A DNA stretch of 64,000 bases from NCBI GenBank assembly GCA_958296405.1, contig OY282519.1:1658132-1722131 (forward strand). The letters are read 5' to 3'. Positions 1 through 64,000 of this stretch are shown piece by piece; position 1 is the stretch's first letter; each line of letters opens with the position of its first letter. Below the pieces are notes generated by a model. It was not told where the DNA came from. It saw nothing but the letters and a program-made list of their open reading frames with translations, and did no database searches. The position numbers and the translations under genes were made by a program. The stretch comes from an uncultured Pseudomonadales bacterium (GTDB taxonomy: Bacteria; Pseudomonadota; Gammaproteobacteria; Pseudomonadales; Azotimanducaceae).

Positions 1-5
1 GCGCC

Positions 6-290
6 ATGGAGATCAAAGTTGGTTTGTGCGCGGCCATCGCGCTCATTGCGGGAAGCGCCGTGGCCGAAGCGCCACGCCTGTTCACGGGCGCGCATCCTTC
101 CGCGCTGCCACAAGCACGGCCAGCCAACACCTGCTTCGGCGGCTTGGAGGACGGCAAGCACTTGCTTGAAGAGACAGACCTCTTCGACCTCCGCCAGCAC
201 ACCACCACCGCAGGCTGCGCGGAAACCGGCGGCCAACCCGGCTGGCTGCCGCGCTTCAACCCGCCGGTGAGGCGTCTCGTCATCGCCTGA
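6..290 (+). CDS. small putative secreted protein, possibly incomplete at 5' end
   Basis: The 94-residue product opens with a signal-peptide-like stretch (MEIKVGLCAAIALIAGSAVA), which supports export from the cytoplasm. The rest has no motif I recognise; it holds two cysteines. The reading frame is open to the first base of the window, so the true start could lie upstream and this may be the tail of a longer gene. No ribosome binding site can be judged because only five bases precede the ATG. I cannot assign a function. Confidence 0.4.
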   Translation: MEIKVGLCAAIALIAGSAVAEAPRLFTGAHPSALPQARPANTCFGGLEDGKHLLEETDLFDLRQHTTTAGCAETGGQPGWLPRFNPPVRRLVIA

Positions 291-385
291 TCGCGGCACC
301 GCCGCGCAACCCCTAACCTCTCTTGACGCCGTTGCGGCGGCTTGGCAACTGTTGCTGGCGGCTAGCGCCGCGCCAGCCGCCCGAA

Positions 386-403
386 TTGTCACAGACTCTT
401 CAC
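386..403 (+). promoter_or_regulatory. Pho-box-like direct repeat upstream of the lipoprotein gene
   Basis: Two imperfect heptamers, TTGTCAC and TCTTCAC, lie 11 bp apart with a 4-bp spacer, the geometry of a PhoB half-box pair (consensus CTGTCAT). The match is partial, and the position, about 120 bp before the lipoprotein start, is compatible with control of the lipoprotein and TonB receptor pair. This is inference from spacing and similarity only. Confidence 0.25.
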
Positions 404-520
404 ATTCCCTAGCTATCTTGCATCGCGCCTGAGGGGGGAGCACTGGTCGCAGCGGGGTCAGGCGTACACATCTGCCCTCGGCGGCGTCAACTGAACATTG
501 GCATTGGGGGAACCGTGCAG

Positions 521-2122
521 ATGATGAACGTTCGACACTCCGTGTTGGCCGCAGCGGTTGGAGCGCTCGCAGCGCTTGCGGGATGCAGCGGCGGCGATGT
601 GAAAATCTCCGCGGACAACAATTCCTCGGTGACGGACAACTCCACCACCACGGCGCCCCCCACCAGCAACAACCCGTGCGCGAGCTACACGGATGCCGCT
701 TCCGACACGCGGTTGGAGGGCAGGTTCGATGGCGCCAACTGCATCTACAGTTCGGCTTTCGTGGGCATCAACAACCCGCTCGGCGTAGACCTCACCATCC
801 CGTTCATCTCCGGCGTCCATGTGTTCGAGGACACCCTCGTGGTTGGCGAGAACGTGGATGGCAGCGACCCAAGCGAGACCGCGCCGGCCGGCGGCGAGGG
901 CCCGACGCTCACCATCGCCGCCGGCAACACGCTTGCGTGGACGAACGCCGCGGACTATCTGCTCATCAATCGCGGCTCGCAGATCATCGCCGATGGCTCG
1001 CGGACTGCGCCCATCACGTTCACTGGCTTCACGGATGCCGTCACCGGCACCGCCGGCGCCGAGGATGTGCAGCTATGGGGTGGCGTGGTCATCAACGGCA
1101 ACGGCATCACGAACAAGTGCAGCGCAGCGCAGCGCGAGAACAACGAGTGCCATGTGACGGCGGAGGGCAAGCCCTCGCACTACGGCGGCAACGACAACGA
1201 AGACAGCTCTGGCACGCTGCGCCATGTCGTCGTCAAGCACACCGGCTTCGAGGCCACGCCCGGCGACGAGTTGAACGGCATCTCCTTCAACGCCGTGGGC
1301 GCCGGCACGACGGTGAGCCACATTCAGGCATACAGCACCTTCGACGACGGCATCGAGTTCTTCGGTGGCGCGGTGCGGGTGGACCACTATGTGGCGCTCT
1401 ATGTGAAGGACGACTCCATCGATTACGACCAAGGCTGGACCGGCGGCATCGACCACGCCTTGGTGATTCACTCCCGCGACGACGGCAACCGCTGCATCGA
1501 AGGCGACAGCGTGCTTGGCGACCCGCTGCCGGAACCCATCACCGACGTCACGGTGAACAACCTCACCTGCATCGTTTCCGGTTCCGACGAAGTGCCGGGC
1601 GGCACCGGCACCCACGGCGATTCGGAAGGCATTCTGAATCGGGAGGGCGCCCGCACCCAATTCAAGAACAGCATCATCTATGACGGCTATGCCCGCCGGC
1701 TGCTGTCGCGCAGCGGCAACGAGTGCTTTGAGTTGGACGACGCGGAGACGCTGGAAGCGGCGCAGGCCGGGCAAGCGTCCGTGCAAAGCACCATCATCGC
1801 TTGCCAAGAGGCCACCAAGGACAGCCTGCCGAACGGCGATTCCATCGGCGAGTGGATCACCAACAGCGGCAAATATGCGGCCAACGCGGGCAACGCCATC
1901 ATCACCGAGAGCGCCGGCGCGAACGTGTCCGTCTTGGGCGGCGCCAAGCCTTACTTCACCGCCGCCGCCATCACGGATGCAGCCGGCGAGGCGATCGGCG
2001 TCACGCCGGTGGATACGAACGGCGATGGCGAGACGGCCGATGAGCAGCTTGGCGCGGTCACCGCTGGTGACGATTGGACGGCCAACTGGACCTATGGCCT
2101 AGACGATCTGTGGTTTGACTGA
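521..2122 (+). CDS. large exported lipoprotein, probable parallel beta-helix fold
   Basis: The N-terminus has a short basic region, a hydrophobic stretch and a lipobox (LAGC, followed by SGGD), so the mature protein should be lipid-anchored and exported. The body is Gly/Asn/Asp-rich with repeated short strands and phrases such as GGVVINGN, ADGSRTAPITF and FDDGIEFFGG, typical of right-handed beta-helix proteins. I chose ATG 521 because GGGGGAA lies 8 nt upstream; GTG 515 is an alternative. The TonB receptor starts 33 bp downstream on the same strand, so the two probably form an operon. From family knowledge, lipoproteins of this kind often sit beside TonB receptors, sometimes in phosphate-responsive loci, and are often misnamed multidrug transporters. 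The ligand is unknown. Confidence 0.8.
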   Translation: MMNVRHSVLAAAVGALAALAGCSGGDVKISADNNSSVTDNSTTTAPPTSNNPCASYTDAASDTRLEGRFDGANCIYSSAFVGINNPLGVDLTIPFISGVHVFEDTLVVGENVDGSDPSETAPAGGEGPTLTIAAGNTLAWTNAADYLLINRGSQIIADGSRTAPITFTGFTDAVTGTAGAEDVQLWGGVVINGNGITNKCSAAQRENNECHVTAEGKPSHYGGNDNEDSSGTLRHVVVKHTGFEATPGDELNGISFNAVGAGTTVSHIQAYSTFDDGIEFFGGAVRVDHYVALYVKDDSIDYDQGWTGGIDHALVIHSRDDGNRCIEGDSVLGDPLPEPITDVTVNNLTCIVSGSDEVPGGTGTHGDSEGILNREGARTQFKNSIIYDGYARRLLSRSGNECFELDDAETLEAAQAGQASVQSTIIACQEATKDSLPNGDSIGEWITNSGKYAANAGNAIITESAGANVSVLGGAKPYFTAAAITDAAGEAIGVTPVDTNGDGETADEQLGAVTAGDDWTANWTYGLDDLWFD

Positions 2123-2155
2123 AGCCGCCGCGGCGACCGGAAGCCTTTTGCCACC

Positions 2156-4894
2156 ATGAACACAGCCATGCGTCTGTTCCTTCTCTCCGCTGCCTTGCTC
2201 GCTTGCGCCCTTGGCGCCGCCGCGCAAGACGCAGAAGCGGACGCGCCCACGGCGATGGCAGACCCGAACGCCATTGAGGAAGTGGTGGTGCTGGGGCGCT
2301 TCAAGTCTGCGGCGACGGACATCGTGTCCGAACGCTTGGACAGCGATGTGCCGCTCGACATGTTGGATGCCGAGGCGATCAGCCGCGTCGGCGACGGCGA
2401 CGTGGCGCAAGCCCTGCGGCGGTTGCCCGGGCTCACCTTGGCGCAAGGCAAGTTCGTCTATGTGCGGGGCTTGGGCGAGCGCTACTCCAGCGCCCAGCTC
2501 AACGGCGCCGCGGTGCCCTCGCCAGACTTGACGCGCAATGTGTTGCCGCTGGACATCTTCCCCGCGGACATCATCGATTCGCTCGCGGTGCAGAAGGGTT
2601 ATTCGCCGGAGATGCCGGCAGCGTTCGGCGGCGGCAACGTGGACATCCGCACCAAGCGCGTGCCGGAAGACCGCGTGTTCAGCGTGAAGGTGAACACCGG
2701 CTGGAACACGGAAGGCGGCGACCCCGGCCTTTCCTACAACGGTGGCGATGACGACCGCTTCGGCCAAGACGATGGCACCCGCGCCATGCCGAGCGCCCTG
2801 CGCAGCGCCATCGACACCTATCAGGGCAATGTCTCGGAGCTCAACATCCTGAACGCCTTGCGTCGCGATGGCGGCCAGCACACCCTCGCCGAGGCGCAGG
2901 CCGTCAACCGCGCCCTCGCCACGGCCTTGAACCGCGACATCGACGTTGAGCCGAAGGATTTGTCCGCAGACGTCGATGCCCAAATCACCGGCGGCTACCG
3001 CTGGTTCCCGGCGCCGGCCTTGGAAGCGGGCTTCCTCGCCTTGGCTTCATACTCCAACAACTGGCGCAATCGAGACCGGGTGAACCGCTTGGTGTCGAAC
3101 CCAGAGACGGACTTCTCGCGCACCCAACGCACGGTGGAGACGGTGAGCGTCACGGGCTCGCTCAACTTGGGCCTGCGCTTCACGGATGAACATGAAGTGG
3201 GCGCCCTGACGCTGTTGCTGCGCAACACCGAAGACGACGCCTCGTTCTCGCTCACCTGCCAGCAGGGCCAGTTCAACGACTGCGCGGACGACAACCCGAC
3301 CCAAGGGCGCGTGGCGGAGGTGCGCTTTGAGGAACGCGAACTCATCGTCCATCAAGTCTCCGGCGAACACACGTTGGGCGAGGCGACGTTGGACATGCTG
3401 CCGAGCGCTCTGCGCTTCCTCGCTTTCGCCCAGGACGCGCGCTTCACTTGGTATTACTCGCAGGCGACGGCGCGCACGGGCATCCCCAACGAGGTGCGCG
3501 TCGGTTCGGTGGATGCGCTGGATGGCCCCTACGGCAACGTGGTGAGCACGCGGGTGCGGCTGTCCGGCACCGCGGCGGACTTTCGTTTTTCGGATCTGGA
3601 TGACGACGTGGAAACCTGGGGATCAGACTTCATGCTGCCGCTGCGCGCCGGTGGCTGGGACATCGAGCTCGCCAGCGGCTATGACTATGTTCGCAAAGCG
3701 CGGGCCTACGAGCAGATTTCGGTAGGCATTGGCAGCACCAAGCCGGCCTTCAATGGCATTAGCGAGGGCACGCCGAGCGAGGTGTTCTCGAACGCGAACC
3801 TCCTGAACCCAGCCAACGGCTTCGGGACGTTGCTCGGCGTCGGTGGCTTCGGGCTGGAGAGCTACTTGGCGGGTCAAACGACCGAGGGCGTGTACGGCAA
3901 GTTCGACTTGTTCTGGAACAATGCCTGGCGTTTCGCCGGCGGCGTGCGCTGGGAGCACTTCAATCAAGCCTCGGTGCCGGTGGACTTGTTGGATTTCGGC
4001 CCGGGGCGGGTGCCGTTCACGCCGCAGGAGATTGCAGACTCCACCATCAACGTGGACGACGCGCATCCCTCGTTGGCCATCACCTGGATTCGCCCCGGCT
4101 TCTGGGCGGATGACTTCCAACTGCGCGTAGGCTGGGGTGAAACGGTGGCGCGGCCAGACTTGCGGGAAGTGTCGCAGTCCACCTACATCGACCCGCTCAC
4201 CGAAGCGCGCGTGCGCGGCAATCCGTTCCTTCAGCCTTCGCAGCTCTCGAACTTTGATCTGCGCGCCGAGTGGTTCTGGAATAATGGCGACAACTTCAGC
4301 GTGTCTGCCTTCCACAAGGACGTGACGGCACCTATTGAAACGGTGCAGGGCGCCGCTACCGAGGACAACATCCTGTTCGGCTTCGTCAACGGCGAATCCG
4401 CGGCGGTGCATGGCGTCGAGGTGGAGGGGCTGAAGGGGCTCAGTTTCCTCACCCGCCACGTCGGCGACTGGATCGACCAGTTCTACGTCGCCGGCAACCT
4501 GACCCTCTCGGATTCCGAAATGAACGCGCGCGCCGGTGGCGTGGCCGGCAACCTCACCAACACGTCCCGCCGCATGACGCAGCAGTCTCAGTGGGTGGTG
4601 AACATGCAGCTCGGCTTCGACTCGTGGAGTGGCCGGCACAGCGCCACGCTGGTGTACAACGGCTTTGGCGAGCGCGTGTTCTTCGCCGGCATCGACGGCT
4701 TTGACGACGCCTACGAGCAGCCCTTCCACTCGCTGGACTTCGTGTACAGCTGGTTCGTGAGCGAGCCGCTGACGCTCAAAGTGCGCCTCAAGAACCTGTT
4801 GAACGAAGACGTTGAGATCGAGCAGGACGGCGTCTCCATCTTGGAACAGAAGGTCGGCGCGACGCTGTTGTTCGACGTGAAGTGGGCGCTCTAA
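2156..4894 (+). CDS. TonB-dependent outer-membrane receptor
   Basis: The 912-residue protein has a signal peptide ending near AAAQ, a TonB-box-like IEEVVVLG, and a plug domain (about residues 50-170: DVAQALRRLPGL, YVRGLGERYSSAQLNG, MPAAFGGGNVDIRTKR). A long C-terminal beta-barrel follows and ends in a short strand (TLLFDVKWAL), as outer-membrane proteins do. It should import a bulky or scarce nutrient across the outer membrane using TonB-ExbBD energy. The plug lacks an obvious siderophore or B12 signature. Partnership with the upstream lipoprotein suggests that the lipoprotein helps capture the substrate, but substrate identity is not visible. The TAA stop is at 4892-4894. Confidence 0.9.
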   Translation: MNTAMRLFLLSAALLACALGAAAQDAEADAPTAMADPNAIEEVVVLGRFKSAATDIVSERLDSDVPLDMLDAEAISRVGDGDVAQALRRLPGLTLAQGKFVYVRGLGERYSSAQLNGAAVPSPDLTRNVLPLDIFPADIIDSLAVQKGYSPEMPAAFGGGNVDIRTKRVPEDRVFSVKVNTGWNTEGGDPGLSYNGGDDDRFGQDDGTRAMPSALRSAIDTYQGNVSELNILNALRRDGGQHTLAEAQAVNRALATALNRDIDVEPKDLSADVDAQITGGYRWFPAPALEAGFLALASYSNNWRNRDRVNRLVSNPETDFSRTQRTVETVSVTGSLNLGLRFTDEHEVGALTLLLRNTEDDASFSLTCQQGQFNDCADDNPTQGRVAEVRFEERELIVHQVSGEHTLGEATLDMLPSALRFLAFAQDARFTWYYSQATARTGIPNEVRVGSVDALDGPYGNVVSTRVRLSGTAADFRFSDLDDDVETWGSDFMLPLRAGGWDIELASGYDYVRKARAYEQISVGIGSTKPAFNGISEGTPSEVFSNANLLNPANGFGTLLGVGGFGLESYLAGQTTEGVYGKFDLFWNNAWRFAGGVRWEHFNQASVPVDLLDFGPGRVPFTPQEIADSTINVDDAHPSLAITWIRPGFWADDFQLRVGWGETVARPDLREVSQSTYIDPLTEARVRGNPFLQPSQLSNFDLRAEWFWNNGDNFSVSAFHKDVTAPIETVQGAATEDNILFGFVNGESAAVHGVEVEGLKGLSFLTRHVGDWIDQFYVAGNLTLSDSEMNARAGGVAGNLTNTSRRMTQQSQWVVNMQLGFDSWSGRHSATLVYNGFGERVFFAGIDGFDDAYEQPFHSLDFVYSWFVSEPLTLKVRLKNLLNEDVEIEQDGVSILEQKVGATLLFDVKWAL

Positions 4895-5075
4895 ACGGGG
4901 GAACCGATGCATACTCCTCACAACGAGCGAAGTTGAAAGCAGCGGGCGGAACGGTTGGATGAGTTTAGAGCCATGCATATCGCCCGACGCGGGCGGTTAG
5001 TCACCGCCACTGCGTTTGCCTTGGTGCCGACCGCGGCGCACGCCGATACGGCGCGTCCGCACGAAAGAAGCGAAG

Positions 5076-6479
5076 ATGCTCAGGGTTGAGGGCGGGTCGT
5101 TCAAAGACCCGGCTGGACAGGTGTACCAGCTAATGCGAGACACCGGAGAGCTGAACATCGTTCGCGGTTTGAATTCAGCCGCTGCCGCAATCATGCGGCG
5201 TCTGCTCACCGAGCCTTTTTTCGAAGGCTTGGTCGATGCCGGTTCTGTCGTGGGGAGCCGAATGCTTGAGGCGGAGCATCCCAGCGCTCGCTTGGTGATG
5301 GCGGAGGGCTGGAGTGCTGCCGTGGAGCATGAGGCGGTGCGTTTCGTCACCTGGCCTTACGAGTGGCCGTTTTCGATGCTCAAGGATGCGGCGCTTCTGC
5401 AATTGCAGATACTGGAAGCCGGCGGCAGGAATGGGTACCTGCTCAAGGACGCGACGGCGTTCAATGTGCAGTGGAAGGGCACGCGCCCAGTGTTTATCGA
5501 CATACCATCGTTCGTTCCTTGGGCAGAGGAAGCATACTGGCGGGGGTATCGGCAATTCTGCGCAACGTTCCTGACGCCGCTGCTGATGACGGCGCATTTG
5601 GGCATCCCATACCAGCCGCTGCTCCGCTCGCGCCTCGAAGGCATCCCGCTAGAGGAAGCAGGCCGATGCTTCCGCGGCCTCTCGCGTTTCAAGCGCGGCG
5701 TGCTGTCGCATGTCTGGTTCCCTGCCAAGGCCGAGCGCGCCGTTTCTACGACCGACAGGCGCACGGCGCATCGACGGCAGCCGAAAACCATGCTGTTCGC
5801 GCTGTGGGACAGCCTGCGGCGGCTCATCGGCGGCTTGTCCACTGTGCCAGCCCGTTCCACTTGGGCGCAGTACGCCACGAATCACTCCTACAACACGGTA
5901 GACCTGCAACAGAAGCGGAACTTCGTCCTGCGGCACACAGCAGCGCTCCGGCCCGCGGTCACTTGGGATTTGGGCGCCAATACCGGCGAGTTCGCGCGCA
6001 TCGCTGCGGAGCACTCGGGGCTGGTCGTTGCCGTGGATTCAGATCATGATGCTGTCGATGGGCTCTATCGCGATCTGCGGCAGAGCGGGCCACAGAACGT
6101 CATTCCGCTGGTGATGGATGTGGCGAACCCCTCGCCGGGGCAGGGTTGGGCCGGTCGCGAACGCCCGGCGTTCGATGCGCGGCGAGGCCCAGACATGGTG
6201 CTTTGCTTGGCGTTGGTTCATCATGTGAGGGTCGCGGCGAACATCCCACTGCGGCTTTTCGTCGATTGGCTGCGAAGCCTTGACGCGACCTGCATCCTCG
6301 AATTTGTCAACCGGAACGACGAGATGTTCCAATCCCTCGTAGCGAACAAGCAGAACGACTATGCGGATTACTCCGCCGAGAACTTCGAATCGGAGGTTCG
6401 CAGATGCTTCTTCGTTCGCGACCGGTTGCAGTTGAAAGGCGGCTTGCGGGAACTCTTTCTGCTGGACCCGGCGCCCTAG
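5076..6479 (+). CDS. NoeA-like SAM-dependent methyltransferase
   Basis: The 467-residue protein has an N-terminal region with phrases typical of the NoeA-like family (WPYEWPFSMLKDAALLQLQ, LLKDATAFNVQ, GTRPVFIDIPSF; about residues 95-155). A C-terminal Rossmann methyltransferase domain carries a glycine-rich SAM-binding motif (WDLGANTGEFARI, near residue 294) and an acidic residue at the next strand (VVAVDSDHDA). NoeA was named from rhizobial nodulation-factor decoration, but most relatives are uncharacterised; the acceptor here is unknown. I chose ATG 5076 over upstream starts because homologous sequence begins there and a purine-rich AAGAAGCGAAG precedes it. The gene is on the same strand as the TonB receptor but 181 bp away, so it is probably independent. 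Confidence 0.75.
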   Translation: MLRVEGGSFKDPAGQVYQLMRDTGELNIVRGLNSAAAAIMRRLLTEPFFEGLVDAGSVVGSRMLEAEHPSARLVMAEGWSAAVEHEAVRFVTWPYEWPFSMLKDAALLQLQILEAGGRNGYLLKDATAFNVQWKGTRPVFIDIPSFVPWAEEAYWRGYRQFCATFLTPLLMTAHLGIPYQPLLRSRLEGIPLEEAGRCFRGLSRFKRGVLSHVWFPAKAERAVSTTDRRTAHRRQPKTMLFALWDSLRRLIGGLSTVPARSTWAQYATNHSYNTVDLQQKRNFVLRHTAALRPAVTWDLGANTGEFARIAAEHSGLVVAVDSDHDAVDGLYRDLRQSGPQNVIPLVMDVANPSPGQGWAGRERPAFDARRGPDMVLCLALVHHVRVAANIPLRLFVDWLRSLDATCILEFVNRNDEMFQSLVANKQNDYADYSAENFESEVRRCFFVRDRLQLKGGLRELFLLDPAP

Positions 6480-6636
6480 GCCGGCACCGCCCCGGTTGCC
6501 TCCGCCCTTGGCGCCGAGGAGCTGCCGATCCCCGCTCGCCCCTCATCTGCAAACCTGATACGCTCGCGCCTGTTCCGCTCGGCTCGCTGCCGGGCCTCAA
6601 GTTCGTGACCTTGGGAAAAATTGGGGGGAGAGAATC

Positions 6637-7821
6637 ATGCGTGACGTCGTAGTGGTGGACAGCCTGCGGACGGGGCTTGCGAAGTCCTTCCGCGGCAGCT
6701 TCAACCTGACGCGATCTGATGACATGTTGGCGCATCTCATCGACTCGCTGCTAGACAGGCATCCGAATGTCTCGCCAGACGAAGTGGAGGATGTCGTCGT
6801 TGGCGCCGCCAGCCACAGCGGCGAGCAGGATGGCAACTTGGCGCGGCTGGCGGTGGTGCTGTCGCGCCTGCCGATCACCGCAGCCGGCTTGACGATCAAC
6901 CGTTTCTGCTCATCCGGCCTGCAGTCCATCGCCATCGCGGCGAATCAGATCGCTTCCGGCAACACGCAGGTGGCGATGGCCGGCGGCGTGGATTCCATTT
7001 CCATGCGCAACCGCCAAACGGCCGGCAAGTCGGATCCGAACAAGCGCCTCATCGAAGAGAAGCCAGACATCTTCATGGCGATGGGCAACACCGCCGAAGT
7101 GGTGGCGCGCCGCTACCAAGTCACCCGCGAAATGCAGGATGTGTACGCCCTGCAAAGCCAGCAACGCTACGCGCGGGCGCAAGAAAACGGTTGGATGGAC
7201 GAAGAGATCGCGCCGATGCCGGCGACGATGCTCAAAGTCGATCGCGAGACCGGCGCGGAAAGCCGCGTGGATGTCATGGTGGACCGCGATGAGTGCAACC
7301 GCCCGACCACCACGCTGGAAGGCTTGGCGGGGCTGGCGCCGGCGTTCGAGGAAGATGGCTCGGTGACGGCCGGCAATGCCTCGCAGCTCTCCGATGGCGC
7401 GTCGATGACGTTGCTGATGAGCGCAGACCGCGCTGCCCAACTCGGCATCGAACCGATGGGCATCTACCGCGGCTTCACCGTGGCGGCTTGCGAGCCGGAC
7501 GAAATGGGCATCGGCCCCGTGTTCGCCATTCCGCGGCTCTTGGACAACGTCGGCATCAAGCAGGACGATGTGGACCTGTGGGAGCTGAACGAGGCGTTCG
7601 CCTCGCAGTGCGTGTACTGTCGTGACGAGCTCGGCATCGACAACGAGCGGTACAACGTGAACGGCGGCAGCATCGCCATCGGCCATCCGTTCGGGATGAC
7701 CGGGTCGCGCCTGACGGGTTCCATCCTGCGCGAACTGAAGCGCCGGGATAAGAAGTACGGCGTGGTGACGATGTGCATTGGCGGCGGCCAAGGCGCTGCC
7801 GGCCTCTTTGAGGCGGCCTGA
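6637..7821 (+). CDS. acetyl-CoA C-acyltransferase (thiolase)
   Basis: This 394-residue protein is a complete thiolase. The nucleophilic Cys91 lies in NRFCSSGLQ, the His region is NVNGGSIAIGHPFGMTG (about residue 345), and the C-terminal Cys is in MCIGGGQGAAG. It should catalyse CoA-dependent cleavage of 3-ketoacyl-CoA, the last step of a beta-oxidation cycle, or the reverse condensation, in the cytoplasm. GGGGGGAGAG lies just before the ATG. No hydratase/dehydrogenase partner (fadB type) is adjacent, so its pathway cannot be fixed from context. The family is certain; the chain-length class (FadA, FadI or AtoB type) is not. Confidence 0.92.
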   Translation: MRDVVVVDSLRTGLAKSFRGSFNLTRSDDMLAHLIDSLLDRHPNVSPDEVEDVVVGAASHSGEQDGNLARLAVVLSRLPITAAGLTINRFCSSGLQSIAIAANQIASGNTQVAMAGGVDSISMRNRQTAGKSDPNKRLIEEKPDIFMAMGNTAEVVARRYQVTREMQDVYALQSQQRYARAQENGWMDEEIAPMPATMLKVDRETGAESRVDVMVDRDECNRPTTTLEGLAGLAPAFEEDGSVTAGNASQLSDGASMTLLMSADRAAQLGIEPMGIYRGFTVAACEPDEMGIGPVFAIPRLLDNVGIKQDDVDLWELNEAFASQCVYCRDELGIDNERYNVNGGSIAIGHPFGMTGSRLTGSILRELKRRDKKYGVVTMCIGGGQGAAGLFEAA

Positions 7822-7971
7822 CGCCTCGCGAAGGCACTAGCCGGCGGCGTCGCCTACGCGGCGCCATCGGCTGTCCTCGCGGCCATTTCATTTGCACTCC
7901 ACAGAGCGCGGTTATGGCGTGATGCACCAGCCACCACCAACACGGCTTGCGCGGTGACGCGAGTTGATGGC

Positions 7972-8460
7972 ATGAAACCGCCACGCCGGGTGCGCAAAGC
8001 GTCGGTTCGGGGCGTCGCCTTGGCCATCGCTGCGGCCGCTTGGGCCTACGCGGACGACATCGACAATCGCTACGCCGGACACTCCGATGCGGAACTCGCT
8101 CAGGTTGCCGGGCAGTGGCCAGCGCTCGACAAGCAGGCGCGGCGGGATTACTTCATCGAGGTGCGCCGGCGCATGGGCGAGAGCGGCGCCGTCCAAACCA
8201 TCCCGGTGCGCGGCGAGCGGCGCTTCGGGCGGGTGATTCGGCGGCCAGACGGCTCCGTCGTGCGCATCGAGCGCATCATCCGCTTCAATACCCGCGCCCC
8301 CAATGCGGCGCCAGTGGAGTACGGCACCGGGTTCGAGCAGCGTGTGGCCGAAGGGCTTGCCGACAAACAACGGGCGACGGATGCGCCGGCCTCTGCACGG
8401 CGCAGCATCAAGTTGCGCCTCAGCCCCGCCAAGGCCAGCGGAAAGCCATCTGACCGTTGA
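7972..8460 (+). CDS. hypothetical periplasmic protein upstream of ompR
   Basis: The 162-residue product starts with a basic stretch (MKPPRRVRKASVRG) and a hydrophobic segment ending AAAWAYA before DDIDNRY, a good signal peptide. The mature part is charged, Arg-rich and without a recognised domain. It ends 5 bp before the likely ATG of the response regulator, so it is probably co-transcribed with the two-component system and may be a periplasmic accessory or an unrelated cargo. GTG 7954 is an alternative start, but the signal peptide fits ATG 7972. Confidence 0.65.
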   Translation: MKPPRRVRKASVRGVALAIAAAAWAYADDIDNRYAGHSDAELAQVAGQWPALDKQARRDYFIEVRRRMGESGAVQTIPVRGERRFGRVIRRPDGSVVRIERIIRFNTRAPNAAPVEYGTGFEQRVAEGLADKQRATDAPASARRSIKLRLSPAKASGKPSDR

Positions 8461-8465
8461 CGCCC

Positions 8466-9170
8466 ATGGACAACGAGCGCGCCACGCTGCTCGTCGTCGA
8501 TGACGACGTCGAACTTCGGGAACTGCTGCAGGAATACCTAGAGCAAATGGGCTACGCCGTGGTTTGCGTGGAGGATGCGCCGGCCATGGATGCAGCGCTT
8601 GCCGCCCAAGCATTCGACCTCGTCGTGCTCGATTTGATGTTGCCCGGCGAGGATGGGCTGTCCATCGCGCGCCGCCTGAAAGAGCAGGGCGGCCTGCCAA
8701 TCATCATCTTGTCCGCCCAAGGCGAGGATGTGGACCGGATCGTCGGCTTGGAGGTGGGCGCCGACGATTACATGTCCAAGCCCTTCAACCCACGCGAACT
8801 GCTCGCGCGTGTGCGCGCGGTGCTGCGTCGCCGCACTGCGCAGGACAACGCCGCCGAAGAGCACCTCATTGCGTTCGGCGAATTCGTATTGGACTTGAAC
8901 GCGCATCGGCTCGTTCATGATGGCCAGCTGGTTGCGCTCACCGCCGGCGAGTTCGACCTGTTGAGCACCTTGGCGCGTCATCCGAACAAGGTGCTCCACC
9001 GAGACCGCATCCTGGACATCTTGACCGGCGCCGAACGCTCGCCGTTTGACCGCAGCATTGATGTGCGCGTGGCGCGCCTGCGCGGCAAGATCGAGCCAGA
9101 TCCTTCATCGCCGATCTACATCCGCACGATTTGGGGCAAGGGGTACATGTTCTGTCCCGCCGGCGTGTAG
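8466..9170 (+). CDS. ompR: OmpR-family response regulator
   Basis: The 234-residue protein has a receiver domain with the acidic cluster VVDDD (residues 10-14), phospho-acceptor Asp56 in VVLDLMLPG, and the signalling Lys in ADDYMSKPFNPREL. A winged-helix DNA-binding domain follows (about 135-230, ending RTIWGKGYMF). The phrasing of the receiver is close to OmpR itself. It should be phosphorylated by the kinase encoded 15 bp downstream and then bind promoters. ATG 8466 is preferred; TTG 8457 would overlap the preceding stop codon. The symbol follows similarity and the adjacent envZ-like kinase; the regulon in this organism is unknown. Confidence 0.88.
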   Translation: MDNERATLLVVDDDVELRELLQEYLEQMGYAVVCVEDAPAMDAALAAQAFDLVVLDLMLPGEDGLSIARRLKEQGGLPIIILSAQGEDVDRIVGLEVGADDYMSKPFNPRELLARVRAVLRRRTAQDNAAEEHLIAFGEFVLDLNAHRLVHDGQLVALTAGEFDLLSTLARHPNKVLHRDRILDILTGAERSPFDRSIDVRVARLRGKIEPDPSSPIYIRTIWGKGYMFCPAGV

Positions 9171-9185
9171 CCGCCGCGGCGTCCC

Positions 9186-10511
9186 ATGGGCTTGCCCACT
9201 TCTTTGCTCTGGAGGACCAACGCGGTGCTCGCCTTGAGCGCGGTGGTCATCACCGCCACCGCGTTCTTGGCAGTGCAACGGCTGGTCGTCGCGCCTTTCA
9301 CCGAGCAGCTTGCCGACGATGAGGCGGGGCTTGTGGTGTTGTCGGCGCAAACTTGGGTGGAACTGCCGGACTATACGGACGCGCGCCCGGCGTTCGAGCT
9401 GGAGATGGCGCGCATGCATGACCTCATCATCAGCCCAGATCTGCGCGACCTGCCGCCAGCAGACGCGGAAGATGGCTACTTCGCGCTGCTGCGAACGAGC
9501 ATCTCGGAGCGCTTGGGGGCGCCGGTGCGGCTGTTGGAAGGGGACGGTCTGCTGTGGGCCGAGCTGCCGGTGCCCGGCGCCCGCCTGCAAGTGGGCTTCG
9601 TCCCCGGCCGCCAAGATGTGCAGCCCATCTATGTGGGTTTGGCCATTGGCGCCATCGGCGCCGGCATCGTGTTTGGCGCGGCGTTCTTCATGGTGCGGCG
9701 CATCGCGGGGCCGCTGGTGGAAACGGCCAACTCGGTGGAGGCGTTTCGCGGCGCGGAGGGCTTCTCGCCGCTGCCGGAGCGCGGCCCGCGGGAACTGGTG
9801 GCGCTGGCGACGAACTTCAATCGGATGGCGCGGGAGATTAGTGCATTGCTCTCCAACCGCACGACGCTGTTAGCCGGCATCTCGCACGACTTGCGCACCC
9901 CGCTCGCGCGCATGCGCCTCGCCGTCGAATTGCTGCCAGACACGGTGGACCGGAAGCTCGCCCGGCGCATGGAACGCAACTTGGAGGCGATGGATGAACT
10001 CATCGGCGATGCGCTGCGTTTCGCGCGGGGCGCTAGAGAGTCGCCGCGGGAACTCCCGGCGAAACCCTTCATCGAGAGCATCGTGGCGCAGGCGGATGGG
10101 GCGGTGCCGGTGCAGTGGCAAGGTGCGGCGGATGTGCGCGCGCACATTGCGCCGGGCGCGTTTCGGCGGGTGTTGTTGAACCTGTTGGACAACGCCCGCC
10201 AGCACGCTGAGGGCACCGCCGTGGTGGTGGACGCCGGTGAAACGATCGCTGTCCACATCGTCGATAGCGGCCCGGGCATTCCGGAGGCGGACCGCGAGCG
10301 AGTGTTCGAGCCCTTCTACCGGTTGGACCGTTCGCGTGGCCGAGCGGCCGGAGGCAGCGGCTTGGGCCTCGCCATCGTGCGTCAGCTTTGCCAAGCGCAT
10401 GGCTGGCAAGTGGGCATTGGGGCAAGCGCTTGTGGCGGCGTTGATGTGTGTGTATCCGTCACGGCCGTGACACAAAGTGACACAAAAAAGGCCGCTTCAA
10501 GAAATCCCTGA
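9186..10511 (+). CDS. envZ: EnvZ-like sensor histidine kinase
   Basis: The 441-residue kinase has an N-terminal membrane segment (about 10-32), a periplasmic sensor loop, a second membrane segment (about 150-175) and a HAMP linker. The phospho-acceptor His is near residue 234 in SHDLRTPLARMRL. The HATPase domain shows the N-box (LLNLLDNARQHA), G1 (DSGPGIP) and G2 (GGSGLGLAIVRQL). This order and the class I H-box match EnvZ. It autophosphorylates and should pass phosphate to the response regulator encoded just upstream. A strong hairpin terminator lies about 140 bp after the stop. Confidence 0.88.
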   Translation: MGLPTSLLWRTNAVLALSAVVITATAFLAVQRLVVAPFTEQLADDEAGLVVLSAQTWVELPDYTDARPAFELEMARMHDLIISPDLRDLPPADAEDGYFALLRTSISERLGAPVRLLEGDGLLWAELPVPGARLQVGFVPGRQDVQPIYVGLAIGAIGAGIVFGAAFFMVRRIAGPLVETANSVEAFRGAEGFSPLPERGPRELVALATNFNRMAREISALLSNRTTLLAGISHDLRTPLARMRLAVELLPDTVDRKLARRMERNLEAMDELIGDALRFARGARESPRELPAKPFIESIVAQADGAVPVQWQGAADVRAHIAPGAFRRVLLNLLDNARQHAEGTAVVVDAGETIAVHIVDSGPGIPEADRERVFEPFYRLDRSRGRAAGGSGLGLAIVRQLCQAHGWQVGIGASACGGVDVCVSVTAVTQSDTKKAASRNP

Positions 10512-10647
10512 GTTACACACGTTCGGCAGAATAGCCTTTGGGTGAGTGGCCAGCGGCGTCGTCAGGAGCCGAAGCGCATTGGCCCCCGCCGACACGCGGC
10601 AGGCACCTCGTCCGAGTCAATCCTTAGCGGCCCGCCTACAGGTCGCT

Positions 10648-10690
10648 GGGCCCGCCGGTTCCCTCTCCAGGCTGGCGGGCCCGCTCTTTT
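10648..10690 (+). terminator. rho-independent terminator after envZ
   Basis: GGGCCCGCC and GGCGGGCCC form a 9-bp GC-rich stem, with an approximately 16-nt loop, followed by GCTCTTTTCCTC on the + strand. It sits between envZ and the convergent amidohydrolase gene and probably ends the ompR/envZ transcript. The U-run is short. Confidence 0.65.
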
Positions 10691-10792
10691 CCTCGCTTTT
10701 CTTCCGAGTTGTCTTCCTCGCCTGTTTTTTACGCGCTGTTCACCACGCGGGTGAGCGCGCTCGCTTCGCGTCACTGCCTTGACGAGCCGCCG

Positions 10793-11959
10793 CTATGCAA
10801 GGCCGTACAGCGCCTCGACGTTGCGTCGCGTAATGCGCTCGCGATGCGTGGCCGGCACGCCGTCGAAAATCTCGTCCAGCACCTGTTGCGAACATGGCCA
10901 CGTTGAATCGACGTGTGGATAGTCTGACCCCCACATCAGGTTGTCCACGCCGATGAGTTCCCGCGTTGCAATGGCAGGACGGTCATCCTCGATGGTGGCG
11001 TGGAACTGGCGCCGCCATACGTCTTGCGGGCGCTCGCCGGTGAACGCTTCGGAGCGGAAGCGGTGCTCTCGTTGCAGGCCTTGGTCCACCCGGTCTAGCC
11101 AGTGGGCGATCCAACCGGCGTTGAACTCGCTCACCACAAACCTCAACTGCGGGTGCCGCTCGGCGACGCCCCGGCAAATCAGTTCCACCAAGGTGCGCTG
11201 CACGGCGCTCGGCGCATTCGCATAGTCGAACACCGAATCTCGCTGTCGGCTGGGCGCGCGTTGGTCGCGCGGGAGATAGGCGTTGGTGCCCACATGCATG
11301 GAGAGCGGGAAGCCGGCCTCCTCCGCCAATGACCAAATCGGCTCGTAGTCCGCGTGGAAATAGGGCTTGTCTGCCGGCGACGTGCAGGGGATGCAACCGC
11401 CCTTGTAGCCGAGGCCGATGACGCGCTCCAACTCGGCGGCGTCGGCCGCTGGGTCTTGCACTGGAATGGCTGCAAGCCCGAACAGGCGCCCCGCGCCGGC
11501 GGCGGCGTAGTCATGCAGCCAGTCGTTGTAGTTGCGCTGGCAGGCCACCAGCAACTCCACGTTTGGCAGGCTGAACATGCCGAAGAAGCCTGGATAGAGG
11601 AACTCGGCCGCCACGCCATCGATGTCTTGGTCCGCGCCGCGTCGGGCGCCATCGCGGATGCCGGCGCGCAGGCCGTCGTAGCCCTTTGCGAGCAGCTCTT
11701 TCGCCTCGGCATCCGTCAGGTCGTCCACTTCGGGCTTGTGGCCCTCACGGCGCTCGATGGCCACGCCATTGCGTACGCGCATGCCCGCCCAGCCCATCCG
11801 TTTGCGTACCCCGCGCGGGCCCAGCGCCGGGATGACGATGGCGTCGTCCTCGGTGCCGGCGCCCACGACGCGAGGCGCCGCGTCGCCAAAGCGCTCGGGC
11901 AGCCCAAGGAACACGTCCTCGGCTTCCATGACGTGGGAGTCGGCGGAAATGGGTTGCAT
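10793..11959 (-). CDS. amidohydrolase-2 family metal-dependent hydrolase
   Basis: The 388-residue protein has the marks of the ACMSD-like amidohydrolase_2 family: the N-terminal SADSHVMEA (a degraded DxH metal site), a central His in PLSMHVGTNAY, and the C-terminal metal Asp in MWGSDYPHVDSTWP. The fold should be a TIM barrel that decarboxylates or hydrolyses an aromatic or cyclic acid in the cytoplasm. Members of this group are common in ring-degradation clusters, but no ring-cleavage genes are adjacent. The substrate cannot be predicted. It is convergent with envZ and followed upstream by ferrochelatase on the same strand. Confidence 0.85.
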   Translation of the reverse strand: MQPISADSHVMEAEDVFLGLPERFGDAAPRVVGAGTEDDAIVIPALGPRGVRKRMGWAGMRVRNGVAIERREGHKPEVDDLTDAEAKELLAKGYDGLRAGIRDGARRGADQDIDGVAAEFLYPGFFGMFSLPNVELLVACQRNYNDWLHDYAAAGAGRLFGLAAIPVQDPAADAAELERVIGLGYKGGCIPCTSPADKPYFHADYEPIWSLAEEAGFPLSMHVGTNAYLPRDQRAPSRQRDSVFDYANAPSAVQRTLVELICRGVAERHPQLRFVVSEFNAGWIAHWLDRVDQGLQREHRFRSEAFTGERPQDVWRRQFHATIEDDRPAIATRELIGVDNLMWGSDYPHVDSTWPCSQQVLDEIFDGVPATHRERITRRNVEALYGLA

Positions 11960-12061
11960 GGCTGCTCCTCTTGGCCGGCGATGGTAGACATTCTCGCGTT
12001 TTCGGGTGCCGGTGCAATGGGCGGCCGCGTCGACGGCTGGCTTGCCACGGCGTGATTGGCG

Positions 12062-13078
12062 TCAGGCGACGCGACGGTCGGAGGCTGCCTCGGGCGGCGG
12101 CGACTCACACCACCCGGCGATCGTTTGCGCCCACGTCATGTCGTCGTTCAAGCACGGTGCGAGCCGGAACGCTTCGCCGCCGGCATCGAGAAAGGTGGCG
12201 CGGCCGCGAATGTCCATTTCCTCCAGCGTCTCCAAGTTGTCTGCCACGAACGCGGGGCAGGCGACCGTGAGGTGCCGCACGCCTTGGCCGGGCAGTTGCG
12301 CCAACACTTGGTCCGTGTACGGCCTGAGCCAAGGCAATCGCCCCAAGCGGGATTGAAAGCTCGTGGAGTGATTGGCGAGGCTGAGCCGCTTGGCGAGGGC
12401 GCGGGTGGTCGCCAAGCATTGCTGGCGGTAGCAGGTGGCGCTCGCCGCGCTGGGCTGGGCGCAACAGCCCTCTTGCGCCAAGCAATGCGTTCCGGTCGGG
12501 TCGGCACGGCGGATGTGGCGTTCCGGCAGGCCGTGGTAGCTGAACAACACATGGTCTTCCGGCGCCATCGTGGCGCGGATGCGCGCGGCGCTCGCGGCGA
12601 GAAACCCCGCATCGTCAAAGAAAGGCGGCATCACGCGCACCGGCTGCGGCGCGAGTGAGCGCACCCGCGCCACGGTCGTGACGCGCGTGGATGTGGCGTG
12701 CTGCGGATAGAGCGGGATCAGGAAAATCTCATCTGCCGCCGCGAGTTCGGCAATCGCATCAGCAAGCGTGGGCCTGCCATAGCGCATCCCCACCGCCACC
12801 GGGGCGTCGATGCATCGCCGCACCTGCGCCGCCAGTGCCATCGTGTGGTGCAGCAGCGGTGAACCGGGGGGCGCATCGCGCCAGATCGCCCGATACGCCG
12901 CGGCGCTGCGTTGCGGCCGCGTCGGCAAGATGAAGGCGGAAACGACGAGCCGCCGCAGTGGCCACGGCAGATCCAAGACATGCGGGTCCATCAGGAACTC
13001 GTTCAAGTAGCGGCGCACGGCAGCGGCGTCGCAGGCGTCTGGGGAGCCTAGGTTTACGATCAAGATGCCTCGGGACAA
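12062..13078 (-). CDS. hemH: ferrochelatase
   Basis: The 338-residue enzyme inserts Fe2+ into protoporphyrin IX, the last step of haem synthesis. Recognisable blocks are the N-terminal GILIVNLGSPDA, FLMDPHVLDLP, the metal/porphyrin His in LFSYHGLPERHI (about residue 185), and PAFVADNLETLEE near the C-terminus. A cysteine-rich patch after the His block (HCLAQEGCCAQ, CYRQQC) lies where many proteobacterial ferrochelatases vary and could hold an Fe-S cluster, which I infer only from the cysteines. It is divergent from hisH, with about 80 bp between starts. Confidence 0.93.
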   Translation of the reverse strand: MSRGILIVNLGSPDACDAAAVRRYLNEFLMDPHVLDLPWPLRRLVVSAFILPTRPQRSAAAYRAIWRDAPPGSPLLHHTMALAAQVRRCIDAPVAVGMRYGRPTLADAIAELAAADEIFLIPLYPQHATSTRVTTVARVRSLAPQPVRVMPPFFDDAGFLAASAARIRATMAPEDHVLFSYHGLPERHIRRADPTGTHCLAQEGCCAQPSAASATCYRQQCLATTRALAKRLSLANHSTSFQSRLGRLPWLRPYTDQVLAQLPGQGVRHLTVACPAFVADNLETLEEMDIRGRATFLDAGGEAFRLAPCLNDDMTWAQTIAGWCESPPPEAASDRRVA

Positions 13079-13158
13079 CGTTGGCTCCTTTGGTGGCGTG
13101 GGGTGGTTAGGATAGTATCGCCTGCTTTCCGCGCCCCGTGGCGCTCAGGCTTGGCACC

Positions 13159-13776
13159 ATGATCGTCATCGTGGACTATGACGCCGGCAATGTGCGCAGC
13201 GTCCAGCGCGCCTGCGTTGAAGTGGGCGGCGACGCCGTCATCTCCAACGACCCTGCCGCTGTGGCGGATGCCGAGCGCGTCATCTTTCCCGGCGTGGGCG
13301 CGGCCGGCGCCGCGATGCGCAACTTGCGGGCGCGGGGGTTGGATGCCGCCTTGGTGGCCGCAGTGGAGGCCGGCAAGCCAGTGCTCGGCATCTGCATGGG
13401 CATGCAGATTGCGCTCGACCGCTCCGAGGAGAACGATCAAGAGACCTTGGGCCTAGTGCCCGGGCAAGTGCGGCGCTTCGCCTTTGCGAACCCAGCCTTG
13501 AAGGTGCCTCACATGGGCTGGAACGCCGTCTCGGTGCGACGCCCACATCCGCTCCTCAACGGCTTGGAGCAGGGCGATGAATGTTATTTTGTGCATGCCT
13601 ACTATCCGGCGCCGGCAGACTTGGAGGTGGTGTGCGCCGTGGCGGACTACGAAGGAGAGTTTTGCTGCGCCTTGGCGCGCGGCAGTTTCTTCGCCACGCA
13701 GTTCCACCCAGAGAAGAGCGGGCGCGTTGGCCTAGGGCTATTGGAACGGTTTGCGGCATGGGACGGTCGTGCTTAG
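13159..13776 (+). CDS. hisH: imidazole glycerol phosphate synthase, glutaminase subunit HisH
   Basis: The 205-residue class I glutamine amidotransferase has the catalytic Cys79 in GICMGMQ and the His-Glu pair in TQFHPEKSG. It releases ammonia from glutamine for the HisF subunit, making IGP and AICAR in histidine biosynthesis. The start MIVIVDYDAGNV is typical of HisH. hisF begins inside its last codons. No hisA, hisB or hisI is nearby, so the pair stands apart from the usual his operon. A role in sugar amidation, known for some orphan HisH/HisF pairs in surface polysaccharide loci, cannot be excluded, but no such locus is present here. Confidence 0.9.
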   Translation: MIVIVDYDAGNVRSVQRACVEVGGDAVISNDPAAVADAERVIFPGVGAAGAAMRNLRARGLDAALVAAVEAGKPVLGICMGMQIALDRSEENDQETLGLVPGQVRRFAFANPALKVPHMGWNAVSVRRPHPLLNGLEQGDECYFVHAYYPAPADLEVVCAVADYEGEFCCALARGSFFATQFHPEKSGRVGLGLLERFAAWDGRA

Positions 13777-14548
13777 CAAGCGCGTCGTCGCTTGTCTGGA
13801 CGTGCGCGACGGCAAGCTCGCCAAGAGCGTCAAGTTCGTGAACACCCGCGACATTGGCGATCCGGTTGAGAAGGCTCGGCAGTATTACCTCGATGGGCTG
13901 GATGAACTCGTCTTCTACGACATTACCGCGTCCAGCGACCGGCGTCGGATCATCCTCGATGTGGTGGAGGCGGTGGCCGAGCAGGTGTTCATCCCGTTGT
14001 CTGTTGGCGGCGGCGTGCGCAGCGTGGCCGATGCCACGGACTTGCGCTTGGCCGGCGCGGACAAGATCAACGTGAACTCCGCCGCGGTGCGCCGCCCCGC
14101 GCTGATTGCGGAGTGCGCGGACGCCGTCGGCGGGCAAAACATCGTGCTTTCCATGGACATCCGCCACGTTGGGGCGAGCCGCGCATTTCCCTCCGGCCAC
14201 GAGGTCGTCATCGACGGTGGCCGCCAACCGATGGGCATCGATGCCTTGGCGTGGGTGCGCGAAGGCGAACGCCTAGGCGCCGGGGAACTGGTGGTGAACT
14301 CCATCGATGCGGACGGCACCCGCGATGGCTATGCACTGCAACTGACGCGCATGATCAGCGATGCCACGCGGCTTCCCGTCATCGCCTCTGGCGGCGCCGG
14401 GACGCCGGCACACCTCTACGAGGTGCTGACCGAAGGCGGCGCCGACGCGGCCCTCGTCGCCTCAATGGTCCACTACGGCAACTACACGGTGAGCGGCCTG
14501 AAGCGCTATCTCAATGAACGCGGCGTGAAGATCAGGATGTCTTGGTGA
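13769..14548 (+). CDS. hisF: imidazole glycerol phosphate synthase, cyclase subunit HisF
   Basis: The 259-residue TIM-barrel protein has both catalytic aspartates at the canonical positions, Asp11 (VACLDV) and Asp130 (LSMD), plus phosphate-binding loops (SVGGGVRS, IASGGAG). I chose GTG 13769, giving MLSKRVVACLDV, because it places the catalytic residues at the numbering known for HisF. This start overlaps the hisH stop by 8 nt, implying translational coupling. The usual phrase VKGVNFVNLRDAGDP is altered to AKSVKFVNTRDIGDP, so the subgroup differs from typical enterobacterial HisF. Together with HisH it closes the imidazole ring in histidine synthesis. Confidence 0.9.
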   Translation: MLSKRVVACLDVRDGKLAKSVKFVNTRDIGDPVEKARQYYLDGLDELVFYDITASSDRRRIILDVVEAVAEQVFIPLSVGGGVRSVADATDLRLAGADKINVNSAAVRRPALIAECADAVGGQNIVLSMDIRHVGASRAFPSGHEVVIDGGRQPMGIDALAWVREGERLGAGELVVNSIDADGTRDGYALQLTRMISDATRLPVIASGGAGTPAHLYEVLTEGGADAALVASMVHYGNYTVSGLKRYLNERGVKIRMSW

Positions 14549-14605
14549 GGGTGCGCCCAACGGCAGCCCGTCGCAGCCACTTGCGCCCCAGGAGTGCAGG
14601 AGCCA

Positions 14606-15580
14606 ATGAAAGCAATCCAAGTTGATGGCCCCCGGCTTGTTTGGGGGGAAGCACAAACGCCGGCGCCGGGCCCTGGCGAAGTGGGCATCGCCGTTCGGGC
14701 GAGCGCCGTCAACCGGGCAGACCTGTTGCAGCGGCGCGGGGGGTATGCGCCGCCGCCGGGCGCCAGCGACATCTTGGGGCTGGAGTGCGCCGGCACTGTC
14801 GCTGCCGTCGGCGCCGGCGTCAGCCGCGTGGAGGTTGGCGACCGGGTGTGCGCCCTGCTTGCCGGTGGCGGCTATGCCGAACAGGTGGTAGCGCCGGCGG
14901 GGCAGGTGCTTAAGATGCCGGCGGGCCTGTCCTTCGAGGAAGCCGCCGCCTTGCCGGAGGTGTTCGCCACGGCCTATCTCAACCTGTACATGGAAGCGGC
15001 CTTGGGCTTCGGCGAAACGGCGCTTGTGCATGCTGGGGCGAGCGGCGTGGGCACGGCGGCGATTCAGCTATGCCGGGCGTTCGGCAATCCATGCTTTGTG
15101 ACCGCCGGCCAAGCGAGCAAGATCGCGCGCTGCGTGGAACTCGGCGCCCAAGCCGGGTGTGTGCGGCACGATGAGCGGTTCGCGGACCGGGTGAAGGAGT
15201 GGACGGATGGCCGCGGCGTGGACGTCATCCTCGATCCGGTGGGCGGCGCCTACCTGGCGGACAACTTGGCGAGCCTCGCCGTGGATGGCCGCTTGGTGGT
15301 CATCGGCCTGATGGGTGGCGCGGAACTCAATGCCGAGGCAGGTCTCGCGCAGATGATGATGAAGCGGCTGCGGGTCATCGGTTCCACCTTGCGGGCGCGC
15401 CCCATTGCACGCAAGGCGCTGGTGATGGATGCCCTGAAGGAGCGCGTGTGGCCAGAGCTTGCTGCCGGCGCCATCCGCCCCATCATCGAGGCGGTGATTC
15501 CAATGCCCGACGCTGACGAGGCGCATCGTTTGATCGCCGGCAACGAGACCTTCGGCAAGGTCGTGCTGGCCGTTCCCTAG
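14606..15580 (+). CDS. NAD(P)H-quinone oxidoreductase, PIG3/QOR-like MDR family
   Basis: The 324-residue protein is a zinc-lacking medium-chain reductase: VNRADLLQRRGGYAPPPG near residue 40 is typical of the PIG3 type, and the nucleotide-binding block AGASGVGTAAIQL is near residue 148. It should reduce quinones with NADPH in the cytoplasm. ATG 14606 is supported by GGAG 4 nt upstream; GTG 14594 is in frame but less likely. It is convergent with valS. Confidence 0.87.
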   Translation: MKAIQVDGPRLVWGEAQTPAPGPGEVGIAVRASAVNRADLLQRRGGYAPPPGASDILGLECAGTVAAVGAGVSRVEVGDRVCALLAGGGYAEQVVAPAGQVLKMPAGLSFEEAAALPEVFATAYLNLYMEAALGFGETALVHAGASGVGTAAIQLCRAFGNPCFVTAGQASKIARCVELGAQAGCVRHDERFADRVKEWTDGRGVDVILDPVGGAYLADNLASLAVDGRLVVIGLMGGAELNAEAGLAQMMMKRLRVIGSTLRARPIARKALVMDALKERVWPELAAGAIRPIIEAVIPMPDADEAHRLIAGNETFGKVVLAVP

Positions 15581-15671
15581 CCAGCCTGCTGTCCGTCCCC
15601 TACCCGGTCGTGTGGGTAGCAGGCAGGTTCGGAGGGTAGGGAAGCAGCGCCCAACTAAGCGCCAGCTGCCG

Positions 15672-18461
15672 TCAGCCCTCGCCCAACAGCGCAGCGCGCG
15701 CCGTCAGCGTCGCCACCTGATTGGCGAGTTCCTGCGCTTTGGCGCGTTCGCGCTCCACCACCTCCGCCGGTGCCTTGGCCACGAAGTTCGCGTTGGCGAG
15801 TTTCGCTTCGGCGCGGCGCAGCCCCGAAGCGAGCTTGTCCAGTTCCTTGGCCAAGCGCTCACGCTCGCGGCCCGTGTCGATGAGGCCGCCCAACGGCACC
15901 AACACTTCTAGGCCGCCGGCCAATTGCAGCGCGGCTGGTGGGGGTTGTTGCCCGTCCTCCAGCCAAGCGATGCTGTCGATGCCAGCGAGTTGGCGAAGCG
16001 GAGCGGCCACTGCCTCCAAACGCTGGCGCTCTTCGCTCGCACCGCCGCGCAACAGCACATCGACAGCGGCACGGGGCGCCAAGCCCAACTCGCTGCGGAC
16101 GTTGCGCACCGCCACGACGATGGCCTTCAGCCACTCGATGGCGGCGTGCGCATCTGGGTCGTCCGGAAAATCGTCCGTGGTGGGGAAGGGCGCCAGCATG
16201 ATGGTGTTGGGCGCCTCAGCCGGCCGCGTGCCCAGCTCCCGCCACAGCGTTTCCGTGATGTATGGAGCGAGCGGGTGTGCAGCGCGCAGCAGCGCATCCA
16301 GCACCTCCACCAGAGTATGGCGCGCCGCGGCCGCGGCGGCGGGGTCTGCCTCTGCGTCCCGCAGCACGGGCTTGGCGAGCTCCAAGTACCAATCGCAGTA
16401 TTCGTGCCAAGCGAAGTCGTAGAGGGCGTTGGCGTACAGGTCGAAGCGGAATGTCTCAACCGCGCGGTCGATGGCGACGAGGGCTTCCCGCATCCGCACC
16501 CGAATCCAACGGTCGGCGCGGCTCAGCGGGGCGTCTGGCGGGGCGCCATCGTCGCGCCCCGCTGCCGCTTGATTCATGGAGACAAAGCGCGCGGCGTTCC
16601 ACAGCTTGTTGCAGAAGTTCCGGTATCCCTCCACCCGCGCCAGATCGAAGTTCACGTCGCGGCCGCCGGGCGAGGCGAACGCGCAGAACGTGAAGCGCAG
16701 CGCGTCGGCGCCGTAGGATGGGATGCCTTGCGGGAAGTCGCGGCGCGTCGCCTGCTCGATGCGCTCCGCCATCTGTGGCTGCGTGAGGTCTGCGGTGCGC
16801 TTGGCGACGAGCGCAGCCAAGCCAATGCCCTCCACGATGTCGAGGGGGTCCAGCCCATTACCGCGCGTCTTGGACATCTTCGCCCCCTCCGCGTCGCGCA
16901 CCAAGCCGTGGATGTAGACGGTGTTGAAGGGCACGTCGCCGGTGAAGCGCAGCGTCATCATGATCATCCGCGCCACCCAGAAGAAAATGATGTCGTGGCC
17001 CGTCACCAAGACACTGGTGGGATGAAAGCGCTTCAGGTCATCCGTTTGCGCCGGCCAGCCCAAGGTGGCGAAGGTCCAGAGCGCGGAACTGAACCAAGTG
17101 TCGAGCACATCTGGGTCTTGCGTCAGGGGCGCGTCGTCCGCCAAACCGGCGCGGGCGCGCGCCTCGGCTTCGTCCCGCCCGACATGGAAGTTGCCGTCGG
17201 CGTCGTACCAAGCGGGGATGCGGTGGCCGGACCATTGCTGGCGGCTGATGCACCAGTCCTTCACTTCGCGCATCCACGCGAAGTAGGTGTTCTCGAACTG
17301 CTTCGGCACGAAGCGCACGCGGCCATCTTGCACTGCGGCGATGGCAGGGTTCGCCAGCGGCTCGATGGCCACCCACCACTGGTCCGTGAGCCACGGCTCC
17401 AAAACGGCCCCGGAACGGTCGCCGCGTGGCACGGCCATCTTGTGCTGCTTGACGGATTCGACCAAGCCCAAGCCCTCGAGATGTTGCACCACGGCCTTGC
17501 GCGCTGCGAAACGGTCCATGCCGCGATAAGCGGCCGGCGCGTTGTCGTTGACGCTGGCATCCGCGTTGAAGATGTTCAGGAGCGGCAGGCCGTGGCGCTG
17601 GCCCACCGCGTAATCGTTGAAGTCGTGCGCTGGGGTGATCTTCACGCACCCGGTGCCGAACTCCGGGTCCACATGCTCATCCGCGACGATGGGCAGTTCG
17701 CGGTCCACCAGCGGCAACCGCGCCTTCGCGCCGACCAAGCTGCGATACCGCTCATCCGCCGGATGCACGGCCACGGCGGTGTCGCCGAGCAAGGTCTCTG
17801 GGCGCGTCGTCGCCACCACCAAGTAGTCGGCGCCGTCTGCGGCACGGGCGCCGCCGGCAAGCGGATAGCGGATGTGCCAGAGGCTGCCGGCCTCTTCCGT
17901 GCTGTCCACTTCAAGGTCTGAAACGGCGGTGCGCAGGGCCGGATCCCAGTTCACCAAGCGCTGCTTCTTGTAGATGAGGCCGGCGTCGTAGAGACGCACG
18001 AACACTTCCCGCACCGCGGCGACGAAGCCCTCGTCCATGGTGAAGCGGTAGCGCGACCAATCCACCGAGGCGCCCATGCGCCGCATCTGGCCGGTGATCT
18101 CGCCGCCGGATTGATCGTACCAGCGCCACATCCGCTCGACGAACGCTTCCCGGCCGATGTCCTGCAGCGTCGTGCCTTCGGCTTCGAGCTGGCGCTCCAC
18201 CAGCATTTGCGTGGCGATGGCGGCGTGGTCCGTGCCCACCTGCCAGAGCGCCCCCCGGCCTTGCATGCGCCGGTGGCGAATCAGCACGTCCATCAGCGTT
18301 TGCTGGAATGCGTGGCCGAGGTGCAGCCGTCCGGTGACGTTGGGCGGCGGAATGGCGATGCAGTAGGGCGCCCCGTGCTGATTCGGCGCGAACCAACCCT
18401 GCGCCTCCCACTCTTCGTAGAGGCGCCGTTCCATGGCAAGTGGCTCGTAGTGGTGTTCCAT
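15672..18461 (-). CDS. valS: valyl-tRNA synthetase
   Basis: The 929-residue class I synthetase has the HIGH block PPPNVTGRLHLGH (38-50), the editing (CP1) domain with ATTRPETLLGDTAVAV and GTGCVKITPAHDFND, and KMSKTRGN near residue 527. It ends in the C-terminal coiled-coil arm characteristic of ValS (RLAKELDKLASGLRRAEAKL). It charges tRNA-Val with valine. It is the last gene of pepA-holC-valS, starting 18 bp after holC, the same order as in E. coli. Confidence 0.97.
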   Translation of the reverse strand: MEHHYEPLAMERRLYEEWEAQGWFAPNQHGAPYCIAIPPPNVTGRLHLGHAFQQTLMDVLIRHRRMQGRGALWQVGTDHAAIATQMLVERQLEAEGTTLQDIGREAFVERMWRWYDQSGGEITGQMRRMGASVDWSRYRFTMDEGFVAAVREVFVRLYDAGLIYKKQRLVNWDPALRTAVSDLEVDSTEEAGSLWHIRYPLAGGARAADGADYLVVATTRPETLLGDTAVAVHPADERYRSLVGAKARLPLVDRELPIVADEHVDPEFGTGCVKITPAHDFNDYAVGQRHGLPLLNIFNADASVNDNAPAAYRGMDRFAARKAVVQHLEGLGLVESVKQHKMAVPRGDRSGAVLEPWLTDQWWVAIEPLANPAIAAVQDGRVRFVPKQFENTYFAWMREVKDWCISRQQWSGHRIPAWYDADGNFHVGRDEAEARARAGLADDAPLTQDPDVLDTWFSSALWTFATLGWPAQTDDLKRFHPTSVLVTGHDIIFFWVARMIMMTLRFTGDVPFNTVYIHGLVRDAEGAKMSKTRGNGLDPLDIVEGIGLAALVAKRTADLTQPQMAERIEQATRRDFPQGIPSYGADALRFTFCAFASPGGRDVNFDLARVEGYRNFCNKLWNAARFVSMNQAAAGRDDGAPPDAPLSRADRWIRVRMREALVAIDRAVETFRFDLYANALYDFAWHEYCDWYLELAKPVLRDAEADPAAAAAARHTLVEVLDALLRAAHPLAPYITETLWRELGTRPAEAPNTIMLAPFPTTDDFPDDPDAHAAIEWLKAIVVAVRNVRSELGLAPRAAVDVLLRGGASEERQRLEAVAAPLRQLAGIDSIAWLEDGQQPPPAALQLAGGLEVLVPLGGLIDTGRERERLAKELDKLASGLRRAEAKLANANFVAKAPAEVVERERAKAQELANQVATLTARAALLGEG

Positions 18462-18479
18462 GCGATGCGAAGCGAGCGG

Positions 18480-18920
18480 TCAGCGACGCTCCCAATCAAA
18501 GCTGTCTTGATGATGGAACAGAGGATAGCCGCGTTCGCGGTAGTGCCGATAGCGTTGCCGGCCGAGTTCCCGTTGCGGCTGCGTCACCACCTCGGCGACG
18601 CGCTCGAAACGGGCGAAGAAGGTGGGCACGTCATCGCCAAGATTGATGAGCAATTGGTCTGCGTCGGGTTCGGGTTCGCCAGCGCCGATGCGCACAGGCG
18701 CTTGGGCGGAATCGGCCGCTTCTGCCAACGCATGGGGCAGGAACCGGCCTTCCGGGTGGTGCCACATCAACTCGTCAAGCAGGGCGCTCGCCTCATCCGA
18801 GGCAGTGCGAACATGCGTGGTTTGCCCTGCGCTCCAAGCCATGTGCGCCAAGCGGCAGGCGAAGCGTTGCCGGGCGTCGGCGTTCAAGTCTCCCAGCACA
18901 TAGAAATCCACCCGGGTCAT
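18480..18920 (-). CDS. holC: DNA polymerase III subunit chi
   Basis: The 146-residue protein starts MTRVDFYVLGD and has the chi features DELMWHHPEGRFLPHAL and QLLINLGDD. Chi links the clamp loader to single-stranded-DNA-binding protein at the replication fork. Its ATG overlaps the pepA stop by 4 nt (ATGA), and valS follows 18 bp later. That order, pepA-holC-valS, is the conserved gammaproteobacterial one and strongly supports the call. Confidence 0.93.
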   Translation of the reverse strand: MTRVDFYVLGDLNADARQRFACRLAHMAWSAGQTTHVRTASDEASALLDELMWHHPEGRFLPHALAEAADSAQAPVRIGAGEPEPDADQLLINLGDDVPTFFARFERVAEVVTQPQRELGRQRYRHYRERGYPLFHHQDSFDWERR

Positions 18921-20428
18921 CGCGGCTGGGGCGCTTTGCGCTTGGGCACAGCGGCCGGGGAAGCGACGCGGTCCAACAGGTACTGGAACAAGAGCGGCGT
19001 CGGGCGGCCAGTCGCTCCCTTGGCCTTGCCGCCGCGATAGGCCGTGCCGGCGACGTCCATATGCGCCCACTTGAAGCCTTTGGCAAAGCGCGACAGGAAG
19101 CAGGCTGCGGTGATCGCCCCGGCGGGCCGGCCGCCGATGTTGGCCACATCCGCGAAGTTGCTGTCGAGCTGCGCTTGGTAGTCTTCCCACAGGGGCATGG
19201 GCCAAGCCCGATCGCCGCTGGTTGCGCCGGCGTCAAGGAGCGCTGCCGAGAGCGCGTCGTCATTGGCGAACACGGCGCTCGCATGGGCGCCCAAGGCGAT
19301 GACGCAGGCGCCCGTCAGCGTGGCGACGTCCACCACCACCGCCGGCTTGTAGCGCTTGGCGAAGGTGAGCGCGTCGCAGAGCAGCAGGCGCCCCTCGGCG
19401 TCGGTGTTCAAGATTTCCACCGTTTTCCCGGATAGGGTGGTCACGATGTCTCCGGGGCGCGATGCGTTGCCGCTCGGCATGTTCTCCGCGGCGGCGAGGA
19501 TGGCGATGAGATTGATGGGAAGCTCAGCCACCGCCGCGGCTTTCAGCGCTCCGGCCACGGTGGCGGCGCCGCACATGTCGAACTTCATCTCATCCATCGC
19601 GGCGCCCGGTTTCAAGCTGATGCCGCCGGTGTCGAAGGTGACGCCCTTGCCCACGAAGACCACTGGCGCGTCGCTCTCGCCGGCGCCTCGATAGCGAGCG
19701 ACGATCAACTTGGCGGGTGCATCGCTGCCCCGCGTCACGGACAGGAAGGCGCCCATGCCCAAGGCTTCCATCTCTGCTTCGTCCAAGGTCTCCACGGTGA
19801 CGCCATCGTGCTCGGCCAAGGTGTTCGCTTGCGCCGCCAGCCACTCGGGATTGCAGACGTTTGGCGGTGCGTTGGCGAGGTCCCGCGCGAAGCGCAGGCC
19901 AGCGTCCAAGGCGTTGCCGTGCCGCACGGCGAGGGCCACTTGGTTGCGTTCGCCGGGGCCAGCGTGGATATTCACTCGGGACAGCGGGCGTCGTTTCGGC
20001 GCCTTGCTCTTTTGCTCGTGGTAGCGGTACGCGGCGGTGGAGAGGGCGGCGAGGCCCGTGCGCGTTTTCCAGTAGGCGTCGCGCTGGCCGTTGGCACCGG
20101 CCACCTTGATGTCGTTCAAGCACCACACCGCGCTCGTCACGCGCAGCGCTGCGAGGGCAGTGGCGGCTTGGCTGACGCACTTTCTGAACTTCGCCTCGCT
20201 GACTGGCTCGCGCCCAACCGGCGGCACCAGCAGCGTTTTGATGCGGCCCGGCAAGGCAGCAACAGTGGGTGCGTTCTCCGGGGCTTGCGCCAAACACTGT
20301 TCGACCAGCGCCCGGGCATCAAACGACTCCGCCACCTCCAGCGCCCGCTCGCGGCCAGCGACCAGGCAATCCGTCGTGAAATCAGCTGGGCTTCCGGTTT
20401 TCGTGAAACATCTCATAATGCTTGCCAT
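18917..20428 (-). CDS. pepA: leucyl aminopeptidase, M17 family
   Basis: From ATG 20428 the product is 503 residues, the length of E. coli PepA. The catalytic domain carries the metal and active-site blocks VFVGKGVTFDTGGISLKPG, NTDAEGRLLLCDAL (near residue 340) and VDVATLTGA. It removes N-terminal residues from peptides; in E. coli, PepA hexamers also bind DNA in plasmid resolution and carAB regulation, which I cannot infer here. ATG 20416 (MRCFTKTGSP) is an alternative start. The gene is divergent from lptF and overlaps holC by 4 nt. Confidence 0.95.
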   Translation of the reverse strand: MASIMRCFTKTGSPADFTTDCLVAGRERALEVAESFDARALVEQCLAQAPENAPTVAALPGRIKTLLVPPVGREPVSEAKFRKCVSQAATALAALRVTSAVWCLNDIKVAGANGQRDAYWKTRTGLAALSTAAYRYHEQKSKAPKRRPLSRVNIHAGPGERNQVALAVRHGNALDAGLRFARDLANAPPNVCNPEWLAAQANTLAEHDGVTVETLDEAEMEALGMGAFLSVTRGSDAPAKLIVARYRGAGESDAPVVFVGKGVTFDTGGISLKPGAAMDEMKFDMCGAATVAGALKAAAVAELPINLIAILAAAENMPSGNASRPGDIVTTLSGKTVEILNTDAEGRLLLCDALTFAKRYKPAVVVDVATLTGACVIALGAHASAVFANDDALSAALLDAGATSGDRAWPMPLWEDYQAQLDSNFADVANIGGRPAGAITAACFLSRFAKGFKWAHMDVAGTAYRGGKAKGATGRPTPLLFQYLLDRVASPAAVPKRKAPQPR

Positions 20429-20603
20429 GAAGCGGCGGATGGCGGGATGCGGGCGATGCGACGCAGCCGATGAGTGTACCTGATCGTCGGCCTCTAAGCG
20501 GTTTCGAGCCATCGTGTGGCGGTGCCGGGCGCGCGCCGCGGGGGTGTGGCGGGGCGCCCCCATGCGCCGGGTTGGCGCCGCGCTGTGCGCAGGCGAAGCA
20601 ACC

Positions 20604-21668
20604 GTGACGGTGGCGTTTCGCTACTTCGCGCGGGAACTGCTGGCGACTGTTGCCGTGGCGTTCTTCACGCTGTTGGCCATCGCCTTGGGCGGGCGCATGA
20701 TCGGCTACCTGCAGGATGTGGCGCTCGGCCGCTACTCGGCGGACATGTTGTGGACGCTGGCGGCGTTGCGGGTGCCGGAGTTTGCGCAGATGACATTGCC
20801 GTTCGCGCTGTTCCTCGGCGTGTTGATGACGGTGGGGCGCTTGCATGCGGAGCGCGAGTTCGCCGTGCTGCAGGGCGGCGGCGCCGACCCGCGCAAGATG
20901 CTTGGCTGGCTGCTTGCGATCGCGGCGCCAGTGGCCGCGTTGGTTGGCGCGCTGTCGCTCGCCGTCACGCCGGCAGCCGCAGCGCAGGTGTCGCGGTTGG
21001 CCATTGAGGCGCGCGCGAACAGCGAGTTCGAAGGCATTTCGGCCGGCGTCTTCCACACGTTTGGGTTCGGCCAGCGCGTCACCTATGCCCGTCGCGTGGA
21101 TGCCGGGCAGCGGCGGCTCGCCGGCGTCTTCTCTGGCGAGCGGCTGCCGGGAGGCGGCAATGTCACGGTGTGGGCGCGAGCGGGTGGCCAGCATGTGGCG
21201 CCAGACACCGGCAGCCGGTTCCTCACCTTGGAGGATGGCGTGCGCTATGCCGGCGTGCCGGGCGCGCGGGATTTCCGCGTGGTCTCCTTCCGGCGCTTGA
21301 GCCAGCGCGTGGCGGCGCGGCCAACGGCGTGGAGCCGGGTAGATCCGCGGACGCTCTCCACCGCGACGCTCGACATGGCGGCGGCGGAGCAAGCCGCCGA
21401 GTGGCATTGGCGGCTCGGCCTGCCAATCGTCACCCTCATCGCCGCGGTCGCTGCCTTCGGCTTGGGCCGGGCGCCGCCGCGCCAAGGACGCTTTGCCCGC
21501 ATCGTGCCCGGCATCGTTGTCTTCTCGCTCTACTTTCTGTTTGCGATGTTGGCGCAGGCCGCCATTGCGGATGGCGCGCCGGCGGCTTGGCTGGGGCTGT
21601 GGCCGGTGCATGGCGCGGCGGCGCTTGGGGCGGCGTTGATGGCGCGGCAGGCTTGGCGGCCGGCATGA
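20604..21668 (+). CDS. lptF: LPS export permease LptF
   Basis: The roughly 354-residue inner-membrane protein has three N-terminal membrane segments, a periplasmic jellyroll-type domain and three C-terminal segments. Typical phrases are VPEFAQMTLPFALFLGVLMTVGRLHAERE and, in the periplasmic part, FLTLEDGVRYAG. With LptG and the ATPase LptB it extracts LPS from the inner membrane. The start is uncertain: I chose GTG 20604, preceded by AGGCGAAG, with GTG 20610 also possible. It overlaps lptG by 4 nt and is divergent from pepA, as in E. coli. Confidence 0.92.
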   Translation: MTVAFRYFARELLATVAVAFFTLLAIALGGRMIGYLQDVALGRYSADMLWTLAALRVPEFAQMTLPFALFLGVLMTVGRLHAEREFAVLQGGGADPRKMLGWLLAIAAPVAALVGALSLAVTPAAAAQVSRLAIEARANSEFEGISAGVFHTFGFGQRVTYARRVDAGQRRLAGVFSGERLPGGGNVTVWARAGGQHVAPDTGSRFLTLEDGVRYAGVPGARDFRVVSFRRLSQRVAARPTAWSRVDPRTLSTATLDMAAAEQAAEWHWRLGLPIVTLIAAVAAFGLGRAPPRQGRFARIVPGIVVFSLYFLFAMLAQAAIADGAPAAWLGLWPVHGAAALGAALMARQAWRPA

Positions 21669-22735
21669 TCGCCACCGCAGACCGCTACGTCGCCCGGGTG
21701 GCGCTCATGGCCATCGCCGTGGTGCTGGCGTGCTTCGTCACCCTGACCGGGCTCTTTGCCTTCATGGAGGAACTGCGCGAGGAAGAAGCCGGCTATGGCG
21801 CCAGCCAAGCAGGCCTGTATGTGCTGCTGACGTTGCCGCGGCGGGTGTATGAACTCGCGCCCTATGTGACATTCCTTGGTGCGCTGATCGGCTTGGGCAT
21901 GTTGTCCAGCAGCTCGGAGGTGACGGCGCTGCGGGCAGCCGGCGCTTCGTTGCAGCGCCTCTTCGGTGCGCTCGCGCTCACCGTCTTGGGGTTCTCGGCC
22001 GCCGCCTTCGCCATCGGCGAGTGGGTGGCGCCGAGGTTTGATGTTGCGGCGGAAGCCCTGCGTTCGCGCTCCCTGCAAGGCTCCGAGACGATCTTCGTGG
22101 ACGGCCATTGGCATCGGGAAGGGCGTGTGTTCACCCATGTGGAGGGCTTTGGCACCCAAGGGCGACTCATCGGCGTGACCCAGTTCGAGTTGGATGACGC
22201 GGGGCGCATGCGGCGTGTCCAGCGCGCCCAGTTCGCGGAGCGCGGCGAGGCGGGCGGGCATTGGCGGCTGCGGGATGTGCGTGTGACGGCGTTGGGCGAG
22301 GACGCGGCGACGGCAGCCCGCATGGATGATGTGGCGTGGGAGAGCGAGGCCGATGTAGGCATGTTGTCCGCGCGCGCCTTGGTGGCGCCGCAGCAGCTCT
22401 CGCTCGCCGACCTCGATGCCCATATCCGCTACATGGATGGTGAAGGCTTGGATGCGCGGCGGCATCGCTTGGCGCTCTGGAGCAAGCTGCTGCAGCCACT
22501 GGCCACCTTGGGCCTTGCGTTGGTGGCGGTGGGGTTCGTCGTGGGCCCGCTGCGCGAGACCGGCATGGGCGCCCGCGTTGCCGCCGGCATCGTCGTCGGC
22601 TTGTTGTTCAAGTACCTGCAGGATCTGCTCGCGCCGGCGAGCTTGGTGTTCGGCATTCCGGCAGCGCTGGCGGTGTTGATGCCGATTGCGCTGTGTTGGG
22701 GCGTGGGCGCCGCATTGCTGCGCCGGGCGCGGTGA
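21665..22735 (+). CDS. lptG: LPS export permease LptG
   Basis: The 356-residue protein begins MIATADRYVARVALM and repeats the LptF plan: three membrane segments, a periplasmic beta domain (about 110-260), and three more segments including VGFVVGPLRETGMGARVAAG, a classic LptG block. The ATG overlaps the lptF TGA (ATGA), implying coupled translation of equal amounts, as expected for the LptB2FG complex. Confidence 0.94.
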   Translation: MIATADRYVARVALMAIAVVLACFVTLTGLFAFMEELREEEAGYGASQAGLYVLLTLPRRVYELAPYVTFLGALIGLGMLSSSSEVTALRAAGASLQRLFGALALTVLGFSAAAFAIGEWVAPRFDVAAEALRSRSLQGSETIFVDGHWHREGRVFTHVEGFGTQGRLIGVTQFELDDAGRMRRVQRAQFAERGEAGGHWRLRDVRVTALGEDAATAARMDDVAWESEADVGMLSARALVAPQQLSLADLDAHIRYMDGEGLDARRHRLALWSKLLQPLATLGLALVAVGFVVGPLRETGMGARVAAGIVVGLLFKYLQDLLAPASLVFGIPAALAVLMPIALCWGVGAALLRRAR

Positions 22736-22779
22736 TTGGGGCTACGATAGCGGGCGTGAGCGCCGCCGCCTGACACGAC

Positions 22780-23226
22780 ATGCCCGAAACCCCCGAATTG
22801 CGCAGCTTCATCATGCGCCAGATCCGCAGCAAGGACACGCAGCCGGAGATGGCAGTGCGGCGGCTCGTGTTTGGGCTCGGCTACCGCTATCGCCTGCACC
22901 GCAAGACGTTGCCTGGCCGCCCAGACTTGGCCTTCATCGCCCGCAAGAAGGCCATCTTCGTGAACGGCTGCTTCTGGCATGGGCACGCTTGCCGCAACGG
23001 GGAGCGTGTGCCGCGCACCAACACGAGCTATTGGGTGGAAAAGATCTCGCGCAACCGGCAGCGTGACGCCGAGAACCTGCGCGGATTGGCCGAACTCGGT
23101 TGGCAAGCGCTCACCCTGTGGGAGTGTGAGTTGAAGGATGCGGACGCGCTTCAGCGCCGCATCGTGGAGTTCTTGGGTGACCGCCGCGCCGCCACGGCGC
23201 CGGCCGGGAGGGACAGCGATGGCTGA
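22780..23226 (+). CDS. vsr: very short patch repair endonuclease (Vsr)
   Basis: The 148-residue protein has the Vsr hallmarks: MRQIRSKDTQPEMAVRRLVF, catalytic Asp in LPGRPDLAF, zinc/His-rich FVNGCFWHGHAC, then NTSYWVEKISRN and the Trp/Glu pair in LTLWECELKD. Vsr nicks at T:G mismatches formed by deamination of 5-methylcytosine and normally accompanies a Dcm-type cytosine C5 methyltransferase. None is encoded in this window, so this copy appears to be an orphan. The following gene starts inside its 3' end (8-nt overlap). Confidence 0.93.
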   Translation: MPETPELRSFIMRQIRSKDTQPEMAVRRLVFGLGYRYRLHRKTLPGRPDLAFIARKKAIFVNGCFWHGHACRNGERVPRTNTSYWVEKISRNRQRDAENLRGLAELGWQALTLWECELKDADALQRRIVEFLGDRRAATAPAGRDSDG

Positions 23227-23848
23227 GCGCGGCGCGTCGGATCGATTTGTGCGCTTCTGGACTTGGCGCGACAACCTGCATCAGCGGCTCGCCGCGACGC
23301 AAGAGGAAGACGCGGCGCATCGCGCGGCCTTTGTCGCGCGCGCCGCCGAACTTGCAGAGGAGGTGGATTTTCTAGTGCGCAACGGCTTGAACGAAGGTGC
23401 ATTGGAGGCATTGGGCGCCCTCGCCGAACAAGACATGGCGGACTTCTGCATCATGGTGGACTTGGCGGCGGAAGTGGCCATCGAGGGCGTGGCGCCGCTC
23501 AAGGCAGAAACGGCCAAGCATTTGGCGGAGTTTCTGGACAACGAGCCCTGGCATTCGTTGATGGTGGACAACGACCTCACGGTCGCCTTGGCGATGGTGG
23601 AGGCGGTCGCCGCCGCGGATGCCAAGGTGCCTTGGTACGAAACATCCCCAAACCTCGTGCGCGTCACCGCCGGCGTTCTGGACCAAGCCAACGCCGAACA
23701 GGTGCAGCGCTTCGTGGGTGAACTGAACGCCCTGGGCGAGGCCACCGGCGCCCGCATCCCGGCGGACGCCGCGCAAATCCTGAACTACATCGTTGGCAAC
23801 GCCGCGTTGCGTCTCGGCATCCAGCCACCACGGCTGTCCTCGGGGTAG
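23219..23848 (+). CDS. hypothetical helical cytoplasmic protein
   Basis: The 209-residue protein is Ala/Glu/Asp-rich, predicted mostly helical by eye, with no signal peptide, membrane segment or known motif. ATG 23219 is preceded by GGGAGGG and overlaps vsr by 8 nt, so it is likely to be translated together with Vsr. Whether it assists Vsr is not known; I do not recognise its family. Confidence 0.7.
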   Translation: MAERGASDRFVRFWTWRDNLHQRLAATQEEDAAHRAAFVARAAELAEEVDFLVRNGLNEGALEALGALAEQDMADFCIMVDLAAEVAIEGVAPLKAETAKHLAEFLDNEPWHSLMVDNDLTVALAMVEAVAAADAKVPWYETSPNLVRVTAGVLDQANAEQVQRFVGELNALGEATGARIPADAAQILNYIVGNAALRLGIQPPRLSSG

Positions 23849-23953
23849 CCTCCGGGTAGACAACCGTTGGCCAGGACCCACCGGCGCCGGCAGCAGCATC
23901 GGCGGCGACCTTTCGCGGGAGGACGGCCAAACTTGGTCGCCCTTCACCTCTGT

Positions 23954-24053
23954 CAAAGCGCGGCGTCCGCCACGCGCTGTCCCGCGCAGTACGCAAGCCG
24001 CCGAGCCTCTCGCCATATACCCTGCCAAAGCGCGGCGTCCGCCACGCGCCGTC
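23954..24053. repeat. direct repeat, two copies with 72-bp period
   Basis: The 28-bp sequence beginning CAAAGCGCGGCGTCCGCC and ending in GTCC occurs at 23954 and again at 24026 with one difference (GCGCTGTCC against GCGCCGTCC). It lies in the 262-bp gap between the vsr-linked gene and the rhomboid gene, which otherwise holds no gene I can support. Confidence 0.7.
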
Positions 24054-24110
24054 CTGCACCTGCATTACACTCGCTGCATGAACTGTAGCCACGCCCAACG
24101 CTAGGCCAGC

Positions 24111-24686
24111 ATGGCGCCGGTTGTCAGCCGAGCCATCGCGCACCGCGCCATCGCCTTGCTCGCAAGCGTCGGCGCCGTATGGGCGGTTTCGCTCTACGCC
24201 TTGGCAGACCCGGCAACGCTCTACAGCCTCGCCATCGTCCCGCGTGACGTGAACCACCTGCTGGGCATCGTCGGCATGCCGTTCGTGCATCAGTCGCTTG
24301 CGCATCTCATGGCGAACACCGGGCCGCTGTTGGCCTTGGGCGCCGTCATGCTGTTCCGCGGCGTGGGCTACTACGCCGCCGCCACGGCGTTCATCATCCT
24401 CTTGAGCGGCGTCGCGGTGTGGGCGCTCGGCCGCGCCGCGGCGCACATCGGCGCCAGCGGCGTGGTGTTTGGGCTGGCGGCGTTCTTGGTGGTGCGCGGC
24501 CTCTACGAGCGGCGCCCCGGTTCGGCGGCGGTGGCGCTGTTCGTGTTCCTCATCTATGGCGGCATGATCTGGGGCGTCATCCCGCAAGACGACGGCGTGT
24601 CTTGGGAAGCGCACCTCTTTGGCTTGGTTGGCGGCGTCATCACCGCCCGCGCCTTTGCCGCCAAGCGCCGCGCCGAAGCCGCATGA
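24111..24686 (+). CDS. rhomboid-family intramembrane serine protease
   Basis: The 191-residue protein has about six hydrophobic segments. The rhomboid catalytic residues are visible: Ser116 in HIGASGVVFG and His168 in SWEAHLFGLVGG, with HLMANTGPL around residues 65-73 matching the HxxxN motif of the oxyanion region. It should cleave single-pass membrane proteins within the inner membrane. The last codons overlap the start of an M50 peptidase by 4 nt, so the two proteases are made together. Confidence 0.88.
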   Translation: MAPVVSRAIAHRAIALLASVGAVWAVSLYALADPATLYSLAIVPRDVNHLLGIVGMPFVHQSLAHLMANTGPLLALGAVMLFRGVGYYAAATAFIILLSGVAVWALGRAAAHIGASGVVFGLAAFLVVRGLYERRPGSAAVALFVFLIYGGMIWGVIPQDDGVSWEAHLFGLVGGVITARAFAAKRRAEAA

Positions 24687-25327
24687 TCGAACTCATCTAC
24701 CGGGGCGAGGTGTTGCTCTTCTCGCTCCTGTTGATTGCGCTGGTGGCGTCGCTCACCTGCCACGAGTTCGGCCACGCGGTGGTGGCGAAGTGGCATGGCG
24801 ACCGCACCGCAGAGCTTGCCGGGCGGCTCACGCTCAATCCCCTTGCCCACATCGACGCGATGGGGCTGTTGATGGTGGTGCTGGTGGGCTTTGGATACGC
24901 GAAGCCCGTGCCCACAGACCCGCGCAACTTCCGCTCTGAACGCTCGGACTTATGGGTGGCGGCGGCGGGGCCGGGGATGAACCTGTTGCTCGCGGCGCTC
25001 GCTTGGAACGTGTTCCTGCTGCTGCGCGGCGCGGGGGTGGAGTACTTCTTCACACCCGGAGTGGAGACGTTCTTCGTCATTCTGGTGCAAGTGAATCTGC
25101 TGCTCATGGTGTTCAACCTCATCCCGCTCGGGCCGTTGGATGGGCACTACATCCTGCCGCATCTGCTGCCGGCCGGTCTCGCCCGCGCCTATCGCCACTA
25201 CAACGCCCGCTATGGCGTTTGGGCGCTCCTCGCGCTCGTCGCCTTGGCGCTGCTCGGCGCCCCGGTGTTCGCCTATGTGATGGCGTTCGCGGCGGGGCTG
25301 CTGCCGTTCATCACCCTTCTTGGATAA
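24683..25327 (+). CDS. site-2-protease-like M50 membrane metalloprotease
   Basis: The 214-residue protein has the zinc motif HEFGH at residues 27-31 inside the first membrane region and the second metal motif in LIPLGPLDGHY (near residue 150), with four to five further hydrophobic segments. No PDZ domain is present, so it is the small FpvI/YwhC-like type and not RseP. It should cut membrane substrates after another protease has acted. The ATG overlaps the rhomboid stop (ATGA). Confidence 0.88.
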   Translation: MIELIYRGEVLLFSLLLIALVASLTCHEFGHAVVAKWHGDRTAELAGRLTLNPLAHIDAMGLLMVVLVGFGYAKPVPTDPRNFRSERSDLWVAAAGPGMNLLLAALAWNVFLLLRGAGVEYFFTPGVETFFVILVQVNLLLMVFNLIPLGPLDGHYILPHLLPAGLARAYRHYNARYGVWALLALVALALLGAPVFAYVMAFAAGLLPFITLLG

Positions 25328-25352
25328 GAGTCGGATAAGAGTCGGATAGGAG
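25322..25352. repeat. 11-bp tandem repeat, about 2.8 units
   Basis: The unit GGATAAGAGTC is repeated almost three times (the last unit reads GGATAGGAG). The first copy contains the stop codon of the M50 gene and the last supplies the GGAG ribosome-binding sequence of the SDR gene. Slippage here would change the spacing but not a coding frame. Confidence 0.75.
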
Positions 25353-25357
25353 AAACC

Positions 25358-26071
25358 ATGCCAACCCCAGACACTGCGCCCGTTTGCCTGCTCACGGGCG
25401 CCGGCCCAGGCACCGGCGCGGCCATCGCCCGCCGCTTTGCCGCCGGCGGCTATCGCGTGGCGCTGCTGGCGCGCAACGCCGCGCGGCTCAATGCATTGGC
25501 GGCGGACATCGATGGCGCCTCAGCCTATGTGTGCGATGTGGCGGAACCGGAGCAGGTGGCGGCGACGGTGGCGGCGGTGCGGGCAGACTTGGGCGACCCG
25601 GACGTGTTGATCCACAACGCCACCCTAGGCGCGTTTGGTGATTTCCTCACCGTGGATGCAGACATCTTCGAGCGCAACTTCCGGGTGAACGCCACGGCGC
25701 TGTTGCGGCTTGCCCAGGCGGTGGCGCCGGCGATGATCGAGCGGGGCGAGGGCGCCATCCTTTGCACCGGCAACACCGCGGCTTACCGGGGCGTGCCGTA
25801 TTTCGCCGGCTTTGCCCCCACCAAGGCGGCGCAGCGCATCCTCGCCGAATCCTTGGCGCGCTCGCTCGGCTCGAAGGGCATCCATGTGGCGTATGTGGCC
25901 ATCGACGCGGTCATCGACCTGCCGTGGACGCGCAAGCGCAACCCGGACGCGCCGGACGAGTTCTACTGCAAGCCGGACGACATCGCCGGCGAGGTGTGGC
26001 ACATCGCCCACCAGCCGCGCTCGGCGTGGACGTTCGACGCCATGATCCGCCCGTTCGGGGAGAAGTGGTAG
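25358..26071 (+). CDS. short-chain dehydrogenase/reductase-like protein lacking the catalytic Tyr
   Basis: The 237-residue protein has the SDR nucleotide motif TGAGPGTGAAIA (13-24), an Asp for the adenine ring (YVCDVAE) and the structural motif LIHNATLG in place of NNAG. The usual YxxxK is FAPTK (about residue 150), so Tyr is replaced by Phe while Lys is kept. As far as I recall, one SDR subgroup shares this FAPxK form, so the protein may be an atypical or non-catalytic SDR. It has a good GGAG site and lies 30 bp after the M50 gene. Substrate unknown. Confidence 0.82.
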   Translation: MPTPDTAPVCLLTGAGPGTGAAIARRFAAGGYRVALLARNAARLNALAADIDGASAYVCDVAEPEQVAATVAAVRADLGDPDVLIHNATLGAFGDFLTVDADIFERNFRVNATALLRLAQAVAPAMIERGEGAILCTGNTAAYRGVPYFAGFAPTKAAQRILAESLARSLGSKGIHVAYVAIDAVIDLPWTRKRNPDAPDEFYCKPDDIAGEVWHIAHQPRSAWTFDAMIRPFGEKW

Positions 26072-26147
26072 CGCGTGTTTGGCGCTTGGCGGCGGGCGGG
26101 AACGCCGCGGCCGCCGCGCGGCATCGCTTAAGGGTTGTCCGCGCGCC

Positions 26148-27050
26148 TCAAGCTTCGGCGCAGCCGAGCGCGTCCTCGCGCAGCGCTGTCGCCAAGGCGG
26201 CGATGTACTCCGTTCCCACATGGCAGCAACCGCCGTACAGCGAGGCGCCGAGGGCCATGGCGCGGCGCGCCGCGTCCACGAAGTGCGCGCGCGGCATGTC
26301 GCGCCGCTCTGCCGGCACGTCGTTGTCCAGCGTCCATCCTGGGGGGATGTTGAAGCGGTTTGGGTAGCCGCCGAAGGGTTTGTCCGTCAGCTTGGCCAGC
26401 GTTTCCATGCCAGCGTGAATCGCATCCGGCGAGGTGCAGTTGAAGAGGTAAGCCTGAATGTCCAAGTCCTCCAACGCCGCCAGCGCTTGGGCGATGGATT
26501 CGCCGCTCCGCAGGCCGTGGCCGGGGCGGTCGTCCAGTGTCCAGGCGACATACACCGGCAAGCCGCGCGGCGCCCCGGCGGCGATTGCGGCCGACGCGGC
26601 GTTGCGCGCTTCCCGGGCCGATGCCATGGTCTCGCACAGGAAGAGATCCACGTTTGGCGCCAACGCCGCGGCGAGATTGGCGTAGATGGGCCGCGCTTCG
26701 TCATCTGGCGGCACCAAGTCTGCCCGATAGCTCTCTGAGAGCGGCGGCAAGCCGCCGGCCACGCGCACGTCTGCGCCAGACTCGTCCGCGGCGCGCCGCG
26801 CCAGTTCCCCCGCCAGCCGCGTCAGCTCCACATAGCGGGATTCCAAGTTCGCCTTGGCGAGGTAGCTTGGAACGGTGGAGTAGCTATTGGTGGTGATGAT
26901 GTGGGCACCGGCTGCGATGTAGTCCAAGTGCGCTTGCCGCACCGCCGCTGGATTTTCGATGAGCGGTTGCGCGGACCACAGCCCGGTGTCTTGCGCGACG
27001 CCACGCCGAATGAGCTCGACGCCCATGCCACCATCAAGAATTGTCAACAT
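26148..27050 (-). CDS. homocysteine S-methyltransferase-like protein
   Basis: The 300-residue TIM-barrel protein has the start LTILDGGMGVELIRRG and the zinc-binding cysteines of the family: one in LFNCTSPDA (near residue 204) and the pair in YGGCCHVGTE (near 273). It should move a methyl group from a donor such as S-methylmethionine to homocysteine, giving methionine. The donor cannot be told from sequence. It is convergent with the SDR gene and shares its strand with the next two genes. Confidence 0.85.
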   Translation of the reverse strand: MLTILDGGMGVELIRRGVAQDTGLWSAQPLIENPAAVRQAHLDYIAAGAHIITTNSYSTVPSYLAKANLESRYVELTRLAGELARRAADESGADVRVAGGLPPLSESYRADLVPPDDEARPIYANLAAALAPNVDLFLCETMASAREARNAASAAIAAGAPRGLPVYVAWTLDDRPGHGLRSGESIAQALAALEDLDIQAYLFNCTSPDAIHAGMETLAKLTDKPFGGYPNRFNIPPGWTLDNDVPAERRDMPRAHFVDAARRAMALGASLYGGCCHVGTEYIAALATALREDALGCAEA

Positions 27051-27075
27051 GAATGCCTCCGTTCGCTTGGCCGCG

Positions 27076-28395
27076 TCAAAAGTCCCACCCTAGGCGCGGC
27101 GTTGGCAAGAAGGCGAACTTGTCATCAAGGGCTTCGAGCAGGGCGGCGTCTCCCTTGATGGCGTCCGTCGCGGCGAGCACCGAGGCCGGCGCGGCGCCGA
27201 TCCACATGCGGCTGAACGCGCCGACAGAAGCCTTGAGCGTTGGCAAGCTGGGGTGGTGGCCGCGCTCGGCGCCCGAAGCGCTGCCTAGGGTGACGGTGAA
27301 ATCACCCCCGGCGCCGGGCCAGCCCTCACCGACATCCCCATAAGCGCCATCCAAGTACGCCGGCGCTGGGTCTTGAAGTTCCAAGTTGAATACCAAATCC
27401 TCCCCGGCGAGGCGCGTCTTCGCCAAGCATTTCGGCAAGTCCAGCACCCGCAGTTGCCAGAAGGCGATGGCATCGCAGCGGTTTGCATACTTCCCGCCCT
27501 TGGTGCTGCGGCGGTGGCGAAACGGTTGCTTCAATACGTCCTGCAAGCGAATGTCGGCGGGTTCCAACATCGACACCGTGTTCACCTGATCGCCCAATGA
27601 GCGAATGAGGCTCAACAGCTCCATCAACTGCGGGACGTCTTCGTAGCCGATCCAAGTGATCACGTAAGGGCCATGTTGGTCGCGCGCCTCGCCCCAGATG
27701 AAGTGGCTGAGCGAACCGTCCGCGGCATCGTGGTAACCGAGGCCAAAGAAGTCTTCCGTACAACCGAGCTCGCTTTCCGTCACTTGCGGCGGCGTCAGAA
27801 TGCAGCCGCCGTGGCCGCGCTTGCGCCGCAGCATGCAGCCGCGCACGGCCTGCCAATCCGCCGTGGTCAGGCGGCGCGGCGGACGGAACGTCGCCGTCAC
27901 GTTCAAGCTGGCGGGGTCGAAGGTGAACTCGTGCTCGTAGGGGCCGCAGCCGAAACCAAGCCGGTCATAGAAGCCCTGCTCGAAGGCGCCGAGGGCCGAT
28001 ATTTCCGCGCCTTCTCGCGCCGCGTTGGCGAGGGCCAAGGCTGTCAGACGGCCGGCGGCGCCGAGCTTGCGCCCCACTAGGCTGGTGGTGACGGCAGTGA
28101 CCACGGACAACTCCAAGTCTTGCTCGAGGTAGCGCATGGCGCCAGGCGCCGTGTGTACTGCGCACTCGGCGCTGCCGTCGATGCGGAACACCACCCCTCG
28201 CCCGCCCTCGTAGAGCCGTCCGACCAAACCTTGGCGCTCGGCGTCAATCCAACCGACTTCGCGCCAGATGCGCGCCACGGCCGCGGCGTCCTGAGCGGCA
28301 TCGTAGTCGGCGATCTCAAGGCTCGGTGAGTTCAATGGCTGTGCGCTCCGACGCGGCTTGGGCGTGGCGCGGTGGCCGGCGACGCCGGTGCCCAT
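27076..28395 (-). CDS. Eis-like GNAT acetyltransferase with SCP2-type C-terminal domain
   Basis: The 439-residue protein matches the Eis plan: a GNAT domain with the acetyl-CoA block VVTAVTTSLVGRKLGAAGRL (about residues 100-120) and GFYDRLGFG, a second GNAT-like domain, then a sterol-carrier-like C-terminal domain. Eis enzymes acetylate amines on drugs or proteins; the substrate here is unknown. The first 25 or so residues (MGTGVAGHRATPKPRR) are low-complexity and may not be translated, but no better start is visible. It begins 26 bp after the malate synthase stop, on the same strand. Confidence 0.75.
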   Translation of the reverse strand: MGTGVAGHRATPKPRRSAQPLNSPSLEIADYDAAQDAAAVARIWREVGWIDAERQGLVGRLYEGGRGVVFRIDGSAECAVHTAPGAMRYLEQDLELSVVTAVTTSLVGRKLGAAGRLTALALANAAREGAEISALGAFEQGFYDRLGFGCGPYEHEFTFDPASLNVTATFRPPRRLTTADWQAVRGCMLRRKRGHGGCILTPPQVTESELGCTEDFFGLGYHDAADGSLSHFIWGEARDQHGPYVITWIGYEDVPQLMELLSLIRSLGDQVNTVSMLEPADIRLQDVLKQPFRHRRSTKGGKYANRCDAIAFWQLRVLDLPKCLAKTRLAGEDLVFNLELQDPAPAYLDGAYGDVGEGWPGAGGDFTVTLGSASGAERGHHPSLPTLKASVGAFSRMWIGAAPASVLAATDAIKGDAALLEALDDKFAFLPTPRLGWDF

Positions 28396-28420
28396 CGGCC
28401 CTTGGAAGTGTCGCGGCGCA

Positions 28421-30613
28421 TCATTGCGTTGCCGGCCGGTGCGCCTTCAACTCGCGGCGACGGGCATGGAGAATGGGTTCCGTGTAGCCATTGGGCTGCT
28501 CGCGGCCCTTGAACACTAGGTCGCACGCGGCTTGGAAGGCAATGCTCTCGTCGAATTGCGGCGCCATCGGCACATAGGCGTCGTCGTCCGCGTTTTGCCC
28601 ATCCACCACGGCGGCCATGCGCTGCATCGTCTCGCGCACCTGCGCTTGTGAAGCGATGCCGTGGTGCAGCCAGTTGGCGATGTGCTGGCTGGAAATGCGA
28701 CAAGTGGCGCGGTCTTCCATGAGGCCCACATCGTGGATGTCTGGCACCTTGGAGCACCCCACGCCGTGGTCCACCCAGCGCACCACATAGCCCAAGATGC
28801 CTTGCGCGTTGTTGTCCAGTTCGGCTTGCACATCCTCCGGCGCCAAGTTCTCGCCGCCGAGCAGGGGGATGGTGAGGATGTCGTCGATGCTGGCGCGCTG
28901 GCGGGCGCTGAGTTCGCGCTGCCGCGCCGCCACGTCCACTTCATGGTAGTGCAGCGCATGCAGCGTTGCCGCGGTGGGCGAAGGCACCCATGCGCAGTCC
29001 GCCCCGGCGCGCGGATGGTTGGACTTCGCCTCGAGCATCTCGGCCATCTCGTCCGGCTTCGGCCACATGCCTTTGCCGATTTGCGCGCGGCCGGGAAAGC
29101 CGGCGGCCAGCCCCGCATCCACGTTGGCGTCCTCGTAGGCGCCGATCCACGTCTCCTGCTTCATGGGCTCCTTGCGCACCATGGCACCGGCCAACATGCT
29201 GGTGTGGATTTCGTCGCCAGTGCGGTCCAGAAAGCCAGTGTTGATGAACACCACGCGCTCGCGGGCGACGCGGATGCATTCGGTGAGGTTCAGGCTGGTG
29301 CGGCGTTCCTCATCCATGATGCCCACCTTCAACGTATTGCGCGGGAGGCCAAGCATGTCTTCCACGCTGGCGAACAGGTCGCAGCAGAACGCCACCTCGT
29401 CTGGGCCGTGCATCTTCGGCTTGACGATGTAAACGCTGCCGGCGCGGCTGTTCGTGACCGGGCCGTTGCCCTGCAAGTCATGCAGTGCCGCGAGGCTGGT
29501 CATGGCGGCGTCCAAGATGCCCTCGAACACTTCGTCCCCGCGCTGGTCCAGCACGGCGTCGTTGGTCATCAGATGCCCCACGTTGCGCACCAGCATCAGG
29601 CTGCGGCCGGGGAGGGTGAGCGGTTCGCCGCCGGCGCTGGTGTAGGAACGGTCTGCCGCCAAGCGGCGCTCGACGGTGGCGCCGCCCTTAGCGAATGTCT
29701 CCGTGAGGTCGCCACGCATGAGGCCCAGCCAGTTGCCGTACACCAGCGCTTTGTCTTCGGCATCCACCGCGGCCACTGAATCCTCGCAGTCTTGGATGAC
29801 TGTCACCGCGGATTCGAGCAGCACGTCCTTCACGCCGGCGGCATGCGCCGCGCCGACCGGATGCCCGCGGTCCACTTGGATTTCGATGTGCAGGCCGTTG
29901 TGCTTCAGCAACACCGCGCTGGCGTCGCCCTCGCCGTTGAAGCCGACGAACTGCGCCGGTTCCGCGAGGCCGGCACGGCTGCCGTCCGCAAGCGTCGCCA
30001 CCAAGTCGAACCCGCCGGCGACGGCTTCCACCCTATACACGGTCACATCTTTGTGCGAAGCGCCGGCCAAGGGCGTGACCTCATCCAGCACGGTAGCGGT
30101 ACGTTCGACGACCAGTTCTCCACGCGCGGGGTTGTAGCTGGAGCCCTTCTCGCGCCCCGGCGTTTCAGGAATGATGTCCGTGCCGTAGAAGGCATCGTAG
30201 AGGCTGCCCCAGCGGGCATTAGCCGCGTTCAGCGCGTAGCGGGCGTTCATCACCGGCACCACGAGTTGCGGCCCGGCGATGCTCGCGATCTCTGCGTCCA
30301 CGTTGGCGGTGGCGATCTCGAAATCGCCATCCTCCGGCACGAGATAGCCAATCTCGGTCAAAAACGCTTTGTAGGCCGCCGCGTCATGGCGCTGCCCGCG
30401 CCGTTCCCGATGCCAGCCGTCGATGCGCTCTTGCAAAGAGTCGCGGATGGCCAAGAGTTCGCGGTTGCGCGGCGTCAATGCCTCCACCAGCGCCTCAAAC
30501 CCGGCCCAGAAGGCATCGGCCTCAAGCCCAGTGCCGGGCAGCATCCGCTGCGCGACAAGATCATCCAGCGCTTTGGCGACCCGCAGCCCGCCCCGTTGCA
30601 CTCTTTCGGTCAT
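28421..30613 (-). CDS. glcB: malate synthase G
   Basis: From ATG 30613 ([19 protein letters not shown]) the product is 730 residues, close to the 723 usual for malate synthase G. Characteristic blocks are [88 protein letters not shown] and [26 protein letters not shown]. It condenses glyoxylate with acetyl-CoA to malate, allowing growth on acetate, fatty acids or glycolate. Isocitrate lyase and glycolate oxidase genes are not in the window. The promoter should lie in 30614-30700, at or near the boundary of a decayed island fragment. Confidence 0.95.
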
Positions 30614-30651
30614 TAGGGTCCTCAAGTTCTTGGAGCGCCGCCGAGCAGCGC

Positions 30652-30876
30652 CGGCGCGCAACATAACGCCCGCTAAAGGGCCACCGCAAGGGTGGTAGCT
30701 GTGCAATGGTACATGAGGACGAATATGGGCTGAATCTCGCCCAGTGTGGCCCTGATGGCCACGCCGCAGTTGCCCGGCGGACAACCCGCAATGTAATCTG
30801 GGCACTTGCCGAGCCGCCCCAAGACGTATCAGTTCGCGGCCGAGTGCGAATGCAAGGTTGAATCCCAGTATGGTTA
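30652..30876 (+). pseudogene. decayed second copy of the sulfur island's left end
   Basis: Three blocks match the left end of the island at 32938-33354 in the same order. Positions 30652-30684 match 32938-32970 (both contain CGCGCAACATA). Positions 30769-30820 match 33000-33050 with few differences and include the island promoter. Positions 30821-30873 match 33301-33354 inside the PP-loop gene (shared words CGCGGCCGAGTGC and TTGAATCCCAGTATGG). Between the last two blocks about 250 bp of the gene, including the PP-loop, is missing, and an unrelated stretch of about 85 bp sits between the first two. This is direct evidence that the left end once existed at a second place. Confidence 0.85.
30770..30797 (+). 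promoter_or_regulatory. relic promoter ahead of the DUF6580-like gene
   Basis: TTGCCC (30770-30775) and TGTAAT (30792-30797) are separated by 16 bp, as are TTGCCC and TATAAT in the intact island copy at 33001-33028. It now points at the membrane-protein gene starting at 30870 and may drive it. Activity is inferred. Confidence 0.45.
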
Positions 30877-31436
30877 CAGTCCACGGGACCAAGGCAGCCA
30901 GGAACAGCAGCGGCGCATCGTTTCTGCGTGGGCAGGGGCTGGTCCTGCTGCTGATCGTCGGCGCGGCGGCGTTGCGGATGCTGCCGCACCCAGAGAACAT
31001 CACACCCATCGGCGCCTTGGCGCTGTTTTCCGGCGCCTACCTGCAGCGGCGGGTGTTTTGGTTGGTGCCGTTGGCGGCGCTGTTGCTTGGCGACCTGCAC
31101 AACGGCCTTTACCAAGCCGTTGTCATGCTGGCGGTTTATTTGGGGTTTCTGGCCAGCACCGCGTTGGGCCGCGGCCTACTGCACAGCCGGGACAGCGCCG
31201 GCCGCGTCGCCATGGCGGTAGGGGCCGGAGCGCTGGTCTTCTGGCTCATCTCCAATGCCGGCAACTGGCTGGCCTTCCACCCGCAAACCGCCGCCGCGCT
31301 GCTGCAATGCTATATGGATGGCCTGCCCTACTTGGGCCGCAGCTTGGCGGGAGACGCCGTTTACGCCGTGCTGCTATTCGGCGGTTACCGCTTGGCTCGG
31401 CAGATGCCGTTGCTGCGCGTGGCCCACGCTCAATGA
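30870..31436 (+). CDS. DUF6580-like multi-pass membrane protein
   Basis: The 188-residue protein has five or six hydrophobic segments and phrases typical of this family ([42 protein letters not shown]). Such proteins resemble substrate-specific (S) components of ECF vitamin transporters and often lie beside cobalamin genes, as here with the BtuF-like gene 157 bp downstream. The function is inferred, not shown. ATG 30870 sits at the very end of the relic island sequence (its CAGTATGG is shared with the PP-loop gene), so the start codon may have been supplied by the insertion. TTG 30858 is also in frame. Confidence 0.75.
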
Positions 31437-31593
31437 AGCAGCGTACTCAAGTGGCGCTGGGCGCATCGACCGTCGGCGCGCGGCGTGCGCAGCGCCCCCT
31501 CCATTAAGGGAGTGCGCTTGCGCGTCTCGGCGACGATGCCCCCTCCGCCGGATTAGGCGGCTTCCCATCGGCCCTCTTGCCTAGCCACAGACA

Positions 31594-32526
31594 ATGAGAA
31601 TCGTCTCCCTGCTGCCCAGCGCGACGGAAATCATTTGCAGCATCGGGCTGCGGCGGCAACTAGTGGGCGTCTCCCATGAATGTGATTTTCCCGCCTCCGT
31701 GGGGGGCTTGGCGACAGTGACGCAAACTCTGATCGACAGCGGTTTGGGCAGCGCTGAAATCGACCAACAGGTGCGCTCGCGGCTGCGCACCGAACGCGCC
31801 CTCTACTCCCTGCGCACCGAGGTGCTGGCGGAGCTGCGTCCGGACCTGATCGTCAGCCAAGCGTTATGCGACGTTTGCGCCGTGGCCAGCGCGGAGGTGG
31901 ATGCCGCGGTTAGCGCCCTGCCAAGTCCAGCGCAGGTGGTCAACTTAGAGCCGGCCTCCTTGGAGGATGTTTTCCACACCATTGCGCTGGTGGGAGCAGC
32001 GGCCGGCCGCCCCGAACAAGCACGGGCAACCGTCGCGAAATTACGGTGGCGGGTGGACGCCGTGCGCCGGCGAACCGACGCCATTCCAGAAGGCGGGCGC
32101 CCAAGAGTGGCTGTTCTGGAATGGCTGCACCCGCCGTTCAATGCCGGCCACTGGACGCCGCAATTGGTGGAGTTGGCCGGCGGTCAAGATTGCCTCGGCA
32201 ACCCCTTCACGCCCTCCACCACCATCAGTTGGCGACAGCTCGCCGACAGTCGCGCCGACGTCATCCTGGTCGCGCTATGCGGCTTCGGCGTGCAGCGCAG
32301 CCTTCAGGATCTGGCTCTGCTGCAGGACAACCCAAGTTGGCGAGCTTTGCCGGCCGTGCAAACCGGCCGGGTTTACGTCGCGGACGGCAACGCCTACTTC
32401 AGCCGCTCCGGCCCCCGCTTGGTCGATAGCCTGGAAATCTTGGCGCACGGCCTGCACCCCAGCGTCCACCCGCCTGGAGTGAAAACCCTGTTGGCGCCGC
32501 TGCACAAGTCCGCAGCGCTAGCCTGA
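31594..32526 (+). CDS. BtuF-like cobalamin-binding protein
   Basis: The 310-residue protein begins MRIVSLLPSATEIICSIGL and continues with LVGVSHECDFP, the standard opening of the BtuF/helical-backbone metal receptor group. A signal peptide is not visible, as is usual for this subgroup annotated as cobalamin-binding protein. It should bind a corrinoid; with the DUF6580-like membrane protein upstream it may form an uptake or salvage unit. No riboswitch is apparent before either gene. It ends about 160 bp before the left copy of the 254-bp repeat. Confidence 0.8.
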   Translation: MRIVSLLPSATEIICSIGLRRQLVGVSHECDFPASVGGLATVTQTLIDSGLGSAEIDQQVRSRLRTERALYSLRTEVLAELRPDLIVSQALCDVCAVASAEVDAAVSALPSPAQVVNLEPASLEDVFHTIALVGAAAGRPEQARATVAKLRWRVDAVRRRTDAIPEGGRPRVAVLEWLHPPFNAGHWTPQLVELAGGQDCLGNPFTPSTTISWRQLADSRADVILVALCGFGVQRSLQDLALLQDNPSWRALPAVQTGRVYVADGNAYFSRSGPRLVDSLEILAHGLHPSVHPPGVKTLLAPLHKSAALA

Positions 32527-32764
32527 AAAGGGCCTGAACGGGGCGCCGATCGGCGGCTGTAAGCCGGCGAGGGCAGTTTCGGCAGCGTCTTGGGCGCGGA
32601 ACCGCCGCGAAAACGGCGCAATGCCGCCGTTTCCCGCCTTCGCGCCGCCGTCCCGGCACACGGGCGCAATGGTCACGCCGCCAATCGAGTCGCCTAAGGC
32701 GAGGCATCGGGCTGGCGGGTCAGGGCGGCGAGTTAGACGCCCAATCTCTTGCCGCGAGGGGCGC

Positions 32765-32805
32765 AAAAAGAAAACCGCCGGCGTACGCAGAGCGCACGCC
32801 GGCGG
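32765..32805 (-). terminator. duplicated TonB-receptor terminator (left copy)
   Basis: CCGCCGGCG (32775-32783) pairs with CGCCGGCGG (32797-32805), extended by a T-A pair, and on the minus strand is followed by TTTTCTTTTT. This is a good rho-independent terminator duplicated from the one after the intact receptor. It now ends only a gene fragment. Confidence 0.8.
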
Positions 32806-32826
32806 TGGGAAACGAACCGGCTTGCT

Positions 32827-32938
32827 TTACAGCAGGCTCGCCCGGTAGCGCACCATGAACATGCGACCGCGGGCATCGTGCAAGATGCCGTCGAAGCCGG
32901 CGTTGTTGTTCACGGGTTCCACTTCCTGGTCGAGGGCG
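32827..32938 (-). pseudogene. 3' fragment of a TonB-dependent receptor gene
   Basis: The minus strand encodes the last 37 residues of the receptor whose intact copy is at 39470-42505, ending in VRYRASLL and a TAA stop. The fragment breaks off at 32938 at the island boundary and lacks a start codon. It is a by-product of the duplication that flanks the island. Confidence 0.9.
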
Positions 32939-33000
32939 CGAGCAGCACCGCCGCGCAACATAGCGCCCGCCATCGGACACCGCTGGCAGCCGACCTAAGG

Positions 33001-33028
33001 TTGCCCGCCGGACAACGCGCAATATAAT
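33001..33028 (+). promoter_or_regulatory. sigma70-type promoter of the island operon
   Basis: TTGCCC (33001-33006), a 16-bp spacer and a perfect TATAAT (33023-33028) lie 33 bp before the ATG of the first island gene. Transcription would start near 33035. The same arrangement persists in the decayed copy upstream, which supports its importance. Confidence 0.65.
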
Positions 33029-33060
33029 GCAGACACTTGCCGAGCTGCCCCGAGAACGCC

Positions 33061-34413
33061 ATGCAGGCTGTGCCCAAGCTGAGCATTTCCGTCGGGGCGC
33101 CCCGCTCCAAGCGATACGACCCTGAGCGGACTTACCGGTTTCGGTATCGCTCCCGGGGCCATCGGCGTCTTCCTCATGTCGTCAAGTTCTCTGGTGGACG
33201 TTCCAGCGGCATGCTGCTGTTCACGCTGCTCGAGAACGGCTTCCTGCAGCAGGAACGGGGCGATGTCGTGGTGTTCAACAACACCTCGTGTGAGCACCCC
33301 GAGACGTATAAGTTCGCGGCCGAGTGCAAGCGCATCGTTGAATCCCAGTATGGGATCCCCTTCTTCTTCGTCCAGTTCCAGTCCTATGAGGACGCTAGAC
33401 AGGGCGAGTGGAGACGCCTGCCGACCTATCGCCTTGTGAACGAGAAGCCTTGGTCCGAGGCGAACCCAGACGGATTTCGATGGCGAGGCGAGGCGTTTGA
33501 GGAACTGCTTTCTCTCAAGGCGTACTTGCCCAGCCAGTTTCGGCGCGTCTGCACGTCATCCCTCAAGCTGGAAATCACGCGACAGTTCCTCCGAGACTGG
33601 CTGGCAAGCAAGGAAAGCATTCCGCGCTTGGGCCACGGGCTCCAAGCCTCGCAGGTGGATGTGGATGAAATGCATGTCCGCCATGTCCGCAGCCGTGGCG
33701 GTGTGCCGAAGAGCATTCTGGCGGCGAAACGTGAGTACGTCCTCAGTAGGCCAACCGGCCGCCCTGAACAACGATACGGCGACTTCTCCGCTCCCGCCAG
33801 ACCTTTCGAGAACCCCGCGCTCTCCGGCAAGGTCTTTGGCCAGAAGGCTTGGTTCGGAACGGGCGGCATCGAGTATGTCGCGTTCATTGGCTTAAGGGGC
33901 GATGAGCAGCTTCGGGTGGCCAGAGTGGAAGCCCGGGCATCAGACATCCACGCCAATGCAGACTACAAGGGCGAACACGTCTATATGCCTCTGACGCAGA
34001 TGCACATTGCGCGGGAAGACGTGAACAGGTTCTGGCTGCAACAAGGTTGGGGCCTCAAACTTGCCGCCGACGGCGCTCTGTCGAACTGCGTCTATTGCTT
34101 CCTCAAGGGCGTTGGCAATCTGAAGCAAGTGCACGGCGCAATGGAGACGCGCAAGCGGCGCAAGGTGCGCGGCTTCGGCTCCACCATCGACACCCCATGC
34201 GACATCGAATGGTGGCAACGCATGGAGCGCACTTACGGGCGAGACCTCGTGCAGGAGAAGCGGGAGCGAACCAACGAGAACGCGAGCGACTTCATCGGCT
34301 TCTTCGGCGCGTCAAGCGGCTTCTCATACGAACTGTTGGCCACCAGCGCTGGCAACGGCGAGGACCTGTCTAGGTTTCAGAACACCGTGCTGCCCTGCGA
34401 TTGCACGGATTAG
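33061..34413 (+). CDS. PAPS-reductase/DndC-like PP-loop ATP pyrophosphatase
   Basis: The 450-residue protein has the PP-loop SGGRSSGM at residues 44-51, used by this superfamily to adenylate a substrate before sulfur transfer or reduction. Other marks are NNTSCEHPETYKF, Cys164 in VCTSSLK, FIGLRGDEQLRVAR, a CxxC pair near residues 343/346 in SNCVYCFLKG, and a C-terminal CDC. The cysteines could carry transferred sulfur or an Fe-S cluster, as in DndC. The cysteine desulfurase gene follows 8 nt later, a pairing that points to sulfur insertion into nucleic acid, as with DndA-DndC. At 450 residues it is longer than classical PAPS reductase (about 240). ATG 33061 is chosen over TTG 33037, which would leave almost no leader after the promoter. 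Confidence 0.85.
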   Translation: MQAVPKLSISVGAPRSKRYDPERTYRFRYRSRGHRRLPHVVKFSGGRSSGMLLFTLLENGFLQQERGDVVVFNNTSCEHPETYKFAAECKRIVESQYGIPFFFVQFQSYEDARQGEWRRLPTYRLVNEKPWSEANPDGFRWRGEAFEELLSLKAYLPSQFRRVCTSSLKLEITRQFLRDWLASKESIPRLGHGLQASQVDVDEMHVRHVRSRGGVPKSILAAKREYVLSRPTGRPEQRYGDFSAPARPFENPALSGKVFGQKAWFGTGGIEYVAFIGLRGDEQLRVARVEARASDIHANADYKGEHVYMPLTQMHIAREDVNRFWLQQGWGLKLAADGALSNCVYCFLKGVGNLKQVHGAMETRKRRKVRGFGSTIDTPCDIEWWQRMERTYGRDLVQEKRERTNENASDFIGFFGASSGFSYELLATSAGNGEDLSRFQNTVLPCDCTD

Positions 34414-34421
34414 GGCGCACT

Positions 34422-35594
34422 GTGCCGACGCTTCCGGTCTATATGGATTATCAGGCCACCACGCCGCTGGACCGCCGTGTGCATCGTGCGATGACACCGT
34501 ACTGGTCGGAGCGTTTCGGCAATCCGCACTCTGAAGGGCATCCATTTGGTTGGGAAGCCCGACGCGCCGTGGAGCATGCACGCGGCCAAGTAGCGGACCT
34601 CATCGGCGCAGACGACGAAGAGGTCGTTTTTGTGTCCGGTGCCACGGAATCCTGCAATTTGGCGATTCGGGGTGTGGCAGAGGCCGTCGCCGGCGGGCGA
34701 CGGCAGATCATCACGGTGGCAACCGAACATCCGGCGGTGCTCCGAACCGTTCAAGCACTGGGTGGCAACGGCTTCGACGTGGAAGTGCTTCCAGTGATGG
34801 GAAACGGTTTGCTCGATGTGTCGCTGTTGGAAGCGACGCTCAGCGATCATACGCTGCTGGTGTCCGTCATGCTCGTGAACAACGAGATCGGCGTTGTGCA
34901 ACCGATTCGGGAAGTCGCCGCGGCATGCCGTTCGGCAGGTGCGATCTTGCACACTGACGCCACGCAGGCGCTGAACCGCATGGAGGTTGACGTGGACGCC
35001 TTGGGGGTTGACATGCTCAGCCTCTCGGCGCACAAGGCGTATGGCCCCAATGGCATCGGTGCATTGTACGTTCGCAAACGTCCCGGGTTGGCGCTGTCGC
35101 CCCTGCTGACAGGCGGTTCGCAAGAGCGCGGGCTGCGGCCAGGCACCCTCGCCACGCCCCTCATCGTTGGGCTTGGCGAGGCGTGTGAAATTGCGGCTAG
35201 GGATTGGCTACAGGACGCCCGCATGACTCGTTGCCTGATGGATGGTCTCCGGGACAGGCTCATCAACGATGTTCCCCAACTTCGGGTGTTTGGCGATTTG
35301 GAGCAGCGTGTCCCTGGAAGCCTCTGCATCGGCGTTCCGGGGTTGCTCGCTGAGCAAGTTGTCCAGGCAGTCTCCGCCGACCTCGCCATCTCCACCGGGT
35401 CGGCCTGTGCGACAGGCTCCCCAGAGCCGTCCCATGTGTTGCTCGCTTTGGGCGTTGGCGCGGAAGTGGCGGCCAGCGGAGTGAGGGTGAGCATGGGACG
35501 CTTCACCGACGGTGAGGAGGTCGAGGTAGCCGTGCGCTCCCTGCGGTGCGCCTTTGGGCTAGCTGAACATTCGCTGGCGAAGGAGTGCGTGTGA
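34422..35594 (+). CDS. cysteine desulfurase, IscS/NifS/DndA-type
   Basis: The 390-residue PLP enzyme has LPVYMDYQATTPLD at the start, the PLP Lys205 in SAHKAYGPNGIGALYV, HTDATQ, and the catalytic Cys329 in STGSACATGSPEPSHVL, the mobile loop of class I desulfurases. It takes sulfur from cysteine as an enzyme persulfide and should hand it to the PP-loop protein encoded just upstream. No iscU, iscA or iscR is nearby, so it is unlikely to be the housekeeping Fe-S enzyme. The start GTG 34422 follows AGGG; an ATG at 34443 is too far into the conserved region. Confidence 0.92.
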   Translation: MPTLPVYMDYQATTPLDRRVHRAMTPYWSERFGNPHSEGHPFGWEARRAVEHARGQVADLIGADDEEVVFVSGATESCNLAIRGVAEAVAGGRRQIITVATEHPAVLRTVQALGGNGFDVEVLPVMGNGLLDVSLLEATLSDHTLLVSVMLVNNEIGVVQPIREVAAACRSAGAILHTDATQALNRMEVDVDALGVDMLSLSAHKAYGPNGIGALYVRKRPGLALSPLLTGGSQERGLRPGTLATPLIVGLGEACEIAARDWLQDARMTRCLMDGLRDRLINDVPQLRVFGDLEQRVPGSLCIGVPGLLAEQVVQAVSADLAISTGSACATGSPEPSHVLLALGVGAEVAASGVRVSMGRFTDGEEVEVAVRSLRCAFGLAEHSLAKECV

Positions 35595-35595
35595 C

Positions 35596-37572
35596 ATGAC
35601 CAAGCCTAAGCTCCAGTTCGGGCCTGAAGTGACGCCGACTGGCTTCGCAGCCACAGCGACCGCCCTTTTCAACGACTTGCGCCCAGCGCGCATTATCCGG
35701 GAGATCCTACAGAACTCGCTCGATGCGGCCGCGGATGCGGGTGAACGGGTTGCTCGCGTGCGGTTTCGCGTGACGATGATCGGTAACGAGGCGGTTCCCG
35801 ACGTCACCGGTTATGCCAAGGCCTTTCGTGAGGCAATCCGGTTCGGCAAGGATACGAGGGACGAGCTCTCGACTCCAGATCAGCAAATCGTAGACCAAAT
35901 CGAGGAAGCCTTAGGTAGGCTTGCAGATGACAATCACTACATGCTGTCTGTCATGGATAACGGTGTCGGTCTTGACGACAAGCGCATGACGGCGATTTTG
36001 GGAGACGGCATCAGCAGTAAATCTGGCCAGTCCGCTGGCTCTTACGGCGTCGGGCATTTCACTGCCGTGCCCACTTCGGACCTTCGGTACCTGCTCTATG
36101 GCGGAGTGCAGAGTAATGGACAAAGGATTGCGGCGGGATGCGCATTCCTCGCTTCTCGGCCAGGTAAGAGAAAGCACTTGCGAGCAGCCAAGGGCTATCT
36201 GATTAAGGACTTTGAGCCAGGACAGGCGGGCAGAGCATATGACTTCATTGACACAGCCGACATTCCGTTGGCACTAGACGACGATCTTCGCGCCGTTCGA
36301 GGAGAATGGGGCCATGGCACCGTCATCCATATTCCGGCGTTCAACTACTTCCGAGACGATGGATGGTCACTTTGGAGCATAGTGTCTAAGGTAGCCGCTT
36401 ACAACTTCGTGGTAGCGATCCAGCAGGGCACACTTGAAGTCGAAGTGGATGAGGACGCCATCTATACGGAGAGAGTCGGTGTGCAACGGCTTGACCGGCA
36501 GACCATTGAAGGCATTCTCGATGACGAAGCCCATCGACAGCGGGTTGCTCGGGGCGACAGCTTCTTTGCGGGATTGCGCCCGTCGGGACAGGCCGCCCAC
36601 TCGATCTACCAAGTTCTCGAGAGAAGCGAGCGTCATGTCGTCAAGACGGAGTTCGACGATGTGCCCATATCGCTGCTTGTGCCTTCGCCGACAGAAAGTA
36701 CCCGCGTGGACCTGTTTCGCAATGGAATGTGGATTACGGACGATCTCCGCCATTTGAGCCGTTCGGACTTCGCGGACCGCCAATCCTTCCATGCTGTGCT
36801 GATGCCCGAGCCAGGGGGTGAACTGCATCGCCTGATTCGAAAGGCGGAAGGGCCGATGCACAACGAGCTCTCTCCGAAACACCTAGACGACAATCATGAG
36901 AAAGACCAGCTGCGTGCTGGTCTAGATGCCATCCGGGACTGGCTCCGAAACCATGTCCCAGAGATCGGCACGGACGAGTACACGCCCGATGATTTCCTGT
37001 TGGTCGACACGGACGGTGGAGCGGATGGCGAGGGAAACCGCCACTTCTCCATGTACGGCTCTCCGGTCGTCGTGCAACGGGCGAACGTGAGGGAGAGGCT
37101 GTTATCGGAGGAAGGGGAACCAACGAACCACGAGGGTGGTGACGGCAAACGGCGCAAGAGACCTCGCAAGCGGCCACCAAAGAAAACGCGTGAGGGTCTA
37201 TCCCGTCCACTGCAGTTCCAGTCCACCGTTGTGCCGGCGGGTGTCGGCAGGCACATCGTCTCCTTGAGGTGTGCTGCGACAACCGCGGAAGTGTCGCTGT
37301 CGCTGCGCCTGCATGAGAACGTCGATGCGACGTGCGACCGCATCTGGCCAGACCAGATCGTCCACATTTCGGGAGTTCGCTTCCGAGGAGAGGGGCAGGG
37401 TCGTCCGAGCAATGCCGATCGGGGCCGTCACGGCGAAGAGGTCCGCATACGTGGCTTCGTGGCAGGTGAAACCTACCAAGTTGAGATTGAGCACGAGGCC
37501 GTGGAAGGGCTTGGCGGCAATGCTGCTCTACGGGTTGTTTTGCAGCGACCGCCGACATCGGAGGACACGTAG
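35596..37572 (+). CDS. GHKL-fold ATPase (MutL/Hsp90-like)
   Basis: The 658-residue protein has an N-terminal GHKL ATP site: the Mg2+-binding Asn40 in REILQNSLDAA, the G1 motif MDNGVGL near residue 121, and a glycine lid GSYGVGHFTA near 149. The middle region resembles the S5-like transducer of MutL/Hsp90 proteins, and a Lys/Arg-rich linker (KRRKRPRKRPPKK, about 515-530) precedes a beta-rich C-terminal domain. No nuclease motif is evident. Such ATPases act as conformational switches in several defence systems (for example MutL-like ATPases in MZA). AAGGAG stands 10 nt before the ATG; the previous gene ends 1 nt upstream. Confidence 0.85.
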   Translation: MTKPKLQFGPEVTPTGFAATATALFNDLRPARIIREILQNSLDAAADAGERVARVRFRVTMIGNEAVPDVTGYAKAFREAIRFGKDTRDELSTPDQQIVDQIEEALGRLADDNHYMLSVMDNGVGLDDKRMTAILGDGISSKSGQSAGSYGVGHFTAVPTSDLRYLLYGGVQSNGQRIAAGCAFLASRPGKRKHLRAAKGYLIKDFEPGQAGRAYDFIDTADIPLALDDDLRAVRGEWGHGTVIHIPAFNYFRDDGWSLWSIVSKVAAYNFVVAIQQGTLEVEVDEDAIYTERVGVQRLDRQTIEGILDDEAHRQRVARGDSFFAGLRPSGQAAHSIYQVLERSERHVVKTEFDDVPISLLVPSPTESTRVDLFRNGMWITDDLRHLSRSDFADRQSFHAVLMPEPGGELHRLIRKAEGPMHNELSPKHLDDNHEKDQLRAGLDAIRDWLRNHVPEIGTDEYTPDDFLLVDTDGGADGEGNRHFSMYGSPVVVQRANVRERLLSEEGEPTNHEGGDGKRRKRPRKRPPKKTREGLSRPLQFQSTVVPAGVGRHIVSLRCAATTAEVSLSLRLHENVDATCDRIWPDQIVHISGVRFRGEGQGRPSNADRGRHGEEVRIRGFVAGETYQVEIEHEAVEGLGGNAALRVVLQRPPTSEDT

Positions 37573-37575
37573 CAC

Positions 37576-38445
37576 GTGTCGAATGCTATCAGCGTTCGGG
37601 CTTCCGACCCGGCGTCTGCCAGCCGTGCGCTCCCTTGGCCTGTCCTTGAGGCCGGCAACATCAGCTATCCGAACGGCGTGTACTCGATCATCGTGGACTA
37701 TCGGCAGATCAAAGACCGGGGCCGCGCCTTGTCCATCAAGCATGTGGTGGAAGGTGCGCCGCTCATTGCTCGATGGACGCAGGCTGGACAGCTTCGATTC
37801 GCCTGCGCAGTGGCTGCGGCAGTCTCGGCATATCGTACGCTCATGTTCGACGGCGCCGCTGAACAAACCTTGCATTGGGATCCTGATGACATGGGATCTC
37901 ATCCAGTTTTCACGCCGATGGTGGTAGCCGCCAACGAAATCGAGCACACGGTCGTCGCCGAGAAGGATGGCCTTGACCCGCTCTGGGATGGTCATGAGCT
38001 TCGGCTTCCCAAGGGAGCGAAGGTGGCGATCGGCCCGACCTTCGCGTTGAAGTCTGGTCTGCTGGGGCTGCTCGATTTCAGCCTCGAAGATGACTTGAAG
38101 CCCGGGCAGTTCAGAGTGGACCCCAGCCACGAAGGTGGCTTCAGGTTCAAGGTACGCCTAGCCAGTGACCTGCACGGCTATCTGCGAGCGGCGAGGCACA
38201 AGGAGACAAGGGCCAACATCATGACCCACATCGTTTCTGCTGCGCTCGGCGTTTTGGCGCTGAAGTATGGGCAGGAGGACGACGGCGACGAACGGGCGTC
38301 TTATCCCAATCTTGAGGCGCTGGCGGCGCTATTGGAGGCCAACAAGCTCCCACATTGGTCCGACAACACCTTCGACCCGGCCCTCGCTGCCACCACCCTT
38401 CACCCCCATCAGTTGTCGATCGAAGATCCAACGCAGGACAGGTGA
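37576..38445 (+). CDS. uncharacterised island protein 4
   Basis: The 289-residue protein has no motif I recognise. The N-terminal half is rich in predicted beta strands (YSIIVDYRQIKDRG, APLIARWTQAG) and includes an acidic HWDPDDMGSHP. The C-terminal half is more helical, ending in a His-containing LHPHQLSIED. There is no signal peptide or membrane segment. The start is GTG 37576, 3 nt after the ATPase stop, with GGAGGA about 11 nt upstream. Tight spacing between the ATPase and the last gene suggests that the three act as one complex; this is inference from context. Confidence 0.75.
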   Translation: MSNAISVRASDPASASRALPWPVLEAGNISYPNGVYSIIVDYRQIKDRGRALSIKHVVEGAPLIARWTQAGQLRFACAVAAAVSAYRTLMFDGAAEQTLHWDPDDMGSHPVFTPMVVAANEIEHTVVAEKDGLDPLWDGHELRLPKGAKVAIGPTFALKSGLLGLLDFSLEDDLKPGQFRVDPSHEGGFRFKVRLASDLHGYLRAARHKETRANIMTHIVSAALGVLALKYGQEDDGDERASYPNLEALAALLEANKLPHWSDNTFDPALAATTLHPHQLSIEDPTQDR

Positions 38446-38452
38446 CGCCACG

Positions 38453-39340
38453 ATGACCGATTTCGCCGAGCTAGACGAGTCGGCCTACGCCCGACTGCAG
38501 AGCAACTTGATCCGAGAGAAAGGCGGCGACATGCAACGACGGTTCCTCATGGCTACGAAGAGTCGAACCGCCTTCATTGACTTCGTGAACGAACACGCCT
38601 CGGCCACCGATGGGATGCGCGCCCAAGTGTTTGAAGGTGCCTTGACCGAGCAGTCGCTGAAGGAACTGCCCAGCTCTTCAGAGCAGGCGATGCACTACGC
38701 CTGGTCCAACTTGTCACCTCGAACGGCATGTCGAACATCCTTCTGGGCCAACGTGACTTTGCAGCACATCGAATCCGGCGTCATCCAAGAGGCATGGTGG
38801 CTGGCGGCGAACGGAGGCAAGAACGAGAGTGGCGAGGAGCGCATTGACCGGGCGCTTGGACGGCTGAACAAGAGAAGGGACGGTGCCGCCAAACTAGCGG
38901 ATGACTGCGTGAGAACCGTGCTCCGGCGCATGGGCGGTCTGCCGGTGGAGCGAGGCTACAGGAGCGTTTACGTGGACTGCCCCTTCGCCCGCGCATGGTG
39001 GCGTGAGCGTCTGGTCAGGCGCGTTTTGGGCCGAGATGGAGTCGAGAGCCGACAAGCGCTGCAGGCCGTCGTTCGATCTAGCCAGACATACTGGGAGAGG
39101 CTCGTCACCATGATTGTGTCGAGAGGCTCGGTGTTCGGTTCAGTTGACGTTCAAGATGCGTTCGTCAACCGTATGGCCAAGCATTTTGAGGCCATGCCCA
39201 ATACCCGGCTCAAGAAGACCGAGACCCTCACCGTTGCCCTCAGAAGATTGAGCAACATCGCGGCCGCCCGCGAACTTGGCGTTCTGGGGTTCGAGGAGAT
39301 CGGCGCAATCGTGGACGAACTGCTCGTTCGAGTCGCTTAA
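38453..39340 (+). CDS. uncharacterised island protein 5, DUF6339-like
   Basis: The 295-residue, mostly helical protein resembles what I recall of DUF6339 (blocks such as FWANVTLQHIESG, YVDCPFARAWWRE, YWERLVTMIVSRGSVFGS and LRRLSNIAAARELGVL), a family seen in putative defence operons; the assignment is from memory. It starts at ATG 38453, 7 nt after the previous stop. Its last codons and the TAA stop (39338-39340) lie inside the right copy of the 254-bp repeat, so the natural C-terminus may have been replaced or fixed by the insertion. Confidence 0.78.
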   Translation: MTDFAELDESAYARLQSNLIREKGGDMQRRFLMATKSRTAFIDFVNEHASATDGMRAQVFEGALTEQSLKELPSSSEQAMHYAWSNLSPRTACRTSFWANVTLQHIESGVIQEAWWLAANGGKNESGEERIDRALGRLNKRRDGAAKLADDCVRTVLRRMGGLPVERGYRSVYVDCPFARAWWRERLVRRVLGRDGVESRQALQAVVRSSQTYWERLVTMIVSRGSVFGSVDVQDAFVNRMAKHFEAMPNTRLKKTETLTVALRRLSNIAAARELGVLGFEEIGAIVDELLVRVA

Positions 39341-39581
39341 GGCGAGGCATCGGGCTGGCGGGTCAGGGCGGCGAGTTAGACGCCCAATCTCTTGCCGCGA
39401 GGGGCGCAAAAAGAAAACCGCCGGCGCACGCAGAGCGCCCGCCGGCGGTGGGAAACGAACCGGCTTGCTTTACAGCAGGCTCGCCCGGTAGCGCACCATG
39501 AACATGCGGCCGCGGGCATCGTGCAAGATGCCGTCGAAGCCGGCGTTGTTGTTCACGGGTTCCACTTCTTGGTCGAGGACG
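39328..39581. repeat. right copy of the 254-bp direct repeat flanking the island
   Basis: Gapless match to 32685-32938 (offset 6,643 bp, six mismatches). It holds the end of island gene 5, a spacer, the terminator and the 3' end of the intact TonB receptor gene. Recombination between the two copies would excise a circle of about 6.6 kb and restore a single receptor 3' end. Confidence 0.95.
39408..39448 (-). terminator. terminator of the large TonB receptor gene
   Basis: CCGCCGGCG (39418-39426) pairs with CGCCGGCGG (39440-39448). Read on the minus strand the stem is followed by TTTTCTTTTT, 22 bp after the receptor stop codon. It is convergent with the island operon and might also stop island transcripts on the + strand, although no U-run exists in that direction. 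Confidence 0.85.
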
Positions 39582-42505
39582 TTGCGAATGCCCAGCGACA
39601 CCACGGCGCCTTCGGGCAGGAAGCCGAGCTTCGGCAACGAGTAGTTGTAGTAGATGTCTGTCCACCACGTTGAATCGAGTTCCTCTTTGTAGGAATCGTC
39701 TTCGCCGAGGCACACGGTGCGGGTTTCGATGTAGCAGTTGGCGAGTTGTCGGGTAGCGCCTATGAACGTGCTGTAGCCGCGGTCGTTGCGTACGCCGTCA
39801 ATGAAACGCGCCATCGCGAACACCGAGTGGCGGCCCCGCGCCCAGTTCATCGTGAGGTTGGTTTTGAACTCCGGCAAGGCGCGCGCCAAGATGGTCGTGG
39901 CGTTCAAACTGCCCACGCCGTCCACCGTGCCGCCGCTGGTGTTCGCCTCGTACTGCCGCGTCCACGCCGTGGCCAAGCCGAAATCGAAGAGGCCCATGTT
40001 CGTGCTCAGGCTGTAACGCACGTCGATGTCTGCGCCGTTCACCTTCACGCCGTTGGCGTTGATGAAGTTCGGCAGGATGCGAACCGGGTTCAGCGTTGAG
40101 TTGCGGATGACTTGGGTCGGATTGCCGGGGCCGTCGTCCGCGGTGCCGCGGATGCCATCTGGGCCGAGTCGGTCGTTGCCGTCGGCGATCAAGAGGGCTG
40201 GAGCGCTTTCCTTGGTGAGGAGGTTCTCGTAGTCGTAGTTCCAGTAGTCGAAGTGAACCGTGATGCCTTCCATCCAGCCATCCTGCCCCGTCCACGACAC
40301 GCCCACGTTCCAAGCGTCGGATTCCTCCGGCTCCAAGTTCTCGTTGCCGGTGGAAATCCACGGCAGGAAGAACTCGGTGTCGTAGTAGGTGTCGCGGGTG
40401 TTGGAGACAGTGCTCTGCCTGCCGAAGAGCTGCATCAGCCCGCCAACCCGGAAGGATTGCCCCCAAGAAGCGCGCAGAGACCACTCGTCCGTCGGGCGCC
40501 AAATTGCGGAGACCTTCGGGTCCACCGTGTTGGTGTCGATCTCCTTGAAGTCCTCGTAGCGCACGGCTACTTGCAAATCCACGTTGGCCAGCACCGGCGC
40601 GTTGAACTCAACGAACACCGCGTTGCTGGTCATCTGCGCGACCACCGGGTCGGCGCCATAGCGGAAGGCCGCGTTCTTGCGCCGGAAGTTGACGTCGAAG
40701 TCCTTGTCGATGTCGTCATGACGGTTCTGGAAACCCACCGCCATGGCCACGGTGCCGTTCGGGATTTCGAACAGGTCGCCAGCCAACACCACGTCGATCA
40801 CGCGTTGCTCCACTTCGTCCGTCTCCAGCGAGCCGCCTTCCAGCCAGTGGATGAGTTCCGGCGGGTTGGAAAGGGCGCTAGGGTTGGTGGTCCCGTCCAC
40901 GAAGTTGCCGTTCTCGTCGAAGTGGGCGTTGCCGAACGGGTTGTAGAAGTAGCAGCTGCCGTCGTCGAAATTGCCGGTGCGCGCGTAGGCCATGTTGCCT
41001 TCGCCGGCCACGGCATCGGGGTCAAACGGGTTGCAGTTCGGGCCGCCGTAGCCGTTCAGCGCCTGCACCAGCTCGTCGCCGCGGGTGTCTGTCTGGCGCT
41101 TGTGCAGAGCAGAATGTTCGCTCCAAGTGAACGATGCATTCAGCGTCCACTCGCGCTCGCCGAACTCAAGGTCTGAATTGATGCCGACGACGCCGCGGAC
41201 CGTGTCCCCATCGCGCGACTGGAACGAATCCACTGGGCGATAGCCGGTGCCCGTGAGTTGCCGGGTGCCGCCTTGCAGCCGAACGGCCATCACCAGTGGC
41301 TCAGGCGTGATGCCGCGCCGGCGCGCATCTTCGATCAACCCCAGATGGTTCGTCGGAATCCGCGGCGCCCGCGCCTGCGGCGCCAGCGAGTTGGGGCGGA
41401 AGTATTCCTGTTCGGCGTAGCCGCCCTCGAAGTAGAACTCGGTGGAATCCGTGATGTCGTAGTAGCCCGTGGCGTAGAACTTCTGCAGTTTCTCCCCCTC
41501 CTGAATGGAGAAGAAGTTGCCGTAGTCGATGGCGCAAGTATCGTTGCCTGAGACGAGCCCCAATGTGCCGCCAAGGCCATCCCAAACCGCAGCGTCGTTG
41601 CAGTTGAAGTCGCCATTGCCCCAATGGTCTGGGTTCGTTGGGTCTGGATTGAGAACGCGGGGCAGCCGCTTGCGCCCATCCATGTAGAGGGGAAGCGGTG
41701 TGCCGTCCGCGGCCAGAACGGGGGAGTCAGGGCTTGAATTGACGAACGGGAAACGGCCGGGGTTGCCTGTGCCGGACACGCCGAAGCCGCCTTGGAAGTC
41801 GTAAACCTCCGGGTTGTCCGTGGAGATTTCGTTGCGGTCCAAGAACTCGGCGCTGGCGACGAAGCCGCCGCGGTCGCCTTGGGCGCCCACCAAGAACGAC
41901 ACGCTGATTTCATCGCCGGTGCCGGTCGCTTCGTCCGTGAGGAAGCGGGTGTCGATGTCCAACCCTTCGAAGTCCCGCTTGGTGATGAAGTTCACCACCC
42001 CGGCCACCGCGTCTGAACCGTATAGGGCGGATGAGCCGTCCTTCACGATTTCGATGCGGTCGATCATCATCTGCGGAATCATCGAGTTGATATCCACGGT
42101 GGAGTCGCCGAGGGGCGCGATGAACGCCGGCAGGTGCCGCCGGCCGTTCACCAACGGCAGGGTGGCGGCGTCGCCGAGGTTGCGCAGGTTGATGGGCAGG
42201 CGCCCTTGGAACCCGCCCCCGGTGAAGGTGGCTGCCTGAATGTAGCCGCCGGACTGATACGGAATCCGCAGCAGCAGCTCGTTCATGTCCACCGTGTGGT
42301 TGTTCTCGATGTCCGCCGCGCTGATGACCGACAGCGGCGAAGGCGAGTCTGCCGGCGAGCTCTTGATGTAGCTGCCGGTGACGATGATCTCCTCGATGTC
42401 CGCGTCATCGGCATCTTCGGCAAACGCCGTTCCATGCCAGCAGAACGCGGCGATGGCGGCGACTGCGAAGCCGCTGCCAAACGCGCGTTGACCTATACTC
42501 TTCAT
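39470..42505 (-). CDS. large TonB-dependent outer-membrane receptor
   Basis: From ATG 42505 (MKSIGQRAFGSGFAVAA) the product is 1,011 residues. It has a signal peptide ending GTAFA, a TonB box-like EEIIVTGSYIKS, a plug domain (INLRNLGDAATLPLVNGRR, IDRIEIVKDGSSALYGSDA, AGVVNFITKR) and a long barrel. A strong GGAGG lies 5 nt before the start, which excludes the longer upstream reading. The plug type is that of receptors for sugars, peptides or other polymers in marine and environmental proteobacteria; I cannot name the ligand. The gene's last 110 bp and terminator are duplicated at 32685-32938, on the far side of the island. Confidence 0.92.
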   Translation of the reverse strand: MKSIGQRAFGSGFAVAAIAAFCWHGTAFAEDADDADIEEIIVTGSYIKSSPADSPSPLSVISAADIENNHTVDMNELLLRIPYQSGGYIQAATFTGGGFQGRLPINLRNLGDAATLPLVNGRRHLPAFIAPLGDSTVDINSMIPQMMIDRIEIVKDGSSALYGSDAVAGVVNFITKRDFEGLDIDTRFLTDEATGTGDEISVSFLVGAQGDRGGFVASAEFLDRNEISTDNPEVYDFQGGFGVSGTGNPGRFPFVNSSPDSPVLAADGTPLPLYMDGRKRLPRVLNPDPTNPDHWGNGDFNCNDAAVWDGLGGTLGLVSGNDTCAIDYGNFFSIQEGEKLQKFYATGYYDITDSTEFYFEGGYAEQEYFRPNSLAPQARAPRIPTNHLGLIEDARRRGITPEPLVMAVRLQGGTRQLTGTGYRPVDSFQSRDGDTVRGVVGINSDLEFGEREWTLNASFTWSEHSALHKRQTDTRGDELVQALNGYGGPNCNPFDPDAVAGEGNMAYARTGNFDDGSCYFYNPFGNAHFDENGNFVDGTTNPSALSNPPELIHWLEGGSLETDEVEQRVIDVVLAGDLFEIPNGTVAMAVGFQNRHDDIDKDFDVNFRRKNAAFRYGADPVVAQMTSNAVFVEFNAPVLANVDLQVAVRYEDFKEIDTNTVDPKVSAIWRPTDEWSLRASWGQSFRVGGLMQLFGRQSTVSNTRDTYYDTEFFLPWISTGNENLEPEESDAWNVGVSWTGQDGWMEGITVHFDYWNYDYENLLTKESAPALLIADGNDRLGPDGIRGTADDGPGNPTQVIRNSTLNPVRILPNFINANGVKVNGADIDVRYSLSTNMGLFDFGLATAWTRQYEANTSGGTVDGVGSLNATTILARALPEFKTNLTMNWARGRHSVFAMARFIDGVRNDRGYSTFIGATRQLANCYIETRTVCLGEDDSYKEELDSTWWTDIYYNYSLPKLGFLPEGAVVSLGIRNVLDQEVEPVNNNAGFDGILHDARGRMFMVRYRASLL

Positions 42506-42587
42506 GTTGCCTCCGTTTCCAGATGAGCGAGTGCGATGCGCGAACGTCACACCCAAGGAAGCAAGTGTAAGCAAAAGCGTGGGGTTT

Positions 42588-43232
42588 ATGTCAAGGCGTG
42601 ACGAATTGCCTCTTCGATGTGGTGCGAGACCGGCCGCCGTGGCCCTCGCCTGCGCGTTGGCGTTGTCAGCCGCAAGCGACGGCGCGGAACGCATCTGTGC
42701 CGTCATCGCGGACGACATGGAGCGCTTGGCCTGCTACGACCGCGAGCATGGGATTGAGCGAACGCCGCCAGCCGAGGCGGTGCCAAGCGTGGAACGCGAA
42801 CGTGCGAGTGCGCCCACGCCGGATGTTAGGGCGGAAGTTGTCGCGCCGGCGCCGAAGCCTGCTGCAAACGTTGCCGGGCAGGAGGCGCCATCGGCCCCCG
42901 CTGCCGACTCTGGCGTTACAAGGCGGGACGCGGCGCCGCCTGCCGACGTTGGCGCCCCGCGTGCGGGCGGTGACGCCGTGGCCCCGAAGCCAAGGGGGGG
43001 CGGCGAGCCGGCTGACACTGCTGGAATCATTGCCGAAGTTCGCGACCGCTGGCCGGACGGGCGTCGCGTCTTCACGTTGGAAGGCGGCGAACAGTGGGTG
43101 CAAACCCAGGCGCGGCGGGTGTTCATCGGCGCGGGGGACCGCGTCACCCTGAAGCAGCGTCGTTTCGGGCAGTTCCTGATGGTGGCGGAGGGCGGCGCCA
43201 CCACGCGGGTGCGGCGCTTGGACGGCGAGTAG
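42588..43232 (+). CDS. hypothetical secreted protein with Pro/Ala-rich linker
   Basis: The 214-residue protein has a hydrophobic N-terminal stretch (AAVALACALALSAASDGA), then ERICAVIADDMERLACYDRE, a cysteine-pair motif (C-x9-RLxCYD) seen at the N-terminus of many proteobacterial periplasmic proteins, including some type VI accessory proteins. A long Ala/Pro linker (about 60-140) leads to a small beta domain (WPDGRRVFTLEGGEQWVQTQ to the end). It is divergent from the large TonB receptor. I cannot assign a function. The start ATG 42588 is the first before the signal sequence. Confidence 0.65.
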   Translation: MSRRDELPLRCGARPAAVALACALALSAASDGAERICAVIADDMERLACYDREHGIERTPPAEAVPSVERERASAPTPDVRAEVVAPAPKPAANVAGQEAPSAPAADSGVTRRDAAPPADVGAPRAGGDAVAPKPRGGGEPADTAGIIAEVRDRWPDGRRVFTLEGGEQWVQTQARRVFIGAGDRVTLKQRRFGQFLMVAEGGATTRVRRLDGE

Positions 43233-43336
43233 CCGCCAGCCGCCAAGCCGCACGCGGGATCGTGCGCCGGCGCGGCTAGCGGCTTGGGTATCATGCGCCG
43301 CCTTGTCTGTTCCTGTTCACGAGAGGCTTGAAGACG

Positions 43337-44803
43337 ATGCGCGCGGATCGCACCCCCATCTTGGTTGGCGTTGCGCAGGTGGCGCAGCGCGTGGCAGACC
43401 CGCAGTTGGCCAAGGAGCCGCTGGCGCTCATGATCGAGGCCGCAGGCGCCGCGGCCGCAGACGCCGGTGCCGCCGCGCTCCTCACCGAAGCCAACTCCAT
43501 CCGCGTCATTCGCGGCATGTGGCCGTATGAGAACCCGGCGCAGGCTGTCGCAGACGCCATCGGCAATCCCGGCGCGGAAACCGGCATCTCGTGTTGGGGC
43601 GGCAACTCGGTGCAGTCCGTGCTCACCGAGTCTGCCTTGGAGATCGCCGCCGGCGAGCGGGACATCGTCATCCTCGCCGGCGCGGAGTGCGGCGCAACGC
43701 AGGCGCGGGCGCGGCGCAGCGGCGCCCAACTGGCATGGAGCAAGGCGCCGGGGCAGCCGCACCGCGTGTTTGGCGTGGAACTCAGGATGCGCCACCGCGC
43801 GGAAGCGAGCCGGGGCGTGCTGGAGCCCATCCACATCTACCCCATTTTCGAGAACGCCATCCGCCATGCGCGCGGCGAGACCTTGGACGCGCACATGCGA
43901 CGCGTCTCCGAGCTGTGGGCCGGCTTCAGCGAAGTGGCTGCCGGCAATCCCCACGCTTGGATCCGCGAGCCGAAAACCGCCGCGGAAATCCGTGAGCCGA
44001 GCGCGGCGAACCGGCAGGTGTCATTCCCCTATCCGAAGTTGATGAACTCCAACAGCAACGTCGATCAAGGCGCGGCGTTGATTCTCACTTGCGTGGAAAC
44101 GGCGCGGCGTTTGGGGCTGAGCGAAGACAAGTGGGTGTACCCGTGGGCGGCCACGGAAGGCCATGACACCTACGTTGTTTCCCACCGCGACACGCTGCAT
44201 ACGGCGCCGGGCCTGCGCATTGCGGGGCGGCGCTGCTTGGAGTTGGCCGGCGTCGAAGTGGATGACTTGGGCGCGGTGGACGTCTATAGCTGCTTCCCCT
44301 CGGCGGTGCAGGTGTCGGCGGCGGAACTGGGCCTCAACGTGGACGCGCCGCTCACCGTGACGGGCGGGCTGACGTTTGGCGGCGGGCCGCTCAACAACTA
44401 TGTGATGCATGCCATCGCGCGCATGGTGGAGGTGCTACGCGAGCGGCCGGACAAGCCGGGCTTCGTCACCAGCAACGGCGGCTTCCTCACCAAACATGCG
44501 TTCGGCGTCTATGGCATGGCGCCGCCGGTGGGTGGCTTCTGCTCGGACATGCCGCAAGCGGCGATCGACGCGACGCCGCACCGCGAACTGGCAGAGACGT
44601 TCGAGGGGGCGGTGCAGGTGGAGTCTTACACCGCGGTCTTCAAGGACGGGGAGCCGACGCAAGGGCTGTTCGCCTGTCTCGCCCCGGACGGGCGGCGGGC
44701 GTGGGGCAACACCAGCGATCGCGACACGTTGCAGGCCATGGTCTCGGAAGAGTTCTGCGGCAAGGATGGCTGGCTGGACGCGCGCGGGGCGGTGTCGTTC
44801 TGA
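43337..44803 (+). CDS. thiolase-superfamily protein without the usual catalytic Cys
   Basis: The 488-residue protein starts MRADRTPILVGVAQ and belongs to the group annotated as acetyl-CoA acetyltransferase. Where thiolases have the nucleophile (NRxCxSG) it has CWGGNSVQSVL, lacking Cys at that site, and the C-terminal region (GGLTFGGGPLNNYVMHA) replaces the HP motif, with an extra C-terminal domain (about 400-488). From recollection, the whole subgroup shares the GGN form and may act as a carrier-dependent lyase or binding protein. Context (SDR, thiolase and QOR elsewhere) suggests acyl-CoA or sterol-like metabolism, but this is weak. Confidence 0.82.
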   Translation: MRADRTPILVGVAQVAQRVADPQLAKEPLALMIEAAGAAAADAGAAALLTEANSIRVIRGMWPYENPAQAVADAIGNPGAETGISCWGGNSVQSVLTESALEIAAGERDIVILAGAECGATQARARRSGAQLAWSKAPGQPHRVFGVELRMRHRAEASRGVLEPIHIYPIFENAIRHARGETLDAHMRRVSELWAGFSEVAAGNPHAWIREPKTAAEIREPSAANRQVSFPYPKLMNSNSNVDQGAALILTCVETARRLGLSEDKWVYPWAATEGHDTYVVSHRDTLHTAPGLRIAGRRCLELAGVEVDDLGAVDVYSCFPSAVQVSAAELGLNVDAPLTVTGGLTFGGGPLNNYVMHAIARMVEVLRERPDKPGFVTSNGGFLTKHAFGVYGMAPPVGGFCSDMPQAAIDATPHRELAETFEGAVQVESYTAVFKDGEPTQGLFACLAPDGRRAWGNTSDRDTLQAMVSEEFCGKDGWLDARGAVSF

Positions 44804-44939
44804 GGGGCTTCAATCGGCCCTCGCTGCTGCGCTGGCCCGGCTTGGCATGGGGGTGTATGGACACAGCGGTGCCGTGTCCTGCTGCGGGGTGGGGCAGTCA
44901 GCTTAACGGCCCTTCGTCGGCTTACTTCCCACCACCGCG

Positions 44940-45347
44940 TTGACGCCTTCGCCCGGCGCTCCGCTGCGCTACCGCCTGCTCGCGATGCTGTACGACGGCT
45001 TGGCGTTGCTCGGCATCTGGGCAAGCACCGTCGTGGCGTTGGTGACGGTGCGCGGCGACGTGGTGGCGGGCTTGGGCGTGCAGGCGCTGTTGGGATTGGA
45101 GGCGTATGCCTTCTTCATCTTCTTTTGGGTGCGCCGCGGGCAAACGCTCGGCATGGTGGCTTGGCGGCTGCGGTTCGCCTCCGCGGATGCGCGGGTGAGC
45201 CTCCGCCAAGCGCACCTGCGCCTGCTCGGCGGCGCCCTGAGCGTCGCCTGCCTCGGCATCGGCCACCTGTGGATCCTGTTTAACAAGCAGCGCCGTAGCT
45301 GGCCGGACTTGTTATCCGTCAGCCACATCGTGCGGGTGGCGACGTAA
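44940..45347 (+). CDS. RDD-family membrane protein
   Basis: The 135-residue protein shows the RDD marks in order: Arg/Asp in RLLAMLYDGLALLG (first membrane segment), GQTLGMVAWRLRF in the loop, and a final segment ending KQRRSWPDLLS. Three to four membrane segments are visible. RDD proteins are poorly defined, with some proposed to transport ions or small solutes. The start is uncertain: TTG 44940 gives the full family N-terminus, and no upstream ATG is in frame. Confidence 0.8.
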   Translation: MTPSPGAPLRYRLLAMLYDGLALLGIWASTVVALVTVRGDVVAGLGVQALLGLEAYAFFIFFWVRRGQTLGMVAWRLRFASADARVSLRQAHLRLLGGALSVACLGIGHLWILFNKQRRSWPDLLSVSHIVRVAT

Positions 45348-45710
45348 GCCCGCCTTGGCGCGCCCGGCGAAGCCGTAGCGCGACATTGCTAGGAGACAAG
45401 TTCCCCCGGGATTTTGGCCCGCCTCTTGGCGGACACGGATGAGGGCGGAAAGGAAAGGCGGCCGGGTGAGAACCATGTCTCAACGAACTGCGGAAAAGGC
45501 AGCCCTCCCAACCGCACGCGCAATACTCCGCCCCCCCTCCCCAAGTTGTCAACTCCGACTTAGGAATGATTGCTGTAAACAAATGGAAGTGTCCAGTTTA
45601 GAACATATGAACTGTCCGCTTTGCCGCGATGGCGCGGGCAAGGCTCCGGTGCGCCGCAACACATTCCGCGTCCGACAGCCGGCGTCCCGGAGCCCGCACC
45701 GCGATTGTGG
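45348..45710. other. non-coding gap before the insertion sequence
   Basis: This 363-bp stretch between the RDD gene and the left inverted repeat of the IS contains no gene I can support, no repeat and no clear promoter or terminator. Short open frames are present but lack family features and start signals. Confidence 0.6.
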
Positions 45711-45732
45711 GGGATCAGCGACCTTCTGGACA
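45711..45732 (+). repeat. left terminal inverted repeat of the IS
   Basis: Reads GGGATCAGC, then one extra G, then ACCTTCTGGACA; complementary to 46806-46826 apart from that base. Confidence 0.85.
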
Positions 45733-45739
45733 TTTGGGG

Positions 45740-46744
45740 TCAGGCAGCCGCCTCGATCATCCTAGCGAACTCGGCGGGCGTTTTCATGCCGAGGGAGCGG
45801 TGTCGGCGTCGGTTGTTGTAGTAGTCGAGGTAGCGGGCGAGCGCCTCGTTCATGGCGGCGCAGGTGAGCTCTCCCCGGTACTGGCTCCAGCACTCGACGC
45901 GCGCGGTGCGGTTGGCGCGCTCGACGATGCCGTTGAGCTGCGGCGAGCGCGGCGGCAGCACCAGCAGCGGCAGCCCCAGCGCCCTGCACTCCTCCTCGAA
46001 GGCGGCCATGAACTCCGAGCCGCCGTCCACCTGCACGGCGCGGATGTCCAGCTTGCCGACGGCCTCGCGCAGGAACGCCCGCGCCGTGTTCGCCGTGGCG
46101 CGCGAGTAGACCTTGGCCCACTGCAGCCGCGTGCGCGGGCACACGGCGCGGAACTCCTTGCGGGTCACGCCGTCAATGTGCGTGGTCATGTGGTCGAACT
46201 GCACGCCGAAGTGCATGTCGCGCGGCTTCCACCGGCGCGCATGCGCGCCGGTGAAGTCGCGCCGCCGCTTCGCGGCGGCCCTCCCCTCGCAGAACGAGCA
46301 TGGCCGCGCATGCCCGCGCTCCACCGCCCAGCGCAGGATGCGCCCCACCGTCGCCTCGCTCAGCGCCCGCTCCGGCCAGCGCTCCGCCAAGTCCAGCGCG
46401 ATCCTCGCCTTCCCCGCCCACGGCGTCTCGCGGCGGAGGCGCGCCACCCGCCTGGCATCCGCCATCGTCCACCGCCGCCCCGGATGGCTGCGCGGCCGGC
46501 TGCTGCGCGGAACCAGCCCCTTCACCCCCTCCTCGAGCAGCCGCTTCCTCCGCGCGTAGCACGTGCTCCGCCCCACCCCGAACGCCGCCAGAGCCTCCGC
46601 CAGACCCACCTCCTTCCGGATCCGGTCGATCCCCTCCAGCTCCCGCAGCCGCCGCAGCGCCTCCGCGTCGTCCGTCCCGTCCACCCGCAAATTCAGGTGG
46701 AACGCCCTGTCTTGTGCCAACATCCGCATCGTTCGGTCTCCCAT
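45740..46744 (-). CDS. IS481-family-like DDE transposase
   Basis: The 334-residue protein has an N-terminal helix-turn-helix (about 45-75, AEALAAFGVGRSTCYARRK) and an rve-type integrase core. The DDE residues are visible in QFDHMTTHIDG, VQVDGGSEFM and NGIVERANR, with C-terminal YNNRRRHRSLGMKTPAEF typical of IS481/IS3-like transposases. The frame is complete with no frameshift, so the element could still be active. A 13-bp hairpin stands just upstream of the gene within the element. Confidence 0.92.
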   Translation of the reverse strand: MGDRTMRMLAQDRAFHLNLRVDGTDDAEALRRLRELEGIDRIRKEVGLAEALAAFGVGRSTCYARRKRLLEEGVKGLVPRSSRPRSHPGRRWTMADARRVARLRRETPWAGKARIALDLAERWPERALSEATVGRILRWAVERGHARPCSFCEGRAAAKRRRDFTGAHARRWKPRDMHFGVQFDHMTTHIDGVTRKEFRAVCPRTRLQWAKVYSRATANTARAFLREAVGKLDIRAVQVDGGSEFMAAFEEECRALGLPLLVLPPRSPQLNGIVERANRTARVECWSQYRGELTCAAMNEALARYLDYYNNRRRHRSLGMKTPAEFARMIEAAA

Positions 46745-46773
46745 GTTGTTGTCAACTCATAGGCTACCGAACC

Positions 46774-46803
46774 GCCGCGCCCAAGGGCTTCCTTGGGCGC
46801 GGC
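46774..46803. repeat. 13-bp perfect hairpin inside the IS, upstream of the transposase
   Basis: GCCGCGCCCAAGG and CCTTGGGCGCGGC form a perfect 13-bp stem with a 4-nt loop (GCTT). It lies between the right inverted repeat and the transposase start, so it could block read-through into the transposase from outside promoters; this role is known for several insertion sequences but is inferred here. Confidence 0.75.
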
Positions 46804-46805
46804 AC

Positions 46806-46826
46806 TGTCCAGAAGGTGCTGATCCC
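46806..46826 (-). repeat. right terminal inverted repeat of the IS
   Basis: TGTCCAGAAGGTGCTGATCCC, complement of the left end at 45711-45732 with one base fewer. Confidence 0.85.
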
Positions 46827-46893
46827 TTTCAGCGATTTGCGTCAGCGCGGGCGATTCGTCAGAATGTGCGCGGCTTGTTAGGGGGGCAACACC

Positions 46894-47484
46894 ATGTTGG
46901 CGACGCTCAAGCAGTTCGAGCGAGCGCCACGCATCCTGCGGCTCAATGTCGCCGGCCATCCGGTGGAGTGGGCGAGTTGGCAGGAAGCGGTGTGCCTCTA
47001 TGCCCGCCAAATCGTCGTGTGGACGCTCGGCGAGCCCATCTTGCGCATCCGCGGCGGCCACTCCCGCTTGGATGGCGAGCAATCGCACTTGGATGTCCAC
47101 AGCATCATCGCCTGCCAAGGGCGGGTGGTGGAAGAATCCGGCAGCGTTCCGCCGCTCACGAACAGCGCGTTGTTCGGGCGCGACCGCAACACCTGCCTCT
47201 ATTGCGGGGGCGATTTCGATGACGGCGCGTTGACGCGGGATCATGTCGTGCCCAGCTCGCGTGGCGGCGCAGATCGTTGGGATAACTGCGTCGCCGCCTG
47301 CAAGCGCTGCAATCACCACAAGGGAGACCGGCTGCCCCACGAATGTGGCATGGAGCTGCTGGCGCTGCCGTACACGCCGAACTTCGCCGAGTATCTGGCG
47401 CTCATCAACAGCGGGCGGATACTGGGGGATCAGATCGGTTTCCTGCAGAGGCGCTTCGGCAAGCACAGCCGATCGCTGCATTAG
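46894..47484 (+). CDS. HNH endonuclease
   Basis: The 196-residue protein has a complete HNH domain in its C-terminal half: zinc ligands CLYCGG (near residue 110) and CKRCNHHKGD (near 140), and the catalytic block LTRDHVVPSSRGGADRWDNCVAAC. The N-terminal 90 residues are of unknown function. Stand-alone proteins of this kind are widespread in proteobacteria and need not be mobile. AGGGGGG lies 9 nt before the ATG, and the IS ends only 67 bp upstream, so the original promoter region may have been displaced. Confidence 0.87.
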   Translation: MLATLKQFERAPRILRLNVAGHPVEWASWQEAVCLYARQIVVWTLGEPILRIRGGHSRLDGEQSHLDVHSIIACQGRVVEESGSVPPLTNSALFGRDRNTCLYCGGDFDDGALTRDHVVPSSRGGADRWDNCVAACKRCNHHKGDRLPHECGMELLALPYTPNFAEYLALINSGRILGDQIGFLQRRFGKHSRSLH

Positions 47485-47551
47485 CGCGGGCGGCAAGCTC
47501 GCCGGCCCTCGCGCAACGCAAATGCCAACTCGGGCGCGGCCGAGGCGTCCC

Positions 47552-48961
47552 TTATGCCCTCGGCCGCGCTGCGTGGTCGGCCAACACCGCCGCCATGCAG
47601 CCGGTAATCCGCTTGCCGGTTGGAATGTGCAGGAACTCGTTGGGGCCGTGGGCGTTGGAGTGTGGCCCCAGCACGCCTGTCACCACGAACTGAGCGCCCG
47701 GAAACCGATCGCCCAGCATCTTCATGAACGGAATGGTTCCGCCGCAGCCCATCGACAGACGCTCTTTGCCAAAGAACTGGCGCGATGCCTCATCCAAGGA
47801 ATCTGCCAGCCACGGCGCGAGGGGCGGGGCGTGCCAACCCGTTTGCGCCTCGCCGAGCTCGAAAGAGACCCGTGTGCCGGGCGGCGGGTCTGCTTCCAAC
47901 AGCGCCTTCACCCGTGTGCCGGCGGCCTTCGCCGCCAAGGTGGGCGGCAGCCGGAACACCAAGCCGGCCGCGGTGCTTGGACGCAACGTGTTGCCGGCTT
48001 TTGCCGTTGGCGGCGCCCCGTCCAAGCCAACCACCGCGAGGCTCGGCGCCCAGCTGTTGGCGAGCGCGAGTTCGGCGTGTCGTGCGGGGGGCGGGCGTGA
48101 CGGGGCGGCCCACGGGAAGCGTTCGAGGAAGGCATCGCCAAGGGTGGCCGCCAAGGTCTCCGCTTGGGCCTTGGCAGCGTCTGGGATGGCCACCTCGAGC
48201 GCTGGGATGGCGCCGGTGTCGGCGTTCTCCACCCGCTCGATGAGTTGCCGCAGGATGCGGAAGCTCGACGGCACGATGCCCCCGGCGACGCCCGAATGCA
48301 CCCCTTCCGTGAGTACGTCCACGGTCAGCCGGCCCGGCAACATGCCGCGCAGCGAGGTCGTCAACCACAGCTGGTCGTAGTTGCCGCACTCCGCGTCCAG
48401 GCAGATGACGAGGTCTGGCTCGCGGATGCGCTCCGCCAAGGCTTCGATGTAGTAAGGCAAGTCGTAGCTGCCGCTCTCCTCGCAGCCTTCGATGAGCACT
48501 AGGCAGCGGGCATGTGGCAAGCCCTTGCGTTGCACCGCGGCGATGGCGGTGAGGCTTGCGAACAGCGCATAGCCGTCGTCTGCGGCGCCGCGCCCGTACA
48601 GCCGGTCTTCGCGCAGCACCGGCGTCCATGGACCTAAGCCTTCGCGCCAGCCGGTGAAGGGCGGTTGCTTGTCGTAGTGGCCATAGAGCAGCACATTGCC
48701 GGGCGCCGTGCCGGGAATGTCCACCAACAGCGTTGGGCTGCGCCCCGGCAGCGCCTCAACCCACGCTTCGGCGCCCTGCACGTTGAAGCGCTGCGCCCAG
48801 CCGAGCAACAGTTCCACGGCCCGCTGCATATGGCCGTGGCGCTCCCACTCTGGGTCGAAGGCAGCCGATTCGTTGGGGATGCGAACGTAGTCCTGCAGCG
48901 CCGGCACGATGCCTTCATCCCAAGTCGCATTGATGAAACGGGTGGCGCGGCGCTTATTCAT
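47552..48961 (-). CDS. M20-family dipeptidase
   Basis: The 469-residue zinc peptidase has the M20 metal and catalytic residues: VLLYGHYDKQPP (His plus catalytic Asp), LYGRGAADDGYA (bridging Asp), LIEGCEESGS (catalytic Glu and metal Glu), ICLDAE, and the C-terminal metal His in GPHSNAHGPNEF. It should hydrolyse dipeptides or related amides in the cytoplasm. ATG 48961 lies 11 bp after the TonB receptor stop, so it belongs to the riboswitch-controlled operon. A role in cobalamin metabolism is not known for this family, which makes the pairing noteworthy. Confidence 0.9.
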   Translation of the reverse strand: MNKRRATRFINATWDEGIVPALQDYVRIPNESAAFDPEWERHGHMQRAVELLLGWAQRFNVQGAEAWVEALPGRSPTLLVDIPGTAPGNVLLYGHYDKQPPFTGWREGLGPWTPVLREDRLYGRGAADDGYALFASLTAIAAVQRKGLPHARCLVLIEGCEESGSYDLPYYIEALAERIREPDLVICLDAECGNYDQLWLTTSLRGMLPGRLTVDVLTEGVHSGVAGGIVPSSFRILRQLIERVENADTGAIPALEVAIPDAAKAQAETLAATLGDAFLERFPWAAPSRPPPARHAELALANSWAPSLAVVGLDGAPPTAKAGNTLRPSTAAGLVFRLPPTLAAKAAGTRVKALLEADPPPGTRVSFELGEAQTGWHAPPLAPWLADSLDEASRQFFGKERLSMGCGGTIPFMKMLGDRFPGAQFVVTGVLGPHSNAHGPNEFLHIPTGKRITGCMAAVLADHAARPRA

Positions 48962-48972
48962 GGCAACTGTCC

Positions 48973-50796
48973 TCAAAGACTGAAACTCACGCCCGCGAGC
49001 GCTTGTACCCCGGGGCTGCGATAGCCGAGCACATCCTCATAGTCTGCGTCGAAGGCGTTTTCAAGCCCCAGCCAGGCGCTGGCTTGCGGCGCCAAGGCGA
49101 GTTCTAAGCGCAGCCGCGCCAAAACGTAGCTGTCGAGCGTGCGCCGGATGGCGGGGAAGGAGGAGAAATCGTCATCTTGGCGTTCGCCGATGGCGGCGAC
49201 GGATGCGCTCAAGCGCAGTGACTTGGTGAGGTCTGCGGTCGCGTCCACGCGGCCTTGGTGGCGCGGGCGGCGCACCTCGTCTTCGCCGGCTTCCTTGGCT
49301 CGCAGGAAGGTGTAATGGGCAGCCAACGTCAAGCCGCGCCATTCACCCCGCCAACTTGCCTCGATGCCTTGGCGACGGCTCGTGTCTCGGCGGTTGCGGG
49401 CAGTGAAGCCACCCGCTTCCGGCTCGAAGACGAAGCCGGCGATCTCGTCATCGAGTTCGCTGGCAAAGAGCGAGAGCGAGAACTGCTCCGCGGCGAAGCC
49501 GAACTCGACCTCGCGTGATGTCTCCGGGCGCAGCGTTGGGTTGCCGATGAAGGCGTCTGCAAAGTAGCCGAAGCGCTCGATGAAGGATGGGTTCTTCACG
49601 CCGGTGCCGACATTGGCGAACAGCCGTCCGCGTTGCCGCTGCCACGCGATGCCGGCGCGCCAAGCGCTCGCGTTGCCGAAGGCATCGTTGGCGTCGAACC
49701 GGGCGGCGAGGGACGCCATCGCGTCGCCGGCGCGGAACTGGTACTCCAGCGCGGCGCTGTCTGCGACCAAACGGCTGCGTTGGTTCGGGTTCCCGAACGG
49801 CGTCGCTGCGGCGCGTTGGCGAAAGCGCTGCCGCTCTCGCTCCACCGTCACCGCCACCCGATGCGCGTCACTCGGCGCGAACTGGTTGGCAAAGGAGAGC
49901 GTTTGCCGTTCTCCGATGATCTTCGCGAGGCGCTCGCCGTCGGCGAATGCAACGTCTTGGCACCAAGCGCTGGTGATGGCGAGGCTCGGCTGCCAGCCGC
50001 CGATGTCGTCGTGTGCCACCTGCAGCTTGAAGTAGCGCCGTTCCACTCGCCCGAAACGGTCGCCATCGGTGGGCAAGTAGGTGGGGAATGGGGCGGGGTC
50101 GTATTCCGAGCGAGCGTTCACAGCGCGGGCGATGCCACTCAATGTGAACGCGCCGGTGCGTCGTTCCGTGTTCAGGTGCAAGAGGCTGTTGCGGTAGCCG
50201 TCCTCCTCGTCTCCGCGTTGCGCGACGTTGGAACCGCCCGTGTCGAACTGGCTGGCCACTGCGGCGACGTGCCCACGCTGGCCGACCCTGGCAAGGTTCA
50301 AAGTGGCGTTGCGGGTGGCATGGGTGCCACCGCTCAAGTCGAGGCGGGTGGCGTCACCCGCGGGTGTGGTGTCGATGTACAGCAGGCCGGCCAGCGCATC
50401 GCTCCCCCACACTGCGCTCTGCGGGCCGCTGAAGAGTTCCACCCGGCTGGTGCCCGCGAGGCTCAAGTGCGCGAAATCCACCTCGCCGCCAGTGGCGGGA
50501 TTGTTCAGTTCGATGCCATCGAGCATCACCAGCAGATGATTCGCCTCCGCGCCCCGCACGCGGGCTTGGGTGAGGCCACCGACGTTGCCAGAGCGCGCGA
50601 GGGCCAAGCCAGGCAGGCCGCGCAGCGCATCGTCGGCGCGCCGTGTGGGTTGCGCCTCTAGGGCTCGCTCGTCGAGCGCGACGGCATGTTGGTCTGCACT
50701 GCCAAGGCGGCTCGCATGGACAACGACGGTTTCTAGTTCAGCTCCGACCGCGGGCAGGCATGCCGCGGCCACGCACAAGGCGGATAAGCAACGCAT
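48973..50796 (-). CDS. btuB: BtuB-like TonB-dependent cobalamin receptor
   Basis: The approximately 607-residue protein has the size of BtuB (about 600), a signal peptide (MRCLSALCVAAACLPAVGA), a TonB box (LETVVVHASR), a plug (DDALRGLPGLALAR, RVRGAEANHLLVMLDGIELNNPA, RVELFSGPQSAVWGSDALAGLLYI) and a short barrel ending LAGVSFSL. A cobalamin riboswitch just upstream makes vitamin B12 or a related corrinoid the likely ligand. I chose ATG 50796, with GAGG about 9 nt upstream; ATG 50805 and TTG 50811 are in frame. Confidence 0.9.
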   Translation of the reverse strand: MRCLSALCVAAACLPAVGAELETVVVHASRLGSADQHAVALDERALEAQPTRRADDALRGLPGLALARSGNVGGLTQARVRGAEANHLLVMLDGIELNNPATGGEVDFAHLSLAGTSRVELFSGPQSAVWGSDALAGLLYIDTTPAGDATRLDLSGGTHATRNATLNLARVGQRGHVAAVASQFDTGGSNVAQRGDEEDGYRNSLLHLNTERRTGAFTLSGIARAVNARSEYDPAPFPTYLPTDGDRFGRVERRYFKLQVAHDDIGGWQPSLAITSAWCQDVAFADGERLAKIIGERQTLSFANQFAPSDAHRVAVTVERERQRFRQRAAATPFGNPNQRSRLVADSAALEYQFRAGDAMASLAARFDANDAFGNASAWRAGIAWQRQRGRLFANVGTGVKNPSFIERFGYFADAFIGNPTLRPETSREVEFGFAAEQFSLSLFASELDDEIAGFVFEPEAGGFTARNRRDTSRRQGIEASWRGEWRGLTLAAHYTFLRAKEAGEDEVRRPRHQGRVDATADLTKSLRLSASVAAIGERQDDDFSSFPAIRRTLDSYVLARLRLELALAPQASAWLGLENAFDADYEDVLGYRSPGVQALAGVSFSL

Positions 50797-50844
50797 GGGA
50801 TGCATCCTCAATGAACCGTCAGGCCCCGGACGGCGTGTTGAATG

Positions 50845-51025
50845 GGGCAGCGGGTCGGTCTCCGGGCTTAGCAGGCAGTTCGCGCAGCTTGCGCCTTCCC
50901 ATCGCCGCGGCGACAGTGGCTTCTGGCAAGTGTGCGCTCGCGCCCTAAGCGTTAGGGCAGGCGAGGCCTGACATCACCGTTGCGGGCTCAGCGCCGGATT
51001 CCCACCGGCTTCCCGTGGCGACCGC
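50845..51025 (-). promoter_or_regulatory. cobalamin riboswitch
   Basis: On the minus strand the core GGGAAGCCGGTGGGAATCCGG (split as GGGAAGCCGGTG-GGAATCCGG) followed by GCTGAGCCCGCAACGG lies at about 50975-51015, and the B12 box AAGCCCGGAGACCGACCC at 50851-50869. These are the conserved parts of the adenosylcobalamin riboswitch in correct order and spacing. It ends about 50 nt before the BtuB-like start and should shut off translation or transcription when cobalamin is plentiful. Confidence 0.95.
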
Positions 51026-51147
51026 GACGCGGCCGCCACCCGATGCAGTTTGCGGGGGAAGGATAACTGAATGCTTGCCTTGGGGATGTGGGTTGAGTGG
51101 GGGGCAGGGGGGCGAAGGCGGGCAGCGGACTAGAGCTTCGCCGGGCG

Positions 51148-53448
51148 TCAGCGCAAACGTGCGCTGCCGGACCATGCCGGTTCGCCGCTTGGGTCGCCTT
51201 GCCCCGTTTCGATGGCGGCGATCGGGAAATCCGGCAGGCGGCGCGCCGCAAAGCAGGTGGTCATGGCCTGCACGCCGCGAACGTCGAATGGGAAATCCAG
51301 CTTCATGTTGCCTTGCTCGCGGCGCTCTGGGGGCAAATCTGCGGCGTCCACCGGCGTCGCGCGCAGGAAGAATGGCTCGCGGGTGTCTTCGGGCTGGCAC
51401 TGTTCCTTGACGTAGGCAAGCTCGCGCCCGTGGCGATGCACGTTGAAGTCCCCCTTGATGATGGGCTCTGGCGCCGCCTCGATCACCTGTCGGGCGATGC
51501 CGGCGACGCCGGCCTCGAAGGATTGCGCCCAGAGAATCTGGCCGCCGGCGTTGTACTGGCCAACGTCGATGCGGGAGATGGGGTAATCCGGCAGGTCTGC
51601 GACGGCCATGCAATGGCCTTGGAAGCGCTGCCCTCGGTCGTCGAACTCGAAGTCCAGGTTGTCCGCTCCGTATTGGCGGCGCTCCGGCGCGAGGGAGTCG
51701 CGGTCGGCCGGCACCACGCGCAGCATGAAGGTGCCCCATGTCTGGATGCGCCGGCACGGATGCTTGCCATACATCATGCGGCGCCGCTCGCTGTCCCAGA
51801 AGGCGTTGAACTTCTCGCCCAAGGCCAAGCCAGCGGCTTCGAGGTCATCGTGGGCGGCAAGAATGTGCAGCCGGTCTGCCAGCACCACGTCCAAATCATC
51901 GATGAGGAAGCCGTGCAGCGTGCCGGTGCCGACGGCGTAGGTGGCTTGGTCGCCGCGCCACCAACCGGCGATGACGCCCTCCACATAGTCGCGCACGAAG
52001 GAAAACGCCCACACCCGGCGCTGGCCCTCCTCGTGGAGCGGCAGCAGCCCGGCCATCACCGCGTCCGTGCAACCATCCCGGTCGCGGGGCGGGCAGCTCT
52101 CGCCGTAGCGGTAATCCGCAGGGTGGTGGCGTTCGTAGAACCTGAGAATGGGCGCGGAATTGAACGGCACATAGATCGGATCGTCTGCCGCGCCTTGCAA
52201 CGCGGCGAGGAACACCTCGGCGCGCCCGCGTTCGCCATAGGCGTAGCCAGAGAGCGTGACGGCGCCGATGGCTGCGATGGCGGCCGCCGCGCCGGCGCCG
52301 CCGAGGCGCCGCCATAGCGGGGGCAAGATGGCGAGGATGGTGTGCATGCCCCAGCCGAAGGCGATGAACGCGATGACGCTGAGATACATCGTGTGGCGCA
52401 CGCCGCCGAACGGATACAGGCGCAAAGCGGCGACGCTGAATGCCACCGCTAGGCTGAGGCCGAACAGGGTGGGGATGGTGCGGCCACGCGCCTTGCCAAA
52501 TGTGGCGAGGGCCGCGGCGACGACCAGCGCCACCAGCCCGGCGGCGGCGATGTAGTCCGGAATGTGGTAGGTGAGGAAGCCCCATGCTTGCTCGGCGGCG
52601 AACTTCGCCAACGCCACGATGTCACCGACGCCGCCTTCGTACAGGTGGTTTAGCGGGATGAAGCCATAGGCTTCCTCGCCGACAGACGCAATGCCTTGGT
52701 GCTGCAAGGTGAGGGAGTAGGTGAGGGCGCAGCCGGCGGCGAACGCCACCGTTGGCGCGGCGAGCCAAGCGCCGCTGCGCAGCCAGTCTGTGAAGGCGAC
52801 GGGGCGGCGCAGGCCGAGCGCATGGGCAAGCAGCAAGGCACCAAGGGTGGCGGCGCCGAACAGCGCCAAGCCATATTGCAGCAGCGGGCCCAGAAACAGT
52901 ACGCAGCAAAGGAGCGTGATGCGGCGCTGGCGCAGGGCCGCGAGGCAGCCGACGATGATGAGCACCGCGAACAGCGCGTCGATGGAGTACTCGCGGGCAT
53001 CTTGGGCTTGGCGCACCGCTTCCACCGATGTGAGCGCCATCAGCGCGGCGAGGAACGCCGCCGCCCGCGTCATGCCAACCCGCGGCAGCAACAGCAGCAT
53101 CGCAGCGATGGCGAGGACGCTGCCCAGGGCGGACGCGGCGCGCAGTGCCCACGCCGAGTCGTCGATGCCTTGAACCGCATGCAAGAGCAGCGGGTGCAAG
53201 ATTGGCGACGGGCTGTTCGTCGCCGTGTTCGTGAGCACGTCCGCGACGCCGCCGCTCGCGTTCTCCGCGGCGATGGCCTCGTCTAGCCAAAGAAGCGGCG
53301 CATCAAGGTCGTAGAAGCGCACCCACGCCGCGATGACGAGCAGGATGGCGCAAGCGGCGTTGTAGAGGGCCGTTTGGGCGCTCGGGCGTTCCAGCCTCTG
53401 AACGCAGCGCGTCGCGAGGCGCGCCACGGCATCGAACAATCGTCTCAT
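51148..53448 (-). CDS. GT-C-type membrane glycosyltransferase-like protein with duplicated C-terminal domain
   Basis: From ATG 53448 (MRRLFDAVARL) the product is 766 residues. The first 410 or so hold about ten membrane segments, with an acidic pair in the first outer loop (PLLWLDEAIAAEN) as in PMT/ArnT-type GT-C enzymes that use lipid-linked sugars. The rest is soluble and ends in two similar units of about 70 residues: one starting FMLRVVPADRDSLAPERRQ and one starting FFLRATPVDAADLPPERRE, each with LDFxFDxRG, a Cys, LPDxPI and a final GQ. The acceptor is unknown. Longer upstream readings lack the family start. Confidence 0.78.
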   Translation of the reverse strand: MRRLFDAVARLATRCVQRLERPSAQTALYNAACAILLVIAAWVRFYDLDAPLLWLDEAIAAENASGGVADVLTNTATNSPSPILHPLLLHAVQGIDDSAWALRAASALGSVLAIAAMLLLLPRVGMTRAAAFLAALMALTSVEAVRQAQDAREYSIDALFAVLIIVGCLAALRQRRITLLCCVLFLGPLLQYGLALFGAATLGALLLAHALGLRRPVAFTDWLRSGAWLAAPTVAFAAGCALTYSLTLQHQGIASVGEEAYGFIPLNHLYEGGVGDIVALAKFAAEQAWGFLTYHIPDYIAAAGLVALVVAAALATFGKARGRTIPTLFGLSLAVAFSVAALRLYPFGGVRHTMYLSVIAFIAFGWGMHTILAILPPLWRRLGGAGAAAAIAAIGAVTLSGYAYGERGRAEVFLAALQGAADDPIYVPFNSAPILRFYERHHPADYRYGESCPPRDRDGCTDAVMAGLLPLHEEGQRRVWAFSFVRDYVEGVIAGWWRGDQATYAVGTGTLHGFLIDDLDVVLADRLHILAAHDDLEAAGLALGEKFNAFWDSERRRMMYGKHPCRRIQTWGTFMLRVVPADRDSLAPERRQYGADNLDFEFDDRGQRFQGHCMAVADLPDYPISRIDVGQYNAGGQILWAQSFEAGVAGIARQVIEAAPEPIIKGDFNVHRHGRELAYVKEQCQPEDTREPFFLRATPVDAADLPPERREQGNMKLDFPFDVRGVQAMTTCFAARRLPDFPIAAIETGQGDPSGEPAWSGSARLR

Positions 53449-53584
53449 GGTGATGACTGGCTGCGCGGCGCGATTCGTCGCGGCTCCACTGGACGCGCGC
53501 ATTGTAGCCGCGGGGTGCCTTGGTGTCGCCAAGGCGCCCCCGATTGTGGGTTGTCGCTGGCCGGTTGCCGGCGCGAACGCGAAC

Positions 53585-54994
53585 TCACTCTGCTTCGCGC
53601 CGCGCTGCCCGCCAACGGGTGCCGCCGGGGCGGTCCTCAAGCTCGATGCCCTGCGCCGCCAGTTCGTCGCGGATGGCGTCCGCTTCGGGGAAGTCCCGCG
53701 CTGCGCGGGCGGCTGCGCGCGCCGCAATCCGGTCTTCCACCCACGAGCGGTTGGCCTTCACGCCACGCTGAAAGCGCTTCTGGGCGGGCTCCGTGAGCAG
53801 GCCCAAGAGCCAGCCGCCGGCCAACAGCGCCTGCCGCGCGGCATCGCGTTCCTTGGCCGCGTTGGCGTTGCGCAACTGGCCGCCCAAGCCGTGCAGCGCG
53901 GCTAGGGCGCGTGGGGTATTCAAATCGTCCCGAAGCGGCGCGAGCACGGCTTCTGGAAACGCATCGAGCGGCGCGGCGCGATAGTCGCTTGCGGTGGCGG
54001 CGGCATCGTCGCCGGCATCCGCGAGGGCTTGATAGAGCGCGTCGAGGCTGGCGCGGGCTTGGCTGAGCAAACCGGGGCTCCAATCCAGCCCTTGGCGGTA
54101 GTGCCCGGAGAGCAGCGCATAGCGCAGCGTCTCGCCGGGGTGGGAGCGCAACAGATCGCGGATGGTGACGATGTTGCCAACGCTCTTGGACATCTTCTCG
54201 GTGCCGAAGCGGAGCATGCCGTTGTGTACCCAATAGCGCGCATAGCAACCGCCGCCGGCCGCGCACACGCCCTGCGCCAATTCGTTCTCATGGTGCGGGA
54301 AGGTGAGGTCGCTGCCGCCGCCGTGAATGTCGATGTCGGCGCCGAGGTGCTTGCGGATCATCGCCGTGCATTCGATGTGCCAGCCGGGTCGGCCACGCCC
54401 CCAAGGGCTGTCCCAGCCCGGCAAGTCCGGCGTGGATGGCTTCCACATCACAAAGTCCTTCGGGTCGCGCTTGTAGGGTGCCACCTCGACGCGCGCACCG
54501 TCCAGAATGTGTTCCAGCGATTGCTTGGAGAGGGCGCCGTAACGCGGCGCCGACGGCACATGGAAGAGCACATGGCCGGCGGCCTCGTAAGCGTGGCCTT
54601 GGGCGATGAGCGCTTCGATGGTGGCGATGATCTCGGCAATGTGTTCCGTCGCACGCGGTTCGATGTCTGGCGCGAGGGCGCCGAGGGCCGCGGCATCCTT
54701 CATGTACTCGGCGGCGAAGCGCTCCGTCAGCACCTCGATCGGCTCGCCGTTGGCCTTCGCCGCGGCATTGATCTTGTCCTCGATGTCCGTGATGTTGCGG
54801 ACGTAGGTGACCTTGTCGTAATGCAGCCGCAGTAGCCGCACCAACACGTCGAAGGCGACCGCCGGCAGGCCGTTGCCGATATGCACATAGTCGTACACCG
54901 TGGGGCCGCAGACATAGAGCCGCACATGGTTCGCAATGAGCGGCTCGAAGCGGCGCTTCGCCCCGGCCATGGTGTCGTAGAGATGGATGTCCAT
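53585..54994 (-). CDS. cysS: cysteinyl-tRNA synthetase
   Basis: The 469-residue class I synthetase has the first zinc Cys in [16 protein letters not shown] (residues 27-42), ending in HIGN where HIGH is typical, as in many CysRS. Other blocks are [34 protein letters not shown] and KMSKSVGN near residue 266. It attaches cysteine to tRNA-Cys. Length matches the family (about 460). It is separated by 137 bp from the GT-C gene downstream. Confidence 0.96.
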
Positions 54995-55113
54995 GTTGTC
55001 TAGCGGGCTTCGTCGCCGTGGGGCGGCTGCGGCCCAGCGGGCAATTGTATGGCAGCCCTCGCGCCGCTGGCGCTTGCGCGGGGCGGTTGTCGCGGGCTAG
55101 TTGTTGGAGGCGG

Positions 55114-56493
55114 TTAGCCGGTGCTTGCGGCGTAGCGCTCCGCAAGGGCGGCATGGACGGCGCGCAGCCCCATCGCTTCGCCACCCTTGGGCCGCGCCGG
55201 CTGCGCCCGCTCGTTCCACGCCATCACGTCGAAATGCAACCAAGGCACCTCGCCCACGAAGCGTTGCAGGAACAGCCCGGCGGTGATGGCGCCCCCCAAG
55301 CCGCTCGACGGGGCGTTGGCAATGTCCGCGATGTCGCTGTCCAGGAGGCTGCGGTACGGGGCGTGCAACGGCAGGCGCCAAACGGGGTCTTCCCATGCTT
55401 CGCCGGCCGCGGCGATGGCGTTTGCGATGCCGTCGTGCGTGGCGAACATGGCCGGCAAGGCGGTGCCTAGGGCGACCCGCGCAGCGCCCGTGAGGGTGGC
55501 GAAGTCGATGATGACGTCCGGCGATTCCTCTTGCGCCAGCGCGAGGGCGTCGCAGAGGATCAGCCGGCCCTCGGCATCGGTGTTGTCCACCTCGATGGTG
55601 GTGCCGTCGTAGGCGGTGAGCACGTCTCCGGGGCGAAAGGCGTTAGCGGCAACGGCGTTCTCGACCGCCGGCACCAGCACGCGCAGCGCCACCGGCGACC
55701 GCCGCGCCATGATGAGCTTGGCGAGGCCCAGCACATGCGCGGCGCCGCCCATGTCCTTCTTCATCAGACGCATGCCGGCGGCGGTCTTCAAGTCCAGGCC
55801 GCCGCTGTCGAAGCACACGCCCTTGCCGACTAGGGTGACGCGCGGCTGCTCGGGGTTGCCCCAACGCAGGTCAATGAGGCGGGGGGCGGACGCGCTGGCG
55901 CGGCCCACTGCGTGGATGGCGCGGAAGCCGCGTTCGAGCAGCGCATCGCCGACGGTGACTTCAATCGCGGCGTCATGGGTGGTCGCGAGTTCCCGCGCCG
56001 CGGCCTCCAAGTGGTGCGGCAGCATGTCGTTCGCGGGGGTGTTGATGAGGTTCCGGCAGAGGGCAACGGCTTCGCACTCGTCTCGGGCTGCGGCGTCTGC
56101 CGGGCCGGTAAGCAAGTGGGCCGGCTCGCGTCCGGCGTCGCCCTTGTAGCGGTCGAAACGGTAAGCGCCCAAGCCCCAGCCCAAGAGCACCTGATGGCGC
56201 TCGGCGGGGCTTAGGTTCGCGTCGAGCCGATAGGTGCCGGCGGCAAGGCGGAACGGCAGGGTTGCGAGGGTTGCGATGCCGGGTGCTTCGCCGCAGCCCG
56301 CGGCAACCCAGTCTGGTTGGCCCTGGGCGTTCGGCAGCCACACGCTCTGCCCCGGCTTGCCTTGGAAGTCGCTGCGGGCAAGCCATGCTTGAGCTAAGTC
56401 GCTTTGCGCCTCGCGCCATGCGGAGAAGCCCTCTGCGCGAACGAGGACGATACTCGTCGGCGGAGCGGTGGTGTCTTGCTCGGTGATTAGCAT
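55114..56493 (-). CDS. M17-family leucyl aminopeptidase (PepB-like)
   Basis: The 459-residue protein has the M17 metal site blocks VTLVGKGVCFDSGGLDLKTA, NTDAEGRLILCDAL (near residue 303) and IDFATLTGA. It is shorter than the PepA encoded at 18917-20428 and its N-terminal domain is different, so it is a paralogue, not a duplicate. It should cleave N-terminal residues from peptides in the cytoplasm. It stands alone between cysS and lipA on the same strand. Confidence 0.9.
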   Translation of the reverse strand: MLITEQDTTAPPTSIVLVRAEGFSAWREAQSDLAQAWLARSDFQGKPGQSVWLPNAQGQPDWVAAGCGEAPGIATLATLPFRLAAGTYRLDANLSPAERHQVLLGWGLGAYRFDRYKGDAGREPAHLLTGPADAAARDECEAVALCRNLINTPANDMLPHHLEAAARELATTHDAAIEVTVGDALLERGFRAIHAVGRASASAPRLIDLRWGNPEQPRVTLVGKGVCFDSGGLDLKTAAGMRLMKKDMGGAAHVLGLAKLIMARRSPVALRVLVPAVENAVAANAFRPGDVLTAYDGTTIEVDNTDAEGRLILCDALALAQEESPDVIIDFATLTGAARVALGTALPAMFATHDGIANAIAAAGEAWEDPVWRLPLHAPYRSLLDSDIADIANAPSSGLGGAITAGLFLQRFVGEVPWLHFDVMAWNERAQPARPKGGEAMGLRAVHAALAERYAASTG

Positions 56494-56632
56494 GGGGAGT
56501 TATGCGACGAACTGGTGGCCGGTGAGGGGCGTGGCGACCGCAGTGGCAACGCTCGGCGTTGGCTGCGGCGCCGGGCTGATTGACCGGTGCCGAGGCGTTG
56601 CCGCTGTGCCGCAGCCGTCGATTCTTGGCGCG

Positions 56633-57679
56633 TCAACCAGCCACCTCGCGGGTTGGAATGAGGCCCAGGTTGTTGCGGTCTAGCGCGCGCTCCGCGCGGT
56701 AGCTGGAGCGCACGAGGGGGCCGGACGCCACTTCGACAAAGCCCCGCGCCAAGCCCCATTCCCGGTACAGCGCGAACGCATCCGGATGCACCCAGCGGCG
56801 CACCGGCTCGTGATGGCGCGTGGGTGCAAGGTACTGGCCGAGGGTGAGGACATCCACGCCGACGGCGCGCAGGTCGTCCATCGCTTCTCGGAGCTCATCG
56901 TCGCGTTCGCCGAGGCCGAGCATCAAGCTGGACTTGGTGAGGACGTCTGGGCGGTGCTGCTTGGCATGTTTCAACACGGCGAGGGTTTGGGCGTAGCCGG
57001 CGCGCGGGTCTCGCACGGGGTGCGTTAGGCGCTCGACGGTTTCGAGGTTCTGCGCGAACACGGCCACGCCGGCATCGACCACTGTTTCCACGGCGCTGCG
57101 CTGGCCGCTGAAGTCTGGCGTGAGCGCCTCGACAGCGGTGGCTGGGTTGACCTTTCGGATGGCGCGGATGCAGGCCGCATAGTGGGCGGCCCCGCCGTCC
57201 GGCAGATCGTCCCGGTCCACCGAGGTGAGCACGACGTAGCGCAGCCCCATGAGGCGCACGGATGTCGCCGCGCGTTGCGGCTCACCGCCATCCAGAAGCC
57301 CGCGTGGGTTGCCCGTGTCCACCGAGCAAAAGCGGCAAGCGCGCGTGCAGACGGCGCCCATCAGCATGATGGTGGCCGTGCCGTGGCCCCAGCACTCGCC
57401 GATGTTGGGGCAGTGGGACTCTTCGCAGACGGTGCTCAAGCCCTGTTCCCGCACCACCCGCCGCACCGCCTCGTAGCCGGCGCCGCCGCCCAGCCGCACC
57501 CGCAGCCAAGGCGGCTTCGGGCCGCGCGGCGGCCGCTCGGTGGGCCCGGCCTTGATGCCATCCCGAATGGCATGAATGCCCTGCGCGTTGCGGAACTTCA
57601 GGCCGCTCTGAACCATCGATGTGCCGTCTGGTGGGTGTGGGGGCAATGGTAATGCCACTTGCGTCGTCCTGCTTGCCAT
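56633..57679 (-). CDS. lipA: lipoyl synthase
   Basis: The 348-residue radical-SAM enzyme has both Fe-S motifs: the auxiliary-cluster [12 protein letters not shown] and the radical-SAM CTRACRFC. It inserts two sulfurs into protein-bound octanoyl groups to make lipoate. Other LipA phrases include [24 protein letters not shown]-like wording at about 135-165 and [14 protein letters not shown] near the end. ATG 57679 gives a 21-residue Pro-rich leader; ATG 57616 ([10 protein letters not shown]) is an equally good start. lipB is not adjacent. Confidence 0.94.
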
Positions 57680-57742
57680 AGCCTCGGCATGCCGGCGGCA
57701 ACGAGGACGAGAGCGAATGTGGGGCGCGCGTTGCCAGCACGG

Positions 57743-58588
57743 CTAGCCAATCGTCAGCAGCGTCTCCTGCGACAGCTTGCCCTCTAGTTGCGCAACTATT
57801 CTCTCTAGCTCCATCTTCGGCTCCGCCTTGAGCCCCAAGCAGCGGCCGACGCCGGCCGCATCGGTGCTGTACCTCGAAGCTAGCTTGATCGAGTGCATGG
57901 CGTCTCGCGGTTCTAAGGCATAGGTGTGGAACTGCATCGAGTGGCTGGACCTGGCTTGGGCCACATGGTTGAACTCGAAGTTGCGCCGCAGATAGTCGAA
58001 AAGCTCGGTTTGCGTCACCAGAACTAAACGTTTGCCCAATGCCTCGAACGTCTGAATCTTGTGGTGTAGCTGTACCAGAGTCGTCTTGGCCGTCATCTTC
58101 CAATTCATTCCGAAACGCGAGCCATAGGGCTCCCGTTCTTCCGCGACGGAATCGGGTTGGCGAACCGTGTCCAAGAACCGTTGCCGAGCGGGCCAGACGG
58201 AACCGGTCGTGTCCATCGTCTGGAGTTCGATTCCGAGAAAGTCAACGACTTTGCTGCCGTCTACGGCGGTCAAGAAGTAGTCGACGCTTCCACCCGGCAC
58301 GGAGACCTCTGGCACGACGTGCAGTTCGTTACCCGGTGTGTGAGAAAGCAGATGCAAACAATCGACGAATACCTGCTTGCGTTCGAGCAGGCGATATGGG
58401 CAGATCATCATCGGTTGGCGACTGCGCCCGTGGGAGACCGAACATGTGCCGATTGACAACTTCGGTTCGCTCTTCCTTACTTTGATGCACTTGCGCTGTA
58501 GGAACGGGCACTGCTGTTGATCTAGGAGCGCTTGCCAGTCGGCGGTCGTCGAGGTCGATGCGCCGAACAGTTCGAGAATTTCAGTCAT
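57743..58588 (-). CDS. NotI-family type II restriction endonuclease
   Basis: The 281-residue protein matches the unusual cysteine pattern of NotI: CPFLQRKC, IGTCSV and ICPYRLLER in the first 70 residues (the four cysteines bind iron in NotI). It also has the catalytic-region phrase FLGIELQTMDTTGSVWP near residue 120, where NotI has LEIQTMDFHGS. It should cut DNA at a specific site in the absence of methylation. Its ATG overlaps the methyltransferase stop by 4 nt, so the protective enzyme is translated first. The recognition sequence is not predictable; it need not be that of NotI. Confidence 0.85.
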   Translation of the reverse strand: MTEILELFGASTSTTADWQALLDQQQCPFLQRKCIKVRKSEPKLSIGTCSVSHGRSRQPMMICPYRLLERKQVFVDCLHLLSHTPGNELHVVPEVSVPGGSVDYFLTAVDGSKVVDFLGIELQTMDTTGSVWPARQRFLDTVRQPDSVAEEREPYGSRFGMNWKMTAKTTLVQLHHKIQTFEALGKRLVLVTQTELFDYLRRNFEFNHVAQARSSHSMQFHTYALEPRDAMHSIKLASRYSTDAAGVGRCLGLKAEPKMELERIVAQLEGKLSQETLLTIG

Positions 58589-59649
58589 AGGATCGTGGCG
58601 GTGCGTTGATCGGCCATCTTGATGTATTCGGGCGAGAGGTCAATGCCTACCGACTTTCGGCCTAGCTGGCTGGCCACCAGCATGGTCGTGCCGGTGCCGC
58701 AGAACGGATCGAGGACGATCCCATCGGGTGGTGACGTGGCCAAGATTGGGATTCGGCACAAGTCTTCCGGAAAGGGCGCAAAGTGTCCGCGACGACGCTG
58801 CGTGTCTTCTGGCAGGATGTCCCACACATCGGAGGGCTTGCTGCCGTTGGGATGGTACTTCAAGAAGTAGAAGCCCTTGTCGCGCAGTTCTTTTGCCCGC
58901 CCCGACAGCCTCTCGGAGTCCGAGTGCGTCGCCCGCTGCTGGCCTCGGATGATCATGCGGAAATCGGCTAGTTCACCTCGGTTGATCGCATCGAGCATGC
59001 CTTCCAGCATCGTGTTTGCGTTGCGCTTTTCGGCTGCATCGAGTTCGGTGGAGAGTTCAATCTGGCGCTTGTAGCGCACGCCGCTGACACCAGATGCGGT
59101 GACCACCGAACCGTTGACCACCTTGGTGGTCTTGGGTGCGCTTCGGATGGCGTCCGCGTTGTAGTAGTAGCCGCGTTGACGTTTCACGAAATGGAATACG
59201 CTCTCGTGGACATTGCGCAGGCGATCCCGCGTATTGTCAGGACTTCCCTTGACTTTGTTCCAAACGACGTCGTTGCGCAGTGTCCAGCCTTGCTTGTCGA
59301 CAAGGTGCAGGGCCACCCGCCACGGAACGCCGACCAAGCCCTTCTGCTTGTATGTGTCGCCGATATTGAGCCAAAACGAGCCGGTAGGCTTGAGGACTCG
59401 CTTCACCTCAGCGAACACGGCGGCTATGGCTTCGATGAATTCGCGGTAGTCCTTCTCTAGGCCGATGCCACCGCTGCCATATTCTCGCTTGCCCCAATAG
59501 GGCGGGCTGGTCATGCAACAGTCGAATGTGGCAGCGGGCAGCCGCCCTAGCACGTCCAAGGCATCGCCCGCTATGAACAACGGCGACCGGCGCGGTTCGC
59601 GCAGATAACTCTGCAACCGGAGCGGCGTCCCTTGGGGCGTGGCGATCAT
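58585..59649 (-). CDS. type II DNA methyltransferase (N4-cytosine or N6-adenine)
   Basis: The 354-residue enzyme has catalytic motif IV TSPPYW at residues 47-52 and the SAM motif DPFCGTGTT near residue 318, the reversed (beta-class) order. SPPY with preceding Thr is most common in N4-cytosine enzymes. It should protect the sites cut by the NotI-family nuclease encoded directly downstream. The insertion between the two motifs (about 180-290), containing RYKRQIELSTELDAAEKRNANT, is likely the target-recognition domain. The pair lies between lipA and a TonB receptor gene. Confidence 0.92.
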   Translation of the reverse strand: MIATPQGTPLRLQSYLREPRRSPLFIAGDALDVLGRLPAATFDCCMTSPPYWGKREYGSGGIGLEKDYREFIEAIAAVFAEVKRVLKPTGSFWLNIGDTYKQKGLVGVPWRVALHLVDKQGWTLRNDVVWNKVKGSPDNTRDRLRNVHESVFHFVKRQRGYYYNADAIRSAPKTTKVVNGSVVTASGVSGVRYKRQIELSTELDAAEKRNANTMLEGMLDAINRGELADFRMIIRGQQRATHSDSERLSGRAKELRDKGFYFLKYHPNGSKPSDVWDILPEDTQRRRGHFAPFPEDLCRIPILATSPPDGIVLDPFCGTGTTMLVASQLGRKSVGIDLSPEYIKMADQRTATIL

Positions 59650-59732
59650 CGCTGCGGCCTGTCAGTTCTGAACCATCTCTGCGCCGTCCGGTGCCTGCAG
59701 GTCGATTGTAGTCCCGGCAACCACGCTCCGCC

Positions 59733-62084
59733 CTACAAATCCACCCGCAGCGTCACGCTCGCCATCCGTGCCGGCCCTAGGAAGAAGGTGCCGCCTTGGT
59801 CGCCGTCTGGGGCCGAGAGGTAGCGTTCGTTGGCGAGGTTGCTGGCGTTGAACTGCACGCTGGCGTTCTCCATCGCCCCCATCGCCCCCCAACGCGGCAG
59901 CGTGTACTCCGCGTTCAGGCCGATGAGCGTGTAGGCGGGCACGGTTTCGGCGTTCGCCAAGTCCGCAGGGCGATCGCCCACATGTTTGGCGTTCAACGCC
60001 AAGCGCCATGCCGTTGTCGGGCGCCAGGTCAGTTCGCCGAACCATTGGCTCTTGGGTGCATTCACTAGGCGGTTGCCGGCGACGATGCCTTCGGCGGGCA
60101 CCGCGTCTGTGTACTCCGTGTCCAAGTGGGAGTAGGCGCTGTAGGCGGTGAGCGTCTCGCCCAAGTCAAACGATGCCGCCAGTTCGAAGCCGCTGCTGTC
60201 CACGCCGCCGACGTTCAGGATTTCGATGGCGCCCTGCAGATAGAGGTCTCCGCCCACAGCGGCCAAGTTGACGGCGCCCAGCCGCCCGTCGAAGCGCTGC
60301 GCGAAGGCTTGCATGGCAATGCCGCCGCGAGCGCCGTTCCACCGCACGCCCGCATCAAAGTTGTCCGACAGTTCTGGGCGCAGATGCCCGGTGGTGCCGG
60401 CTGCCAGCAGGTCGTCCGCCAGCATGAGCACGTTACGCGAATAGCTCGCGAACAACTCGACGTTGGGCTGCCAAGCGTAGATGGCGCCGAGCTTGGGCAG
60501 CCACTCGGCGCGGGACTGGCGGCGTTCCACTGAGTCCAAGCGCGATGCGTACTGTGTTTCCACGGCGTGGTACACCAGCGCCGCGGTGAGCTCAAGCGGG
60601 CCGAAGCCGATGCGATCTTGCAGGTAGTAGCGCTGGCTGGTGGTCTCGAAGCGGCGGTCGAAGTGGGTCCAGTGCAGGGCCGAAACGGCTGGCCTGATGG
60701 TGCCGGGGTCGCGCTGGTCGAGATCGAACCAATGGCGGTTATTGTCTCGGTTCTGCTGTTCGAGCCAGAAGCCTGCGGTGAGCATGTGGCGTCCGAAGGC
60801 GCGCTGCGCTTCGCTGGTCACGCCGGCACGGTGATTCCGATAGCCAGAGCGCCGGCGCGACGCCACTCGCTCGGCAGCAGCGCAGTCGAAGTTCGGCGCC
60901 AGCGCGTAGCTCACCGTGTCCGCCGGGTAGCGGCCGCGCAGGCATGGATGATCCGCCACCGACGTGCCTGGGGCCGGCACTAGGCCGCCGCCGGCGTCGC
61001 GCTGAAAGGTGTCGCGGTAATACTCGGGGGCGCCCTGCGGCCCTTCGATGCGGCCATCCAACGTGGCGACGCGAAACGGCGGCACCCACCAGCCCCAGCC
61101 CTTCTGTTGGTGGATGTACGGCGTCACGGTGACTGTCGTGGCGGTAGCCAAGCCGTCGTGGTGAATCTCCAGCGCCGCGGACTTGTCCCAGCGCGTTCCG
61201 CCCCAGCCGGGCCGCCAAAGCGCCACGGTGTCGATGTCAAAATCGTCCAGTAGCTGGTCGCTCTTCGGGTTGGCTCGGAAATCGGCCAACGTAACGGAGT
61301 TGTAGTCCGTCTCGTTGCGGTAGTTCCAGCCCGCCTTCAGCTTCACGGCGGTGCCTTGAGCGAACTGCTTCACCACGTTGAGGTCCATGTGCCGGCGGTC
61401 GAAGCGGCCGGAACCCGTGCCAATCCACGAGTTCAATGAGGAGTCAGAAACGGTGAGGTAGGACGTGAGGCCGGCCATCGGTTCGCCGCTGTCCAGCCGC
61501 GCAAACCAACGTCTCAGACCATGCTCGCCGCCGGTGTAGGCGAGTTGAACGCCACGTCGATCGAGCGGCTCGGCCATCGTGTAGCGGATGGTGCCGCCGA
61601 GGGCGGAATTGGATGCGCTGCCGATGTCTGCGGTGTTCTGGCCGACCTGCACGGCCGTCACGTTCTCGTTGTCCACGAAAACGCTCGGCTTCTGGCCGCC
61701 GCCGTACACCGAATCGCCGTTGGGCATGCCGTCCACCATGTAGCCGATCTGAGCGGTATCTGTGCCATCGCTCATGCCGCGGATGTAGATGCGCGTAGAC
61801 CAATCGTTGCCGCCCACCGCGTCGCCTTGGGTGACGTTCACGCCCGGCAGCCGATTGATGCGGCTCAGCACATCCACAGCGGGATTCTCCGCCTGCAGCG
61901 CGTCGCGCCCGACGGTGTTGTTGGCGTGGGCCCCGCGGAAGCCGAGCAGCTCCGCGCGGGCCGTGACGACGATCTCTTCAATGGCCGCGGCCGGTTCTTG
62001 TTCTTGCTGCGCAGCCAGCGCGGTTAGCGGCAACAGCAGAGGGGCAAGCACCCAACTCGATTTGCGTTTCAAGAGTGGAGGCAT
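59733..62084 (-). CDS. TonB-dependent outer-membrane receptor
   Basis: From ATG 62084 (MPPLLKRKSSWVLAPLLLPL) the product is 783 residues, with a signal peptide ending LTALA, a TonB-box-like EEIVVTARAELL, a plug with LSRINRLPGVNVTQGD and IYIRGMSDGTDTAQIG, and a barrel ending LGPARMASVTLRVDL. The length and plug suit a siderophore- or metal-type receptor, but no ligand-specific motif is visible and no biosynthesis or periplasmic partner is adjacent. Upstream in-frame starts lack a signal peptide. Confidence 0.9.
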   Translation of the reverse strand: MPPLLKRKSSWVLAPLLLPLTALAAQQEQEPAAAIEEIVVTARAELLGFRGAHANNTVGRDALQAENPAVDVLSRINRLPGVNVTQGDAVGGNDWSTRIYIRGMSDGTDTAQIGYMVDGMPNGDSVYGGGQKPSVFVDNENVTAVQVGQNTADIGSASNSALGGTIRYTMAEPLDRRGVQLAYTGGEHGLRRWFARLDSGEPMAGLTSYLTVSDSSLNSWIGTGSGRFDRRHMDLNVVKQFAQGTAVKLKAGWNYRNETDYNSVTLADFRANPKSDQLLDDFDIDTVALWRPGWGGTRWDKSAALEIHHDGLATATTVTVTPYIHQQKGWGWWVPPFRVATLDGRIEGPQGAPEYYRDTFQRDAGGGLVPAPGTSVADHPCLRGRYPADTVSYALAPNFDCAAAERVASRRRSGYRNHRAGVTSEAQRAFGRHMLTAGFWLEQQNRDNNRHWFDLDQRDPGTIRPAVSALHWTHFDRRFETTSQRYYLQDRIGFGPLELTAALVYHAVETQYASRLDSVERRQSRAEWLPKLGAIYAWQPNVELFASYSRNVLMLADDLLAAGTTGHLRPELSDNFDAGVRWNGARGGIAMQAFAQRFDGRLGAVNLAAVGGDLYLQGAIEILNVGGVDSSGFELAASFDLGETLTAYSAYSHLDTEYTDAVPAEGIVAGNRLVNAPKSQWFGELTWRPTTAWRLALNAKHVGDRPADLANAETVPAYTLIGLNAEYTLPRWGAMGAMENASVQFNASNLANERYLSAPDGDQGGTFFLGPARMASVTLRVDL

Positions 62085-62230
62085 CTCAAGCGTGGGGGCG
62101 GGCCTCATTCGGTCTGGCGGCACACGAGATGCGTCGCCGTAGCGAGGGCTCCGAGCAACGGTGATCGTGGCAACGTCGCAATCAGGAACCAGCGAGCCTT
62201 GCGCCAAATGCCGGCCTTGGCTAGCCGGCG

Positions 62231-62611
62231 CTAGGCCGCGGCGATGACGAGAAACGCGCCCAGCGCCGCTGCTGCTCCGCCACTGCCCCGCAGTGCGCTG
62301 GCCGGCCAAAGCGCAGCGCGCTCGAACCATTGCTTGAGCGTTTCCATGGACACCAGCAGCGGCACCAAGCCGGCGATGGCGGTCAACACGGCCAACACTT
62401 GGACGGCGACGCCAAAGCGCATCTGATAGGCGGCGAAGAACAGGATGATGGCGATGAGGAAGCGGGCGTAGGCAGCCAAGTACCGCAACCCTTCCGTGAA
62501 GCGCACATGCGCCACCAAGGCGCCCAAGCGCTGCGGCGCGGCCAAGCCGAACAGGCCGATCGCCAGCGTCAAGAGGCCAAGAACGGCAGTGAAAGCGACC
62601 ATAAGCCCCAT
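62231..62611 (-). CDS. small four-helix membrane protein
   Basis: The 126-residue product has four clear hydrophobic segments (starting MGLMVAFTAVLGLLTLAIG, then around 45-62, 66-85 and 105-126). No catalytic or binding motif is seen. It is encoded upstream of the TonB receptor on the same strand, 147 bp away. I do not recognise the family. Confidence 0.65.
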   Translation of the reverse strand: MGLMVAFTAVLGLLTLAIGLFGLAAPQRLGALVAHVRFTEGLRYLAAYARFLIAIILFFAAYQMRFGVAVQVLAVLTAIAGLVPLLVSMETLKQWFERAALWPASALRGSGGAAAALGAFLVIAAA

Positions 62612-62689
62612 GTTACGCCTCGTCGAAGCGTTGGCAAGCGGTGTCGCGAGTAGGCTTGTTGTCCGCTTTAGAGTACGCCCATTGTCCGG

Positions 62690-62960
62690 TTCCTCTCTGC
62701 GAACTGCGCACGGACCGGGGGAGCTGTTACTGGCGCGCGGCCGAAGCGGGAGACAGAGTGGACGCTGCCCATCCCACGCAGTTCAAGCGGGCGCTGGACC
62801 GGCTGGGCATCCACTTGGAGCCGGCCTGCCCACCCGAAGCCGAAGGCCGCTCCGAGCGGATGTTCAAGATCTGCAGTGCCGCCTGTCCAAGAACTCGCGG
62901 CGGCGGGCCTCGCGGACATGGACGGAGTTCTTTTCCTACGGCTGCTCCTACGGGCTGCGT
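62690..62960 (+). pseudogene. frameshifted ISNCY-type transposase relic
   Basis: The translated pieces RTDRGSCYW, HPTQFKRALDRLGI, PEAEGRSERMFK, then in a second frame LQCRLSK and in a third ELAAAGLADMDG, match in order the C-terminal part of ISNCY transposases. Two single-base losses (after GRSERMFK and after RLSK) explain the frame changes. The second catalytic Asp (TDRG) and the Glu (GRSER) are present, but the N-terminal half is missing, so the element is dead. No inverted repeats were found. Confidence 0.75.
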
Positions 62961-63517
62961 CCACTGCCGCAACTTCGACCCCCTCATTGAAGATTGGCGG
63001 GACGGCTTGGCCGAAGGCGTGGTATTCGAAAGATCGCCGGTGGCGTTCCCCGCCGAGTGGCCGTCCTCGGCCAAGCCCACCTCGCGCTGCTCGAGAGGCG
63101 CGGCAGCGCAAGCTGGGCATCTCCTCGGTGCCGGACACCTACGTCCTGAACATGGAGGTCGGCCGCCGCCGCTCCCTTGAGGTGGCGGACGCGCTGGCGG
63201 CGCGGATGCGCGCAGATAGAGGCGTCGCCGTAAAACAAGCTCCCGTTCCGCGCCATCCGGCGCTGGCGGAGGCGGGAGGGCTGACCGCGACCCACAACTG
63301 TCGGCAGGCAGGTCCGCCTAGCTGCGCCCCGTAGCGCCTAAGGAGCCCCAATGAGGTAGGCGGATAGGGGCGGTACGCCGTGCCGAAAAAAGCCGATTTT
63401 TCTATTGACATTGTATTATTAAAATGAGACCTTACCGCTGAAACGGGTCGAACAGAGGCTGAAACGTGGGCTAAATCTCCCCGCGGAGGACCCGAAAACG
63501 CCACAGAAGGATGAGCC
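62961..63517. other. gap between the transposase relic and the last TonB receptor gene
   Basis: About 560 bp with no intact gene I can support. The first part may be further decayed mobile DNA: an open stretch near 63090-63240 reads KLGISSVPDTYVLN and RRRSLEVADALAARM, which I cannot place. Positions 63396-63425 form a sharply AT-rich island with TTGACA at 63405-63410, the likely promoter zone of the next gene, although no well-spaced -10 follows. Confidence 0.5.
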
Positions 63518-64000
63518 ATGATGAACTCTGACCGACCAATCACTTCGTCTTGGACGCTGCTGGTCTTGGGCTTGGCGGCGGTTCTGCCATTCAGCCTGCA
63601 GGCCGCCGGTGAAGACGCCCAGCCTGAGACCTTCCAGGACGTCGTCATTGAAGAGGTTCTTGTGGAGGCTCGGCGCCGCTCGGAGAGTCTGCAAGACGTA
63701 CCCCTGTCCATCACGGCGCTGACCGAGGAATCGCTGAGGGATCTGGGCGTGGATGAAATCAAGGACCTGTCGTCCTTCTCTCCTGGTTTAGACATTGAAG
63801 GAGGCGTTGACAACAACACCACGCGTTTCTTCATTCGGGGCGTCGGCACCGCCACCCCAACTTTCGGTGTTGAACAGGCGGTTCCCGTCTATATTGACGA
63901 CATCTACACCCCCTTGGGTCTTGGCGGCAACATCGATATCTTCTCCGTTGATCGCGTGGAGGTGCTGAGGGGGCCGCAGGGCACCCTTTACGGTCGCAAC
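63518..64000 (+). CDS. TonB-dependent receptor, 3' part beyond window
   Basis: The visible 161 residues show a signal peptide (hydrophobic stretch WTLLVLGLAAVLPFSLQA), the TonB-box-like IEEVLVEARRRSESLQDVP and a plug domain with ITALTEESLRDLGV, FFIRGVGTATPTFG and VEVLRGPQGTLYGRN. This is the FecA-like plug style typical of many environmental receptors. The barrel is cut off by the window end. AGAAGG lies 7 nt before ATG 63518; ATG 63521 follows directly. Confidence 0.9.
   Translation, partial: MMNSDRPITSSWTLLVLGLAAVLPFSLQAAGEDAQPETFQDVVIEEVLVEARRRSESLQDVPLSITALTEESLRDLGVDEIKDLSSFSPGLDIEGGVDNNTTRFFIRGVGTATPTFGVEQAVPVYIDDIYTPLGLGGNIDIFSVDRVEVLRGPQGTLYGRN

Follow-up and report, generated by a model that had tools for sequence, protein, structure and literature searches.

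The 64,000-nucleotide stretch of an uncultured Pseudomonadales genome analysed here (contig OY282519.1; hereafter, the window) contains five genes, g1 to g5, all on the forward strand and separated, according to the open reading frame (ORF) calls, by 8, 1, 3 and 7 nt, which agrees with the compact operon of the earlier note. The operon start given there, position 32938, is the end of a repeat and no gene starts there; g1 begins at 33037 with a TTG codon (an in-frame ATG is present at 33061), and g2 and g4 start with GTG. The operon is flanked by two direct repeats with 98% identity, both copies of which were found in the genome, and therefore looks like an island. The GC content of the operon is 0.59–0.64 in 2-kb windows compared with 0.60–0.70 elsewhere, and at third codon positions the five ORFs have a GC of 0.65–0.76 compared with mostly 0.75–0.9 in the other ORFs.

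Table 1 Features of the operon and its edges (positions in the window).
Feature	Position	Strand	Remarks
Left copy, 254-nt direct repeat	32685..32938	.	Duplication covering the TonB-receptor gene's 3' end and the sequence after it; left island edge
g1, PP-loop sulfur-transfer protein (phrog_424 phage 'PAPS reductase' family; SspD-like)	33037..34413	+	
g2, class I cysteine desulfurase (SspA/DndA/IscS-like)	34422..35594	+	
g3, GHKL ATPase, PDC-M33A family, MORC/paraMORC-like	35596..37572	+	
g4, protein of PDC-M33B family	37576..38445	+	
g5, DUF6339-like protein (PDC-M33C position)	38453..39340	+	
Right copy, 254-nt direct repeat	39328..39581	.	Holds g5 stop codon and 3' end of TonB-receptor gene

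The g1 protein matched phrog_424 ('PAPS reductase', E = 1e-27), a family that PHROGs classes with the moron/auxiliary metabolic genes. The best match in PADLOC was SspD (E = 9.5e-9), with a best stretch of just 40 residues, and BrxP was matched at 5.1e-4. The PRK13795 models of NCBIfam were far under their cut-offs (best E = 2e-4) and the sole Pfam match, PAPS_reduct, was sub-threshold (E = 0.021). The description of g1 as DndC-like was not borne out, with no match to any DndC model in PADLOC or NCBIfam at E-values up to 1. At the same limit, where filters discard many weak matches, the matches included no tRNA-thiolation or CysH family (TtcA/MnmA/ThiI) beyond the sub-threshold PAPS_reduct. 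A 588-residue protein from genome G164 (E = 2.9e-4), which has a different PP-loop motif, was dropped from the family. Across the g1 alignment, all 13 sequences keep C172, C351xxC354 and C454xC456, giving three cluster-like cysteines and a C-terminal CxC dyad; a distant viral relative (locus L075) lacks the last of these cysteines and a contig-cut fusion protein (L039) does not show all of them. An excerpt of PMC10853773 describes DndC as having three cluster-like cysteines and a cysteine dyad.

The g2 protein belongs to the Aminotran_5 family of Pfam (E = 1.8e-79); its best PADLOC match is SspA, with DndA second, and it is also a good IscS-type protein. The match of g3 to HATPase_c in Pfam is under the cut-off (7.5e-4) and that to PDC-M33A in PADLOC has an E-value of 3.9e-35; the GHKL motif residues R35-E36, Q39-N40, D43-A44, D121, G125, G148, G151 and G153 are invariant in 14 aligned sequences. 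PDC-M33B is matched by g4 (4.2e-4), and g5 matches DUF6339 at 6.6e-4, its 19.9 bits falling short of the 23.2-bit cut-off. PDC-M33C is unmatched by the window's g5 and weakly matched by the g5 homologue of locus L031 (0.0081). Because g3–g5 are relatives of the catalogued PADLOC candidate PDC-M33, for which a literature search found no paper using the name, the claim that the operon matches no known defence system holds for the five-gene combination and fails for these three genes. Pfam, PADLOC and NCBIfam revealed neither a nuclease nor a known DNA-binding domain in g3–g5. With the thresholds chosen, searches of the PDB gave no relatives of g1, g3 or g5 and chance-level matches for g4. AlphaFold modelled g4 and g5 poorly (mean pLDDT 39.7 and 46.2, from alignments of 2 and 3 rows, respectively).

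A search with g1 alone revealed 17 other bacterial loci, some in another phylum, and trio genes (g3, g4 or g5) adjoin g1 in 12 of them; one locus is a decayed remnant. The block co-occurs in genomes of the same genus, in other classes and, with the same gene order, in Candidatus Binatia (L002). The identity matrices of g1, g3, g4 and g5 are correlated (pairwise r 0.966–0.990 over 8–9 loci; none of 2000 permutations reached the observed value in any of the six pairs), although the counts are of loci and not of independent events, and both these correlations and the Fisher value below overstate independence because the loci are related. Two same-genus copies have a dN/dS of approximately 0.10–0.16, which is purifying selection. 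The recurrence of the block in distant genomes with co-varying sequences and low dN/dS therefore indicates a grouping that is more than chance, and the five genes do travel together as had been proposed. Several loci are clipped by contig ends (L029, L030, L034, L035, L036 and L039) and the flanks of L031 are short. The g1 alignment gave no match at E 1e-15 in 348 other genomes of the phylum (for many, the first four candidates were scored), and no match was found in a plasmid collection with the g1 of the window or of L033 as queries; the system looks rare and patchy.

The trio also occurs without g1. In eight of the ten such core loci examined a C5-cytosine methylase is nearby and in the other two there is an HsdM-like gene (the methylases of L108–L111 are taken as annotated in the records); these trios thus lie near DNA methylases and not near a putative sulfur writer. 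By contrast, four C5 phmmer queries detected no C5 methylase at the nine loci with g1 and the trio (Fisher p = 7e-4). Beside the trio, a methylase is thus substituted for g1, and the proposal that the last three genes are a separable module is supported. The two are not mutually exclusive everywhere: g1 is fused in frame to a C5 methylase in one case (genome G282, locus L039), and on the viral contig L075 a C5 methylase lies approximately 4 kb from g1. Annotated restriction endonucleases are also found near trio loci. More distant GHKL loci (L054–L060) were excluded as core trios, as their middle genes did not match g4 (hhalign E = 0.18) and their third genes matched g5 only weakly (E = 1.5e-4, probability 51). 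At L053 the g3 match runs across a stop near its start.

The first two genes likewise form a unit apart from the trio, as suggested earlier, in a Poribacteria genome where g1 and g2 are joined by a DUF262 nuclease-like gene and no g3-family match was found (one case, a MAG of unstated completeness). At three loci (L031, L033 and L003), the Poribacteria one included, g1 and g2 are followed by a DUF262 (GmrSD_N) nuclease-like gene; the window's operon has none. Read by eye, these three proteins all contain DGQQR and have P-x-F-Q, not the P-x-Y-Q whose tyrosine is the phosphorothioate sensor of SspE/DndI (PMC11662687). PbeA/PbeC and TIGR04096 genes lie beside g1 genes in three genomes, and the matches downstream of the block in same-genus genomes are to TIGR04096 (8.7e-170), PbeA (9.8e-149) and PbeC (1.2e-41 in G002, 1.3e-46 in G006). 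PbeAC is not exclusive to phosphorothioation, as dndCD is within 10 kb in 233 of 553 cases and, where dndCD is absent, a methyltransferase is within 10 kb in 155 of 320 (PMC6459918). Solo g1 genes are next to phage genes at L037 and L038. Relatives in a Klebsiella and a Salmonella phage both have a nucleoside 2-deoxyribosyltransferase nearby, together with an annotated C-specific methylase in the former and an annotated 'DNA methylase', matched by none of the C5 queries, in the latter.

The phage neighbourhoods, the in-frame fusion to a C5-cytosine methylase and the absence of the phosphorothioate-sensing tyrosine from the g1-linked DUF262 proteins would fit a thiolated base as the mark, with cytosine as one candidate, in the same architecture; other PP-loop enzymes thiolate tRNA bases. 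Such a mark is nonetheless improbable, given SspD as the best PADLOC match of g1, the DndC-like arrangement of its three cysteines and dyad, and the Pbe and TIGR04096 neighbours. It is very improbable that g1 and g2 are an ordinary sulfur-metabolism or tRNA-thiolation pair lying by chance beside a restriction-modification-like trio: the PAPS_reduct match and the IscS-type character of g2 could be read in this way, but g1 falls in no tRNA-thiolation family, PAPS_reduct is below cut-off, trio genes recur beside most g1 loci, and both the methylase fusion and the phosphorothioation-linked neighbours point elsewhere. The fusion and the Pbe/TIGR04096 neighbours make DNA, not tRNA, the likely target of the sulfur, as first proposed. 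Neither outcome named beforehand as counting against the proposal, five genes that fail to travel together or a tRNA or sulfate pair, was found at the sequence level.

The methylase-for-g1 swap, the Pbe/TIGR04096/DUF262 neighbours, the C5-methylase fusion and the phage-gene context argue that g1 and g2 are probably a DNA sulfur writer. Most likely, judging from sequence comparisons, the pair writes a sulfur mark on DNA, occupying the place held in the sister systems by a C5-cytosine methylase, and g3–g5 act as a MORC-like partner. In this scheme g2 would remove sulfur from cysteine, while g1 would use ATP through its PP-loop to activate the target and, by way of its conserved cysteines, hand the sulfur over to the DNA of the cell itself, where a backbone phosphorothioate is the most likely product. 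A MORC-like GHKL ATPase clamp and its two companions would then sense whether DNA carries the mark and exclude unmarked DNA, with clamping or nuclease recruitment more likely than direct cutting because no nuclease family was found in g3–g5. Optional effectors, namely the DUF262 nuclease-like protein and the Pbe genes, may be added at some loci. The whole, a mobile sulfur-based modification and defence system with a g1–g2 writer and an excluding g3–g5 partner, is put forward tentatively, at a little under an even chance.

All five genes could instead be the writer, with g3, of the GHKL type, as a scanning ATPase of a third kind beside the ABC type of DndD and the ORC/Cdc6 type of SspC, g4 and g5 recognising DNA in place of DndE or SspB, and a restriction arm that is encoded separately (Pbe, DUF262 nuclease) or, as would be the case in the window, absent. 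According to PMC12707154, a desulfurase, a PAPS-reductase-like protein and an ATPase are joined in known writers by a protein that recognises DNA, and the restriction branches are dndFGH, sspE (DUF262-DUF1524) and pbeABCD, two of which three kinds adjoin the block. The tight co-variation of g1 with g3–g5 and the lack of a nuclease family in the trio also fit, as does the pairing of a DndD–DndE core with cytosine methylases elsewhere, described in the same excerpt of PMC10853773. Against this are the Poribacteria g1–g2 pair with no g3-family match, the solo g1 genes near phage genes, the g1–methylase fusion, and the trios near C5 methylases and annotated restriction endonucleases, and a five-gene writer is on balance rather unlikely. 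C5 methylases need no guide.

Returning to the favoured two-gene writer, among the closest known systems are MZA and the MORC/paraMORC restriction-modification operons, as far as the latter are covered in the excerpt of PMC2292703. The latter share the GHKL motifs of g3, but in the window's operon no gene for a DNA methylase, Vsr, helicase or nuclease was found, and methylases appear near the trio-only relatives. BREX type 4 also has a PAPS-reductase-like protein in the methylase's stead, whereas the PglZ, BrxL and BrxC models were unmatched by the five proteins. The Dnd and Ssp systems share a cysteine desulfurase and a PP-loop protein, and DUF262 or Pbe genes adjoin relatives of the operon, which has a GHKL ATPase instead of an ABC or ORC/Cdc6 ATPase. 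The components listed as missing in the earlier note (DndB, DndD, DndE, the Ssp nickases, PglZ, BrxL, Z1 and AIPR) were indeed matched by none of the five proteins, nor was the SspC ATPase. DndD (TIGR03185) had no match in the window's whole genome and, of 11 genomes searched, was above cut-off in G002 only, on a separate contig.

The pairing of a probable sulfur-writing gene couple with a trio usually located next to DNA-methylating defence genes suggests that bacteria have a third route for labelling their own DNA with sulfur. If so, DNA sulfur marking would not be bound to the scaffold of Dnd or of Ssp systems, a two-gene writer would offer a simple route to sulfur-marked DNA and could replace the methylase in a GHKL-type restriction system, the PDC-M33/DUF6339 trio would gain a role, and the question would arise of whether a MORC-like ATPase excludes DNA without cutting it. 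Some phage 'PAPS reductases' might then act on DNA. Three phage examples of phrog_424 share with g1 the PP-loop and C-(T/S)-x-x-x-K, and two of them CxxC. In the phage stretches read, the annotation shows neither the trio nor a desulfurase next to the gene. A viral scan with g1 alignment A1 gave no match, and with A4 one distant solo PP-loop protein (29%) and nothing close; the g5 alignment was too weakly conserved for such a scan. The full proposal of a third, minimal writer class, in which a phrog_424-family PP-loop enzyme and a desulfurase work without a Dnd/Ssp scaffold, a nuclease-free MORC-like GHKL complex clamps unmarked DNA, and phages carrying some of the 'PAPS reductases' mark their DNA and so pass, is a doubtful one. 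A BtuF-like gene, set aside as part of the system because it is absent from all nine other loci, is present near both the window's island and that of Candidatus Binatia, the two copies being 46% identical.

The five genes lie in one orientation, separated by 8, 1, 3 and 7 nt, which bears out an earlier note that placed a five-gene sulfur-linked operon here. They encode a PP-loop protein (g1), a cysteine desulfurase (g2) and a trio made up of a GHKL ATPase (g3), g4 and a DUF6339-like protein (g5). The block looks like an island because its GC content is lower (0.59–0.64 versus 0.60–0.70 elsewhere, 2-kb windows), the third-position GC of its genes is below that of most neighbouring ORFs, and it is framed by 254-nt direct repeats, 98% identical to each other, which duplicate the 3′ end of the TonB-receptor gene lying on the right of the block. 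No integrase gene was noticed between the repeats. One g1 match occurs in the genome, which forms a single contig of 3.83 Mb. The insertion site is variable, since G008, a genome of the same genus, has a TonB flank 91.5% identical followed by 6.6 kb of different sequence up to the next shared gene.

Coordinates of the island, its surroundings and related features (in the window unless another locus is named)
Feature	Locus	Position	Strand
g1, PP-loop protein	window	33037-34413	+
g2, cysteine desulfurase	window	34422-35594	+
g3, GHKL ATPase	window	35596-37572	+
g4	window	37576-38445	+
g5, DUF6339-like	window	38453-39340	+
Left 254-nt repeat	window	32685-32938	
Right 254-nt repeat	window	39328-39581	
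BtuF-like binding protein	window	31594-32526	
BtuF-like binding protein	L002 (Binatia)	17623-18531	
Vsr endonuclease (PF03852)	window	22780-23226	+
N6/N4 DNA methylase (PF01555) with adjoining 281-aa ORF	window	57743-59649	-
C5 methylase/g1-type fusion	L039 (G282)	1586-3580	
60-77-aa protein	L062	8632-8862	
60-77-aa protein	L108	5744-5974	
60-77-aa protein	L109	5742-5975	
60-77-aa protein	L110	5669-5896	
60-77-aa protein	L111	5749-5937	

The PP-loop protein matches Pfam PAPS_reduct weakly (E 0.021), SspD of PADLOC at 9.5e-9 and the phage family phrog_424 'phosphoadenosine phosphosulfate reductase' at 1e-27. An alignment of 13 relatives shows invariant S52-G53-G54, S56-S57, C172, C351-x-x-C354 and a C-terminal C454-x-C456. 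This equals the cysteine count of DndC, in which, according to PMC10853773, three cysteines hold a cluster and a separate dyad is thought to carry sulfur, but g1 is matched by none of the DndC models of PADLOC and NCBIfam. The profiles nearest to the desulfurase are SspA (460 bits) and DndA (454 bits) in PADLOC. The ATPase has the GHKL motifs and matches PDC-M33A (3.9e-35), g4 matches PDC-M33B (4.2e-4), and g5 is DUF6339-like under the Pfam cut-off, PDC-M33C weakly matching (0.0081) the g5 homologue of L031. From these PADLOC matches, g3–g5 appear to be relatives of the catalogued candidate system PDC-M33. No nuclease family was found in them in PADLOC, Pfam or NCBIfam with matches up to E 1 requested, and structure models of g4 and g5 gave nothing usable.

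Searches with g1 recovered 17 bacterial loci beyond the window, a weak match in G164 being excluded. Trio genes adjoin g1 in 12 of the 17, so that g1 and the trio do travel together, as the earlier note's reading would require. These are a Candidatus Binatia locus (L002) with the order g1–g5 and g5 split over two ORFs, three loci of the window's genus (L025, with g2 split over two ORFs, L026 and L027), and L029, L031–L036 and L073; contig ends interrupt L029, L034, L035 and L036, and g5 was undetected in the interrupted L035. Of the others, L028 is a decayed remnant with pieces of g1 and g5, and four lack the trio: L003 (Poribacteria; g1, g2 and a nuclease-like gene), L037 and L038 (both in G103; solo g1 near a VapE-like and a portal gene) and L039, whose contig stops just past g1. 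A further locus, L030, came from the g3 family search. Gene order varies (g3-g4-g5-g1-g2 in L033, g3-g4-g5-g1 in L073), and g2 is absent from L029, L032 and L073, paralleling the many Dnd loci without DndA (PMC10853773).

When the identity matrices for g1, g3, g4 and g5 are compared, r is 0.966–0.990 across the six pairs (8–9 loci, including three close same-genus copies), a value reached by 0 of 2000 permutations for each pair. Transfer of the block as a unit between phyla would fit, because the window is closer to the Binatia copy (g1–g4 identity 68, 65, 44 and 47%, the nearest) than to the same-genus copies (53, 55–57, 35–37 and 34–36%). Purifying selection acts on the same-genus copies (L026 versus L027, five genes: dN 0.06–0.07, dS 0.39–0.70). 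Within the samples searched the system is rare: g1 matches occur in 4/57 other near relatives, 2/243 genomes of the order, 5/273 other genomes of the class (G164 apart) and, at E 1e-15 with few candidates scored per genome, 0/348 genomes of the phylum. The window and L002 both have a BtuF-like gene close to the island (46% identical), which was found at none of the nine further loci tested.

Searches with the g3 family also gave ten core-trio loci without g1, their trio identity verified: three from ten other genomes matched (the remaining seven being more distant trios), three from 17 plasmid records and four from five records added to those. A C5-cytosine methylase is near the trio in eight of them. 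It directly adjoins g3 in two (L051, L053), is about 5 kb off in L052 and 0.4–3.3 kb off in L062 and L108–L111 (as annotated in the latter four); the remaining loci, L061 and L063, carry an HsdM-like gene. Five of the ten (L051, L052, L108–L110) have Vsr, and several have annotated restriction endonucleases. By contrast, four C5 queries found no such methylase in the nine g1-plus-trio loci (window, L002, L025–L027, L031–L033, L073); the difference (0/9 versus 8/10) has a Fisher p of 7e-4, for non-independent loci from two different searches. The same queries found none in six interrupted or decayed g1 loci. The simplest reading is that g1, with g2, would occupy the modification slot. Yet C5 methylases and g1-type genes do not exclude each other everywhere: the viral contig L075 has a C5-like gene roughly 4 kb away from its PP-loop gene, and in G282 a C5 methylase is fused in frame to a g1-type PP-loop domain, interrupted by the contig end, and this fusion points to DNA as the probable substrate of the domain. 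Upstream of the GHKL gene, five C5-linked trios have a conserved protein of ~60–77 aa, possibly a fourth component.

Desulfurases supply sulfur, PP-loop enzymes use ATP for activation, and GHKL ATPases are dimers that close round DNA or protein. The observations lie at the level of gene content, conservation and substitution; as a mechanism, g1 and g2 would put a mark on DNA, to which g3–g5 would respond. Alternatively, the trio could belong to the writer, a reading we rank second because four g1 loci are without the trio (one interrupted by a contig end, two near phage genes) and because the trio occurs near C5 methylases, enzymes that work without a guide. Known writers do combine a PAPS-reductase-like protein, an ATPase and a DNA-recognising protein, according to a 2025 review (PMC12707154). 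MORC and paraMORC proteins of restriction-modification operons have been proposed to loop DNA (PMC2292703).

Several neighbours point towards sulfur on DNA. After the block, G002, G006 and G007 each carry TIGR04096 ('DNA phosphorothioation-associated putative methyltransferase', 8.7e-170), a sigma-70 region 4 protein (9e-10), a PbeA homologue (9.8e-149; TIGR04095 at 313 bits, where the cut-off is 600 bits) and a homologue of PbeC (1.2e-41 in G002, 1.3e-46 in G006); the first three were scanned in the G002 copy, and the G007 layout was read. In L003, L031 and L033 a DUF262-type GmrSD_N protein follows g2, with a C-terminal HNH-like motif seen by eye alone, resembling the DUF262 plus HNH plan of SspE and DndI (PMC11662687). 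The L003 genome has no g3-family or DndD match, so g1–g2 can exist without the trio. Against phosphorothioate as the mark, Phe replaces the sensing Tyr of SspE and DndI in all three DUF262 proteins; moreover, dndCD accompanies only 233 of 553 PbeAC (PMC6459918), and DUF262 proteins of other systems sense modified bases (PMC12137116).

We place this as a putative sulfur-based modification system, with a GHKL scaffold replacing those of Dnd or Ssp. PDC-M33 and DUF6339 are named in no paper of the open-licence literature searched; other PDC-M candidates are named in published papers. No title or abstract start describes this gene combination in the open-licence literature on GHKL or MORC with restriction-modification; GHKL, paraMORC or PAPS reductase with phosphorothioation; new phosphorothioation systems; and phage PAPS reductase with DNA modification. 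Papers drawn on were PMC10853773, PMC12839542, PMC2292703, PMC6459918, PMC12137116, PMC11662687 and PMC12707154.

Elsewhere in the window, the PF01555 methylase (1.2e-50), 18 kb from the island, adjoins a 281-aa ORF without Pfam match, which we take to look NotI-like; a type II restriction-modification pair is possible. The window also encodes a Vsr mismatch endonuclease (2e-29), but four phmmer queries found no C5 methylase there to go with it.

The g1 profile also matches three phage 'PAPS reductases', of Klebsiella phage KPN N137 (gp58), Salmonella phage 37 (gp64) and Roseobacter phage CRP-821. All share with g1 the PP-loop and a C-(T/S)-x-x-x-K motif and have further cysteines at their end; the Salmonella and Roseobacter proteins have a CxxC as well, which the 249-aa Klebsiella one lacks. 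One gene off lies an annotated C-specific methylase in the Klebsiella phage (weak C5 match, 2.1e-6) and an annotated DNA methylase, matched by no C5 query, in the Salmonella phage. These annotated methylases suggest that some phage 'PAPS reductases' may serve DNA modification and not sulfur metabolism. A nucleoside 2-deoxyribosyltransferase is also near the gene in both phages (L112 and L113, respectively).
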